Of a stretch of 54,843 bases of DNA, positions 1 to 54,843 are shown piece by piece. How positions within the stretch are numbered: the stretch's first letter is position 1; each line of letters starts with the position of its first letter. The position numbers and the translations under genes were made by a program. Source of the stretch: an uncultured Erysipelotrichaceae bacterium. GTDB lineage: Bacteria; Bacillota_I; Bacilli_A; Erysipelotrichales; Erysipelotrichaceae. The notes below the pieces were generated by a model. It was not told where the DNA came from and ran no database searches. It saw nothing but the letters and a program-made list of their open reading frames with translations. The DNA lies in assembly GCA_944326825.1 (NCBI GenBank), contig CALVFL010000036.1, forward strand, positions 1 through 54,843. The letters run 5' to 3'.

Positions 1-162
1 TACCTTTTCCTTTCTTTTTTGATATTCAAAGGTGTGTACATCACCATGATAATATGACCAAAGGTCCATTATCAAAGTAAAATGTGCTTTCGTGGATCAT
101 AAACGGAATTTAGTTTAGGAATTAACAGGCTTTAGATTATGATTGTTATTGAGAGGAGATTT

Positions 163-177
163 ATGATACCATTATAG
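163..177 (+). other. four-codon mini-ORF in the upp leader
   Basis: A start codon followed by three sense codons and a stop (Met-Ile-Pro-Leu) sits 15 bases before the upp start codon. It is preceded by a good Shine-Dalgarno sequence (AGAGGAGA, six to seven bases before the ATG). It could be a leader peptide that adjusts upp translation, or chance. The rest of positions 1-162 shows no convincing gene. Confidence 0.25.
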
Positions 178-192
178 AAATGGAGGTAAGAC

Positions 193-813
193 ATGGTTAC
201 TATTTTAAATCATCCTTTGATCACTCATAAACTTACGCAGATGCGCAAGGTCGATACCAAGACGAAGGATTTTAAGCAGAATCTTGATGAGATAGCCGGA
301 TTGATGGCTTATGAAGTATGTCGAGATTTACCTCTGAAACCGGTCCATATTACTACACCGGTTGCTGAGTGCGATACTTATGAATTATTGAATGACATCG
401 TTTTGATCCCGATCTTAAGGGCAGGACTTGGTCTTGTGAACGGCATCAACGATCTGATTCCGACAGCTAAAGTAGGCTTTATCGGTCTATATCGTGATGA
501 AGAAACTTTGCTGCCTCATGAATACTTTGCAAAATTCCCGTCTAATCTGTGCGATGCGGTAAATCTTGTCTTAGATCCAATGCTGGCGACTGGCGGCAGC
601 GCCAACGCTGCAATCGACCTCATCAAACAAAGAGGAGCTAAAAATATCAAACTTGTTTGCCTGGTCGGTGCTCCTGAAGGAGTTGAAGCTGTCAAGAAGG
701 CTCATCCGGATGTTGATATCTACTTAGCGGCCTTAGATAAATGCTTGAATGAAAAAGGTTATATCGTGCCAGGACTGGGCGATGCCGGTGACAGGATCTT
801 CGGTACTAAATAA
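193..813 (+). CDS. upp: uracil phosphoribosyltransferase
   Basis: Salvage enzyme that joins uracil to PRPP to make UMP in the cytoplasm. The 206-residue protein has the normal family length. The PRPP-binding loop reads [14 protein letters not shown] (about residues 127-140), and the C-terminal uracil-binding segment [16 protein letters not shown] is intact. The ATG is preceded by TGGAGG, eight bases upstream, which fixes the start. It is followed by its own terminator and then by the ATP synthase operon, the upp-atp order seen in many Firmicutes. No PyrR-type leader was recognised upstream. Confidence 0.97.
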
Positions 814-824
814 TAATGATATTA

Positions 825-854
825 AAGTGTTGTCTTAAAGGGCAGCACTTTTTT
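825..854 (+). terminator. intrinsic terminator of upp
   Basis: A 10-bp stem (AAGTGTTGTC with GGCAGCACTT, two G-U pairs) around a six-base loop is followed by a run of T. It separates upp from the atp operon. Confidence 0.85.
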
Positions 855-866
855 AATAAGAATATC

Positions 867-894
867 TTTTCACTGTCGATATTTATGTTAAAAT
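867..894 (+). promoter_or_regulatory. promoter of the atp operon
   Basis: A weak -35 (TTTTCA, 867-872) lies 16 bases before a good -10 (TAAAAT, 889-894). It is the only promoter-like sequence between the upp terminator and atpI. Transcription would begin near 901, leaving a leader of about 43 bases. Confidence 0.5.
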
Positions 895-905
895 AATAAT
901 TGGTA

Positions 906-920
906 ATGTAAGCGAATACA
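906..920 (+). promoter_or_regulatory. cre-like site downstream of the atp promoter
   Basis: ATGTAAGCGAATACA fits the CcpA-binding consensus WTGNAANCGNWNNCW at every defined position. It begins 11 bases after the -10, where bound CcpA would block transcription. Two closely similar sites occur at 10949 and 17842. Binding by CcpA is inferred. Confidence 0.55.
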
Positions 921-943
921 TCTTACAAAACTATTTGATATTT

Positions 944-1285
944 ATGATCTTAGAACATTTAAAGAACCTTAAAGTCAGCATACCTTTTATCTTAGCCGGC
1001 AGTTTTATCGCTTTATTTATTGATCCTGCCTTTGCCAACGGACTTATTTTAGGTACGATCGCTCAGGTGATCTATCTGGCTTTGCTTTCAAGAAGCATCA
1101 CCGGCATCCTGGAAACGAAAAGTAACGGTTTTCTGGCGATGATGAGCATGATCTTTGATCTTTTAGTCATTGTGATCGTCTTGTTAGCGGGGTTTTTGTT
1201 TAAAGACAATATCAATTATTGGGGGATCTTTATCGGACTGGTGTTTGATAAAGTCATTTATCTTATTTTAAATCTCAGGAGATAG
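944..1285 (+). CDS. atpI: ATP synthase protein I
   Basis: Small hydrophobic protein of about 113 residues with four predicted membrane segments, in the atpI position of the operon. AtpI family members assist c-ring assembly and have been linked to Mg2+ or Ca2+ handling. Identification rests on size, hydrophobicity and position, since the family has few fixed residues. The start is uncertain: an in-frame TTG at 935 also exists, but the ATG at 944 begins a normal-looking N-terminus. Neither has a clear Shine-Dalgarno sequence. Four bases separate it from atpB. Confidence 0.75.
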   Translation: MILEHLKNLKVSIPFILAGSFIALFIDPAFANGLILGTIAQVIYLALLSRSITGILETKSNGFLAMMSMIFDLLVIVIVLLAGFLFKDNINYWGIFIGLVFDKVIYLILNLRR

Positions 1286-1288
1286 GAT

Positions 1289-1999
1289 ATGCATTTATAC
1301 GTCCAAAAAGAATTGTTTTCAATGACGGTGGTGGCTCTTTTTATCATCGTGCTTTCGGTCTATGCCGGCCATAAGATAAAAAAGGCTGATCCTTTAGCTA
1401 AAGAAAAAGGCATCGTCCTTTTAGCTTTGTGGTTTGTAGAACTCATGGATAATTCCGTGCTCAATACTGTCCGCAAGGATTATGTCAAAAGGCTCAGTCC
1501 TTATATCGGTACTTTGGTACTTTTCTTGTTTTTATGCAATATCAGCGGTCTGTTTGGTTTAAATGCGCCGACCATGAACTATTCGGTCACCTTGACGATG
1601 GCTTTTATCACCTGGTTCATGATCCAGTATAATGCGATCAGAGATAACGGCATCAAAGCCTATCTGCACGGTTTCATAGAACCGATCGTACCGTTTATCG
1701 TTCCTAACTTCTTTGGCAAGATCGCTCCGCTTATTTCGATGTCGATCCGTCTTTTCGGCAATATCTTATCCGGTTCGATCATTATGACTTTGGTCTATAC
1801 AGCAACAGGGGGATTGACTGATCTTGTCTTTTCACTCTTCGGTCTAAGTGGAGTGCCCAATATATTTGGCATGATCTTTGCTCCGCCGCTGCATGCTTAT
1901 TTTGATGTCTTTGCTGGATTTATCCAGATGTTTATATTTATTTCACTTACCCAAGTGTTTATATCCAATGAGTTAAACGAAGATAAGGAGGTTTCTTAA
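1289..1999 (+). CDS. atpB: F0F1 ATP synthase subunit a
   Basis: Membrane stator subunit that forms the ion half-channels against the c-ring. The 236-residue protein has five to six membrane helices. The essential arginine lies in the segment SMSIRLFGNILSG (near residue 155), and the C-terminal helix FAGFIQMFIFISLTQVFI is typical. The start follows a GGAGATAGG Shine-Dalgarno region. The stop is two bases from atpE, whose AAGGAGG lies inside the atpB 3' end. Confidence 0.95.
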   Translation: MHLYVQKELFSMTVVALFIIVLSVYAGHKIKKADPLAKEKGIVLLALWFVELMDNSVLNTVRKDYVKRLSPYIGTLVLFLFLCNISGLFGLNAPTMNYSVTLTMAFITWFMIQYNAIRDNGIKAYLHGFIEPIVPFIVPNFFGKIAPLISMSIRLFGNILSGSIIMTLVYTATGGLTDLVFSLFGLSGVPNIFGMIFAPPLHAYFDVFAGFIQMFIFISLTQVFISNELNEDKEVS

Positions 2000-2001
2000 T
2001 A

Positions 2002-2235
2002 ATGGATGTAGGTAGAGGTTTAGTAGCGATCGCTGCAGGTATTTCGGTAATGACGGGTATTTCCACCGGTATCGGACAGGGTTATGCAGCAGCTAAGGCA
2101 GTAGAGGCAGTAGGTAAAAATCCGGAAGCAGCCGGTCAGATCCGTACGATGCTGATCGTCGGTTGTGCCGTAGCCGAAACTTGTGCTATCTATGGTATGT
2201 TGATTGCGTTCATGTTGATCTTTGTTTTTAAATAA
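2002..2235 (+). CDS. atpE: F0F1 ATP synthase subunit c (Na+-type binding site)
   Basis: Two-helix hairpin of 77 residues that oligomerises into the rotor ring. Ion-binding positions are Gln26 in helix 1 and Val57, Glu59, Thr60 and Tyr64 in helix 2. These match in identity (Thr for Ser) and spacing the Na+ ligands of the Ilyobacter tartaricus ring (Gln32, Val63, Glu65, Ser66, Tyr70). The motif GIGQGYAAAKAVEAVGKNPEA around the loop resembles known Na+ enzymes. Na+ coupling is therefore predicted but not proven. A strong AAGGAGG precedes the start, as expected for the most abundant subunit. Confidence 0.95.
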   Translation: MDVGRGLVAIAAGISVMTGISTGIGQGYAAAKAVEAVGKNPEAAGQIRTMLIVGCAVAETCAIYGMLIAFMLIFVFK

Positions 2236-2237
2236 AA

Positions 2238-2739
2238 ATGGATCTAGGAATAGATATTTCCCAGCAACTGTTTCCTAATCCTTTGACGATGCTTTACACT
2301 TTATGTGTAACGGCTGTTTTATTCTTTTTTATCTACAAGTTTTTGTTTAATCCGGCCCGTGAGATGATCCAAAAGCGTGAGGATTACGTCAATGGCAAGC
2401 TTAAAGATGCCGATAATATCAATTTAGAGGCTAAAGAAAACTTGTCCAAGGCTAAAGAAGAAGTTGAAAAAGCTAAAGTATTGTCTAAGGATATTATTGA
2501 AACAGCCAAAAAAGAAGCTAAAGATACTAAGGCTGTCATCGTTGATGATGCCAAGACTGAGGCTCAGGACATCTATCGCAAAGCTCATGATCGTATTAAA
2601 AAAGAGGAGATGGAACTCAAGAAAGACATCAATCGTCAGATCGTGGATGTTGCTCTTTCAGCCAGCGAGAAACTTCTGAAAGACAAAGACCTCTCTAAAC
2701 AGGACGAAGATTCTTTAAATGAGATCATCGATGAATTAA

Positions 2740-2750
<11 letters not shown>
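2238..2750 (+). CDS. atpF: F0F1 ATP synthase subunit b
   Basis: Peripheral stalk subunit of 170 residues: one N-terminal membrane helix (about residues 15-37) followed by a long charged coiled coil rich in Lys, Glu and Ala, and a short C-terminal segment that should contact delta. It starts two bases after the atpE stop with no clear Shine-Dalgarno sequence, so translation is probably coupled to atpE. It overlaps atpH by 11 bases. Confidence 0.93.
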
Positions 2751-7416
<4,666 letters not shown>

Positions 7417-7418
<2 letters not shown>

Positions 7419-7440
7419 AAGGATCGCACGATCCTTTTTA
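7417..7440. terminator. terminator between atpC and the sirtuin gene
   Basis: A near-perfect dyad, AAAAGGATCG and CGATCCTTTT, overlaps the atpC stop codon and has T-rich ends on both strands. It can end the atp transcript and probably also the convergent sirtuin transcript. Confidence 0.8.
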
Positions 7441-7445
7441 AAATA

Positions 7446-8153
7446 CTAGAGTTCTTGCAGTTTCTTGACTACCTCGACTATATCATCATCAATGACCAGC
7501 TTAGCATAAACATGTTTATAAGTAGCACCCTTATTGATAAGGATTAAGTTATCGCCACTATAATATTCAATAAAAGAAGCAGCAGGATAAACATTTAAAG
7601 AAGTACCGACGATGATAAGGGTATCAGCTTTGATGATCATTTCTATAGCTTCATTGATGTCTTTATTGTTTAAAGGTTCGCCATATAAAACGACATCCGG
7701 TTTAATGATACCGCCGCATTCACAATGATGAGAGTTCATTACTTCTTTTAAACCATAGCTTTTATGACATTTAAGACAATGGTTGCGATAGATCGAACCA
7801 TGCAGTTCTACGACTTTTTGACTTTCAGCCAAAGTGTGAAGACCATCGATATTCTGGGTGATCACACCTAATGAGCGGCCTTCTTTTTCAAGTTCAGCCA
7901 TCCACTTATGAGCGATATTGGGCTTGGCATCTGGATAGATCATCTTGGCTTTATAAAAGTCATAGAAATCTTCAGGATGATTCATGAAATATTCATGCGA
8001 TAAGATCTCTTCAGCCCTGAGATCGCTTTTATATAGACCCTCGCTTGAGCGGAAATCCGGAATACCGCTTGGCACAGAGATGCCTGCCCCGGTAAAGAAA
8101 ACGATCTTCTTGCTTGCATCAATAATCTTTTTTAGTGTTTCTATCTCTTTCAT
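7446..8153 (-). CDS. cobB: NAD-dependent protein deacylase, sirtuin family
   Basis: Removes acyl groups from protein lysines while consuming NAD+. The 235-residue protein carries TGAGISVPSGIPDFRS (NAD-binding, residues 21-36), TQNIDGLHTLA, the catalytic histidine in VELHGS, a zinc site of two cysteine pairs (CLKC and CEC), and GTSLNVYPAA. All bacterial sirtuin motifs are intact. The start codon has no Shine-Dalgarno sequence; a -10 hexamer lies exactly six bases upstream, so the mRNA should be leaderless. Acetyl versus succinyl preference cannot be told. Confidence 0.93.
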   Translation of the reverse strand: MKEIETLKKIIDASKKIVFFTGAGISVPSGIPDFRSSEGLYKSDLRAEEILSHEYFMNHPEDFYDFYKAKMIYPDAKPNIAHKWMAELEKEGRSLGVITQNIDGLHTLAESQKVVELHGSIYRNHCLKCHKSYGLKEVMNSHHCECGGIIKPDVVLYGEPLNNKDINEAIEMIIKADTLIIVGTSLNVYPAASFIEYYSGDNLILINKGATYKHVYAKLVIDDDIVEVVKKLQEL

Positions 8154-8159
8154 AACTTT

Positions 8160-8168
8160 ATTCTAGCA
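8160..8168 (-). promoter_or_regulatory. extended -10 promoter, leaderless, of the sirtuin gene
   Basis: On the minus strand TGC-TAGAAT is followed by six bases and the start codon at 8153. Transcription should start at or next to the A of the ATG. Confidence 0.6.
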
Positions 8169-8171
8169 CTT

Positions 8172-8207
8172 AAAAAGCCCTCTTGAATAAATTTTGATCA
8201 AGAGGGC
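8172..8207 (-). terminator. intrinsic terminator of adhE
   Basis: A 10-bp perfect stem, GCCCTCTTGA with TCAAGAGGGC, has an 11-base loop. On the minus strand it is followed by five T, giving a strong terminator seven bases after the adhE stop. Confidence 0.88.
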
Positions 8208-8214
8208 CAAAATA

Positions 8215-9465
8215 CTATTTATCTAATTTATAATCACCGTAATAAGAGTTCTTTAAGATCTCTTTGATGTCTTCCAACATCGGTACTTTCGGATTGGCTG
8301 GCGAACATTGATCTTCATAGGCCAAGAAAGCCAGTTTATCCATGTCATTCAGCCATTTTTCTTCATCACAGCCCTGTTCTTTAAAGGACATGGCAATACC
8401 GACTTCTTTGCCCAGTTTATAGCAGGCATCGGCGTAAGCTTTAACGCCTTCTTCGACAGTATCGAATTTCAAACCGATCAAACGGGCTAACTCACAATAT
8501 CTCTCATCAGCACGATAGTAGTTGTATTTAGGCCAGATGCCAGGTTTAGAAGGCTTGACACCGTTATATCTGATGACCCAAGGCATTAAGATAGCGTTGG
8601 CTCTGCCGTGCGGTACATGGAACTCACCGCCGACTTTGTGGGCGATCGAGTGGTTCAGACCAAGGAAAGCATTGGCGAAAGCCATACCAGCTAAAGTAGA
8701 AGCGTTATGCATCTTTTCGCGGGCTTCTAGATCATTTTTGCCGTTCATAACAGCTCTTGGCAGGAATTCAAAGACCATCTTGACAGCTTGTAAAGCTAAA
8801 CCGTCAGTGAAATCACTGGCTAAAGTTGATACATAGGCTTCAGTGGCATGAGTCAAGACATCCATGCCGGTATCGGCAGTGATCGAAGCTGGCAGGGAAG
8901 TAGTAAGATTAGGATCGACGATCGCAACAGTCGGTGTTAATGAGTAGTCGGTCAAAGGATACTTCTTGTTTTCTTCTTTATCGGTAATGACGGCAAACGG
9001 TGTTACCTCACTGCCTGTACCTGAAGTAGTCGGGATACAGACCAGTTTAGACTTTTTGCCAAGTTCCGGATAGCGGAAAGCACGTTTTCTGATGTCCATG
9101 AACTTCTGTTTCAGATCGTTGAAGTTTACTTCCGGCTCTTCATAGAATAACCACATACCTTTAGCGGCATCCATGGCACTACCGCCGCCGATAGCGATGA
9201 TGGTATCAGGTCTGAAGGCCTGCATCAGGCTAAGACCTCTTTTGACCGTCTGGATCGATGGATCTGGTTCAACATCACAGAATAACTGCACCTGAACTTT
9301 ATTTCTTCTTTTTTCCAGCTGATTAGTTACAAGATTGACATAACCAAGATCGACCATGGAACGATCGGTAACGATAAAGACACGATCCATTTCACGCATC
9401 TGCTTTAAATATTCAATCGAATTGCGTTCAAAATAGATCTTTGATGGAACTTTAAACCATTGCAT
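8215..9465 (-). other. possible internally initiated alcohol dehydrogenase domain of AdhE
   Basis: Within adhE, AGAAGGAG lies seven bases before an in-frame ATG that opens the iron-alcohol dehydrogenase domain (MQWFKVPSKIYF). A separate 416-residue protein could be made from it. The Met is structurally conserved in AdhE proteins, so the Shine-Dalgarno match may be incidental to the codons for Arg-Arg-Arg-Asn-Asn. Confidence 0.3.
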
Positions 9466-10851
9466 ATTATTTCTCCTTCTGGCGATCTTTTTAATGTTCA
9501 ATAGATTGACAGCACTGATGTTGTCGCTTACCGAGTTATGACCGTAAGAGCCGCATCCCAAAGTTAAAGAAGGGATCAGGCTGTTATAGACATTACCGAT
9601 ACCGCCTAAAGTAGAAGGGGAATTGACGATGATGCGGCAGGCTTCTAAGCGTTTGCCGTATTCTTTAGCCAAGTTGTCATTGGAAGTATGGATACAGGCT
9701 GTATGACCAAGACCGCCAAATTCGACCATCGCTTCAGCTTTATTTAAACCATCAGCGATCGAATCAGCTTTTAGGACTGCTAAGACCGGTGATAGTTTTT
9801 CTCTTGTGAGCGGTTCTTTGACGCCAACTTCTTTACATTCGACCATCAGGATCGAAGTGTTGTCTGGGACGTCAAAACCGGCATTATTGGCGATCCATTT
9901 AGCTGATTTACCGACGATGTCCGGATTTAACCTGGCATCTTTGGCCTCCTTGCTGAAGGATTTGACGCCAAACATATATTTTTCCAAGAGTTCTTTTTCT
10001 TTGGGATTGCAATAGTGAGTGTAGTAGCTTTCAAATAACTCTTTAGCATCCTCATAGATCTCTTTATCAATGATGACAGCCTGTTCACTGGCGCAGATCA
10101 TACCGTTATCAAAGGTTTTAGACATTACGATGTCATTGACAGCCTGTTTAAGATTGGCGGTCGTTTCAATATATGAAGGTACATTTCCAGCTCCGACACC
10201 TAAAGCCGGTTTGCCGCAAGAGTAGGCTGCTTTGACCATGGCATTGCCGCCGGTAGCTAAAATAGTAGCGACATCCGGATGGTTCATGAGAGCACTTGTG
10301 GCATCCATGGAAGGATGTTCGATCCAAGAGATGCAGTTTTCAGGGGCGCCAGCTTTTATAGCTGCTTCCAAGACGACCTCAGCTGCCAGTTTAGAGCTTT
10401 GCTGGGCTTTGGGATGGAAAGCGAAAATGATCGGATTGCGGGTCTTGATAGCGATCAACGATTTAAAGATGACGGTACTGGTAGGATTGGTGACCGGGGT
10501 GATACCGCACACGATGCCAAGCGGGCTGGCTACATAAGATACTCCTTCGACATCATCTTCCTTCACGATGCCGACAGTCTTTAAATGACGCATGTGATTG
10601 ACGACGTATTCGCAAGCGAACAGATTCTTGGTGGCCTTATCTTCAAAGACACCTCTTTGGGTTTCGTCGATAGCGGCTTTGGCTAAAGTGCCATGCTTAT
10701 CTAAAGCGGCAACTGAACACTTGGCTACGATATAGTCGATCTTTTCCTGATCGTAGTTTTCCTCATATTCCTTTAAAGCGATCTTAGCATTTTCAACTAA
10801 CTGATCTACTTCTTTTTGGAAATCAAGGACTTCGTTTTTCTTTACAGGCAT
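8215..10851 (-). CDS. adhE: bifunctional acetaldehyde-CoA/alcohol dehydrogenase
   Basis: Converts acetyl-CoA to acetaldehyde and then ethanol, reoxidising two NADH in fermentation. The 878 residues comprise an aldehyde dehydrogenase half (about 1-440, catalytic cysteine in NGMICASEQA) and an iron-dependent alcohol dehydrogenase half (about 462-878, NAD loop GGGSAMDAAKGM and metal histidines in HSIAHKVGGEFHVPHG). The ATG at 10851 is chosen because AAGGAG lies seven bases upstream; an in-frame extension to 10896 crosses an operator-like site. A second Shine-Dalgarno and ATG occur in frame at the domain border (start 9465). Confidence 0.97.
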   Translation of the reverse strand: MPVKKNEVLDFQKEVDQLVENAKIALKEYEENYDQEKIDYIVAKCSVAALDKHGTLAKAAIDETQRGVFEDKATKNLFACEYVVNHMRHLKTVGIVKEDDVEGVSYVASPLGIVCGITPVTNPTSTVIFKSLIAIKTRNPIIFAFHPKAQQSSKLAAEVVLEAAIKAGAPENCISWIEHPSMDATSALMNHPDVATILATGGNAMVKAAYSCGKPALGVGAGNVPSYIETTANLKQAVNDIVMSKTFDNGMICASEQAVIIDKEIYEDAKELFESYYTHYCNPKEKELLEKYMFGVKSFSKEAKDARLNPDIVGKSAKWIANNAGFDVPDNTSILMVECKEVGVKEPLTREKLSPVLAVLKADSIADGLNKAEAMVEFGGLGHTACIHTSNDNLAKEYGKRLEACRIIVNSPSTLGGIGNVYNSLIPSLTLGCGSYGHNSVSDNISAVNLLNIKKIARRRNNMQWFKVPSKIYFERNSIEYLKQMREMDRVFIVTDRSMVDLGYVNLVTNQLEKRRNKVQVQLFCDVEPDPSIQTVKRGLSLMQAFRPDTIIAIGGGSAMDAAKGMWLFYEEPEVNFNDLKQKFMDIRKRAFRYPELGKKSKLVCIPTTSGTGSEVTPFAVITDKEENKKYPLTDYSLTPTVAIVDPNLTTSLPASITADTGMDVLTHATEAYVSTLASDFTDGLALQAVKMVFEFLPRAVMNGKNDLEAREKMHNASTLAGMAFANAFLGLNHSIAHKVGGEFHVPHGRANAILMPWVIRYNGVKPSKPGIWPKYNYYRADERYCELARLIGLKFDTVEEGVKAYADACYKLGKEVGIAMSFKEQGCDEEKWLNDMDKLAFLAYEDQCSPANPKVPMLEDIKEILKNSYYGDYKLDK

Positions 10852-10865
10852 ACTTTTTCTCCTTC

Positions 10866-10883
10866 TTGTGAAATTTATCACTT
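10866..10883. promoter_or_regulatory. Rex-like operator in the adhE leader
   Basis: TTGTGAAATTTATCACTT resembles the Rex site TTGTGAA-N4-TTCACAA (left half exact, right half 4 of 7). A second copy, TTGTGAAATTTTTAATAA at 10932-10949, matches 12 of 14 defined positions. Rex senses the NADH/NAD+ ratio and commonly controls adhE in Firmicutes. No rex gene is in this window, so the link is inferred. Confidence 0.5.
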
Positions 10884-10896
10884 GTCTGCATGTCAT

Positions 10897-10925
10897 ATTT
10901 TTTCATAGTCAATAAAGACTGTCAA
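10897..10925 (-). promoter_or_regulatory. probable adhE promoter
   Basis: A perfect -35 (TTGACA on the minus strand, 10920-10925) is followed by an AT-rich but poor -10 about 17-19 bases further on. The cre-like and second Rex-like sites lie just upstream of the -35, and the first Rex-like site just downstream of the predicted start. Confidence 0.4.
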
Positions 10926-10948
10926 TACTATTTGTGAAATTTTTAATA

Positions 10949-10963
10949 AGTAATCGCTTACAT
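10949..10963 (-). promoter_or_regulatory. cre-like site upstream of adhE
   Basis: Minus strand ATGTAAGCGATTACT fits the cre consensus at every defined position and shares a 14-base core with the site at 17842. It abuts the second Rex-like site, so both regulators could act at one place. The remaining stretch to 11097 shows no gene. Confidence 0.55.
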
Positions 10964-11097
10964 TCAAAAAAGCCTTTAATGACAGCGTTTTCAATCATTT
11001 TAGCGATGACTGAAACCTCTTTTGAGAAATGTTTAGTTCCCCCGAAAATGATTTGTTTTCGAAATGTCCATAAGTTTTATTTTAAACATAGAGAATG

Positions 11098-11106
11098 TGT
11101 TATAAT
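11098..11106 (+). promoter_or_regulatory. extended -10 promoter of the EamA permease gene
   Basis: TGT-TATAAT with no clear -35 ends eight bases before the GTG start at 11115, so the leader would be zero to two bases long. Confidence 0.6.
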
Positions 11107-11114
11107 ATGAAATC

Positions 11115-11987
11115 GTGAAAGCATTTAAAGGTGAGATTATCTTATTTATTACCTCTTTGATCTGGGGTCTGGCTTTTATCTTTCAAAGTACGGCAAGTGC
11201 TTATCTAGGAGCCTTTATCTTTAATGGTCTGAGATTTATTGTCGGAGCTTTGTCTTTAGTTCCGCTTTTAAGATTTAACCGTCATGGCATCGATCTTAAG
11301 AAATGTTTAAAACTGGGGATAATACTTGGCATCTTTATTGGGATAGCCGCCAACTTTCAGCAATATGCCATCTCTTTTACAAGCGCCGGGAAAGCCGGTT
11401 TCATGACTTCGCTTTATATGGTCATCGTACCGCTGATCGGTTTTATCTTTTTTAAAGACAAGATCTCTAAGTATGTCATAATCGCTATCATAGTCGCTGT
11501 CTTTGGCATGTATTTTTTATGCGGCGAGAATTTCATTTTTGCGCCAAGCGATATTTATCTGATCGTTTGTGCTCTCTTTTTTGCCTTGCAGATCGTCTTT
11601 ATCGACCGTTTTGCCAGAGATGTGAATTCGGTCTTACTCTCGTTTTTTGAATATCTGACGGCTGGACTTATGAGCCTTGTGATCGCTATATTCTTTGAAG
11701 ACATCAATATAAACAATATCTTCAACGCTGCTTCATCGATCCTTTATACCGGTGTCTTATCAACGGGCGTGGCTTATACTTTACAGATCATCGGCCAGAA
11801 ATATACCGAAGCTTCGATCGCTTCGATCATCATGTCATTAGAATCGGTCATTGCCGCCATTGCCGGATTCATCATTTTAAAGCAAAGCTTGAGCAGCGGC
11901 GAGATCATCGGTTGCGTACTAATGTTTATAGCAGTATTGTTAGCGCAGTTAAGAATAAAGGAGAAAGAAAGTGAAGGATCTGAATGA
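11115..11987 (+). CDS. EamA/DMT-family permease
   Basis: Membrane transporter of the drug/metabolite superfamily, 290 residues with about ten membrane helices in two EamA repeats (the first opening with FITSLIWGLAFIFQSTAS, the second ending with SLESVIAAIAGFIILKQSLSSGEIIGCVL). Family members export amino acids, metabolites or drugs; the substrate is not readable. The GTG start lies eight bases from a strong -10. The 3' end overlaps the chorismate mutase gene by 17 bases, which hints at export of an aromatic compound, but that is a guess from context. Confidence 0.85.
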   Translation: MKAFKGEIILFITSLIWGLAFIFQSTASAYLGAFIFNGLRFIVGALSLVPLLRFNRHGIDLKKCLKLGIILGIFIGIAANFQQYAISFTSAGKAGFMTSLYMVIVPLIGFIFFKDKISKYVIIAIIVAVFGMYFLCGENFIFAPSDIYLIVCALFFALQIVFIDRFARDVNSVLLSFFEYLTAGLMSLVIAIFFEDININNIFNAASSILYTGVLSTGVAYTLQIIGQKYTEASIASIIMSLESVIAAIAGFIILKQSLSSGEIIGCVLMFIAVLLAQLRIKEKESEGSE

Positions 11988-12231
11988 AAGCCGTTTAATA
12001 ATTGATGATATAGATAAAAAGATGAAAGAACTTTTTATCAAAAGAATGGAAACAGTTAAAGACATCGCTCTTTACAAAAAACAAAACGGTTTAGCCATCT
12101 TTGATGAAAAAAGGGAATCAGCCATGTTTGAAAGGCTAGGCAGTGATCTTGGCGAAGATCTTAAAGACTATTATCTGGACTTTCTTAAAAATGTGGTAAG
12201 GATCTCGAAAGAATATCAAAAGGAATTATAA
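11971..12231 (+). CDS. chorismate mutase, AroQ type
   Basis: Small all-helical protein of 86 residues that should convert chorismate to prephenate. The first helix reads LIIDDIDKKMKELFIKRMETV, with the AroQ pattern in which an Arg or Lys binds substrate, and VKDIALYKKQNGLAIFDEKRE continues with the conserved Lys and Asp/Arg. GTG start, with AAAGGAG upstream. It lies inside the end of the permease gene, so the two form an operon. No other aromatic pathway gene is nearby. Confidence 0.8.
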   Translation: MKDLNESRLIIDDIDKKMKELFIKRMETVKDIALYKKQNGLAIFDEKRESAMFERLGSDLGEDLKDYYLDFLKNVVRISKEYQKEL

Positions 12232-12232
12232 A

Positions 12233-12269
12233 AAAAGAGTATAGCCCGTATTTTGGACTATACTCTTTT
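12233..12269. terminator. bidirectional terminator between chorismate mutase and csoR
   Basis: A 12-bp perfect stem, AAAAGAGTATAG with CTATACTCTTTT, has a 13-base loop and A/T runs on both sides. It serves both convergent transcripts, and the csoR stop codon lies at its right edge. Confidence 0.88.
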
Positions 12270-12525
12270 ACTTAAACCTTTCCATTGATTTAAAGGCTTC
12301 TTCGATCAGTGATTCATCGCCTTTTAATAAAGCTTCTTTAACACAGGTTCTGAAGTGTTCCTCGATTATCTCACTGCTTACTTTAAAGAGAATGGCTCTT
12401 GTAGCACTGATCTGATCATAAATATCCAGACAATAACGGTCTTCATCGATCATGTTGATGATGCCTTCGATCTGACCTTTGGCAATATTCAGTTTACGCT
12501 TTATCTTTTTATGATCTGCCCTCAT
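12268..12525 (-). CDS. csoR: copper-sensing repressor, CsoR family
   Basis: All-helical DNA-binding repressor of 85 residues that releases DNA when it binds Cu(I). The copper ligands are Cys32, His57 and Cys61; the 25- and 4-residue spacing is that of Bacillus subtilis CsoR (Cys45, His70, Cys74). The N-terminal KIKRKLNIAKGQIEGIINMI is typical. Its start overlaps the copA stop by one base (TAATG), so it is the second gene of a copA-csoR operon that it should autoregulate through the operator at 14921. Confidence 0.92.
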   Translation of the reverse strand: MRADHKKIKRKLNIAKGQIEGIINMIDEDRYCLDIYDQISATRAILFKVSSEIIEEHFRTCVKEALLKGDESLIEEAFKSMERFK

Positions 12526-12722
12526 TATTCTATACCTTTAAATTCATAACCGGCATCTTCTATAGCTTTTTGGATCTCTTCTTTAGAAGCTTCACCTTTA
12601 ATGGTGGCCTTCTTTTCATCTAAAGATACCTCAGCTTCAAGACCTAAATTCTCTAAAGCCTTTTTAACATGCATGACACAATGGTTGCACATCATTCCTT
12701 CCACATGAACTACTCTTGTCAT
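12525..12722 (-). CDS. possible independently translated CopZ-like copper chaperone (C-terminal domain of CopA)
   Basis: The C-terminal 65 residues of CopA form a complete heavy-metal-associated domain with the copper loop GMMCNHC. They begin at an in-frame ATG preceded by AAGGAGGAA with good spacing, a far better ribosome-binding site than chance inside a gene. A free CopZ-like protein could therefore be made from the copA mRNA in addition to the fused form. This is inferred from the sequence only. Confidence 0.45.
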   Translation of the reverse strand: MTRVVHVEGMMCNHCVMHVKKALENLGLEAEVSLDEKKATIKGEASKEEIQKAIEDAGYEFKGIE

Positions 12723-14918
12723 TTTTTCTTCCTCCTTTTTGACGTTAGTATTAACTGGTATTTGATAATTGCTATTTTTATGCATCTTTCTGATCCTTAA
12801 GGCATTGCTTAAGACAATGATCGAAGATATGGACATTGAGAAAGCGCCGATCATCGGATTTAAACTGATGCCAAACGGCTGATAGAAAACACCGGCGGCA
12901 ACAGGGATAAAGATCGAGTTATAAAATAAAGCCCAAAAGAGATTCTGTTTGATGATGCGCATCGTTTTATGCGAGAGTCTGATCATAAAGGGAATGTCGC
13001 TTAAATCATTCTTCATCAGGATCAGATCGCTTGATTCATAGGCAATATCACTGCCTGCTCCAATAGCGAAAGATACATCAGCTCCGCTCAAAGCGATCGC
13101 ATCATTGATGCCATCTCCCACCATGGCTACCAGGCCTTCTTGTTTACACTTTTCAATAATAGCATATTTATCTTCCGGTCTTACTTCATAAAGATATTCA
13201 TCTACGCCGGCTTTCTTGGCTATATTTTTGGCGATGACTTCATTGTCACCGGTACACATGATCACTTTGATGTGCATGTCTTTGAGTTCTTTGATCGCTT
13301 CGATACTTGTCGGTTTGATAATATCGGCAATATAGATGACACCTAAGATCTTGTTATTTTTAGCCACTAAGATATAAGAATACTTATTATCAATAGCTTC
13401 ATTTATCAATTCAGAAGAATAGTGAATATTATAGTCGGCCATCAGTTTGCGGTTGCCGGCTAAATAAATATCCTGACCTTTTTTGGCATAGATGCCTTTA
13501 GAAGATATTTCTTTAAATTCATCAACTTTCAGATCATAGTTGGGAAGATCGCTTAAAACAGCTTTAGCGATCGGATGAGCAGAATGTTTTTCAAGACCGA
13601 CGATCACTTTTTCAAAGTCAGAGTCTAATGTGATCGTTTTGATGATTTTGGGCTTGTTTTCGGTTATAGTGCCGGTCTTATCTAAAACGATGGTCTTTAG
13701 ATCATGGGCGATCTCAAGGACATCGCTTTTTCTGATGAGAATGCCGTTTTTAGCTGCTACACCGGTAGCGACCATGATGGCACTCGGGGTAGCCAGACCT
13801 AAAGCACATGGGCAAGAGATGACAAGGACACTCATGCCGAAATTCATGGCTAATTCAAAATTATTGGTTATGATATACCAGATCGCAAAAGTGATAAAGG
13901 CAATAAGGATCACGCCTGGCACAAAGAAAGAAGATACCCTGTCGGCAAACCTTTGGATCGGGATTTTATCCAAAGTGGCCTGTTTAGTCATTTCGATGAT
14001 ATGTGATAAGATCGAGTCTTCGTTTGATCTTGTCACTTCTACTTTGATCGAGCCGTTCATATCGATAGTGCCGCCGATGACTTCATCACCGCTTTTTTTA
14101 GCTATCGGCATCGATTCCCCCGTCAGCATCGATTCATCGATATTGGCATTTCCTTCAATGATCACCCCATCCTGAGCGATCGCTTCACCGGCTTTGACTA
14201 AGATGATGTCACCGACTTTTAATTCATCGATCTTAACGATCTCGCTCTTGCCGTCTTTGATAACAGTGGCTTCCATCGGTCTAAGCGTAGCCAGAAGTTT
14301 AATGGCTTTAGTCGTCTTTTCTTTATTCAGACCTTCGATATATTTGCCGATAGATACGATGACTAAGATCATCGCTCCTGTTTCAAAGTAATAGTGGAAT
14401 GACATATCGCCGCTGCTTACTTTGAAGATGGCATAGAGCGAATAAAGATAAGATACCGATGTCGATAAGGCAACTAAAGAGTCCATATTGGGATTAAGAT
14501 GCAGGATACTTTTGATGCCGGATATAAAATAATGAAATTCCAGACAGTAGATCAAAGTAGCTGTGATCAACTCTAAGATGCCAAGTGTAAACTGATCATG
14601 AGTAAGGGCTGGCAAGCCCAGCATGTGGCCCATCGAAAGATACATCAAAAAGATGACTAAGATGATAGAGATGATCAGTTTAACTTTGGTATAGTCTATG
14701 GCCCGCTTGTTGCCTGTCACAAGTTCATAGCCTAATTTATCGACCGTAGCAGCCAGTTCATTTTCAGAAAGCTTGTTTTCATCATATTCAATGATCATGT
14801 CGTTTTCTAAAAGGTTTACCTGACATTTGGCTACGCCGTCTAATTTATTCAAATTCTTTTCGATAGTATTTTTACAGATGGCACAGGACATGCCTTTAAC
14901 TTCATAACATTTCTTCAT
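12525..14918 (-). CDS. copA: copper-exporting P-type ATPase with N- and C-terminal metal-binding domains
   Basis: P1B-type ATPase that pumps Cu(I) out of the cell; 797 residues. Order: N-terminal heavy-metal domain (GMSCAIC, Cys12 and Cys15), membrane helices, actuator segment with TGES, the CPC ion site at 369-371, phosphorylated Asp413 in DKTGT, hinge GDGIND, last two helices, then a linker and a second heavy-metal domain (GMMCNHC) fused at the C-terminus. The C-terminal placement is unusual. It starts three bases from a CsoR-like operator and is followed by csoR with a one-base overlap. Confidence 0.96.
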   Translation of the reverse strand: MKKCYEVKGMSCAICKNTIEKNLNKLDGVAKCQVNLLENDMIIEYDENKLSENELAATVDKLGYELVTGNKRAIDYTKVKLIISIILVIFLMYLSMGHMLGLPALTHDQFTLGILELITATLIYCLEFHYFISGIKSILHLNPNMDSLVALSTSVSYLYSLYAIFKVSSGDMSFHYYFETGAMILVIVSIGKYIEGLNKEKTTKAIKLLATLRPMEATVIKDGKSEIVKIDELKVGDIILVKAGEAIAQDGVIIEGNANIDESMLTGESMPIAKKSGDEVIGGTIDMNGSIKVEVTRSNEDSILSHIIEMTKQATLDKIPIQRFADRVSSFFVPGVILIAFITFAIWYIITNNFELAMNFGMSVLVISCPCALGLATPSAIMVATGVAAKNGILIRKSDVLEIAHDLKTIVLDKTGTITENKPKIIKTITLDSDFEKVIVGLEKHSAHPIAKAVLSDLPNYDLKVDEFKEISSKGIYAKKGQDIYLAGNRKLMADYNIHYSSELINEAIDNKYSYILVAKNNKILGVIYIADIIKPTSIEAIKELKDMHIKVIMCTGDNEVIAKNIAKKAGVDEYLYEVRPEDKYAIIEKCKQEGLVAMVGDGINDAIALSGADVSFAIGAGSDIAYESSDLILMKNDLSDIPFMIRLSHKTMRIIKQNLFWALFYNSIFIPVAAGVFYQPFGISLNPMIGAFSMSISSIIVLSNALRIRKMHKNSNYQIPVNTNVKKEEEKMTRVVHVEGMMCNHCVMHVKKALENLGLEAEVSLDEKKATIKGEASKEEIQKAIEDAGYEFKGIE

Positions 14919-14920
14919 AT

Positions 14921-14937
14921 ATACCCCCTATAGGTAT
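14921..14937. promoter_or_regulatory. CsoR-type operator overlapping the copA ribosome-binding site
   Basis: ATACCCCCTATAGGTAT is an inverted repeat (ATACC and GGTAT arms around a C/G-rich centre), like the CsoR operators of Firmicutes. On the minus strand its AGGGGG forms the copA Shine-Dalgarno sequence, and a TATTAT -10 lies at 14945-14950. Bound CsoR would cover the transcription start. Confidence 0.65.
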
Positions 14938-14976
14938 CTTAATGATAATACTTATTTTAATATTAGGCAAGAAAAA

Positions 14977-14985
14977 TGCTATTAT
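14977..14985 (+). promoter_or_regulatory. extended -10 promoter, leaderless, of the rRNA methyltransferase gene
   Basis: TGC-TATTAT is followed by exactly six bases and the ATG at 14992. No Shine-Dalgarno sequence is present. Confidence 0.6.
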
Positions 14986-14991
14986 GGTAGT

Positions 14992-16299
14992 ATGAAAATA
15001 AAGATAGAAAAGATGGGCATCAACGGGGAAGGTATTGGCAAACTGGATCATAAGATCGTATTTGTCAAAGGTGCTCTTAAAGATGAGATCGTTGATGTAA
15101 GAATCATAGAAGAACATAAGAATTATAAGATCGCCAAACTAAACAAGATCATCAAAAGATCTAAAGAGCGTGTTGATGTCGGCTGTCCGTATTATGAAAA
15201 GTGCGGAGCCTGCCAGATCATGCAGATGAATTATGAAGCACAGCTGGCTTATAAAAAAGCCCATCTTCTTGAAACGCTTAATAAATATTTTAGCGTTGAC
15301 CCTAAGATCGTTTCAGATGTCATCAGAAATGATGAACCTTTATATTACCGCAACAGTTTAAAACTGCCAGTCAAAATGGTGGACGGCAAACTGATCAGCG
15401 GTCTTTATCAAAGCGACAGCAATCATTTTCTGCCCATCAAAGACTGCCTCATCCATGCCAAAAACCTTGAGAAAGTCAAAAAGAATGTCTTGAATGTCTT
15501 AAATAAATATCACGTGCCAGCTTATGAGCGCAAGAGTAAAAAAGGTTTAAGAGCTATCTTTTTAAGAGAACTATCTGATAAGTATCAATTAGCTTTGATC
15601 AGTGGCAAAGACAATATCGATAAAACACTTATCGACGATCTTTTAAAGATCGAAGGTCTGGAAGTTATCGATCAGTATATCAAGACAAACGACAAACATG
15701 ATTTCTTTTCAAACGAGCTTATCCACCACACTAAAAAACACTATCTCACCTTTATCTTTGACGGTCTTAAATTAAATATCTCACCAAGATCATTCTTTCA
15801 GTTAAATACGAAACAGGCTTTAAAACTCTATCAGACTGTCGCAACGATGATACCTCATGGCCTTGATCTCATCTTTGAAGCCTATGCCGGTATCGGTACT
15901 ATCTCTTTGATGCTTAAAGATCATGCCAAAGAGATCGTCGGTGTAGAAGAGATCGCCTCAGCTGTCAACAATGCCAATTTAAACGCCAAAAGAAACAAGA
16001 TCACCAATGTAAGCTTTATTTGTGATGATGCTGCTCATGCCTTGAAAATGTATTCTAAAAAACGGAAGATCGATCTTTTGATCGTTGATCCGCCCCGCAG
16101 CGGTCTAAGTGATGAGATGCTGATAAATATTCTTAGATCCAAGATAAAATATCTTGTCTATGTTTCCTGCAATCCGGCTACTTTAGCTAAGAATCTGGCT
16201 GTATTGAATGATAACTACCAAGTCATTAAGATCGTACCGCTGGATATGTTTTCTGAAACTTCTGCCGTTGAAAGCATCACTTTGCTTATCAGACGCTAA
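14992..16299 (+). CDS. rlmD: 23S rRNA (uracil-C5)-methyltransferase, RlmD/RumA family
   Basis: SAM-dependent enzyme making 5-methyluridine in RNA; 435 residues. An N-terminal TRAM domain (about 1-55) is followed by the iron-sulfur cysteines Cys65, Cys71 and Cys74 with a fourth in PIKDCLIHA, the SAM motif FEAYAGIGTISLML, DPPRSGLS, and the catalytic Cys393 in YVSCNPATLAKNL. Firmicutes often have two paralogues or the dual-specificity RlmCD, so the target uridine is not certain. The gene appears leaderless. Its 3' end overlaps the convergent regulator gene by four bases. Confidence 0.93.
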   Translation: MKIKIEKMGINGEGIGKLDHKIVFVKGALKDEIVDVRIIEEHKNYKIAKLNKIIKRSKERVDVGCPYYEKCGACQIMQMNYEAQLAYKKAHLLETLNKYFSVDPKIVSDVIRNDEPLYYRNSLKLPVKMVDGKLISGLYQSDSNHFLPIKDCLIHAKNLEKVKKNVLNVLNKYHVPAYERKSKKGLRAIFLRELSDKYQLALISGKDNIDKTLIDDLLKIEGLEVIDQYIKTNDKHDFFSNELIHHTKKHYLTFIFDGLKLNISPRSFFQLNTKQALKLYQTVATMIPHGLDLIFEAYAGIGTISLMLKDHAKEIVGVEEIASAVNNANLNAKRNKITNVSFICDDAAHALKMYSKKRKIDLLIVDPPRSGLSDEMLINILRSKIKYLVYVSCNPATLAKNLAVLNDNYQVIKIVPLDMFSETSAVESITLLIRR

Positions 16300-17525
16300 T
16301 CATCTTTCTTGTTGATCAGAAGTAATTTAGCGTAATGTTTAGTCTTTTTAACTGTTTCAAACAATTCGTTTTTAAAGATGTCGATATAGATACCGGAACT
16401 AAGAGTATTAGGATTTAATTTAGTTATGATCATATCTTCAAGAATAACTGGGTCTTCATTTTCGTATTTAGCAATAAAATAATCAATGATGTCGTTTATC
16501 AAAATATTAGTGTTTTGGTGTGCTTTTAAAATAGGCAAGACCTTATCTGTCTGATTTGTTTTTTCGGCGCTAATGCAAAGCAGTATAAAATTGAAGTTTA
16601 ATACTCTAGGATAGTCAGTAGCTATACTATACAAATAATCAAAGCATTTTTGATAATTTTTCTTTTGATAATTGATAATGCCCAGTCTGACATAAGTTAA
16701 ATAATAATTTCTTTCAGGTATGATATTTTTGATATTATTGATACTTAAAGCCTCTTCCAAATGTTTTATCGCATCATCTAAACCATAGTAGTTTAATTCG
16801 ATATATGCCATATTAGAAAGATAAGCAAACTTTTCAACAGGGTCATTAGTCTTTGAGAATTTATTTTTATAAAGCGGCAATAAATCATATTTATTGTTTA
16901 TTCTCGTATAATAGTGCAATTCCTCAAAAAGGAATATCTTTTTATTGACCATATTTTTACCGAAAGTCAATAAATCACGATCGTTTATCCGTTTATTATG
17001 TTTGGCATATACAAAGAATAAATACGAACATAGTATTTTTTGTTTATCATCAAACAATGAATAATTAGCATAAATAACATCGATCTCTTTTTTATCCTCA
17101 AGTGATCCGTATAAATAGTAGCTCAGAACATAATCTAATAATCTCAGTATTGTATCAATATAAAAGAAATTACGATAGCTATTGTATAAATCGTGAGTTT
17201 CTTGTAAAAGCTCATAAGCATTATTTAAAAGAGCAGTGTTATTTAATGTTGAGTAGATATTATTACTTAATGAGGAAATTCGATCGTATATATTTTCATT
17301 TTCTTTAGCGTAGTTAAAACTAAGAACTTTATATATATTTTTATAAATATCTTTTATTCTGGAGTATTCACCATTTTCAATTCTTTGAATAGTCTTGGAA
17401 GTGACTTTTGTATTTGAAATATCACTTAATTTCCGTGCGAAAGCATCTCTGGTAAGATGCAGGTTATTCCGATAATAATAGATAAGTCCGCCAAGCAAGG
17501 CATAATTGATCTTTTCATTTTTCAC
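16296..17525 (-). CDS. HTH regulator with TPR-like domain (Rgg/PlcR-type architecture)
   Basis: Predicted cytoplasmic regulator of 409 residues. The N-terminal 65 residues form an XRE helix-turn-helix (KLSDISNTKVTSKTIQRIENGEY). The rest is helical and Tyr/Asn-rich, with TPR-like repeats at about 215-330 (AYIELNYYGLDDAIKHLEEAL, then YLTYVRLGIINYQKKNYQKC). This is the layout of RRNPP regulators that bind short secreted peptides. GTG start, with a TATAAT -10 exactly six bases upstream. A 22-residue hydrophobic peptide gene is divergent to it, as in Rgg-SHP pairs. Peptide sensing is inferred from architecture and context. Confidence 0.8.
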   Translation of the reverse strand: MKNEKINYALLGGLIYYYRNNLHLTRDAFARKLSDISNTKVTSKTIQRIENGEYSRIKDIYKNIYKVLSFNYAKENENIYDRISSLSNNIYSTLNNTALLNNAYELLQETHDLYNSYRNFFYIDTILRLLDYVLSYYLYGSLEDKKEIDVIYANYSLFDDKQKILCSYLFFVYAKHNKRINDRDLLTFGKNMVNKKIFLFEELHYYTRINNKYDLLPLYKNKFSKTNDPVEKFAYLSNMAYIELNYYGLDDAIKHLEEALSINNIKNIIPERNYYLTYVRLGIINYQKKNYQKCFDYLYSIATDYPRVLNFNFILLCISAEKTNQTDKVLPILKAHQNTNILINDIIDYFIAKYENEDPVILEDMIITKLNPNTLSSGIYIDIFKNELFETVKKTKHYAKLLLINKKDD

Positions 17526-17531
17526 ATTCTA

Positions 17532-17537
17532 ATTATA
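17532..17537 (-). promoter_or_regulatory. -10 element, leaderless, of the HTH-TPR regulator gene
   Basis: TATAAT on the minus strand is followed by six bases and the GTG start at 17525. No clear -35 is seen. The AT-rich spacer to 17698 also holds a 29-codon ORF (17585-17674) without a ribosome-binding site, which I do not call. Confidence 0.5.
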
Positions 17538-17698
17538 AACATAATTTATATGTAAAAATAGACGTGTGGTTAAGTGTCAATTAAATGTACTGTCCAAATT
17601 TTAAAGAAACAGTTGTTGAGCAGCTAAATCTAAATAAAATGGACAGAAGAAGTTATCAGTATATTTTAAAATGAAGCTAGTTAGAGGAGATAGCGAAT

Positions 17699-17767
17699 AT
17701 GAAAAAGATAATGATGTCACTGGTTGTGATCAGCTTGGCGTTATGGGGAAATTTACTCTATAGATAA
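17699..17767 (+). CDS. short hydrophobic peptide, candidate signalling pheromone precursor
   Basis: 22-codon ORF with an excellent ribosome-binding site (AGAGGAGA, eight bases before the ATG). The peptide begins MKKIMMSLVV, continues with a hydrophobic core and ends WGNLLYR. A two-lysine start, hydrophobic body and short tail is the form of SHP peptides, and the first part also resembles the PapR signal sequence. It is divergent from the HTH-TPR regulator and upstream of an ABC exporter. It could instead be a leader peptide for the exporter operon. Confidence 0.5.
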   Translation: MKKIMMSLVVISLALWGNLLYR

Positions 17768-17822
17768 GACAAGTCTTACCTAGTAACTTGTAATAGGCAT
17801 CTAAGCTAATGACTTATATGCC
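17765..17822 (+). promoter_or_regulatory. two inverted repeats after the short peptide gene
   Basis: TAAGAC-AA-GTCTTA (17765-17778) overlaps the peptide stop codon and looks like an operator. A hairpin at 17796-17822 pairs GGCAT/ATGCC and TAAG/CTTA around a seven-base loop. No T-run follows, so neither is a standard terminator. They may be the regulator's binding sites. Confidence 0.4.
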
Positions 17823-17841
17823 CTAATATTATACCTATTTA

Positions 17842-17856
17842 AGTAATCGCTTACAA
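17842..17856 (-). promoter_or_regulatory. cre-like site upstream of the ABC exporter promoter
   Basis: Minus strand TTGTAAGCGATTACT fits the cre consensus. It ends eight bases before the -35 at 17864, a position where CcpA can activate rather than block. Confidence 0.5.
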
Positions 17857-17863
17857 AAAAATG

Positions 17864-17892
17864 TTGCATGTTTCATAGACAATGATTATAAT
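17864..17892 (+). promoter_or_regulatory. promoter of the ABC exporter operon
   Basis: TTGCAT (17864-17869), 17 bases, TATAAT (17887-17892). The leader of about 17 bases contains AAGGGGA before the ATG at 17916. Confidence 0.7.
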
Positions 17893-17915
17893 ATAGTAAA
17901 TTTAAGGGGATTATC

Positions 17916-19700
17916 ATGTTAAAGAAGGCATTATTACATATCAGAAGAAATAAACTGAAGTCTTTTATATTATTTATCGTCTTTTTCTTAATGGCTTTAC
18001 TTATGACATTCTCTTTTATTATGAAAGAAGATGGTACTTCTTTAAAGAATATCATTACTAATTCCTTAGATTTGAGAATGACTTTAAAGGGTACTCTTAC
18101 TTATGGTGTTTATGGCACTTATGAAAACTATCTGGATGAGTATGAGAAGATCGAAGGATTGAAAGAGGAATTAAATGACAGCGATTATGTCAAGTATGTC
18201 TATCAGGATATCATTACTGCTCCCGGGTATATAACTATAGGCAAGAATCTGGATGATACAGATACGATGGTATCTTATAATACTGTACGAAATGAAAATA
18301 CTAATGATGAGATCTCTAAAAATATGCCAGCCATTTTAAATGAAATTGCGTTAGATAATTTAGATGATCTTAATAATATAGTAAGAGAAAAAAGGGAACT
18401 TGGTTATAATTCTAAAAAATACGAAGAGTATTTAAAAGATTACAGTTTAGATGTTACTGATGAGATCGGTATCTTGCAATATCGGCAGTTTTTATATGAT
18501 ATGAATACTAAAATAGGTCCTGATGTCTTAGAATATAAAAATACTTCTTATTATAAGATGTATTTAACTTCTGATCTTGAAGATTATAATTATATTTTTT
18601 TCTATAATGGTGATACGGAACTTCAGAGTGAATGTCTGGGTATCGATTCCAAAGAGAGCTTAGAGATCAAAGAAGATGTCGATATCGTAGAAGGCCGCAA
18701 CTTTACTGATGATGAGATCAAGAATGGTGCCAGGGTAGTCATCATTCCGATCAATACTTTTATGGTTGATAAGGATGGCTATAATACTAAAGTTGAAGTA
18801 GGGGATATGATCCCTGTTACTATTCATAATGGTTTAAATGAGTATATGACCATTGAATATGAAGTTATTGGATTGCATGATGGCATAAGACATGATGATG
18901 GCTATGTAGAGTTTGAAGAGAGAAATTTTAACGCCATTGCCTACAATGTCAATAACTCGTTTAATTATATGCTTATCTTTCCTGAAAATACGCTTATTGA
19001 ACTCTATGAGGAAGCTGATAAGTTCAGAAGTGAAAATGATCTGCCTTTAGTAAACAGTGTCAATGTATATAAAGATGAGATCTATGTTAATCCTAGAGAT
19101 TACTTGTCTTTGGGTGATCTTGTGATCGGATTTCATAATTTTGATGATTATGCTAAAGTGGTGGAAATGATTGAAGAAACGATCGATCCTTTAAATGAAG
19201 GACACGAAGAATATCAGCGTGATTATCATATTGAGAGTACCATTGATGACTATTATCAGATAGCCGGTACTATTGAATCTAATCAAAGATTGTTTGAGAT
19301 GATGTCGTATGTGTCGCTGGTCGTTGTCTTGTTGCTGATGATATTGGTTTATATCTATCAGATAAAAAGAAGAAAAGAAGAAACAGCTTTGCTTATATCG
19401 CTTGGCGATGATAAAGGCCATATCTATAATACTTATTTTTTAGAATATCTTATGATCGGTATCTTTTCATATTTCCTGGCTGGCATATCTTCCGTCTTTT
19501 TAACGACAGCTATCAAAAAGATGATGGTCGATCAGAACATTGCTGCTTTAAGTAAAGCCAATGACAGTATCATCGCTTATTATGAAGGTTATCTTGGTTT
19601 TGATTCCTATCATATCATTCTTATTCTTTTCGTTTCTTATCTTTTGTTTATCCTGATTGGTTATGGCATCAGCAGGATAGTGATCAAGGAGGGTAATTAA
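17916..19700 (+). CDS. ABC transporter permease, FtsX/MacB-like, large extracellular domain
   Basis: Membrane protein of 594 residues: one helix near the N-terminus (about 14-37), an extracytoplasmic domain of some 430 residues, then three C-terminal helices (about 465-590, starting YVSLVVVLLLMILVYIYQIKRRKEE). That topology defines the MacB/FtsX permease family, whose members export peptides or lipids or transmit a mechanical signal. AAGGGGA precedes the ATG. It is the first of three overlapping genes. The acidic, Tyr-rich external domain gives no clue to substrate. Confidence 0.85.
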   Translation: MLKKALLHIRRNKLKSFILFIVFFLMALLMTFSFIMKEDGTSLKNIITNSLDLRMTLKGTLTYGVYGTYENYLDEYEKIEGLKEELNDSDYVKYVYQDIITAPGYITIGKNLDDTDTMVSYNTVRNENTNDEISKNMPAILNEIALDNLDDLNNIVREKRELGYNSKKYEEYLKDYSLDVTDEIGILQYRQFLYDMNTKIGPDVLEYKNTSYYKMYLTSDLEDYNYIFFYNGDTELQSECLGIDSKESLEIKEDVDIVEGRNFTDDEIKNGARVVIIPINTFMVDKDGYNTKVEVGDMIPVTIHNGLNEYMTIEYEVIGLHDGIRHDDGYVEFEERNFNAIAYNVNNSFNYMLIFPENTLIELYEEADKFRSENDLPLVNSVNVYKDEIYVNPRDYLSLGDLVIGFHNFDDYAKVVEMIEETIDPLNEGHEEYQRDYHIESTIDDYYQIAGTIESNQRLFEMMSYVSLVVVLLLMILVYIYQIKRRKEETALLISLGDDKGHIYNTYFLEYLMIGIFSYFLAGISSVFLTTAIKKMMVDQNIAALSKANDSIIAYYEGYLGFDSYHIILILFVSYLLFILIGYGISRIVIKEGN

Positions 19701-20369
19701 ATGGCACTTCTAGAAGTTAAAAACGTCAGTTATTATTATCAGGACGGCGATAATAAAAGAGAGATCTTAAAAGATACTTCTGCCGCTTTTGAAAGAGGCA
19801 ATTTCTATACGATCGTCGGCGAGTCAGGCAGCGGCAAGACGACATTTTTGTCTTTGATCGGAGCGCTTGATCGTCCTAAAAGCGGCGAGATCCTTTTAAA
19901 AGGACATAACATCTATGAAGATGTTAAACGCTATCGGCAAAAGGATGTCGGTTTTGTCTTTCAAAGCTACAATCTTATTCCTTATATGACAGCTGTAGAA
20001 AATGTTTCTTTAGCTTTGGACATTGCCCATTTAAGCAAGAAGATCAATATTAAGGGCATTTTGGCGATCGTTGGCATAACCGAAGACAAGACAGAAAGAG
20101 TAGTTACTAAATTATCCGGCGGCGAGCAGCAAAGAGTGGCTATAGCCAGAGCCATCGCTAAAAGTCCGACGATCCTTCTGGCCGATGAGCCGACAGGCAA
20201 TCTTGATACTGATACTTCTGATTTTATCGTCAATATTTTCAATATGCTGGCCCACAAGATGAACATGTGCATTATCATGGTCACGCATAATTTAGAGATC
20301 GCTAAAAGATCAGATATCGTCTATCGTGTTGATCCTAAGATCAAAAAGCTGGTGAAAGATAATGTGTGA
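19701..20369 (+). CDS. ABC transporter ATP-binding protein, LolD/MacB type
   Basis: ATPase of 222 residues powering the two flanking permeases. Walker A GESGSGKTT, Q-loop FQSYNLIPYMT, signature LSGGEQQRVAIARA, Walker B ILLADEPTGNLD and the switch histidine MVTHN are all intact. The order permease-ATPase-permease with direct contact (start at the base after the first permease stop, eight-base overlap with the next) indicates one complex. Confidence 0.95.
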   Translation: MALLEVKNVSYYYQDGDNKREILKDTSAAFERGNFYTIVGESGSGKTTFLSLIGALDRPKSGEILLKGHNIYEDVKRYRQKDVGFVFQSYNLIPYMTAVENVSLALDIAHLSKKINIKGILAIVGITEDKTERVVTKLSGGEQQRVAIARAIAKSPTILLADEPTGNLDTDTSDFIVNIFNMLAHKMNMCIIMVTHNLEIAKRSDIVYRVDPKIKKLVKDNV

Positions 20370-21810
20370 TCTGCACTATGCTCTGATCTATGCCAAAAGG
20401 AATCCTTTTAAGATCTTTATTTTATTTTTAATAATGCTTGTGTTATGCACCCTTTTAGTGGTAGCTGTCTATTTGAACCTGACTTGTGAGAATATCTTTA
20501 AAGAATTATATGCCAATATTGACTATCGCAGCGAGCTTGAAGGCAATATCTTTGATGATCAATATTATACCTATAACTATGAGATAAACGAGAAGTTTAA
20601 AAAACTGGAAGCCGAAAACGAAGAACTGCTGCTTAGCGGTTATGTCGATCATATCGATTATCATTTCGGACTGGACGGCTATCTTTTAAATTTCTATTGT
20701 CCTGATGAAACGTATCTCAGCGAAGGATACCAAAGAGTATTCATCTTTGGCACTTTTCAAACATCCGATATTAAGATGATCGAAGGAAGTCTTGATCTGA
20801 ATGATCCTAAAACGGTCATCGTACCAGAGGGTTCTTTTTATTATGAGGATGGCGAAAAGGTCTTATATGATATAGGTGATACTTTGAATTTAGAAATACC
20901 GGCTTTTAAAAGGGATCGGACAAATACCGAGGTGATCAAAAGCGATCTTTATGAATTAAAGATAAGCGGTATCTATGAACCAAACGAAAGGACTGAAGAA
21001 GCTTACCGCATCAATGAAAGACTCTATGTAAGCAATGAAACAGCTAAAGAGTACTATGATCTTTTATATGCCAAAAGACAATGGGCTTATGAAAATGCTT
21101 CTAAGGATGATAAAGCCAGTTTTTTAGATAATGATGGCGTAACATTAAATGCTAAATACTATTATTATCATATCTATGCCAAAGATTATGAAAGCATGTT
21201 AGAAGTAAATCGTCTGGCGGATGATCTCTCTAAAGAGTTATCTACTTATGCCGGCGGTGTTCTGATGGATGGCTATAAGGTAACATCTACTTTGGATGAG
21301 GCCAATAAAGTAGTCAATTCTGTGTCTTCGATGCAAAGAAGCATCAATATCGCTATTGGTCTTTTAATGGTGATAATGCTTTTGGGGATGTCTTTTATCT
21401 TGCAGCTCTTTTTAAAAGATCGAGTTTTAGAGATGGGCATCAACATGTCTTTGGGAAGAAGCAGGTTCAGTTTATACCGTCAATATCTCTACGAACATCT
21501 GGGAGTATTGTTTGCGGCTTTTCTTTTCTCACAAGTAAACGGCTATTATCTTTCTTCTTTGTTTATAGGCATGATGCGTGATGCCAGTCTTGCTAAACAG
21601 GAAGAGATCTTAAAGTTAGGGCAGGATACTTCAAAAACCATTGCTTTCAAGACAGCTATCTTAAAGGATGCTTATCAGCTCAGGTTCGATATTTTACCTT
21701 TTGGCATCAGTTTTATCATGATCTTTCTTATTGTTACCATAACGCTATCCTTTAACTTTTTGAAAGTTAAAGGTATCGTTCTGCTTGATCTTTTGCGAAA
21801 AACTGATTGA
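20362..21810 (+). CDS. ABC transporter permease, FtsX/MacB-like, second subunit
   Basis: 482-residue partner of the first permease, with the same topology: an N-terminal helix (about 15-38), an extracytoplasmic domain of about 280 residues, and three C-terminal helices (starting SINIAIGLLMVIMLLGMSFI). It overlaps the ATPase gene by eight bases. The exporter is thus probably a heterodimer of two permeases with an ATPase dimer. Substrate unknown; processing or export of the small peptide encoded upstream is one possibility. Confidence 0.83.
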   Translation: MCDLHYALIYAKRNPFKIFILFLIMLVLCTLLVVAVYLNLTCENIFKELYANIDYRSELEGNIFDDQYYTYNYEINEKFKKLEAENEELLLSGYVDHIDYHFGLDGYLLNFYCPDETYLSEGYQRVFIFGTFQTSDIKMIEGSLDLNDPKTVIVPEGSFYYEDGEKVLYDIGDTLNLEIPAFKRDRTNTEVIKSDLYELKISGIYEPNERTEEAYRINERLYVSNETAKEYYDLLYAKRQWAYENASKDDKASFLDNDGVTLNAKYYYYHIYAKDYESMLEVNRLADDLSKELSTYAGGVLMDGYKVTSTLDEANKVVNSVSSMQRSINIAIGLLMVIMLLGMSFILQLFLKDRVLEMGINMSLGRSRFSLYRQYLYEHLGVLFAAFLFSQVNGYYLSSLFIGMMRDASLAKQEEILKLGQDTSKTIAFKTAILKDAYQLRFDILPFGISFIMIFLIVTITLSFNFLKVKGIVLLDLLRKTD

Positions 21811-21823
21811 TAAGCGATGATTG

Positions 21824-21832
21824 TGATACAAT
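21824..21832 (+). promoter_or_regulatory. extended -10 promoter, leaderless, of aminopeptidase P
   Basis: TGA-TACAAT is followed by six bases and the ATG at 21839. No Shine-Dalgarno sequence is present. Confidence 0.6.
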
Positions 21833-21838
21833 GAAACC

Positions 21839-23590
21839 ATGGAAAACGAAAGATTAGTTAAACTTAGAAGAAAAATGTATGAAGCAGGTGTTGATGTCTA
21901 TTTTATCAACACTTCCGATTGTCATATCAGTGAATATGTAGCTGATTATTTCAGGACTGTGCACTACTTTTCCTATTTCAGCGGTTCTTTAGGACAGTTG
22001 GTCGTTACTTTTGAAAAAGCTTATCTCTTTGTAGACGGCCGTTATCACACCCAGGCTGAAAAAGAAACACTTGATCATGACATCGAAGTCATGAAGCTTG
22101 GCAAAGAGGGCGTTCTCAGTGCCGACGATTTTATGATCCAGAATTATAAAGATCTGACTATCGGTCTAGATGGTAAATGCGTCAGCACGGCTTTTGTAAA
22201 GAAGTTAGTCAAAGCCGGTCTAAAGATCAAAAGTGTCAATATCTATGATGATATCTATGAAGGACGGACCCCGCTATCTAGGGATATGCTTTATGAACTG
22301 GATGTCAAATATACCGGTCTTAAAAGAAATGCGAAACTGGCGATCATTAAAAAGTGTCTTGGCAGCAAATGCCATGTCGTCAATAATCTGGAATCGATCG
22401 CTTATATCTTGAATCTTAGAGGCAACGATATTCCTTATACACCGGTATTTTATGCTTATTTGCTGTTTTGTGACAAAGAAGTCTATCTGTTCATTGATAA
22501 AGAGCGTTTAAGTGATCTCATCATTGAAGGTTTAAATAAAGATGGCGTGATCATCAAAGATTACGAAGAATACTATGAATTTTTAAAGACGATCAAAAAG
22601 AGATTTATCCTGCTTGATGAAAATAAAGTCAATTACGAAAGCTATTATCTTTTAAAGAAGAATAATCAGCTTCATCACATGGTAAGCATCATCGAAGAGA
22701 TGAAAACGATCAAAAATCCTGTAGAAGTCAAAAATATCAAGTTAGCGCATATCTACGATGGAGTAGCGATGACGAGATTTATGATGTGGCTTAAAAACAG
22801 CGACAAAGAAGGTCTTAATGAATATGATGTCAAAGTAAAGGTCAACCGGTTCAGACTGGAATACAAGGCTTTTGATCTGAGTTTTAATACGATCGTCGGT
22901 TATGACGCCAATGCCGCTATGATGCATTATAGTCCGACACAAGACAACAATACGGCATTACATAACCATGGTATCTTATTGATCGATTCAGGCGGCCAGT
23001 ATTTTGAAGGCACGACCGATATTACCAGAACATTTGCTTTGGGGGAAGTGAGTGCAGAAGTCAAGATGTATTTTACTTTAGTCTTAAAGTCGATGTTCAA
23101 TTTGGCAAACGTCAGATTCTTAAAAGGAATGGATGGCAGTCAGCTTGACATCTTGGCCCGCAAGGACTTATGGGAAAGAGGTATTGATTACCGTTGCGGC
23201 ACAGGTCATGGGGTCGGTCATGTCCTGGCTGTTCATGAAATGCCGCCTAATGTTCGTCCAAGCCACAGCGAATCGACCAATACGCCATTTAAAGTCGGCA
23301 ATGTCTTCTCAGATGAGCCAGGCGTTTACTTTGAAGGCAAGTTTGGTATCAGATGCGAAAATCTGCTCTTATGCAAAAAAGCTTTTAAAAATGAATACGG
23401 TCAATTCTTAGAGTTTGAACATTTAACGATGGTACCTTTTGATCTTGATCTTGTCGATCCGCAATATCTTGATGAAAAGACGATCACTTTACTGAATGAA
23501 TATCATGCCGCTGTTTATCAAAACTTATCGCCATATCTGAATGAGGAAGAAAAAGCTTTCTTAGCTCATGCCACAAGGAGGATCGCATGA
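21839..23590 (+). CDS. pepP: Xaa-Pro aminopeptidase (M24B family)
   Basis: Dimetal peptidase that releases the N-terminal residue from Xaa-Pro peptides. 583 residues, the long three-domain form: two creatinase-like N-terminal domains (about 1-160 and 160-300) and the catalytic pita-bread domain. Metal ligands are in LLIDSGGQYFEGTTDITRT (two Asp), GTGHGVGHVLAVHE (His), and FSDEPGVYFEGKFGIRCEN (two Glu). The promoter is leaderless type. It is co-transcribed with exonuclease III, whose ATG overlaps its stop. Confidence 0.92.
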   Translation: MENERLVKLRRKMYEAGVDVYFINTSDCHISEYVADYFRTVHYFSYFSGSLGQLVVTFEKAYLFVDGRYHTQAEKETLDHDIEVMKLGKEGVLSADDFMIQNYKDLTIGLDGKCVSTAFVKKLVKAGLKIKSVNIYDDIYEGRTPLSRDMLYELDVKYTGLKRNAKLAIIKKCLGSKCHVVNNLESIAYILNLRGNDIPYTPVFYAYLLFCDKEVYLFIDKERLSDLIIEGLNKDGVIIKDYEEYYEFLKTIKKRFILLDENKVNYESYYLLKKNNQLHHMVSIIEEMKTIKNPVEVKNIKLAHIYDGVAMTRFMMWLKNSDKEGLNEYDVKVKVNRFRLEYKAFDLSFNTIVGYDANAAMMHYSPTQDNNTALHNHGILLIDSGGQYFEGTTDITRTFALGEVSAEVKMYFTLVLKSMFNLANVRFLKGMDGSQLDILARKDLWERGIDYRCGTGHGVGHVLAVHEMPPNVRPSHSESTNTPFKVGNVFSDEPGVYFEGKFGIRCENLLLCKKAFKNEYGQFLEFEHLTMVPFDLDLVDPQYLDEKTITLLNEYHAAVYQNLSPYLNEEEKAFLAHATRRIA

Positions 23591-24339
23591 AGATCCTCAA
23601 CTGGAACGTCAACGGATTAAGAGCTTCCTTAAGCAAGGGTCATCTTTTAGAGTTTCTGCAAAGAGAAGATGGCGATATTATCGCTTTTGAAGAAACAAAG
23701 ATGCAAAAAGAACAGTTGACCCATGAGTTTAAGGGTTATCATACCTATATGAACAGTGCTGTCAGAAAAGGTTATTCAGGCGTCCTTGTCTTAAGCAAGG
23801 AAGAGCCGCTAAGTGTCAGCTATGACATTGAGGGTGAGGCGGAGCCTTTAGAGGGCCGGGTGATCACTTTAGAATATCCTGATTTCTATTTTGTAGCAGC
23901 CTATGTCCCAAATTCCAAAGATGGTCTTAAACGTTTGGATTATCGGATGGAGTGGGAAGATCTGATGCGCAAGCACTTAACGGAATTAGATAAGATCAAG
24001 CCGGTCATCTATACCGGTGATCTCAATGTTGCCCACAATGAAATCGATCTTAAAAACCCGGATACCAATCATAAAAATGCCGGATTCAGCGATGAAGAAA
24101 GAGAAAAGTTTACTGTCTTGTTAGAAAGCGGATTTATTGATACCTATCGTAAACTTTATCCTGAAAGAGTCCAATATACATGGTGGTCATACAAGACAAG
24201 AGCCAGAGAAAGAAATGTCGGCTGGCGCATCGATTATTTTGTTGTTTCTGAAAGACTGATGCCAAGAGTGAGCGACAGCATCATCTATGATGATGTGCTG
24301 GGCAGTGACCATTGTCCGATCGGACTGATCGTTGATTAG
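23587..24339 (+). CDS. xth: exodeoxyribonuclease III / AP endonuclease
   Basis: Base-excision repair enzyme cutting at abasic sites, 250 residues. Catalytic segments are all present: NWNVNGLRA, the metal-binding Glu in FEETKMQ, YVPNSKDGLKR, GDLNVAHNEIDLKNP, GWRIDYFVVS and SDHCPIGL. AAGGAGG inside the end of the peptidase gene sets the start, with a four-base overlap. A terminator follows at once. Confidence 0.95.
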   Translation: MKILNWNVNGLRASLSKGHLLEFLQREDGDIIAFEETKMQKEQLTHEFKGYHTYMNSAVRKGYSGVLVLSKEEPLSVSYDIEGEAEPLEGRVITLEYPDFYFVAAYVPNSKDGLKRLDYRMEWEDLMRKHLTELDKIKPVIYTGDLNVAHNEIDLKNPDTNHKNAGFSDEEREKFTVLLESGFIDTYRKLYPERVQYTWWSYKTRARERNVGWRIDYFVVSERLMPRVSDSIIYDDVLGSDHCPIGLIVD

Positions 24340-24343
24340 TCAT

Positions 24344-24366
24344 ACACCGCTATAAGCGGTGTTTTT
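24344..24366 (+). terminator. intrinsic terminator after exonuclease III
   Basis: Perfect 8-bp stem ACACCGCT/AGCGGTGT with a three-base loop, followed by five T. Confidence 0.9.
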
Positions 24367-24413
24367 GCTAAGAAAAGTTAATGAGCGGTTTTATTATTAT
24401 TTTATTTTAGAAA

Positions 24414-24422
24414 TGCTATAAT
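24414..24422 (+). promoter_or_regulatory. extended -10 promoter of pepV
   Basis: TGC-TATAAT is a perfect extended -10; the upstream -35 region is only AT-rich. The leader of about 18 bases includes AAGGAG. Confidence 0.65.
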
Positions 24423-24447
24423 GGAAGAAGAGTTATGAAGGAGAATA

Positions 24448-25806
24448 ATGAGTATGGAGATCAAAGAATTTTTAAATAAGAATAAAGATAAAATGATAGA
24501 CGATCTAACTAGACTGGTCGCTCATAATTCTATATACAGTGAAGATGAAAAACCTTTCGGCAAGGCTAATAGAGCAGTGCTTGATGAAGCTCTTAAACTG
24601 ATGAGCGATAGTGGTCTTAAAACTAATAATCTTGATTATTATTGCGGTTATGGAGAAGCAGGTGAAGGAGATAAGGTCATCGGCATTTTGGCCCATTTGG
24701 ATATCGTGCCTGCAGGAGAGGGCTGGAAGAGTGATCCGTTTACTCTTTTGAATAAAGATGATGTGCTTTATGGCCGTGGCGTCAGTGATGACAAGGGGGC
24801 TGTGATCGCTTCTCTTTATGCCTTGAAATATCTGATCGAAGAAAAGTATCCCTTTAAGAAAAGAGTCCGTCTGATCACCGGCTGCAATGAAGAGAGCGGC
24901 TCTAAATGTATAGAACACTATGTAGAAAAAGAAGGCCAGATCGATATGGGCTTTACTCCTGATGGTAATTTCCCGGGAATATTTGCTGAAAAGGGCATGA
25001 TCGGCGGGATCATCGTTTCCAATAACTCTAAGATCATCAATATCAAAGGCGGTGATGCTTCTAATATCGTGCCTAAGAAAGTCAATGTCGAAGTGCCGAT
25101 CAATTCTTATGATGAATCGACGCTTAATGAATTCTTCCGTGATCACGACATTGAATACAACATCATCAAATCAGATGAATCGATCCGCTTGACTGTCTTT
25201 GGCAAAAGTGCTCATGCCTCTTTGCCAGATGAAGGCATCAATGCGATCGCTTATCTTATGGAAGGTCTGTATAGAGCAGAATTCAATGATGAATTAGTAG
25301 CTTATTTTCATGACAAGATCGCTCTTTGCACACATGGCGAAAAGCTTGGTTTAGATGTCTTGAAAGATGAATATACCGATTTTACGATGAATGTCGGTCT
25401 TATCAGAAAAGAAGGCGAAAAGATCATCATCACTTTGGATAACCGTTTCCCAGTCACAAGGAAGATCGAAGATGTAAAGCCTAGACTTTTAGAAACTTTA
25501 AATCTTGGCAATAATCATTTTGAAGTGACATCCAGCGTTGAACCTTTGTTTTTCTCGCTTGATGATCCGATGATCAAAGCTTTGAAAGCGGCTTATGAAA
25601 AAGTGAGCGGCGATGATAGCCCGATGATGGCTATCGGCGGGGGCACATACGCCAAGGCCATGCCTAACTGTATTGCCTTTGGTTGTGAATTTAACGGTGA
25701 AGAAAATCATATTCACGATGCCAATGAATGCTTAAAAGTATCTTCACTTTTAAAACAGGTGGAGATCTATGTCGAGGCGATTAAAAATCTCAACGAGGAA
25801 TTATAG
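24448..25806 (+). CDS. pepV: dipeptidase PepV (M20 family)
   Basis: Zinc dipeptidase of 452 residues acting on beta-Ala and other dipeptides in the cytoplasm. Zinc ligands and catalytic residues are in HLDIVPAGEGW (His83), YGRGVSDDKGA (Asp114/115), and CNEESGS (Glu148/149). The lid domain follows and the C-terminal zinc His is in GEENHIHDANEC. Two ATGs (24448 and 24454) compete; AAGGAG lies four or ten bases away, so the start is uncertain by two codons. One base separates it from the next gene. Confidence 0.93.
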   Translation: MSMEIKEFLNKNKDKMIDDLTRLVAHNSIYSEDEKPFGKANRAVLDEALKLMSDSGLKTNNLDYYCGYGEAGEGDKVIGILAHLDIVPAGEGWKSDPFTLLNKDDVLYGRGVSDDKGAVIASLYALKYLIEEKYPFKKRVRLITGCNEESGSKCIEHYVEKEGQIDMGFTPDGNFPGIFAEKGMIGGIIVSNNSKIINIKGGDASNIVPKKVNVEVPINSYDESTLNEFFRDHDIEYNIIKSDESIRLTVFGKSAHASLPDEGINAIAYLMEGLYRAEFNDELVAYFHDKIALCTHGEKLGLDVLKDEYTDFTMNVGLIRKEGEKIIITLDNRFPVTRKIEDVKPRLLETLNLGNNHFEVTSSVEPLFFSLDDPMIKALKAAYEKVSGDDSPMMAIGGGTYAKAMPNCIAFGCEFNGEENHIHDANECLKVSSLLKQVEIYVEAIKNLNEEL

Positions 25807-26622
25807 ATGGCAAAAGTAAAAATGGCTCTTATCTATGACTTTGATAAGACTCTTTCCCCTAAAGATATGCAAGAGTTCCATCTTTTGCAAAGTCTTGGCT
25901 ACAACAACCCCGATGAATTCTGGGCCAAGTGTGAAAAGATATCTAAAAAGTATAATGTGGACGGCATTCTGGCTTATATGTATCTGATGGCTATTGAAGA
26001 TCCGCAGATGACTAAAGAAAAGCTTGTGAAGGAAGGAAACTATATCAAATACTTTAAAGGGGTCGAAACCTGGTTTGCAAGGATCAACGACTACGCTTTA
26101 AAATACGGTATCGAGCTTGAACATTACATTATTTCAAGTGGTTTAAAAGATATTATTGAAGGTACGACGATCGCTAAAAACTTTAAGAAGATCTATGCTT
26201 GCAGTTATTATTATGATGAAAACGGACGGGCCCTCTGGCCGGCCAGAGCTATCAACTATACCGTCAAGACACAATATATCTTCAGGATCAATAAGGGTAT
26301 CTTTGATGAAACCAACGATGTCGATCTGAACCGTTCAACAAAGGATGAAGACAAGTACATTCCTTATAGCCGGATGATCTATTTTGGCGACGGTCTTACC
26401 GATGTCCCCAGCATGAAAGTGGTAGCCGGCTTTGGAGGCAATACGATCGCAGTCTTTAAACGAAACAAAGATGCGAAAAAACTGGCTTTAGATCTTTTTG
26501 AGAATAAGCGGGCTACTTTTATGGCCAATGCCGACTATTCGGAAGGATCAAAGATCGACAAGATAACTAAAGGCATCATTGATAAAGTTGCCAAAGAAGC
26601 TCTGCTGGATGAATATCGCTAA
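25807..26622 (+). CDS. HAD-superfamily phosphatase
   Basis: 271-residue hydrolase with nucleophile motif YDFDKTLSP near the N-terminus, the motif II Ser in YIISSG, and motif IV FGDGLTDVPSM. A large cap insertion lies between motifs I and II. It resembles SerB-like HAD proteins but has no substrate-defining feature that I can read. Its ATG follows the pepV stop directly, so both are one operon. The gene end is folded into its own terminator. Confidence 0.82.
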   Translation: MAKVKMALIYDFDKTLSPKDMQEFHLLQSLGYNNPDEFWAKCEKISKKYNVDGILAYMYLMAIEDPQMTKEKLVKEGNYIKYFKGVETWFARINDYALKYGIELEHYIISSGLKDIIEGTTIAKNFKKIYACSYYYDENGRALWPARAINYTVKTQYIFRINKGIFDETNDVDLNRSTKDEDKYIPYSRMIYFGDGLTDVPSMKVVAGFGGNTIAVFKRNKDAKKLALDLFENKRATFMANADYSEGSKIDKITKGIIDKVAKEALLDEYR

Positions 26623-26637
26623 TCATCCGGCTTTTTT
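26604..26637 (+). terminator. intrinsic terminator overlapping a stop codon
   Basis: GCTGGATGA pairs with TCATCCGGC (one G-U) around a 10-base loop and is followed by six T. The left arm encodes the last residues of the HAD phosphatase. Confidence 0.85.
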
Positions 26638-26638
26638 A

Positions 26639-26647
26639 TGATAAAAT
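26639..26647 (+). promoter_or_regulatory. extended -10 promoter, leaderless, of the PPC-domain gene
   Basis: TGA-TAAAAT is followed by exactly six bases and the GTG at 26654. Confidence 0.6.
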
Positions 26648-26653
26648 AAGGGA

Positions 26654-27034
26654 GTGAAAGAACTTGCTTTGCGTCTTAAAAAGGGTGATGAACTAAAAGA
26701 AGTCATCCAAAATCTGAATATCGAAACCGGAGTGATCTTAAGCTCGGTAGGTTCTTTAAGCTATGCAGATATTCGTTTGGCCAAAGCTCTTGATCATCTG
26801 GAACTGAAAGAAGATCTGGAGCTCATATCTTTGAATGGTACGATATCTTTAAACGATATGCACCTTCATATCTGTGTCAGCGATCAAAAGGGCAGATGTT
26901 ATGGCGGTCATTTGAAAAAAGCGATCGTCAATACGACGGTCGAACTGGTGATCGGGGTCTTGGAAGAATACACTTCTTGCCGCAGGGAAGATCAAACGAC
27001 TGGCTATAAAGAGATCGAATTTGTGAGGAAATAA
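26654..27034 (+). CDS. PPC-domain (DUF296) protein
   Basis: 126-residue protein with the PPC/PD1-like fold: ETGVILSSVGSLSYADIRLA, then LISLNGTISLNDMHLHICVSDQKG and GGHLKKAIVNTTVELVIGVLE. The His and Gly residues that place a metal in PCC-type trimers are visible. Bacterial members are small trimers of unclear role, sometimes DNA-binding. GTG start without usable Shine-Dalgarno sequence. It is the first gene of a run of eight closely packed genes reaching 32323. Confidence 0.8.
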   Translation: MKELALRLKKGDELKEVIQNLNIETGVILSSVGSLSYADIRLAKALDHLELKEDLELISLNGTISLNDMHLHICVSDQKGRCYGGHLKKAIVNTTVELVIGVLEEYTSCRREDQTTGYKEIEFVRK

Positions 27035-27035
27035 G

Positions 27036-27320
27036 ATGGATATTATATTAACGGTAGTTATCAATAAAGCAGAAAGCATCAAGATCAACGGCAAAGATTA
27101 TGTCGTCAATGAGGCTTTTGCCTCTTTGTGCAAGAAAGTCTTTCGTCTTTATGCCGTCTTGATCGGTGTTATCTGTGTTATAGGCGTCAATCTGGCGATG
27201 TTTCTAAATATTAACGAATGGTTTGGCATCATTCTTTTCACGGTCATTCTTTTAGTGATCTATAACTTCATCGCTGATCTTGTCGTCAGAAGATTTATCA
27301 TCAAGAGGGTGATCTCATGA
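27036..27320 (+). CDS. small membrane protein of unknown function
   Basis: 94 residues. A soluble N-terminal 40 residues (containing the basic/acidic segment INGKDYVVNEAF) is followed by two hydrophobic helices (about 41-62 and 65-85) and a basic tail (RRFIIKRV). I do not recognise a family. It starts one base after the PPC gene and overlaps the next membrane protein gene by four bases, so the two are probably partners. Confidence 0.65.
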   Translation: MDIILTVVINKAESIKINGKDYVVNEAFASLCKKVFRLYAVLIGVICVIGVNLAMFLNINEWFGIILFTVILLVIYNFIADLVVRRFIIKRVIS

Positions 27321-27736
27321 TCTATTTAGCTGTACTCAATGTCTTGATCTGGTCTTATGCCATCTTGACTATCATCAGATCAAGAGCGGTGACTTTTGAA
27401 TGTCGGGCCGGTTATACCTGGATCGTCATCATTCTGGCAGCTGTCGGCGGCGGGGTCTTTTATTTTAGAGAGCCTTCTTATCCGACCCTTTTTACCTATA
27501 CGACCTTTTTTATTGCCGGCTGTGTGATCTATGCCTGTAAAAATGGCTTCAGCGATAAAGGCATCGTCATCTTAGGACGTATCTATCCCTATCACAAGAT
27601 CAAGGATATTACGATCAAAAAGCGCAAGAAAAGGATCGATGTTGAGATCGCTTTGCGTTATAAAACGGTCTTTCTGTTTTGTAATCCCATAGAAGAGCAG
27701 AATTTACGAAGTGTCATTAAGAAATATTACAACTGA
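27317..27736 (+). CDS. membrane protein with C-terminal PH-like domain, unknown function
   Basis: 139 residues with three hydrophobic helices in the first 80 residues (IYLAVLNVLIWSYAILTII, then WIVIILAAVGGGVFYF, then an IAGCVIYA stretch). The C-terminal 55 residues (GIVILGRIYPYHKIKDITIKK) look like the strand pattern of bacterial DUF5673/PH-like modules. It overlaps the previous gene by four bases. Function unknown. Confidence 0.65.
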   Translation: MIYLAVLNVLIWSYAILTIIRSRAVTFECRAGYTWIVIILAAVGGGVFYFREPSYPTLFTYTTFFIAGCVIYACKNGFSDKGIVILGRIYPYHKIKDITIKKRKKRIDVEIALRYKTVFLFCNPIEEQNLRSVIKKYYN

Positions 27737-27747
27737 GGAGGAATTAA

Positions 27748-28713
27748 ATGATCAATGTTTATGTGATTTCCGGTTTTTTAGGTTCAGGCAAGACTACTTT
27801 GATCCAAAAGCTGATCAATGATAAAGTCTTTGTGAAACCGATGCTTATTGAAAATGAGTTTGGAGAAGTGGGTATTGATGATCTTTTGCTTAAGGACAGT
27901 TTAGAGGTTATCGGCATCAATTCCGGTTGTATATGTTGTTCGCTTAAAGGAGATCTAAAGAAGGCTTTAGATACGATCAAGAGTTATGATATTGATTCTT
28001 TGATCATTGAGCCTTCAGGAGTAGGTAAACTTTCAGAGATCAATAAGACGATCGTGGCCGATAAAGATCTTAAACTTGTTTTTGATGTGGCAATGGTCGA
28101 TGCCAAGAAAGCTTTAAGTTATCATCGCAATTTCAAAGAATTCTTTGATGATCAGATCATCATGGCTGATACGATCGTACTTTCCAAGACGGAAGATCTT
28201 GATGATGCGAAGAAAGCTGAAGTTGTCGGCATGCTAAAAGAGCTGAATGATGAGGCTTTGATTATTGAAGAGGCCTATTTAAAGATGGATTCCAAGAAAT
28301 TGTTTGCTTTGTTTAATGAACATCAGAAAGTATGTGATTGCTGCGGCGGCTGTCTAGATGATGAGGAACTGCTGGGGGAATTAAAGAAACTCAAAGAAGA
28401 TCTCGATCATCACCACCACGATCATCATGACCATCACCATCATCACCATGATGCAGATGAAGTATTTATCAGTGAAGCTTATGAAACTTCTAATAGTTAT
28501 GATGAAGATGAACTTCAAGGTATCTTAAAGGTTTTAAAAGAAGAAGTGGTCAGAGCCAAAGGTTTCTCAAAGGGCAAAGATCATGACTGGTATTTTGATA
28601 TCAGCGGCGATGATATCGCTTTAAGAAGATGCCAGAAGATCGAAAAGGGCATCATCGTGGTCATCGCCCATGATCTTGACGAAAAGAAAGTAAAGGAACT
28701 CTTCAAATTATGA
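27748..28713 (+). CDS. COG0523/CobW-family GTPase with His-rich metal-binding loop
   Basis: G3E-family GTPase of 321 residues, expected to hand metal to client enzymes. Walker A SGFLGSGKTT (Lys15), the family CxCC motif CICC at 61-64, and EPSG are present. A second cysteine cluster CDCCGGC lies near residue 200, and a run of 13 histidines with interspersed Asp lies at about 220-235, suggesting zinc, nickel or cobalt storage. A CobW C-terminal domain follows. GAGGAGG before the ATG. It overlaps the next CobW-like gene by four bases. Confidence 0.9.
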   Translation: MINVYVISGFLGSGKTTLIQKLINDKVFVKPMLIENEFGEVGIDDLLLKDSLEVIGINSGCICCSLKGDLKKALDTIKSYDIDSLIIEPSGVGKLSEINKTIVADKDLKLVFDVAMVDAKKALSYHRNFKEFFDDQIIMADTIVLSKTEDLDDAKKAEVVGMLKELNDEALIIEEAYLKMDSKKLFALFNEHQKVCDCCGGCLDDEELLGELKKLKEDLDHHHHDHHDHHHHHHDADEVFISEAYETSNSYDEDELQGILKVLKEEVVRAKGFSKGKDHDWYFDISGDDIALRRCQKIEKGIIVVIAHDLDEKKVKELFKL

Positions 28714-29639
28714 TTCCTGTTTATATCTTCAGCGGTCTTTTGGATGCCGGTAAAAGCGGAGTCATTAAAGAAACATTATATTCACCGCAATTTCTGGATG
28801 GATCAAGGACTTTGATCATTGCCTTTGAAAGAGGGGAAGATGAATACGATGAGAGGTTTTTAAAATATACCAATTCTTTCGTACTATACTTTGAAAGCTT
28901 CAAAGATCTGAGCAAGGAAGTGATGGAAAAGATCAATGCCGAATATGAGTTTGACGAGATCTTTATCGAAGGCAACGGCATGGAAGATGAAGCTTTGTTT
29001 ATAGACAAGACGGCGGACAACTGGGAATTGGCCCAGACACTGTGCGTTGTGGATGCCTCAAAGTTTCGTCTGCATGTCGCCAATCTTAAGACTTTCATCT
29101 ATTATCATATCAAGACGGCTGAATGTATCATCTTTAACCGCTTTGACAATAAAGATGATTATCTTTTTATCCGCAACAATGTTTTGGGGCTCAATCCTAA
29201 AGCAGAACTGATCTTTGAGAATTCACAAAGAGAGATCGTATCGTTTAAAGATTTTGAACTCTTTGATCTAAGCAAAGATCTCATTGAGATCGATGACATC
29301 AATTATGGGGCCTGGTATGTCGATGCCAGTGAGAAACCCCAGAAATATGAAGGCAAGCGGATCAGGATCAATGTCAAGTATCTTGAAGACCTGAAAGAAT
29401 ATCCAGTGGCTTGGATCATGGGCCGCAAAGCGATGATCTGCTGCAGTGAGGATATTGCCGATATGGGTTTGACTGTTATCGGGATCGATAAGAAAGCGAT
29501 GAATAAAGAAGATTTTTATGAATTGGAAGGTGTGATCAGGGTCATAGAAGCAGAAGATGGCTATGATACCTGCCTTCTTTATGTCGATAAATATACAAAG
29601 GGCCATAGACCCAAAGATGAAATGGTCTATTTTAATTAG
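28710..29639 (+). CDS. CobW-like GTPase paralogue without the CxCC motif
   Basis: 309-residue protein with the same opening as its neighbour (IPVYIFSGLLDAGKS, Walker A at 9-16), a Walker B-like FDEIFIEGNGMED, and a C-terminal domain resembling CobW C (YPVAWIMGRKAMICC). The segment that should carry CxCC reads as a short acidic stretch with no cysteines (ERGEDEYDERF). It is probably a partner or divergent copy of the upstream GTPase, possibly acting as a hetero-oligomer. Four-base overlap with it. Confidence 0.78.
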   Translation: MIPVYIFSGLLDAGKSGVIKETLYSPQFLDGSRTLIIAFERGEDEYDERFLKYTNSFVLYFESFKDLSKEVMEKINAEYEFDEIFIEGNGMEDEALFIDKTADNWELAQTLCVVDASKFRLHVANLKTFIYYHIKTAECIIFNRFDNKDDYLFIRNNVLGLNPKAELIFENSQREIVSFKDFELFDLSKDLIEIDDINYGAWYVDASEKPQKYEGKRIRINVKYLEDLKEYPVAWIMGRKAMICCSEDIADMGLTVIGIDKKAMNKEDFYELEGVIRVIEAEDGYDTCLLYVDKYTKGHRPKDEMVYFN

Positions 29640-29650
29640 AAAGGGACAGA

Positions 29651-30487
29651 ATGGAATTATTGATTGATTTATTAAAAGCGATCGTTTACGGGATCGTAGA
29701 AGGAGTTACCGAGTGGCTTCCAATCAGCTCGACAGGACACATGATCCTGCTTGATGAATTTATGAAGATGAATGTTTCAGAAGACTTCTGGAATTTCTTT
29801 TTGGTGGTGATTCAGCTGGGTGCGATCATGGCTGTCGTTTTGATCTACTTTAGAAGGATCTGGCCGTTTAATTTCAATAAACAAAAAGGCGGTCTTATCA
29901 AGATGGATATTATGTGTTTATGGGGCAAGATCCTCATTGCCTGCATTCCTGCCGCTATCGTAGGTGTCTTTTTGGATGACATCTTAGAAAAATATCTATA
30001 CAACGCCATCGTTGTGGCCTTGATGCTGATAATATTCGGTGTCGGATTTATCATCGTTGAAAACCGCAACAAGAATACGAAAGCCAGAGTGAATTCATTA
30101 AAAGAGCTGAGTATCAAAGATTCATTGATCATCGGTTTTTATCAGCTGATCGCTGCCGTATTTCCCGGCACATCCCGCAGCGGCGCTACGATCTTGGGAG
30201 CTTTAAGTATCGGCATCAGCCGTAAAGTAGCTGCCGAGTTTACTTTCTTCTTAGCTATACCGGTCATGTTTGGGGCCAGTCTTTTAAAACTTATCAAGAT
30301 CGGTTTTGATTTTGCCTTAAACGAATATCTGGTCTTATTCTTCGGCATGGTCACAGCTTTTGTAGTATCTGTTTTAGTCATCAGATTCTTAATGTCTTAC
30401 ATCAAAAAACATGACTTTAAGATCTTCGGTTATTATAGGATCTTTGTCGGCTTGATCGTTCTGCTTTATTTCTTTGTCTTGAAGTAA
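29651..30487 (+). CDS. uppP: undecaprenyl-diphosphatase
   Basis: Membrane enzyme recycling undecaprenyl pyrophosphate for cell-wall synthesis (BacA; gives bacitracin tolerance). 278 residues, about eight helices. Both signature segments are present: EGVTEWLPISSTGHMIL near the N-terminus, and FPGTSRSGATI (catalytic Ser/Arg) at about residue 170. AAAGGGA precedes the start. The next gene starts one base after its stop. Confidence 0.96.
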   Translation: MELLIDLLKAIVYGIVEGVTEWLPISSTGHMILLDEFMKMNVSEDFWNFFLVVIQLGAIMAVVLIYFRRIWPFNFNKQKGGLIKMDIMCLWGKILIACIPAAIVGVFLDDILEKYLYNAIVVALMLIIFGVGFIIVENRNKNTKARVNSLKELSIKDSLIIGFYQLIAAVFPGTSRSGATILGALSIGISRKVAAEFTFFLAIPVMFGASLLKLIKIGFDFALNEYLVLFFGMVTAFVVSVLVIRFLMSYIKKHDFKIFGYYRIFVGLIVLLYFFVLK

Positions 30488-30488
30488 T

Positions 30489-31634
30489 ATGGATATTTCT
30501 TATGCCGGTGTCTTTTTAGAAGGGCTCTTATCTTTTATATCGCCCTGTATCTTGCCGCTTGTGCCTTTATATATGAGTTATCTGACAAGTGATGCCAAAT
30601 ACAGCATCGAAGGGGAAGTCCATTATAAAAATACCCGCATTATTCTAAAGACGATCTTCTTTATCCTTGGCATATCGACCACTTATTTCCTTTTGGGGGT
30701 CTCGGTCAATCTTTTAAGAGGAGTGATAAGTGAATACTGTGATCTGATCATGATCAGCGGCGGTATCATTCTGATCGTTTTTGCCCTGCATCAGTCGGGC
30801 ATCATCAAGTTCAGTTTTCTAGACAAAGAAAAACGTCTGTACCTTGAAGAAGTGAAGGCTTTAAACTACTTTAAAGCTTATCTTCTCGGTTTTGTCTTTT
30901 CATTTGCCTGGACGCCCTGCATTGGTCCGCTATTGGCCAATGTCCTGCTTTTAGCAAGCACGAGCGATGCCTTGAAAGGCAATCTTTTGATCCTTCTTTA
31001 TACATTGGGCTTTACGATACCTTTTATCCTGCTGGGTCTTTTCTATGCCAAAGCCATCAGCTTTATCAAGGCTAAAAGAGATCTCTTGCTTAAAATATCC
31101 AAGCTTTCAGCTATCATCCTCATCGCTTTTGGTGTCTATTTATTATATGACGGCACTAAAAACTTAGTCGGCAAGTCAAATGAGTCAGCAGAAAGTGTAT
31201 CTATCAGCGAGATCACTCTTAAAGACCAGTACGGTTTTGCTCATAAACTGAGTGATTATGAAGGTGATTATATCATGCTTAATTTTGTGGCCAGCTGGTG
31301 TACCTATTGCAAGCAAGAGGTAACCGATTTTGAAAGATTTGCTAAAGATGAAGATATAGCGGCTATGTATGTCATGTCGGATACCATCAATTCTTTAAAC
31401 GGCGGCGGCAGTATTGATGATTTCATCGCTGAAACGAAGGCAACACTGCCCATCTTGAATGATGAAGATGATAAGATCTATAATTATGTCGGCGTTACCT
31501 CTTTTCCAACGATGTTATATATCGGGCCGGATGGCAGTATCATCGGCTATCAGAATGGGGCGATGGACTATGATATGTTTGATTATGTATTTAAACTTGC
31601 CAAAGAGCGTTATGAAAGCAAAGGTGAAGAGTGA
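30489..31634 (+). CDS. CcdA-type membrane thiol transporter fused to a thioredoxin domain
   Basis: 381 residues. The first 230 form a six-helix CcdA/DsbD-like domain with paired cysteines Cys20 (FISPCILPLVP) and Cys144 (AWTPCIGPLL). The last 140 form an extracytoplasmic TlpA/ResA-like thioredoxin with the site WCTYC (Cys271 and Cys274). It should pass electrons from cytoplasmic thioredoxin across the membrane to extracellular thiols, in one polypeptide. It starts one base after uppP, with a weak Shine-Dalgarno sequence. Confidence 0.9.
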   Translation: MDISYAGVFLEGLLSFISPCILPLVPLYMSYLTSDAKYSIEGEVHYKNTRIILKTIFFILGISTTYFLLGVSVNLLRGVISEYCDLIMISGGIILIVFALHQSGIIKFSFLDKEKRLYLEEVKALNYFKAYLLGFVFSFAWTPCIGPLLANVLLLASTSDALKGNLLILLYTLGFTIPFILLGLFYAKAISFIKAKRDLLLKISKLSAIILIAFGVYLLYDGTKNLVGKSNESAESVSISEITLKDQYGFAHKLSDYEGDYIMLNFVASWCTYCKQEVTDFERFAKDEDIAAMYVMSDTINSLNGGGSIDDFIAETKATLPILNDEDDKIYNYVGVTSFPTMLYIGPDGSIIGYQNGAMDYDMFDYVFKLAKERYESKGEE

Positions 31635-32323
31635 TGTTTGAATTTTTAAAAAGAAAAAGCGATCAGCGTAAAAAGAGGCCGCTGATCATCATGATCCATG
31701 GTTTTGGCAAAAGAAGAAGCGATGAGTATCTTAAACTTAGAAATGCTTTAAAGGATGGATACGATATGGAATGTCCTGATCTCTTTGATCAAAACTATGA
31801 AGACGATACCGTTTGGCATAATTGGGTATCAAGAGCTGAAGAGAAGATCATCGCTGCCAAAAATGACGGCCGCAGGATCATCTTGATCGGCTTCAGCATG
31901 GGCGGGGTCATCGCTTCTTACCTGGCTGCTAAATTCAAAACAGAAAAACTGATCTTATTAGCGCCGGCATTTGAATATTTGACGATCACCACCGCTTCTA
32001 ATGTCGTTAAAAGCGGTCTAAGCAAAAAAGAAACCGATACCGATTATAAAGAATTGCCTTCAAGTTTTACTTCTACCTTTATGGATGTCGTGAATAACTG
32101 CAAAGAAGGCATCGAGAAAGTGAACTGCCCGACCTTGTTTATCGCTTCTATGAAGGATGAACTGATACCTTATACAGTCACTTTAAAATATTACCGCAAA
32201 GTCAAGCATGATCAAAAGAACTGCGTCATCCTGCCTGATGGCGAACACCGGCTTTTAGATAATGAAAAAAGCGGACCTTTGGTCATAGCGTTAATCAAAG
32301 ACTATTTAAAAGATGAGTTTTAA
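31634..32323 (+). CDS. alpha/beta-hydrolase
   Basis: 229-residue hydrolase of the carboxylesterase type. IMIHGFGKR gives the oxyanion region, GFSMGGVIASYLAA the nucleophilic Ser, DELIPY the acid and DGEHRLL the His. Substrate unknown. An in-frame GTG at 31631 is possible, but the ATG at 31634, overlapping the CcdA stop by one base, has the better-placed AAGGTGAAGAG. Its 3' end overlaps the convergent gene by four bases and both stops lie in a shared terminator. Confidence 0.83.
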   Translation: MFEFLKRKSDQRKKRPLIIMIHGFGKRRSDEYLKLRNALKDGYDMECPDLFDQNYEDDTVWHNWVSRAEEKIIAAKNDGRRIILIGFSMGGVIASYLAAKFKTEKLILLAPAFEYLTITTASNVVKSGLSKKETDTDYKELPSSFTSTFMDVVNNCKEGIEKVNCPTLFIASMKDELIPYTVTLKYYRKVKHDQKNCVILPDGEHRLLDNEKSGPLVIALIKDYLKDEF

Positions 32324-32335
32324 GACTCATCTTTT
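32308..32335. terminator. bidirectional terminator over two convergent stop codons
   Basis: AAAAGATGAGT and ACTCATCTTTT form an 11-bp perfect stem with a six-base loop. The stops of both convergent genes lie inside the loop. Confidence 0.85.
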
Positions 32336-33411
32336 ATAAATAACGATTCTTTCAGTGCGCCAACGAGATCACCTAAAGCCTCGCTTAAGATCCTGCGGTC
32401 ATTCTCATCAAGGTCTTTGCGCTTTTTTAAAAGGGCAGTAAAGTTTTTAAGCAGTGAAGGCAATAGTTCGTTGACATTTTGGGTATTTAAAGCTTTGATC
32501 AGTTCATAAGCTGTATTGACGATGATCTCCCGATCTTTGCGGTCGATGTCTTTAAGCCACTTTTGCATGGTTGAGCGCATGACTTTAGAGAAAGTATCAT
32601 AATCATCTTCCAAGACGAAATGTTTATTTTCGATCTGCCATGAATAGGGATCATGCTGCATGAAAAATGATTCACTGGAAGCGATTATCTTAGGTCTTTT
32701 GATCTGTTCCATGATCTGAGCGATGATAGAAGTCTTCGGTGTAAAGATCGTTAAGCGGTCTTTGATGCTCGACAGAGTTTCTTCGCTTATAAGATCATAG
32801 TTGAAGCCGGGACCATCATTGCTGTAGATCGAGATGATCCTTTTTTTAAGACTGCTTTTACTGAGGGCTGCAGCATAGACTGCCAAATTGCCGCCTTTGG
32901 AATGTCCGCCGATGATCAGTTTATCAAAATTGATGCGGGCAGCTTTTTCCAAGTAAGCCAAAGCCAGTTTTTGAGAAGTTGTGATCGTAAAAGAAGTATT
33001 GAAGTCTTCTTTCCAGCCGGCCAAGAAACCATCCGTGCCTCTAAAACCGATATAGGTCAGACCTCTTTGGATCTTAAAACACATAGCTGCAAACTGCGTT
33101 TCGCTCTCATGGTCATAGATGCCTTCCTGATAATAAAGTTTGATATCTTTATAGCGGGGCACATCTTTCAAGACTTTGATAAAATTCAGATCTTCTTTGT
33201 CACGGTAGAGCCATTTATCTTCTGGTCTGGAAAGATAGCAATCGATAGCTTCACTCAATCTTAAAGGCTGATATTTAGGCTTATCGGATATGATACCTTC
33301 AAAATGCACATAACAAAGATTGGCCAAGATCAGATTATCGATCTCATTAAAAGGATCGCTTTTAAAAGAAAGGTCGCCTCGCCATTTCAAGTAGTCGTAA
33401 AGATTACTCAT
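32320..33411 (-). CDS. Mbeg1-like (DUF2974) alpha/beta-hydrolase
   Basis: 363-residue protein of the Mbeg1-like family. The nucleophile elbow is GGHSKGGNLAVYAA, preceded by FRGTDGFLAGWKEDF and followed by NDGPGF, all typical of this lipase-like group. The N-terminus (YDYLKWRGDLSFKSDPFNEIDNLILA) is the family's characteristic opening. The last 80 residues are charged and helical. Biochemical function is not established for the family. Overlaps the flavin reductase gene by eight bases. Confidence 0.85.
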   Translation of the reverse strand: MSNLYDYLKWRGDLSFKSDPFNEIDNLILANLCYVHFEGIISDKPKYQPLRLSEAIDCYLSRPEDKWLYRDKEDLNFIKVLKDVPRYKDIKLYYQEGIYDHESETQFAAMCFKIQRGLTYIGFRGTDGFLAGWKEDFNTSFTITTSQKLALAYLEKAARINFDKLIIGGHSKGGNLAVYAAALSKSSLKKRIISIYSNDGPGFNYDLISEETLSSIKDRLTIFTPKTSIIAQIMEQIKRPKIIASSESFFMQHDPYSWQIENKHFVLEDDYDTFSKVMRSTMQKWLKDIDRKDREIIVNTAYELIKALNTQNVNELLPSLLKNFTALLKKRKDLDENDRRILSEALGDLVGALKESLFIKDES

Positions 33412-33871
33412 AGATCCTGATTATCTCACCGGTATATAAACGATGTGGAGCTTCATTTTGATAGTAGCGCTCGATCATTTCCTTGGGAATATTATCTAGA
33501 CAAAGATCGGCATGATAGATCTTTTTGGCTAAGATCGTAAGTTTGGCTTCTTTATAGGCGATGCCGTTTTCAATAGGATAAGCATTGAGTTTGGTTCTAG
33601 CGAGTTTATCTTCATCTTTGCCGCTGTGTGAGCCAAGATAGCTCAGATCTTTGCGGTAAGCTTCATCAAAGAAAGATACCGTAAAATAATCATCAGCTTC
33701 CATGAATTCATAGGTATAGCGGCAAGGTTTGACATAGACGGTGATGACATCTTTATTCCAAAGAGTGCCAAGTTCGCCCCAGCCGATCGTCATGGTGTTG
33801 AATTTGTCATCTTTTCTGGCCGTCAGTAAGGCCCAGTCCTTTAGGAATACTTTTAAGGGATCAATAATCAT
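33404..33871 (-). CDS. flavin reductase-like FMN-binding protein
   Basis: 155 residues of the split-barrel flavin reductase family: an N-terminal ALLTARKDDKFNTMTIGWGELGTLW (FMN-binding strand), PCRYTYEFMEADDYFTVSFFDE and a later LGSHSGKDEDK. Family members reduce flavin with NAD(P)H or bind FMN in electron transfer. AGGAGG precedes the start. It overlaps the HAD gene upstream by four bases (ATGA) and the Mbeg1-like gene downstream by eight, so the three are one operon. Confidence 0.82.
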   Translation of the reverse strand: MIIDPLKVFLKDWALLTARKDDKFNTMTIGWGELGTLWNKDVITVYVKPCRYTYEFMEADDYFTVSFFDEAYRKDLSYLGSHSGKDEDKLARTKLNAYPIENGIAYKEAKLTILAKKIYHADLCLDNIPKEMIERYYQNEAPHRLYTGEIIRIYE

Positions 33872-34539
33872 AAGTCAGTCCTCCTTAAATAATCGATCAG
33901 TTCTCTTAAATGTTCGATCTTAGGTATAAAAGAAGCATAATAATGCTTGCGGTGATTGTTCAGCAAAAGATATTTCATACCGGCATCATAGGCACCTAAA
34001 AGATCATTAAACATTACATCTCCTACAAATAGACATTCACAAGGAGTGACGCCCAGCTCTTTGGCTACATATTCAAAAGCCCTTTTATCCGGCTTGTTAT
34101 AGCCGCTTTCAATACTGACGACGATCTTTTCAAAATAGGATTCAATGCCGACGGTTTTGATCTTTAAACGCTGTGATTCTATGATCCCGTTAGTGAGAAT
34201 AGCCAATTTATAATCAGTATTATTTCTCAAATAGTCAAGCACTATTAAAGCGTCTTCATCAAGGGCAGTATCTTTAGCCATCTTTAAAGAAAGATCTTTG
34301 AAATCTTCTTTTAAGGCATTTTTGTCTATATCATATTTAGAAGCGATAAAGTCGATGATATGATCTCTTGAGATCGTGCCTTCTTCATCCAAATAGAGCA
34401 TCCTTTGAATGACGGCTTCCTGGTGCATGGGATCGAGGTCACTAAAATATTTTAAGACGATCGATCTGAAGCCGTTATAGATCGAAAAAGAACGGTCTGA
34501 TAAAGTATAATCAAAATCAAATATAATTGCTTTCAACAT
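33868..34539 (-). CDS. HAD-superfamily hydrolase, YjjG-like
   Basis: 223-residue HAD phosphatase with IFDFDYTLSD (nucleophile Asp), LAILTNG (motif II), the Lys in YNKPDKRAFEYV, and VGDVMFNDLLGA (motif IV). This subgroup includes 5'-nucleotidases such as YjjG. The ATG at 34539 is preferred over an upstream in-frame ATG at 34575, because that one lies in the tuf terminator and the protein then opens directly with MLKAIIFDFD. TATAAT lies six bases upstream, so the mRNA should be leaderless. Confidence 0.87.
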   Translation of the reverse strand: MLKAIIFDFDYTLSDRSFSIYNGFRSIVLKYFSDLDPMHQEAVIQRMLYLDEEGTISRDHIIDFIASKYDIDKNALKEDFKDLSLKMAKDTALDEDALIVLDYLRNNTDYKLAILTNGIIESQRLKIKTVGIESYFEKIVVSIESGYNKPDKRAFEYVAKELGVTPCECLFVGDVMFNDLLGAYDAGMKYLLLNNHRKHYYASFIPKIEHLRELIDYLRRTDL

Positions 34540-34545
34540 ACTAAT

Positions 34546-34575
34546 ATTATAGTAAAGAGATAATAAAAAAGACAA
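34546..34575 (-). promoter_or_regulatory. promoter, leaderless, of the HAD operon
   Basis: Minus strand TTGTCT (34570-34575), 18 bases, TATAAT (34546-34551), then six bases to the ATG. The -35 lies within the tuf terminator stem. Confidence 0.65.
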
Positions 34576-34593
34576 CTCTTGCGAGCTGTCTTT
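34565..34593 (-). terminator. intrinsic terminator of tuf and the str operon
   Basis: AAAGACAGCTC and GAGTTGTCTTT (one G-U pair) form an 11-bp stem with a four-base loop, followed on the minus strand by a T-run. Confidence 0.88.
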
Positions 34594-34613
34594 AGTTAAA
34601 AGTTTAGCAGTTA

Positions 34614-35798
34614 TTATTCGATAACTTCAGTAACGTTACCAGAACCTACTGTACGTCCACCTTCACGGATAGAGAACTTAGTTCCGTTTTCGATAGCGAT
34701 CGGAGCGATAAGTTCAACTGTCATTTCAACGTGGTCACCAGGCATAACCATTTCAGTTCCTTCAGGAAGAGTGATTACACCAGTAACGTCAGTTGTACGG
34801 AAGTAGAACTGAGGACGGTAGTTAGATACGAATGGAGTATGACGTCCACCTTCTTCTTTAGTTAAGATGTACACTTGAGCTTTGAACTTAGTGTGCGGAG
34901 TAACTGTACCAGGTTTAGCTAATACTTGTCCTCTTTCGATTTCATCACGGTTTACACCACGAAGAAGGGCACCGATATTATCACCGGCTTCAGCTTCATC
35001 AAGCTGTTTTCTGAACATTTCAAGACCAGTGATGACTGTTTTCTTAGTAGGTTTGATACCAACGATTTCAACTTCATCGTTAAGGTGAGCAACACCACGT
35101 TCAACACGTCCAGTAGCAACTGTACCACGACCAGTGATCGTGAAGACATCTTCTACAGACATTAAGAATGGTTTATCGATCTCACGAGTAGGATCAGGGA
35201 TGTAAGTATCAACAGCATCCATTAACTCATCGATCTTGCCGACCCAAGCAGGATCGCCTTCAAGAGCTTTTAAAGCACTACCACGGATAACCGGAGTATT
35301 ATCGCCATCGAAGCCGTATTCATTTAATAATTCACGAACTTCCATTTCAACTAAGTCGATCAATTCTTCATCATCGACCATATCGCATTTATTTAAGAAT
35401 ACTACGATATAAGGAACACCAACCTGTCTAGCAAGAAGGATGTGTTCACGAGTCTGAGGCATTGGTCCATCAGTAGCTGCAACAACAAGGATAGCACCAT
35501 CCATCTGAGCAGCACCGGTGATCATGTTTTTAACGTAGTCAGCATGTCCCGGGCAGTCAACGTGAGCGTAGTGTCTCTTTTCAGTTTGATATTCAACGTG
35601 AGCAGTGTTGATAGTGATACCACGAGCTTTTTCTTCAGGCGCACCATCGATCTGATCGTAAGCTCTGAATTCAGCCTGACCCTTTTCTGCTAATCTCTTA
35701 GTGATAGCAGCAGTTAAGGTTGTCTTACCATGGTCAACGTGACCGATAGTTCCAATGTTAACATGTGTTTTGGATCTATCAAATTTTTCTTTTGCCAT
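34614..35798 (-). CDS. tuf: elongation factor Tu
   Basis: GTPase delivering aminoacyl-tRNA to the ribosome; 394 residues, normal length. GTP-binding motifs GHVDHGKTT (about residue 19), DCPGHADY and NKCD are intact, with effector region [21 protein letters not shown] precedes the ATG. Codon choice is more restricted than in neighbours, as expected for very high expression. It ends the str operon, 61 bases after fusA; an AT-rich spacer with two GAATTATAG repeats could hold a secondary promoter. Confidence 0.98.
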
Positions 35799-35859
35799 TT
35801 AGAATTTTTTCCTCCTATAATTCATCTATAATTCTATGATAAACGCTAGTTAAAATCAA

Positions 35860-37956
35860 TTAGTCCTTAGCGTTTTTCTTGATAATTTCTTCTGCAATGC
35901 TCTTAGGAACTTCTGAGTAGTGATCCATCTGCATTACATAAGTACCACGACCTTGAGTAAATGATCTAAGGTCAGTTGCATAACCGAACATTTCAGAAAG
36001 CGGTACATAAGCTCTTACGACGATAGCGTTGCCTCTTTCTTCCTGATCTCTGATCTGACCACGACGTTTAGTGACATCGCCCATGATCGAACCTAAGTAT
36101 TCTTGCGGAGCGATGACTTCAACATCCATGATCGGTTCAAGGATGACCGGTTTACATTTCTTGGCAGCTTCTTTTAAAGCTAAAGATGCAGCCATCTTGA
36201 AGGCCATTTCTGAAGAGTCGACTTCATGGTATGAACCATCGAATAAAGTAGCCTTGATGTCAACTACCGGATAGCCGGCAACTAGACCGTTATCTAAAGC
36301 AGCGATAAGACCTTCCTGGACCGGTTTGATATATTCTCTAGGAACGCTTCCGCCGACAACGGCATCGATGAATTCAAAGCCTTTGCCTTCCTCGTTTGGT
36401 TCGAATTTGACCCAAACATGACCATATTGACCACGACCACCGGACTGTCTGACAAACTTACCTTCACAATCAGCACTTTGACGGATCGTTTCACGGAAAG
36501 CTACCTGTGGAGCACCGACGTTACATTCAACTTTGAATTCACGCCTCATACGGTCAATGATGATGTCAAGGTGAAGTTCACCCATACCGGCAATGATCGT
36601 TTGACCGGTTTCTTCATCAGTATAAGTCTTGAAAGTCGGATCTTCTTCAGCAAGTTTGGATAAAGCGATACCCATCTTGTCAGAGTCAGCTTTAGTCTTA
36701 GGTTCTACCGACATCTGGATAACCGGCTCTGGGAAGACCATCTGTTCAAGAATGATCGGATTCTTTTCATCACATAAAGTATCACCGGTCGTTGTATCTT
36801 TAAGACCTACGGCAGCAGCGATATTACCGGCATCGACCTCATCGATCTCAACACGGTGGTTAGCGTGCATCTGTAAAAGACGTCCGAAACGTTCTCTTTT
36901 ATCTTTAGTAGCATTTAAGACATAACTGCCGGATGTGCAATAACCGCTATATACTCTGAAGTAAGTAAGTCTTCCAACAAACGGGTCAGTCATGACTTTG
37001 AAAGCCAAAGCACTGAACGGTTCAGAGTCAGAAGCATGTCTTTCTGATTCTGTGCCATCAGGCAAGACGCCCTTGATCGAAGGAATATCAAGCGGAGAAG
37101 GCAAGTATTCGATTACTGCATCGAGCAATAACTGGATACCTTTATTCTTGTAGGCACTTCCGCATAATACCGGGAAGAATTCAGAAGTGATCGTTGCTTT
37201 TCTGATACCGGCCTTGATCTCTGGGATCGTAACTTCTTCGCCTTCCAAGACCTTCATCATCAGATCATCATCATAATCAGCGATCTTTTCGATGAGTTCC
37301 TGTCTTAAAGCTTCTACTTCTTCCTTATATTGATCATCGATCTCGCTTTCAGTGATGTTAGTACCGGTATCATCATTGTAGATGTACTGTTTTCTTTCAA
37401 CGATATCGATGATACCGCGGAAAGTATTTTCAGCACCGATCGGAAGCTGGATAGCAGCTGCTTTAGCATCTAATCTATCGCCGATCGATCTTACCGACAT
37501 CATGAAGTCAGCACCAGTCGCATCCATTTTATTACAGAAGACGATTCTAGGTACTTTATAAGTAGTAGCCTGACGCCATACAGTTTCTGTTTGCGGTTCA
37601 ACACCGGCTTTAGAGTCCAAGACAGTTACAGCACCATCAAGTACACGCAATGAACGTTCAACTTCAACAGTGAAATCGACGTGTCCTGGTGTATCGATAA
37701 TGTTGATACGAGTCTTAGGAAGCTGTTTTTTAGAACCTTGCCAGAAAGCAGTAGTAGCAGCAGAAGTAATGGTGATACCTCTTTCCTGTTCCTGCTTCAT
37801 CCAGTCCATCTGGGAAGCACCGTCATGAGTTTCACCGATCTTATGTGTCTTACCGGTAAAGAAGAGGATACGTTCAGTACAAGTGGTCTTACCGGCATCG
37901 ATGTGCGCCATGATACCGATATTTCTAGTATTCTCTAATGAATATTCTCTAGCCAT
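35860..37956 (-). CDS. fusA: elongation factor G
   Basis: Translocation GTPase of 698 residues. G1 motif [17 protein letters not shown] and NKMD are present in domain I; the domain IV segment [15 protein letters not shown] and the C-terminal [17 protein letters not shown] and [12 protein letters not shown] are intact. It is the canonical EF-G rather than a tetracycline-resistance or EF-G2 relative. A GGGGGAAAAG sequence precedes the start. It lies between rpsG and tuf. Confidence 0.98.
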
Positions 37957-37970
37957 CTTTTCCCCCTTGA

Positions 37971-38453
<483 letters not shown>

Positions 38454-38460
38454 TCATGAT

Positions 38461-38874
38461 TTATTTCTTAGGCTTTTTAGTTCCGTATAACGAACGACTG
38501 CGTCTTCTGTCATTGACACCGGCACAGTCAAGCGTACCTCTGATGATGTGGTAACGAACACCAGGTAAGTCCTTAACACGACCGCCACGGATCAAGACGA
38601 CAGAGTGCTCTTGCAAGTTATGACCGATACCTGGAATGTAAGCTGTAACTTCCATACCGTTAGATAAACGAACACGGGCATACTTTCTTAAAGCTGAGTT
38701 TGGTTTTTTAGGCGTCATCGTTCCAACACGGGTACATACACCTCTTTTTTGCGGTGATGAGATATCAGTTGGGCGTGATTTTAATGAGTTGTAACCTCTG
38801 TTTAAAGCAGGTGACTTAGATTTGTAAGTCTTCTCACTACGACCTTTTCTAACCAATTGGTTAATTGTTGGCAT
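38461..38874 (-). CDS. rpsL: 30S ribosomal protein S12
   Basis: Decoding-centre protein of 137 residues: [12 protein letters not shown] opening, then [19 protein letters not shown] and [25 protein letters not shown]. The streptomycin-linked Lys residues sit in [11 protein letters not shown] and in GGRVKDLPG, and both are wild type. GAAAGGAG precedes the ATG. First gene of the str operon, behind a roughly 100-base structured leader. Confidence 0.98.
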
Positions 38875-38897
38875 TTCATTCTCCTTTCATTTTCTAT

Positions 38898-38955
38898 GCA
38901 CACATTTCCATGTGTGCCAAATCTTGAACTAATATATAGATTCCACGCAGGAATC
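38898..38955 (-). promoter_or_regulatory. two hairpins in the rpsL leader
   Basis: GCACACAT/ATGTGTGC closes on a GGAA tetraloop (38898-38917), and GATTCC/GGAATC closes on five bases (38939-38955). Neither has a T-run. They could be the site of ribosomal-protein feedback or mRNA stabilisers. Confidence 0.55.
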
Positions 38956-38978
38956 CTATTATCGATCAAGCCTTTTTA

Positions 38979-39007
38979 ATATAATACTTTTAAAGTGTTT
39001 ATGTCAA
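38979..39007 (-). promoter_or_regulatory. promoter of the str operon
   Basis: Minus strand TTGACA (39002-39007), 17 bases, TTATAT (38979-38984); a shifted TATTAT (38981-38986) gives 15-base spacing. Positions 39008-39093 hold nothing I can identify. Confidence 0.65.
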
Positions 39008-39093
39008 TAAAAAAGTGAAGAAATTACGGTTTTTTAGCCGATATTTAACATTACGGCATACCAGGATATGTGGATGATACAGCAAACAGCAAT

Positions 39094-39119
39094 AAAAAAA
39101 CACATCTTCAAGATGTGTT
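39094..39119 (-). terminator. terminator after the tRNA-Arg gene
   Basis: AACACATCT and AGATGTGTT make a 9-bp stem with a three-base loop, followed on the minus strand by seven T. Confidence 0.85.
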
Positions 39120-39130
39120 CAATTAACCAA

Positions 39131-39207
39131 TGGCGTCCACGGAGGGATTCGAACCCCCGACCGTACGCTTAGAAGGCGTATGCTCTATCCAACTGAGCTA
39201 CGTAGAC
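39131..39207 (-). tRNA. tRNA-Arg (anticodon TCT)
   Basis: 77-base cloverleaf read on the minus strand with encoded CCA. Acceptor GTCTACG/CGTGGAC, D stem GCTC/GAGC, anticodon stem TACGC/GCGTA with loop CTTCTAA (anticodon at 39171-39173), and T arm GGGGGTTCGAATCCCTC. It reads AGA and AGG. It lies 30 bases after queH with its own terminator; an extended -10-like TGCTAATAT lies in the gap. Confidence 0.96.
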
Positions 39208-39237
39208 AGATTCTTGTGCCAAAATATATTAGCATTT

Positions 39238-39840
39238 TTAAATCTGTTTGGCAAGATGTTTTGAATAGATACATCCGCAATAGTTTTGATGGTAAAGATC
39301 AAGCTTGGCATTTAACTGCCGGTTTTTATCGATGCCGCCGTCTTTTTTAAGATTGGCATACAAGAATCTGGTATGCTTATAAACTTCACTCAGCTTAGTG
39401 CCGATATAGTTGATATAATCAGCATTTTTATGATTAGAGATCGTCATGACCGTCGTAATATAGTCATAAGCATTTTTATCGGCATAAGCGAAAGCTTCTT
39501 TCATCCTTAACATGTAACATAAAGCACAGCGGTCCAGACCTTCTTTCTGGTCTTTAAAAGGTGAGAGATATTTTTGATAATCGCTGTCGTAAGAGCCGAT
39601 GACTATCTCGATATCGCTATTTAACATCTTCCGGTATCTTTCTAATTCATTTAGACGCTTAGTGTATTCTTCATAAGGATAGATGTTGGAATTGGCATAG
39701 TAGATCGTGATCTTAAAATACCTGCTTAAAAGTTTTAAAGGATAAACGCTGCAAGGGCCGCAACACACATGCAGCAAAAGAGATGGTCTGCCTTTTAAAG
39801 AAGCTATCTCTTGTTTGAAGAGTTTCTGATAGTTATTCAT
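39238..39840 (-). CDS. queH: epoxyqueuosine reductase QueH
   Basis: Iron-sulfur enzyme for the last step of queuosine synthesis, replacing QueG; 200 residues. Cysteines are in HVCCGPCS (Cys26, 27 and 30), LDRCALCYMLR and YCGCIYS (Cys188 and 190), the QueH pattern. The ATG at 39840 is chosen because the protein then opens MNNYQKLF and overlaps queA by eight bases; an upstream in-frame start lies deeper within queA. Last gene of tgt-queA-queH. Confidence 0.93.
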   Translation of the reverse strand: MNNYQKLFKQEIASLKGRPSLLLHVCCGPCSVYPLKLLSRYFKITIYYANSNIYPYEEYTKRLNELERYRKMLNSDIEIVIGSYDSDYQKYLSPFKDQKEGLDRCALCYMLRMKEAFAYADKNAYDYITTVMTISNHKNADYINYIGTKLSEVYKHTRFLYANLKKDGGIDKNRQLNAKLDLYHQNYCGCIYSKHLAKQI

Positions 39841-40861
39841 TGTCGATAAACATACTGTCGCCAAACGAGAAGAAACGGTAACCTTCTTTGATGGCGATAT
39901 TATAGGCATTTAAGATCATCTCTTTAGAGGCGAAGGCACTGATCATCATGATTAGTGTTGATTTAGGCAGATGGAAATTGGTTATCTGACAATCGATCGC
40001 TTTGAATTCATAAGGCGGATAGATAAAGATATTGGTTTCTCCGCTGCATTCTTTGAACTTTCCGTATTTAGCGATCACGCTTTCTAAAGTCCTTGTAGAA
40101 GTGGTGCCGATAGCGATGATCCGCCGCTTTTCCTTTTTGGCTTTATTTAAGATATCAGCTGTTTCTTTGGACATCGAGTAATATTCATAATGCATGTGAT
40201 GCTTTTCAACTTCATTTTCTTTGACTGGCTTGAAAGTGCCAAGACCGACATGCAAAGTTATATCAGCGATGATGACGCCTTTTTTAGCGATCTTTTCTAA
40301 TAAGTCATTGGTAAAATGCAAGCCGGCTGTCGGGCAGGCGGCTGAACCGTTGATAGTGGCATAGACATTCTGATAGCGTTCTTTATCTTCAAGCATTTCA
40401 TGGATGTAAGGTGGAAGCGGAGTGTTGCCCAGTTTTTCCAGCACTTCCATAAAGATGCCCTCATAGTGCATCTTAAAGATCCTGATGCCTTCATCTTTGA
40501 CCTTGATGCATTCACATTTAAGCAGATCGCCGCAATTGATGATGGTCCCTTCTTTGATGGCTTTGGCATTGCCGCATAAACATTCGCAAATATCGTTTGC
40601 ATCATGTTTGAGAATCAAAAGTTCAACATGAGCCAAAGTCTTTTCCTTGATGCCGAAAAGCCGGGCCGGTATGACCCGGGAATTGTTCCTGACTAAAACA
40701 TCGCCCGGTTTTAAATAATCGATGATGTCATAAAAATGTTTATGTTCGATCTTTCCGGTATTTTTATGCAAGACCAAAAGTCTTGATTCATCCCTTTTCT
40801 CACTGGGATGTTGAGCTATCTGACTTTCTGGCAAATCAAAATCAAAATCATCTACACGCAT
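39833..40861 (-). CDS. queA: S-adenosylmethionine:tRNA ribosyltransferase-isomerase
   Basis: Transfers and rearranges ribose from SAM onto preQ1-modified tRNA to form epoxyqueuosine. 342 residues, normal length. Family segments: FDFDLPESQIAQHPSEKRD at the N-terminus, LKPGDVLVRNNSRVIPARLFG, and TAGLHFTNDLLEKI in the middle. The start codon directly follows the tgt stop, so translation is coupled. Confidence 0.96.
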   Translation of the reverse strand: MRVDDFDFDLPESQIAQHPSEKRDESRLLVLHKNTGKIEHKHFYDIIDYLKPGDVLVRNNSRVIPARLFGIKEKTLAHVELLILKHDANDICECLCGNAKAIKEGTIINCGDLLKCECIKVKDEGIRIFKMHYEGIFMEVLEKLGNTPLPPYIHEMLEDKERYQNVYATINGSAACPTAGLHFTNDLLEKIAKKGVIIADITLHVGLGTFKPVKENEVEKHHMHYEYYSMSKETADILNKAKKEKRRIIAIGTTSTRTLESVIAKYGKFKECSGETNIFIYPPYEFKAIDCQITNFHLPKSTLIMMISAFASKEMILNAYNIAIKEGYRFFSFGDSMFIDNE

Positions 40862-41992
<1,131 letters not shown>

Positions 41993-42022
41993 TTATCACC
42001 TCATATATAATAACATAACTTA

Positions 42023-42031
42023 TGCTATACT
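42023..42031 (+). promoter_or_regulatory. extended -10 promoter, leaderless, of the 145-residue membrane protein gene
   Basis: TGC-TATACT is followed by exactly six bases and the ATG at 42038. Confidence 0.6.
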
Positions 42032-42037
42032 AAAAAT

Positions 42038-42475
42038 ATGAACAGCAAAGTGATCAAAACTTATAATCTTCCCAAAGATAAAGAAGTAATATACCGCATT
42101 GAAGTCAAACCGACCTCGGCTTTAGTATTCATGTTTATCGGGGGAGTCATTTCGATCTATTATTCGACGACCTTGAGTGCGATCCTTATCGGGGCGGCTT
42201 TATTCGGCTTCTTTTTCTTGCCCTCCAAGGTCCTTATTGAATTTACGATGGACTATGTCATCCTTTATAACCGGGCATCTAAAAATGATTGTGTCATCGT
42301 TTATTATGATGAGATCGTTTCATGGCAATACATCAAAGGGCGTAAGGTGGATCGCTTAGAGATCATGCTTGATGACGGCAAAGTTGAATGTGTTGAATGT
42401 TTCAGCCGTTACATGGTATGCAAATACATGAATTATTTCGCAAAAGATAAACAAGTTAAAAAAAGAGGATTATGA
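42038..42475 (+). CDS. membrane protein with PH-like fold, unknown function
   Basis: 145 residues. A soluble N-terminal 25 residues leads into a hydrophobic hairpin (TSALVFMFIGGVISIYYSTT and SAILIGAALFGFFFLP). The C-terminal 85 residues form a strand-rich domain (DYVILYNRASKNDCVIVYYD, then EIVSWQYIKGRKVDRLEIML), the pattern of bacterial PH-like domains. No family name recognised. No Shine-Dalgarno sequence. It overlaps the exonuclease gene by four bases. Confidence 0.7.
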   Translation: MNSKVIKTYNLPKDKEVIYRIEVKPTSALVFMFIGGVISIYYSTTLSAILIGAALFGFFFLPSKVLIEFTMDYVILYNRASKNDCVIVYYDEIVSWQYIKGRKVDRLEIMLDDGKVECVECFSRYMVCKYMNYFAKDKQVKKRGL

Positions 42476-43026
42476 AGCTTGTCGCAATAGATTTTGAAAC
42501 GGCCAACCGTTATATGGACAGCGCCTGTTCGCTTGGTTTCAGCATCTTTAAAGAAGGGGAGATCTCAGATTCATCTTCCTTTTTGATCCTGCCCAAAAAA
42601 GAGCGGCGCTTTTTTGAGTTTACCTATATTCATCATCTGACTCTTGATGATGTCATGAACGAGTATGAATTTGATCATTATGCAGATTTTTTAAAAGAAC
42701 TTTTTGATGATGCGATCGTTTGTGCTCACAATGCCAATTTTGACATCACGGTCTTAAACAGTGTCTGTGATGCCTATGGTTTGGATCATTATAACTTTCC
42801 TTATTTTGATACGGTGAGATTATCCAGAAGGATGTGGCCTTATCTAAGCAATCATCGACTTAATACGATCAGCGAATATTTAAAGATCGATCTTGATCAC
42901 CACGAAGCCGGAAGTGACGCCTATGCCTGTTTGATGATCGTGCTCAGTTCAATGATGGAAGCAAATGTCTATGATGTAAAAGAGCTGTTAAATAAACTGC
43001 ACCTGAAAATCAAATATAACACTTGA
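42472..43026 (+). CDS. DEDDh-family 3'-5' exonuclease (DnaQ-like)
   Basis: 184-residue exonuclease of the DNA polymerase III epsilon type. The metal-binding residues are in LVAIDFETA (Asp and Glu of exo I), CAHNANFDITVL (exo II) and HHEAGSDAYA (exo III with the DEDDh His). No polymerase or BRCT domain is attached, so it is a stand-alone enzyme for proofreading, repair or RNA end processing. The four-base overlap with the membrane protein indicates coupled translation. Confidence 0.88.
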   Translation: MKLVAIDFETANRYMDSACSLGFSIFKEGEISDSSSFLILPKKERRFFEFTYIHHLTLDDVMNEYEFDHYADFLKELFDDAIVCAHNANFDITVLNSVCDAYGLDHYNFPYFDTVRLSRRMWPYLSNHRLNTISEYLKIDLDHHEAGSDAYACLMIVLSSMMEANVYDVKELLNKLHLKIKYNT

Positions 43027-43052
43027 AAACTATTTTCATTTATATGAAATTA

Positions 43053-43081
43053 TTTACAATAGTGATTATTTGTGCTAGTAT
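43053..43081 (+). promoter_or_regulatory. promoter of the pyrophosphatase-like gene
   Basis: TTTACA (43053-43058), 17 bases ending in TGC, TAGTAT (43076-43081). A CAGGAG Shine-Dalgarno sequence follows about 11 bases before the ATG. Confidence 0.6.
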
Positions 43082-43102
43082 TAGTCAGGAGATTTTTACA
43101 CA

Positions 43103-43492
43103 ATGAAGGAACTAGAGAATAATGCCTTGTTCTGGCAGAAATTAGACACGATATATCTATCCAGCGACTTCACTGTCGTTAATAAAAAAGGAAGCAGCGA
43201 TCCAAAGAGTTTTGGCGAGCAGTATCCTTGTGATTACGGTTATCTTAAGACTTTGAGCACGGATAATGAAACGGCCATTCCTTGTTTTAAGGGGGAGTCC
43301 TTTAAAGAAGTGGATGCGATAGTCGTGGTGGCGGATATCTTAAGCCGTTCGCTCAGTGTCGTGCCTTTGATCGGCTGCAGCGATGAAGAAGAGGAAGCGA
43401 TCCTCAATTTCTTAAATCAGAATGATCATCAAAAGACCGTCTTAGTCAAAAGGAGCAATGTCGTTCCTTCCTGGAGTTTGAGTGATGATTGA
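43103..43492 (+). CDS. small inorganic-pyrophosphatase-like protein
   Basis: 129 residues. NALFWQKLDTIYLSSDFTVV at the N-terminus, EQYPCDYGYLKTL and EVDAIVVVADILSRSLSVVPLIGCSDEEE resemble the short Clostridial proteins named inorganic pyrophosphatase, where the core reads YPLDYGYL. The usual acidic metal-binding run of true family I enzymes is not clearly complete, so activity is uncertain. Monocistronic, with its own promoter and terminator. Confidence 0.6.
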   Translation: MKELENNALFWQKLDTIYLSSDFTVVNKKGSSDPKSFGEQYPCDYGYLKTLSTDNETAIPCFKGESFKEVDAIVVVADILSRSLSVVPLIGCSDEEEEAILNFLNQNDHQKTVLVKRSNVVPSWSLSDD

Positions 43493-43494
43493 TC

Positions 43495-43520
43495 AAAAGA
43501 AGCCGTGCTGGCTTCTTTTT
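43495..43520. terminator. bidirectional terminator between pyrophosphatase-like gene and cutC
   Basis: AAAAGAAGCC and GGCTTCTTTT, 10-bp perfect stem with a five-base loop, T-rich on both strands. Confidence 0.88.
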
Positions 43521-43549
43521 ACATCCTTATTTATATAATTGTTTCTTTA

Positions 43550-44254
43550 TCACAATCTTTTTAAGATCTTCAAAAGATTGATGATCCGTTTTTGGGATGT
43601 CTGATAATATGTTTCTTTACTGATAGGGTCTTCGATGCTTTCTTTAAAAGAGCCATGGATCGAAGTTACTTTGGTCATTTTGACGACATCGAGGATGTTA
43701 TCTTCATTGATGCCGCCGCCAGGCTGAAATTCGATCTTGTTGCCGAAACTCTCGTTCAAATGGGCGATCCTTTTAATGGAGTCTAAGAAATCCTCGCTCG
43801 CTAATCCCATCAGCAAGATCCGATCGATACCGATATTTATCAGGGTATTGACGGCATCGGCTTTATCTTCAATGGAATCGATAGCACGATGAAAGATAAG
43901 TTCTTTATCTTTGACGATCGTTTTCATCTTCTGCATCGCTTCGACATTGACTCGGTAATCATCACCCAAGATGCCGGTAACGATACCGTCAGCGCCATTA
44001 TCGATAAGGCGCTTTGCTTCTTTATACATCAGTTCTAATTCACTTGCCGAATAGATAAAACTGCCGCATCTCGGTCTTACCATCGTGACGATGGGAATAT
44101 CGGTCAACTCTTTGGCTTTCTTAAGGGTTTCGATAGTGGGAGTCAAACCGCCAAGCTCTAAAGCGGAGTTTAATTCAATGCGGTCGATAGGGAGATCCTT
44201 CAAAAGTTCGATGTCATTGATGCCGCCGCAGCATATTTCTAATTTTAATGTCAT
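43550..44254 (-). CDS. cutC: CutC family protein
   Basis: 234-residue TIM-barrel protein. CCGGINDIELLKDLPIDRIEL at the N-terminus, VTMVRPRCGSFIYSASELELM, and GGGINEDNI near the C-terminus match the CutC family. CutC was named for copper homeostasis in E. coli, but its true role is disputed; the C-terminal HGS is conserved. The copper operon here lies 29 kb away. A TACAAT -10 lies six bases before the ATG and there is no Shine-Dalgarno sequence, so it should be leaderless. Confidence 0.92.
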   Translation of the reverse strand: MTLKLEICCGGINDIELLKDLPIDRIELNSALELGGLTPTIETLKKAKELTDIPIVTMVRPRCGSFIYSASELELMYKEAKRLIDNGADGIVTGILGDDYRVNVEAMQKMKTIVKDKELIFHRAIDSIEDKADAVNTLINIGIDRILLMGLASEDFLDSIKRIAHLNESFGNKIEFQPGGGINEDNILDVVKMTKVTSIHGSFKESIEDPISKETYYQTSQKRIINLLKILKRL

Positions 44255-44260
44255 GTTTTT

Positions 44261-44266
44261 ATTGTA
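44261..44266 (-). promoter_or_regulatory. -10 element, leaderless, of cutC
   Basis: Minus strand TACAAT is followed by six bases and the ATG at 44254. Confidence 0.55.
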
Positions 44267-44271
44267 AGATA

Positions 44272-44300
44272 TTCTTTAAAGTTCTTCAATCTAGTATAAT
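44272..44300 (+). promoter_or_regulatory. promoter of guaA
   Basis: TTCTTT (44272-44277), 17 bases, TATAAT (44295-44300). The -10 is enclosed by a CTAGT/ACTAG inverted repeat (44291-44307) that may be an operator. No purine riboswitch was recognised in the short leader; TTGGAGG serves translation. Confidence 0.6.
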
Positions 44301-44323
44301 AGACTAGTATTTGGAGGTAAGTC

Positions 44324-45862
44324 ATGGCTGATAAGATTATCGTTTTGGATTTCGGCAGTCAATATAATCAGTTGATCGCCAGAAGGATCAGAGAGTTTGG
44401 AGTGTACAGCGAACTTTGTCATCATTCGATCACTTTGGATGAGATCTATGCCAAAGGTGATGTTAAGGGGATCATTTTTTCAGGCGGTCCCAACAGTGTT
44501 TATGATGAAAACAGCTTTAAGGCTGACAAGCGGATTTTTGAAAGCGGCTTACCGATCCTAGGGATCTGTTATGGCATGCAGCTTACCCATTTTGAACTTG
44601 GCGGTAAAGTTTCGCCTTCTTTAAAAAAAGAGTACGGGCAGGCTTATATCGATATAAAGGATTCTTTATTATTCAAGGGCTTGCCAGAGCATCAGTTAGT
44701 CTGGATGTCGCATGGCGATCAGGTCACAGAACTCGCCGAAGGTTTTGAAGGTATTGCCAGTTCTGCTACCTGTAGATTCGCTGCCAGTGAAAATAAAGAA
44801 AAGAAGATCTATACTGTTCAATTCCATCCGGAAGTAAGAAATTCGGTATATGGTTTAGAGATGTTGAAAAACTTTGTGTTTGAGATCTGCGGTTGTGAGG
44901 CCAACTGGTCGATGAAAGATTTTGCCCAAAGCAAGATTGAAGAGATCAGAGCTAAAGTCAAGGATCAAAAGGTGCTTCTGGCTTTAAGCGGCGGGGTGGA
45001 TTCTTCAGTAGCAGCGATGCTTTTGTCAAAGGCGATCGGCAAGAATCTCTATTGCATGTTTATTGATCATGGTCTGCTTAGGAAAAATGAAGCCGAAGAT
45101 GTTGTTAAGATGTGTAATGAACACATGGATATCAATTTAGTGAAGATCGATGCCAGCGAGCAGTTTTTGAGCAAGCTCAAAGGTGTGGAAGATCCCGAAG
45201 AGAAAAGAAAGATCATCGGTAATGAGTTTATCTATACTTTTGATAGAGAAGTAGAAAAGATCGTGACTGATGAAAAGATTAAATTTCTGGCGCAGGGTAC
45301 TTTATATACCGATGTGATCGAAAGCGGCACATCGACTGCTCAAACGATCAAATCGCATCACAATGTCGGCGGCCTTCCTGAAGATATGGAATTCGAACTG
45401 ATCGAACCGCTCAATACTTTATTTAAGGATGAAGTCAGAGCCTTGGGTATTGAACTTGGTCTTGATGAAGAGATCGTCTATCGTCAGCCGTTCCCTGGAC
45501 CAGGGCTTGGCATCAGAGTGGTGGGCGAGATCACTAAAGAAAGATTGGAGATAGTCAGAGAATCGGATTATATATTGAGGGAAGAGTTTAAAAAGGCCGG
45601 TTTAAATAAAACGATCTGGCAGTATTTTACAGCCTGCCTTAATAATAAATCTGTTGGGGTTATGGGTGATCAGAGGACTTATGACTATACTGTAGCCATA
45701 AGAGCGGTGACTTCGATTGATGGCATGACGGCAGATTGGGCCAGGGTGCCTTACGAAGTGCTAGAAGTAATAGCTTCAAGGATCGTCAATGAGGTCAAGG
45801 GCTGTAACAGAGTGGTGTATGATATTACATCCAAGCCACCAGGAACTATAGAGTTCGAATAA
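44324..45862 (+). CDS. guaA: GMP synthase (glutamine-hydrolysing)
   Basis: Converts XMP to GMP using glutamine and ATP; 512 residues. The N-terminal glutamine amidotransferase has the catalytic Cys in GICYGMQL and His in VQFHPEV. The ATP-pyrophosphatase loop is [11 protein letters not shown], followed by [14 protein letters not shown] and the C-terminal dimerisation domain, ending GTIEFE. The gene is complete. Its 3' end borders the mobile region; the end of guaA is a recurrent integration site for mobile elements in bacteria. Confidence 0.98.
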
Positions 45863-45875
45863 ACCCGCTATCATC

Positions 45876-45913
45876 AAAAAGCCTTTAAATAAAGCATTTA
45901 AGGGCTTTTTTTT
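45876..45913 (+). terminator. intrinsic terminator of guaA
   Basis: AAAAAGCCTTTAAAT and ATTTAAGGGCTTTTT (one G-U pair) close on a five-base loop, with a run of eight T. It still has core-genome character, so the foreign DNA begins after it. Confidence 0.9.
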
Positions 45914-45919
45914 ATGCCT

Positions 45920-45941
45920 TTGACTAAAAATTGACTAAAAA
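45920..45941 (+). repeat. tandem 11-bp direct repeat at the island border
   Basis: TTGACTAAAAA is repeated twice without a gap, six bases after the guaA terminator. It could be recombinase arm-binding sites. The second copy also supplies a TTGACT -35. Confidence 0.6.
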
Positions 45942-45960
45942 TATTTTCAAGGTGTATTAT
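45931..45960 (+). promoter_or_regulatory. promoter of the recombinase trio
   Basis: TTGACT (45931-45936), 18 bases, TATTAT (45955-45960). The following leader of about 90 bases contains TTGGTGCAATTGCCAA, a near-palindrome at 46001-46016. Confidence 0.45.
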
Positions 45961-46055
45961 TATATTGGCAACTAATACTAATAAAAATAAAAATAATTAT
46001 TTTGGTGCAATTGCCAAAAATAAGCTTGTTGTGTTTTTAAGTGAGGTGAATTTCA

Positions 46056-48977
46056 ATGAAAAGTTATAAAGAAATGGAGAATGAATTAGTTGACTATGTC
46101 AAAAATACATCAAGCGATTCAATTGATTTGGAGCGGTTTTTACGTTTTCAAAATTACGGATTGATCCTTGATTTTGATTCCTTATCTAATGATTTTTTTC
46201 GTTGGAATCCACGAATGATTACAAATACAATCTTTGCGATGATGGCCATAAAATCAAAATTTGAAATGGATCGTCCTCGCAAAAAAGAAGATGGATCGTT
46301 ATATAAATTTTTTAAAAAACAATACGGTCAACTCATTTCTGAAAACCGAATTTATGATTTTTCTAGAGAAGATTTTGAACATTTCTATCATTGTTTTTGT
46401 GGTTACACTTTAACTCCATTAAGAGAAGAAAACATAAAAAATAGTGTTCATGTCTTTTCAAAATTCTTAACGGAACATTTCAATCAAAAAGAAATTTATG
46501 ACATATTATCGAAATTGAATGAGGATCCTGAACAGTTTTTAAACCATACAATTTATGATATTTTTGATGAACAATTGGTTCAAGATTTTCAAAATCAACT
46601 TAGAAAAGCAATACGAGGTTCTGAATTTTCAACGGTTTTAATTCAAATTTTAAGTTCGATTTATATGAAAAATCAAAAAGAAAGTTTGATCGAAAATCAT
46701 ATTTTATATTATCTGTTCACTTCAAATTTAAATTGTTTTCATGATTCAGATTACGAAGGCTCTGTTATCTTAGATGCTTCTCCTCTCTTCATTCGAAAAT
46801 GGATGAGAGATCCAAAATTAAAAAATGTACACACTTTGTTTGTCTTTTCAGATGAAAACTTATCAATGTTTTGGCAGAAAAATTTTGAATCAAGATCAAA
46901 TTTAGAATCGATTTTTTATTCAGATTTGGATCAGTATGCTTCGAAATTTTCAGATTTTAACGATCAAATCTTAGTGTTTGGTAATCATATTTCTGATACA
47001 GGAATTAAGTTTTATTTAACAGATTATCTTCTAAGAACAATGCCATTTGATTCATTTTATTATTATGATTACGATGAAATCATTTTGAATAATACAGAGA
47101 TATCACTTATTTTTGCTCAAGAAAATCTTTCTGAGATTCATCTGTTTCCATCTGGAATCAATGATGTGAAACGAAGGCAAAGATCAAGCTTTTTAAAATT
47201 TAAATCAGGTAATCATCATTTAAAATTTAATGTAACTCATTATACTTTGAATAAAGAAGGACAGTATCAGGCTTTGTCACCACGCATATATTCTCAAAAT
47301 TTACCACAAGAACAATTCTTTAAGGGAAGAGAAAACATTCGAAAAATATTTAATGATGGTTTTAAAGAGTCCACACGAAAAACGAACCAACAAAGAAAAA
47401 CGGCAGAATTATTTCATTTTACAGAAGAGATTATTTTCTATTTTACGAAAAGTTATGATTCAAAAAATAATAGCTATCGTGTAGGAGCTTATGCTGTAGA
47501 ACCGAGATTTTTAAAAGATGGGACTCGAGATTCTTCGTCCAAAGTAAAACTTCCTTTAACGCTTAAAAACTGTCGGCAATCTTCTAAAGAAGAAATTGAA
47601 AATTGGTTGAATTTTGAATATCCGTATTCGATTCGAAAAGGAGAAAATCCAATTGATATACGAAAAGAGATTTGTTCAGTATATAAGCAAGCTTACAAAA
47701 ACAAACCAATCACGTTAAAAACCTTTGTTTATTTTTATTTGGAATCTATCAAAAATAGATATGGGTATAAACAAATGGAAATAGTATTGGATTTGTGCGA
47801 AGTTATATTCGGAAGAACTCTGATAGATGATTTTTCATCATTCTTTGTCAATGAAATATTAGATAATTTGTACGAATCAGTTGACGATGAGAGCAAGAAA
47901 TATCAGGCTAAAGCTTTGTTGTCAGATTTGATTGATCAAGCTATTAAGATGAAACATGCCACAGTAAATCAAATCAAAGATGAAGTGATTGAAGAGAGTA
48001 ATTTAAAAGATAAAGCATATTATCAGTCTAGAAAACACTTAACTATCAAATATTTTTCACAGACAGAAAATATAAAATTGTATAAGCACATAAAAAAGAA
48101 TCTTGAAAAAGATAGTCGTTATTTAGGGGCATATATAAAACTTGTCACTGGATTAGAAAGTAATATAGTATGCGCTCTTCAATGGAAAGATTTTGTTCCA
48201 CTGCACGATTACAATGAAGATCATGATAAATATCAATTGATTATCCGTAAACAGTTATACAACGATGGAAGTGGTTTCGCAGAGTTTTCTAGAAAGGAAT
48301 TGTATCGTAAAGTCCCTTGTAGCGAAGTATTAACAGAAGTTTTATTGATTCAAAGGCAAGAAGTCATGAATAAGTGTGAAAGACAAAACGATAAAGATAT
48401 TGGTGAATTTTCAATTGTTGAAGGGAATCTTCTTGTAGGTGAGAATACAAAGGTAATATCTCCAACGAGCTTGAGTGCATTTTGTGGCAAATTGGTGAAG
48501 AAATTACGAAAAGGATATTCTCTGATTTCAGAAATTCCAGATTCTAAAAAAGGAACAATAGAAACAGACTTTCTTTCGTATGGCGGGGATATCTTCAAAA
48601 GCAATTTCCAACATTACGGACTGTATAAAGCAAATTTTAATCAAGGTGAATTAGATTATTTGTTGGGCAGGAAAACAGATACACCGTTTGCACGAAATTA
48701 TTGTGATTTTGGAAATGATGCAGCGCAATTGGTGCTTGGGGTAAAACAGAATCGCTTTATGACAATTTTCATGAAAGATGAAAAACTTAGAACTAAAATG
48801 ACCCGATTGGTTCCTGATTCTAAAGGTGCAATACGATATGAATCTGAAAAACCTAGAACAAGTGCTGTCAGTATTGTGGCAACTTTATCATTGTCAGAAC
48901 AAGATGAAGTAGAAATATCGATTGAAAATAAATATGGATTCGATTTATCAATTAGTAGAATAGAGAGGCAAAAATGA
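46056..48977 (+). CDS. large protein with degenerate C-terminal tyrosine-recombinase domain
   Basis: 973 residues. About 1-600 is unassigned, Phe/Tyr/Asp-rich, with a possible alpha/beta segment (HTLFVFSDENLSMFW to FNDQILVFGNHISD, about 260-320). The last ~330 residues resemble a tyrosine recombinase: TGLESNIVCALQW (from residue 698) matches box I but has Glu701 where catalytic Arg belongs; NFQHYGLYKA (850-859) lacks the box II Arg; a possible Tyr882 lies in ARNYCDF. It is thus probably structural or regulatory. GTGAGGTG precedes the ATG; four-base overlap with the next gene. Confidence 0.7.
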   Translation: MKSYKEMENELVDYVKNTSSDSIDLERFLRFQNYGLILDFDSLSNDFFRWNPRMITNTIFAMMAIKSKFEMDRPRKKEDGSLYKFFKKQYGQLISENRIYDFSREDFEHFYHCFCGYTLTPLREENIKNSVHVFSKFLTEHFNQKEIYDILSKLNEDPEQFLNHTIYDIFDEQLVQDFQNQLRKAIRGSEFSTVLIQILSSIYMKNQKESLIENHILYYLFTSNLNCFHDSDYEGSVILDASPLFIRKWMRDPKLKNVHTLFVFSDENLSMFWQKNFESRSNLESIFYSDLDQYASKFSDFNDQILVFGNHISDTGIKFYLTDYLLRTMPFDSFYYYDYDEIILNNTEISLIFAQENLSEIHLFPSGINDVKRRQRSSFLKFKSGNHHLKFNVTHYTLNKEGQYQALSPRIYSQNLPQEQFFKGRENIRKIFNDGFKESTRKTNQQRKTAELFHFTEEIIFYFTKSYDSKNNSYRVGAYAVEPRFLKDGTRDSSSKVKLPLTLKNCRQSSKEEIENWLNFEYPYSIRKGENPIDIRKEICSVYKQAYKNKPITLKTFVYFYLESIKNRYGYKQMEIVLDLCEVIFGRTLIDDFSSFFVNEILDNLYESVDDESKKYQAKALLSDLIDQAIKMKHATVNQIKDEVIEESNLKDKAYYQSRKHLTIKYFSQTENIKLYKHIKKNLEKDSRYLGAYIKLVTGLESNIVCALQWKDFVPLHDYNEDHDKYQLIIRKQLYNDGSGFAEFSRKELYRKVPCSEVLTEVLLIQRQEVMNKCERQNDKDIGEFSIVEGNLLVGENTKVISPTSLSAFCGKLVKKLRKGYSLISEIPDSKKGTIETDFLSYGGDIFKSNFQHYGLYKANFNQGELDYLLGRKTDTPFARNYCDFGNDAAQLVLGVKQNRFMTIFMKDEKLRTKMTRLVPDSKGAIRYESEKPRTSAVSIVATLSLSEQDEVEISIENKYGFDLSISRIERQK

Positions 48978-50374
48978 GAGTATTTGATCCAAAGTATCCA
49001 AAGTATACTCCATATCAAAAATTGAATTTTGTGGGGGCTGTTCAACGTTATTTTGAATTTATTAATCAAGATAATAAAGAATCGACCAATGATACATATA
49101 TGGATTTTTATAACAACAACATTTTCCCGTATGTAAATTATGGTAAGCCTGTAGAATCTTTTGATATTGATTATGTGGATGATTTGATTAGAAAAATTCA
49201 ACAAAAGAATGAATATAGAGACAGTACGATCTATTCAACGATTCGCCATCTCATGTACGATCCGTGTAAATGTTTTTTCAATGAGTTTTATCCTGAGAAT
49301 AATCCATTTGAGATTAATCCGACTGATTTTAGAAGGGGTGGAGATGGTAGTGAAAGTCAGGAATCTGCCATATTGTCTATTGTCAAATCATTAACGGTAG
49401 AAGAAGAAAAGAAGGCCTTTCAGATTCTTTTAGCTGATCCTAGAACAGATAAAGGTGAGTACCTGGGCTTAGCAGTTATGTTTTTTACTGCTTGTCGAAA
49501 TAATGAAGCTTGTGGCTTGAATTATGGAGATATTTTAGAAATGATCAATTACCCAAATTGTTTCTATATCCAAATCACTAAGTCGGTAGAGTATCGTACC
49601 AACACATTGAAATCTGGTGGAAAAACACAAAATGCGTTTAGAAGATTGCCTCTAGTTTCTATTTTTAAAGAATATCTCGATGAGCGTATTGATTTTTTAT
49701 CATCAAATGTTCGATTTCCCTTAGAAGAGAATGGCAATGTTTATAAAACAGTATATGATCTTCCAATTGTATGCCGTGGGAATAAGTATGGAACTCGTTG
49801 TAATTCAGATGATTTAACGATCGCAGGACGAAGATTTTTAAGAGATGAAGTAGGTATTAAAAAATCCCGAATTGCGGGAATCATGGTTAGTATTTCAGAA
49901 GATAAAGATACGGAATATGATCTAGGAGAAAAAGATGTCACTACCTATTTGCTTCGAAGAAACATGGCGACACATCTTTATACTCTTGGTTTTACAGTTC
50001 TAGAAAGTCAGTATTTCATGGGGCATAAAATGGAGGGTACGGCTTTAAAAAGATCTGACTTTGGAGATGAGACATTCTTGTATGAGATGTGGGAAAAGAT
50101 TCAAAAACATCCATTAAATCGGATGGAAAATAATGTTTTGAATTGTAAAGATACACTAATAATCAAAAATGAATCAAAGACAAAGATAGCAATTAAACCG
50201 AGCGGTGATGAAATTTATTTAATGAAAATAGAATCTAAAGAGATAAAGGATAGTGTTCTAATAGAATTAACAAATGAATTTAGTGAGCTTGACATATTTG
50301 GGGAGTCGCGGCAGCATGATAATGAAGAAGTAAATATAACTTCACTAATCAACCACGGCTATAGAGACATATAA
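48974..50374 (+). CDS. tyrosine-recombinase-like protein
   Basis: 466 residues. A SAM-like N-terminal domain (about 1-115) precedes a catalytic-type domain: box I MFFTACRNNEACGLNYGD (Arg175), a beta-hairpin with LKSGGKTQNAFRRLPL, box II YLLRRNMATHLYTLG (Arg328, with Tyr325 in place of the usual His), MGHKMEG (His351) and a candidate nucleophile Tyr370. The His-to-Tyr distance (19) is longer than the usual nine or so. About 90 further residues follow, of unknown role. It overlaps the 973-residue gene by four bases, so the two proteins are made together. Confidence 0.75.
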   Translation: MRVFDPKYPKYTPYQKLNFVGAVQRYFEFINQDNKESTNDTYMDFYNNNIFPYVNYGKPVESFDIDYVDDLIRKIQQKNEYRDSTIYSTIRHLMYDPCKCFFNEFYPENNPFEINPTDFRRGGDGSESQESAILSIVKSLTVEEEKKAFQILLADPRTDKGEYLGLAVMFFTACRNNEACGLNYGDILEMINYPNCFYIQITKSVEYRTNTLKSGGKTQNAFRRLPLVSIFKEYLDERIDFLSSNVRFPLEENGNVYKTVYDLPIVCRGNKYGTRCNSDDLTIAGRRFLRDEVGIKKSRIAGIMVSISEDKDTEYDLGEKDVTTYLLRRNMATHLYTLGFTVLESQYFMGHKMEGTALKRSDFGDETFLYEMWEKIQKHPLNRMENNVLNCKDTLIIKNESKTKIAIKPSGDEIYLMKIESKEIKDSVLIELTNEFSELDIFGESRQHDNEEVNITSLINHGYRDI

Positions 50375-50380
50375 ACATTT

Positions 50381-50425
50381 TCTCGAGAATCCGTGAGAAT
50401 TCTCAAAATTCTCAGGAATTTCTCA
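50381..50425. repeat. cluster of short palindromes after the recombinase pair
   Basis: TCTCGAGA (50381-50388) and TGAGAATTCTCA (50394-50405) are perfect palindromes, followed by AATTCTCA and AATTTCTCA copies. The pattern suggests repeated half-sites for a dimeric DNA-binding protein, either recombination sites or an operator for the next gene (TATAAT at 50480-50485). Confidence 0.5.
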
Positions 50426-50551
50426 TTTTTGGACAGACAAATGTAATTTTTATTCCCACAGTTTTCATTATTGTTCATATATAATAAAAATACAAACAGA
50501 ATAACATCTAGAGTATTTTATTATATATGTTAAAGGAAGGGTGATAGATAT

Positions 50552-51520
50552 ATGGAGAAAAAGGATAAACGAATCTATTTCGATGTTTTTGACTTGAATG
50601 GAAACAAAATTGAAAATCAAGTACGACCAGACGGTGGTAGTTACTTAAAATATCACAACAATAGGAACTATGTTTTAAAGTGTTATAAATGTGGTGGGGA
50701 AGGACAAATTATTGAACGAAGAAAGAAGCATAGGTACGATAAATATAATTACTATTTTCGTGCCGATCATACCGAGGAATGTGGTATAGCTAAGGAGGGT
50801 AAGCAAAAAAATGTGATCATAACTGAAAATTTAGTTTTGAATTTTTCTGTTAGCCCATCAAAAAATGAAGAAGGTCCTGGATCAGAAGAGCCAGGATTAC
50901 AAAAAAAGAGCAAAACGAACAGGGAATTAAAAGGAACGAAGCACATTAAAGGCGATTCACAGCAAAAAACCATTACTAAAGACTTATATAATATGATTGT
51001 GGATTGTTATGATACTGAAAAAATTTGGGTAAAAGATAATGGAGCAAAAGTAAAAAAGGACGTTAAGGATATTGTCATTTCAGCATCAAAAGATGAGAGT
51101 TATAGAGGGAAGAGATTCAATGGCAATTACATTATTGTTGATTTTCTTGATTCTGATTATATAGAGGATGAATATAAAGAAGACAAAACTTGTATAATTG
51201 CATTTCCCCAAGGCAAACACCATCAAGAAGAAGGTAGGGTTCTTGTTAAATTACATTTTTTGTATGAAAAAGACTATGATGAGTTTATACAAAAAAAGCT
51301 TGCTTTAAAAGAAACAAGACGAATAAACAGTGAAAATTATAAAAAATGGAAAAAGGGTTTAGAGAAAAAGTATAATAAGATTCAAAAAATCATTCCAGTA
51401 TTTGCTGTCGATTTAAAATATAATTATGAATTAAGTCAACAAAAATATGTATCGAAAGCATATGATGCTAATGTAACTTCAGGAAATATTATTTGGATAA
51501 GTGAAGAAGAAGCAATTTAG
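50552..51520 (+). CDS. zinc-ribbon protein of unknown function
   Basis: 322 residues. The N-terminal 75 residues contain CYKCGGEGQIIERR and, after a basic stretch, HTEECGIA, which could bind one zinc through Cys-x2-Cys and His-x3-Cys. Residues 95-150 are a charged, low-complexity linker. The C-terminal half is alpha/beta with a very basic segment (KKWKKGLEKKYNKIQK) and ends SGNIIWISEEEAI. I do not recognise a family. AAGGAAGGGTGAT precedes the start. Same orientation and codon style as the recombinase pair. Confidence 0.6.
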   Translation: MEKKDKRIYFDVFDLNGNKIENQVRPDGGSYLKYHNNRNYVLKCYKCGGEGQIIERRKKHRYDKYNYYFRADHTEECGIAKEGKQKNVIITENLVLNFSVSPSKNEEGPGSEEPGLQKKSKTNRELKGTKHIKGDSQQKTITKDLYNMIVDCYDTEKIWVKDNGAKVKKDVKDIVISASKDESYRGKRFNGNYIIVDFLDSDYIEDEYKEDKTCIIAFPQGKHHQEEGRVLVKLHFLYEKDYDEFIQKKLALKETRRINSENYKKWKKGLEKKYNKIQKIIPVFAVDLKYNYELSQQKYVSKAYDANVTSGNIIWISEEEAI

Positions 51521-51545
51521 TAAATTTAAGGGTGCCAATTACAAT

Positions 51546-51592
51546 AAAAAGGAGATAGACACATAAATTATATTGTGTTTAATCTCCTTTTT
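51546..51592. terminator. bidirectional terminator before the RHH gene
   Basis: AAAAAGGAGAT and ATCTCCTTTTT form an outer stem, with ACACA/TGTGT inside. It ends the zinc-ribbon gene from the left and the RHH gene (whose stop lies within it) from the right. Confidence 0.85.
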
Positions 51593-51776
51593 TTAATCCT
51601 TGTTTTAATAATTCTTCATCAATTAAACGATTGACCATTCCATTGATGGATTCATTATTTAGTTTGGCGCATTTTTGGATCATTTCCTTTTTCCCGATAG
51701 GGACTCGAATGCGTATATTTTCTGTTTTTTCTATTTCATATTTTCTATTTGCTTTTTTCTGTGCTTCTGTAGTCAT
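51579..51776 (-). CDS. ribbon-helix-helix DNA-binding protein (Arc/CopG-like)
   Basis: 65 residues: a basic N-terminus (TTEAQKKANRKYEIEKTENI), a strand IRIRVPIGKK, then two helices (KEMIQKCAKLNNESINGMVNRLIDEELL). This is the layout of Arc-type repressors found in integrative elements beside xis-int. The ATG at 51776 has AAAGGA upstream; an in-frame extension to 51827 has none. It is divergent from the promoter at 51833, so it probably represses xis-int. Confidence 0.75.
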   Translation of the reverse strand: MTTEAQKKANRKYEIEKTENIRIRVPIGKKEMIQKCAKLNNESINGMVNRLIDEELLKQGLKKGD

Positions 51777-51832
51777 AATGGTTTCCTTTGTTAAAATTTT
51801 AAAGAAAAAATGAACAAAAATCAACAAAAAAC

Positions 51833-51861
51833 TTGATAAATGGTACCATATATATTATAAT
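51833..51861 (+). promoter_or_regulatory. promoter of the xis-int leader
   Basis: TTGATA (51833-51838), 17 bases, TATAAT (51856-51861). It is the strongest promoter in the island, with a GGTACC-containing spacer. Confidence 0.75.
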
Positions 51862-51867
51862 GATAAT

Positions 51868-52077
51868 GGAAATAGAAAAACACGGCAGTTTCAAAGACTG
51901 GTCCTCTTTGAAACCTGCATAGGTAATGGTGGTACCTACACAACGATAGATCGCACCGCGTATTAGAATTATAGCGATTCTAGGCTATAAATACAAGTGA
52001 GGTCATGAAGATTACAATTGATATTGATTGCATTGTAACACCGTGTAGATACTGTATCTATTCGGTGTTTTTGTTTT
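51868..52077 (+). ncRNA. structured leader or small RNA upstream of xis
   Basis: About 210 bases from the predicted start to an intrinsic terminator. It contains a strong hairpin (GTTTCAAAG/CTTTGAAAC, extended by GCA/TGC, 51885-51918), a small AGGTA/TACCT dyad, a TAGAAT/ATTCTA dyad, and TTACAAT/ATTGTAA (52012-52038) that touches the terminator and could compete with it. It may be an attenuator of xis-int or a free RNA. No known RNA family was recognised. Confidence 0.5.
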
Positions 52078-52091
52078 CCGAAAAGAAATAA
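52005..52091 (+). CDS. possible leader peptide spanning the xis terminator
   Basis: 28-codon ORF beginning MKITIDIDCIV and containing TPCRYC. It runs through the whole terminator hairpin and stops 19 bases before xis. A GTGAGG lies only two bases before the ATG, which is too close for good initiation. If it is translated, ribosomes would open the terminator. Confidence 0.25.
   Translation: MKITIDIDCIVTPCRYCIYSVFLFSEKK
52038..52077 (+). terminator. terminator between the leader promoter and xis
   Basis: ACACCG/CGGTGT outer stem and TAGATAC/GTATCTA inner stem, closing on a single unpaired base (so a few pairs must open at the tip), followed by TTTTTGTTTT. It lies upstream of xis rather than after a gene, so read-through should be regulated. 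Confidence 0.75.
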
Positions 52092-52109
52092 TAAAAGGAG
52101 GAAAACAGT

Positions 52110-52325
52110 ATGCAAGACAACAAATTATTTCTTAGTGCTAGTGATGTTTCTAAATGTATGTCGATTTCGATTCCTATGGCTTATAAGATCATTCGTAAAT
52201 TGAATGATGAGCTACAAGAAAAAGGGTATCTGGTCATTTGTGGAAAAATCAATCGAAAGTTCTTCGAAAGTAAAATTTACGGTGGGTTAGATAATAGAGA
52301 GCAGGTGTCTTATGCCAGCTTATAA
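52110..52325 (+). CDS. xis: excisionase-like small DNA-binding protein
   Basis: 71 residues. LFLSASDVSKCMSISIPMAYKIIRKLNDELQ is a winged-helix/helix-turn-helix segment of the excisionase type, and KGYLVICGKINRKFFESKIYG forms the wing and recognition end. AAAGGAGG precedes the ATG. It overlaps int by 14 bases, the usual xis-int pairing. It should bias the integrase toward excision and may also regulate its own leader. Confidence 0.8.
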   Translation: MQDNKLFLSASDVSKCMSISIPMAYKIIRKLNDELQEKGYLVICGKINRKFFESKIYGGLDNREQVSYASL

Positions 52326-53403
52326 AGATCCTAAAAATAATACTTGGTATGTAAAGTATTCTCGAAAAGAATTAGATGGAAAATTTCATGGAAAAACAAA
52401 ACGTGGTTTTGCAACAAAAAGAGATGCACTTAAATGGGAGGCTGAAGAAAAAAGAAAAATTCATGGTGTGTTGGATATGTCATTTAGCTCTTTCTGTGAT
52501 TTGTATCTGGAGAGTCAGAAGCCAAGATTAAAGCCAAGTACATTGTCTATGAAGAGAAACATAATTTATAAACATATAGTTCCTTACTTTTCTTCTAAGA
52601 GAGTTAACTCTATTACGACTCAGGATGTGATGGAATGGCAGACACATATTCTTGAAACGGTAGATCCAAAAACTGGATCTACCTATAAGAAATCGTTTCT
52701 AAAAACAATCCATAATCAGTTGAATGCGATTTTAAACTTTGCGGTTCGCTATTATGGACTGTCTAGTAATCCAGCGCATGTTGTTGGAAATATGGGAAAT
52801 GATCGCGAAATTGAAATGAATTTTTGGACAAAGGAACAGTATTTAAAGTTTCGTGAATGCATGATGGATGAACCGATGTTTTATTATGCATTTGAATGTT
52901 TGTACTGGCTTGGAATTCGCGAAGGGGAAATGCTTGCACTAACTCCTGGAGACTTTGATTTTGAAAAGGGAGAAGTACGAATCAATAAAACCTTTTATAT
53001 CTTAAAAGGAAAACACTATATTACTTCTCCAAAAACAATCAAGAGTGTTCGAAAAATTAAGATGCCGAAATTTCTTTGTGATGAGCTGCAAGACTATCTT
53101 CAGCTTGTATTTTTACCTTCTGATGATATCGAAGATCGAATGTTTCCAGTTACAAAAAGTTCGGTAAATCGGGCTTTGAAAAGAGGAACAAAAAAGGCTG
53201 GATTACCAGAAATAAGAGTTCATGATTTAAGACATTCTCATGTATCTTTGTTGATTCATTTGGGCTATTCAGCAGTTGCGATTGCTGATCGATTAGGTCA
53301 TGAATCCATTCACGTGACTTATCGTTATGCTCATTTGTTTCCTAGCGTTCAGGATGATATGGCCAAGAAACTAAATGAAAGCTTGGGTGATGATTATGTC
53401 TGA
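52312..53403 (+). CDS. int: tyrosine-type site-specific integrase
   Basis: 363 residues with intact catalytic residues: Arg203 (LGIREGEMLAL), His304 and Arg307 (HDLRHSH), His330 (LGHESIH) and Tyr339 (YRYAHLF), the last two nine apart as usual. The N-terminal 60 residues form an arm-DNA-binding domain (DPKNNTWYVKYSRKELDGK), followed by a SAM-like core-binding domain. It should integrate and excise the element. The start overlaps xis by 14 bases and translation is probably coupled. Confidence 0.95.
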   Translation: MPAYKDPKNNTWYVKYSRKELDGKFHGKTKRGFATKRDALKWEAEEKRKIHGVLDMSFSSFCDLYLESQKPRLKPSTLSMKRNIIYKHIVPYFSSKRVNSITTQDVMEWQTHILETVDPKTGSTYKKSFLKTIHNQLNAILNFAVRYYGLSSNPAHVVGNMGNDREIEMNFWTKEQYLKFRECMMDEPMFYYAFECLYWLGIREGEMLALTPGDFDFEKGEVRINKTFYILKGKHYITSPKTIKSVRKIKMPKFLCDELQDYLQLVFLPSDDIEDRMFPVTKSSVNRALKRGTKKAGLPEIRVHDLRHSHVSLLIHLGYSAVAIADRLGHESIHVTYRYAHLFPSVQDDMAKKLNESLGDDYV

Positions 53404-53713
53404 GAGAAGATTGGATAAGAAGGGGAGATGGCGAAACAAAACTATAGCGTTTCGAGTCTCATCGGAAGAAAATGAGCAGATCAATCGGTATGTTGAGGTT
53501 AGCGGTCTGACCAAACAAGAGTTTTTGATTTCAAACATGTTGAACAAGAAGATCAATGTTGTGGGAAATCCTAGAGTGCATAAAGCATTAAAAAAGTACA
53601 TGCAGACAATTTATAAAGAATTAAAGCGTATAAATGATTGTAGTGAAATCGATGATGAATTTAAAGAATTCATGAAGTATGTGTTTCAAATTTATGAAAG
53701 GATGGAAAAATAG
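53396..53713 (+). CDS. mobilisation protein-like (MobC/RHH type)
   Basis: About 105 residues. RWRNKTIAFRVSSEENEQINRYVEVSGLTKQEFLISNML is the ribbon-helix-helix-like opening of relaxosome accessory proteins in Firmicute integrative elements; the rest is helical and basic. GGGTGAT lies about seven bases before the ATG at 53396 (an ATG at 53390 is also in frame). It overlaps the int 3' end by eight bases. The relaxase expected downstream is not in the window. Confidence 0.65.
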   Translation: MSERRLDKKGRWRNKTIAFRVSSEENEQINRYVEVSGLTKQEFLISNMLNKKINVVGNPRVHKALKKYMQTIYKELKRINDCSEIDDEFKEFMKYVFQIYERMEK

Positions 53714-53714
53714 A

Positions 53715-54419
53715 ATGAAAGTTATGTTAAATGTTCCTTATGAAGAAAAGAATGAGGCTAAAGTATTGGGAGCTAAATTTGATTGGGATGCTAAAGTCTG
53801 GTATTGCGAAGATATAGCAGATATTAAGCTGTTTAATAAATGGCTTAATAAGACTAATGTCATTTGTGAAAATCTCTATATCTTTAAAATGAATCGAGAT
53901 TGTTTTCGTTGCGGGAAAAGTTCTGAAGTTGTTTTGCTAGCGACGGACAGAAGTTATGCTTTGGAAGATAATTATAAACTTAATATAAATATGCAGATTC
54001 TAACTTACTTGGAATGGATGCCTAGAAAGCTTGGTGATTATATGGAGAAGTTGCGATATTATCCGTCATATTCGAAAACAGTGAACGCTTCTTACTACAT
54101 GAATCATTGCCCAAATTGTAAATGTACGCATGGAGATCATTTCTTACATGAAGTGCCAAATGAAGCTATGTATAAGCATTTGTTTTATAAGAAATCTGCA
54201 CCTTGCAGATATTCTAAGATTGAAAACTCTTTTTGCTTACCAATAAAAGCAAGACTTCCTCATTATGATGAAGTAAATAGCAGTATGGAATTGTTAATGC
54301 TCCATCTAACACATGAGGATATGGAAAATAGAGCTAGCTTAAATGTAACGCAAAAAGAGATCAATAAGCTATTACCAACAAGTATTCGGGAAGAAGATAT
54401 TGTTATTTCTGGTATATAA
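53715..54419 (+). CDS. DUF5710-domain protein with zinc-binding cysteines
   Basis: 234 residues. The N-terminal MLNVPYEEKNEAKVLGAKF and following DWDAKVWYC match the DUF5710 motif common in mobile elements and DNA-processing proteins. Later CFRCGK and HCPNCKCTHGDH supply a second, zinc-ribbon-like site. The ATG at 53715 is preferred over an in-frame start at 53679, since the domain starts there and AGGATGG lies upstream. It follows the MobC-like gene by one base. Function unknown. Confidence 0.7.
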   Translation: MKVMLNVPYEEKNEAKVLGAKFDWDAKVWYCEDIADIKLFNKWLNKTNVICENLYIFKMNRDCFRCGKSSEVVLLATDRSYALEDNYKLNINMQILTYLEWMPRKLGDYMEKLRYYPSYSKTVNASYYMNHCPNCKCTHGDHFLHEVPNEAMYKHLFYKKSAPCRYSKIENSFCLPIKARLPHYDEVNSSMELLMLHLTHEDMENRASLNVTQKEINKLLPTSIREEDIVISGI

Positions 54420-54723
54420 ATTATCTGTCAAAAGAATGGTTGTACATTGAGAAGCGAAAATATGGTGTTTGGCTTTTAGTGCATAATTGCTAATCAATAT
54501 AATTTACAACTAAAGTAAAGTGCTTTGTAAACTTTGTAAACTCAATGTTTAAATTAAATTATATGAAACTTCACGAAGACCATTATGTTGATGGTGTGGA
54601 GCCAAGACTTCTAGAAATAGGAGTCTTTTTTTCTTAGATAAGAACTGTATTGTAATTATTTTATACTATGTATAAAATTTTGTTAGTAAGACTTCAATGT
54701 GAATAAGAGTTATAAAGTGATAA
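54420..54723 (+). other. non-coding stretch with tandem repeat and small terminator-spanning ORF
   Basis: AT-rich. TTTGTAAAC is repeated in tandem at about 54523-54540. A 24-codon ORF (54563-54637, opening MKLHEDHYVDG) crosses the terminator at 54604, in the same manner as the ORF before xis, but has no ribosome-binding site. No other gene is seen. Confidence 0.5.
54604..54632 (+). terminator. intrinsic terminator
   Basis: AAGACTTCTA and TAGGAGTCTT (one G-U pair) with a GAAA tetraloop, followed by seven T. Confidence 0.85.
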
Positions 54724-54843
54724 TGTCAATGTTATTTTCACCAAAACGGATCGACTTAATTTCACCAATTTGGGCCGAGTTATTTTCACCATTTTTGGTG
54801 AATTTTACTTGGCCCATGTTTTTATTCTTCCATAGCTTCTAAG
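54724..54843 (-). mobile_element. end of an IS21-family-like insertion sequence
   Basis: TTTCACCA occurs three times with exactly 24-base spacing (ending at 54743, 54767 and 54791), the first two followed by CGGATCGACT and TGGGCCGAGT-like spacers. The third is followed by an inverted copy (TGGTGAA at 54796). Iterated terminal repeats of this kind mark IS21-family ends. TGTCAATG at 54724 is a plausible outer tip. The rest lies outside the window. Confidence 0.55.
54822..54843 (-). CDS. C-terminal tail of a gene entering from the right edge
   Basis: On the minus strand the last codons read Leu-Glu-Ala-Met-Glu-Glu-stop, directly inside the IS-like terminal repeats. In an IS21 element this would be the end of the istB-type ATPase gene. 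Seven codons are too few for a family call. Confidence 0.25.

Follow-up and report, generated by a model that had tools for sequence, protein, structure and literature searches.

A Three-Gene Module Encoding Two Incomplete, Complementary Tyrosine-Recombinase-Fold Proteins in Integrative Elements of Erysipelotrichaceae

Two or three recombinases adjoin one another in Tn554 (TnpA, TnpB, TnpC) and in RIT elements, and the gamma-mobile-trio is a three-gene set that includes the recombinase GmtY (NF040693). Several recombinase-fold proteins, one of them degenerate (GinC and Tfp, respectively), also occur together in GInts (ginABCD) and SEs (intA-tfp-intB-srap) (PMC5385486, PMC10214605). In Flp and the SSV1 integrase, the active-site tyrosine is given to the pocket of the neighboring protomer, as established for SSV1 by mutational and structural work (PMC8371274). 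Recombinase-like relaxases carry the recombinase fold on mobilizable elements without a classical relaxase (PMC6414798, PMC8152469); MpsA requires an adjacent partner, and the relaxase pentad RK(H/Y)RH allows Tyr at the His-II position (PMC6414798, PMC8152469). The 3′ end of guaA is a known site of integrative and mobilizable elements (IMEs; PMC5704250).

The trio and its relatives

The window analyzed here is a 54,843-nt contig (CALVFL010000036.1, assembly GCA_944326825.1) of an uncultured Erysipelotrichaceae bacterium, in which three genes, referred to below as A, B, and C, form a trio:

46056..48977, + strand: A, 973 aa, with a helical N-terminus and a recombinase-fold C-terminal half
48974..50374, + strand: B, 466 aa
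50552..51520, + strand: C, 322 aa, with a zinc ribbon

The open reading frames lie where an initial annotation of the sequence had put them, with the same lengths and overlap, A and B sharing 4 bp (ATGA). Beyond the window, A stands beside B in six further loci, found in Faecalitalea cylindroides (L015, whose B is 96% identical to that of the window), Lactimicrobium massiliense (L016 = G633, with A interrupted by a transposase gene), an Erysipelotrichaceae MAG (L017 = G195), two further members of the family (L035 = G699 and L036 = G696), and Aristaeella lactis, which belongs to another class (L002/L107). The A-B spacing in all seven loci falls between an 8-bp overlap and a 1-bp gap. Comparison of the window with L015 gave dN/dS values of 0.14 for A and 0.06 for B, and both genes are therefore under constraint (purifying selection).

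The expectation that the trio travels together holds for A and B, which are never apart in the seven loci apart from decayed remnants (a copy at L007/L039 reduced to C and a B fragment, and B remnants at L037 and L038), but fails for C in two of the seven. C is present in the window, L016, L017, L035, and L036, and it heads a C-A-B operon in the last three of these. L015 has no C next to its A-B pair, and none was found in L002. The protein has an N-terminal CxxC...C zinc ribbon, an acidic linker, and a C-terminal domain with no assigned family, and the ribbon is CoiA_N-like in homologues at a score below the cut-off.

None of the NCBIfam models claims A, B, or C, and a PDB sequence search returned no match. 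Outside the family, class- and phylum-level profile searches yielded nothing beyond weak matches to recombinases in general. Scans of viral contigs with B, two B alignments, and A, together with a phage tblastn search with B, found no relative, and tblastn of plasmids found Aristaeella only when B was the query and nothing with A. The central proposal of the initial annotation, two recombinase-fold proteins kept as a pair with a third gene along and outside any described family, has held up, and the test set for it beforehand, placement in a described transposon family, came out negative.

The host integrative element

The trio is part of an integrative element and is not free-standing. Its surroundings in the window are as follows:

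44324..45862, + strand: guaA (GMP synthase), with the insertion at its 3′ end; the same site is used in L016, L035, L036, L015, and the trio-less loci
45848..45861, + strand: inferred attL core, ATAGAGTTCGAATA, homologous to the 13–14 bp direct repeats bounding the G633, G699, and G195 (rplQ) elements
45919..45942, + strand: tandem arm-type repeats, TTTGACTAAAAATTGACTAAAAAT, just inside attL, with counterparts near attL elsewhere and also at the far end in G195 and G633
51880..52080, + strand: structured leader RNA with a 3′ terminator-like hairpin, upstream of xis-int (z −3.6)
52110..52325, + strand: small excisionase-like protein, 71 aa, as read from its sequence; an equivalent ORF precedes int in sister elements
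52312..53403, + strand: Int, arm-binding tyrosine integrase, 363 aa (Pfam PF00589, PF14659, PF14657; integrase tree), probably the integrase of the element
53375..53713, + strand: NikA/MobC-like protein (Pfam PF21983)
53679..54419, + strand: DUF5710 protein, the first cargo gene past NikA, with the contig ending soon after

Beginning at attL at the guaA 3′ end (about 45848), the element takes in the integrase and NikA and continues to where the contig stops (54843), a larger unit that the interval 46056–51520, accurate for the three ORFs, had missed. It has the Int, the Xis-like gene, and the short direct repeats of a guaA-site integrative element, the repeats being taken from relatives and the window contig stopping before attR. 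A second copy of the guaA 3′ end lies at a distance of 36.2 kb in G633 and of 14.5 kb in G699, G195 has a second copy of the rplQ 3′ end at 15.7 kb, and in F. cylindroides homology to the window starts at a duplicate of the guaA tail (L015 is a short contig on which int itself is not seen). The leader RNA shows compensatory changes in 13 of 27 pairs across five elements. The trio sits between an att-side gene and int in either orientation, with A first in the window, L015, and L016, and B first in L017, L035, and L036. The Aristaeella layout is compatible with this arrangement, but att was not found there. The ends of the Aristaeella record overlap (203–5476 vs. 38920–44127, 94.8%) and its first 202 bases differ, so we dropped the reading of the record as a settled circular form; it may be a circle or a tandem copy.

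The host element is of the kind described for guaA-site IMEs with an arm-binding Int, although its sisters at this site carry a RepA-type gene and in some cases a relaxase, and no trio. Such integrase-NikA relatives without the trio occupy guaA in about ten genomes, where the slot corresponding to the trio mostly holds just an XRE-type gene and an excisionase, and the trio is therefore dispensable for integration. It lies next to guaA because the ordinary integrase targets that gene. This accounts for what the initial annotation had attributed to a stand-alone cassette recognizing guaA by itself, and the position after guaA is not constant, one trio element, that of G195, being at rplQ. Together, the rplQ insertion and the trio-less guaA elements rule out the trio as the setter of guaA specificity.

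Past NikA, the sisters encode an AAA_25 RepA-type ATPase and, in some, a Mob_Pre relaxase. Two small trio elements, G699 and G195, are delimited at both ends, and neither yielded a relaxase or RepA; both come from draft genomes. The relaxase models PF03432 and PF01076 had no match in the draft assemblies of the window (G000), G699, G696, and G195. The exception is G633, whose cargo includes both BREX and a Mob_Pre relaxase. In drafts such as these, the absence of a relaxase from the small trio elements is suggestive only.

In the integrase tree, five trio-bearing integrases, that of Aristaeella (found via B alone), and that of G669 (a 3.6-kb contig on which the trio is not visible) form one clade with support of 99/98, and the clustering of trio-bearing integrases was matched by 0 of 500 label shuffles. 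The trio therefore appears to be a module stably inherited with one element lineage and not random cargo.

Active-site residues of A and B

Both A and B have the tyrosine recombinase superfamily fold, with homology to the core-binding and catalytic domains. B can be recognized as a tyrosine recombinase from weak but clear matches (Pfam Phage_integrase, E 8e-5; PHROG integrase, E 6e-13), with a core-binding domain at about 17–114, a catalytic domain at about 140–385, and a C-terminal beta domain. A, which Pfam and NCBIfam leave unrecognized, comprises the helical N-terminus, an alpha/beta domain at about 231–410, a core-binding domain at 552–641, a catalytic-type domain to about 905, and a short C-terminal beta region. 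Profile comparison relates its C-terminal half to B (hhalign probability 96.7%, E 3e-10), and a phylum-wide search extended the alignment to complete recombinases from other genomes (hmmsearch E 1e-9 to 1e-14). The AlphaFold models of the two proteins are poor (pLDDT 50 and 44). In these low-confidence models, A 552–789 matches the lambda and Tn1549 integrases at Z 10–11.5, its core-binding domain 552–641 gives a structural match of 2.3 Å over 88 residues, and B 17–114 matches recombinase core-binding domains at Z up to 7.6 (Tn1549 Int); on their own the Z values would be weak, but they agree with the profile alignments. Structural comparison of A 231–410, from a poor model, gave no name for that domain.

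We aligned the active sites of the seven A/B homologue pairs (seven loci only, two of them 96% identical in B) with those of ten complete recombinases. The decisive positions in the window are:

48156..48158, + strand: Glu701 of A, Arg-I position; Glu in five homologues, Asp in L016, Ala in L002
48699..48701, + strand: Tyr882 of A, nucleophile position; invariant in 7/7
49496..49498, + strand: Arg175 of B (Arg-I); 7/7
49622..49624, + strand: Lys217 of B (beta-hairpin Lys); 7/7
49946..49957, + strand: Tyr325 (His-II position) to Arg328 (Arg-II) of B; both 7/7
50024..50026, + strand: His351 of B (His-III); 7/7
50054..50056, + strand: Ser361 of B, nucleophile column; Tyr in 0/7

The pocket of B is kept in every locus (Arg-I, beta Lys, Arg-II, and His-III), with His-II replaced by Tyr in all seven, a replacement also cited for recombinase-like relaxases (PMC8152469). 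In A the pocket is lost: Arg-I has become Glu, Asp, or Ala; Lys is Ser or Thr; His-II is Asp, Asn, or Pro; Arg-II is Lys, Arg, or Val; and His-III is Arg, Asn, or Ile. The losses are complementary, A having the nucleophile Tyr in 7/7 without a pocket and B the pocket in 7/7 with the nucleophile Tyr in 0/7, and at none of the seven loci does either protein join an RKHRH pocket and Tyr in one chain as a complete tyrosine recombinase does.

Much of the initial residue assignment agrees with this alignment: Arg175, Arg328, and His351 of B occupy proper active-site positions, Glu701 of A replaces the box I Arg, and the box II Arg of A is lost, with Lys in its place. Tyr370 of B, suggested as a possible nucleophile, is ruled out by alignment with the complete recombinases, since it lies off the nucleophile position and is not conserved, that column holding Ser, Val, Lys, or Phe. 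The description of the pair as one active and one inactive recombinase likewise gives way to one of complementary halves, neither being complete by its residues. The B proteins of L017 and L002 carry a Tyr two positions past the nucleophile column (Phe363 in the window), which may be a displaced nucleophile. At L035 and L036, A and B alike lack the C-terminal beta region, a joint loss that fits the two proteins touching each other.

Each chain of the homomeric Flp and SSV1 Int has the full set of residues, whereas A and B have the pocket and the Tyr on separate gene products. SGI1 MpsA/MpsB, pCW3 TcpM, and pIGRK MobK resemble B in a pentad that allows Tyr at the His-II place, but MpsA, TcpM, and MobK are reported to combine all active-site residues in a single small chain without a core-binding domain, while A and B are far larger, each with a core-binding domain and each incomplete. 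GInts and SEs define the ends of their own element and keep two recombinases that are complete, in contrast to a trio with none complete and a separate Int; Tn554 and RIT share with the trio the adjoining of two or three such genes, but theirs are complete recombinases without a surrounding element that has a second integrase and arm sites. By their descriptions (PMC10214605, PMC5385486), the complete recombinases in the sets of Tn554, RIT, GInts, and SEs set these apart from the trio. The gamma-mobile-trio was rejected, since the GmtY model misses B even at E 1 and its curated cut-off is not reached. Judged by residues and profiles, the trio lacks the tested defining feature of complete tyrosine recombinases, of the Tn554/RIT/GInt/SE group, and of the gamma-mobile-trio; by analogy, it may work like a recombinase-type relaxase or like Flp.

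Possible roles of the trio

Given the complementary residue loss and the precedent of Flp and SSV1, it is simplest to suppose that B receives its Tyr from A. A and B would then be paralogous tyrosine-recombinase-fold subunits of one obligate heteromer, in which B would provide the phosphate-activating pocket (Arg175, Lys217, Arg328, and His351, plus Tyr325 standing for His-II) and A would deliver Tyr882 in trans to that pocket, like Flp protomers, while C, with its zinc ribbon, and the N-terminal part of A would recognize the substrate. Such a complex would most likely nick or exchange strands of the element's own DNA; the module itself is passed on within one clade of integrative elements that target guaA or rplQ. 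We infer the complex and its cleavage in trans from the residue pattern; the role of a recombinase-type relaxase (compare SGI1 MpsA + MpsB, TcpM, and MobK) is a first guess, made because the small trio elements are without the RepA and relaxase of their sisters. The position of the trio on the attL side of int, outside the mobilization slot behind NikA, counts against a relaxase-type enzyme, as does the Mob_Pre relaxase alongside the trio in G633. We tentatively place the probability that A and B form an obligate enzyme with a shared active site, processing the element's own DNA in a relaxase-like manner as first guess, at roughly 0.4, ahead of the alternatives below. That they represent a recombinase split over two genes, an obligate hetero-oligomer of nucleophile-only and pocket-only subunits that replaces a classical relaxase or serves as a second strand-exchange system, is possible but doubtful.

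Other defense-like genes on trio elements (BREX in G633, a Hhe/PDC-S37-like helicase and kinases in Aristaeella, and a kinase in G699) raise the alternative, also suggested by the initial annotation, that A, B, and C are defense cargo in the attL-int slot, an anti-phage or anti-element system whose recombinase fold binds or cuts foreign DNA. The domain at A 231–410 is the fastest-evolving part of the protein (77% identity and dN/dS 0.26, window vs. L015), as a recognition domain might be, and the trio-less sisters indicate that the element manages without the trio. We nevertheless consider this unlikely: the PADLOC models of known anti-phage systems offer no family for A, B, or C, the single marginal match being of B to DndD (E 0.0035) outside the recombinase core; the module tracks one integrase clade across two classes without hopping between islands; and no copy was found outside such elements or in phage and viral collections. 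About equally improbable is a non-catalytic complex of dead recombinases that would bind DNA at attL or at the int promoter, in an architectural or regulatory capacity, and so stand in for the XRE repressor of the sister elements. Those elements do hold an XRE gene in the same slot, and both Tfp (SEs) and GinC (GInts) have lost catalytic residues from a recombinase fold but still form part of a recombination set (PMC10214605, PMC5385486). Selection for mere binding, however, would not predict the B pocket and A Tyr to be invariant while other catalytic positions drift, and L035 retains an XRE-like gene beside the trio.

Least probable of these alternatives is that the trio forms a transposition system with several recombinases, like Tn554, RIT, GInts, or SEs, that is nested at attL. 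Two overlapping recombinase-fold genes at one end of the element, accompanied by a third gene, do recall such systems (PMC10214605, PMC5385486). Against this, the ends of the element and its arm sites agree with use by the ordinary integrase, trio-less sisters use the same site, no trio protein has a complete catalytic set, only short imperfect repeats lie inside the module, and gene order and orientation to att differ between loci.

To our knowledge, trans cleavage has been described for homomeric recombinases only. If the shared-active-site reading of A and B is true, the two halves of the active site are fixed on different proteins, and every cut would depend on assembly of the heteromer. 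The trio would then be a clean system for testing trans cleavage and the change from recombinase to relaxase, as well as a marker for a class of integrative elements overlooked by relaxase-based tools.

Recombinase-like genes in related loci

The copy of A, the larger gene of the recombinase-like pair A and B, is broken in Lactimicrobium massiliense, because a transposase gene sits inside it:

L016 (L. massiliense), 7654-9147: transposase gene, ISL3-like by eye, within A

The reading frames of B and the zinc-ribbon gene C remain open at this locus. Compared with the other loci, A and B of two further family members (L035 and L036) jointly lack their C-terminal beta regions.

The region between C and xis-int

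Two features lie between C and the excisionase-like and integrase genes (xis-int):

Window, about 51590-51780: short minus-strand ORF whose product resembles a ribbon-helix-helix protein by eye, in the gap from C to the leader RNA
Window, 51880-52080: conserved structured leader RNA upstream of xis-int

The stretch with the short ORF is kept at about 68% in the Erysipelotrichaceae MAG locus L017. The leader RNA, which sits below palindromic operators (TATGGTACCATA and variants), has a folding z-score of -3.6, compensatory changes at 13 of 27 consensus pairs across five elements (window, L017, L035, L036 and Aristaeella locus L107), and a terminator-like hairpin at its 3' end. It had no match in Rfam, and is possibly an attenuator of xis-int.

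Possible element arrays at guaA, and the Aristaeella record

Two loci carry duplicated features at or near guaA:

L015 (Faecalitalea cylindroides), 5970-6290: second guaA 3' tail, about 45 bp, ahead of A-B
L079, 1638-7938: tandem pair of related integrases close to guaA

In F. cylindroides, the second tail follows an LPXTG-type levanase-like gene and precedes A-B, the layout that elements arranged in tandem at guaA should give. The L079 integrases, 51% and 43% identical to that of the window, suggest element arrays at this site. The Aristaeella "plasmid" record NZ_CP069422.1 (L107 1-44127), whose ends overlap (203-5476 vs. 38920-44127), encodes Int, excisionase-like and NikA-like proteins, and may represent this type of integrative element in a circular or tandem state.
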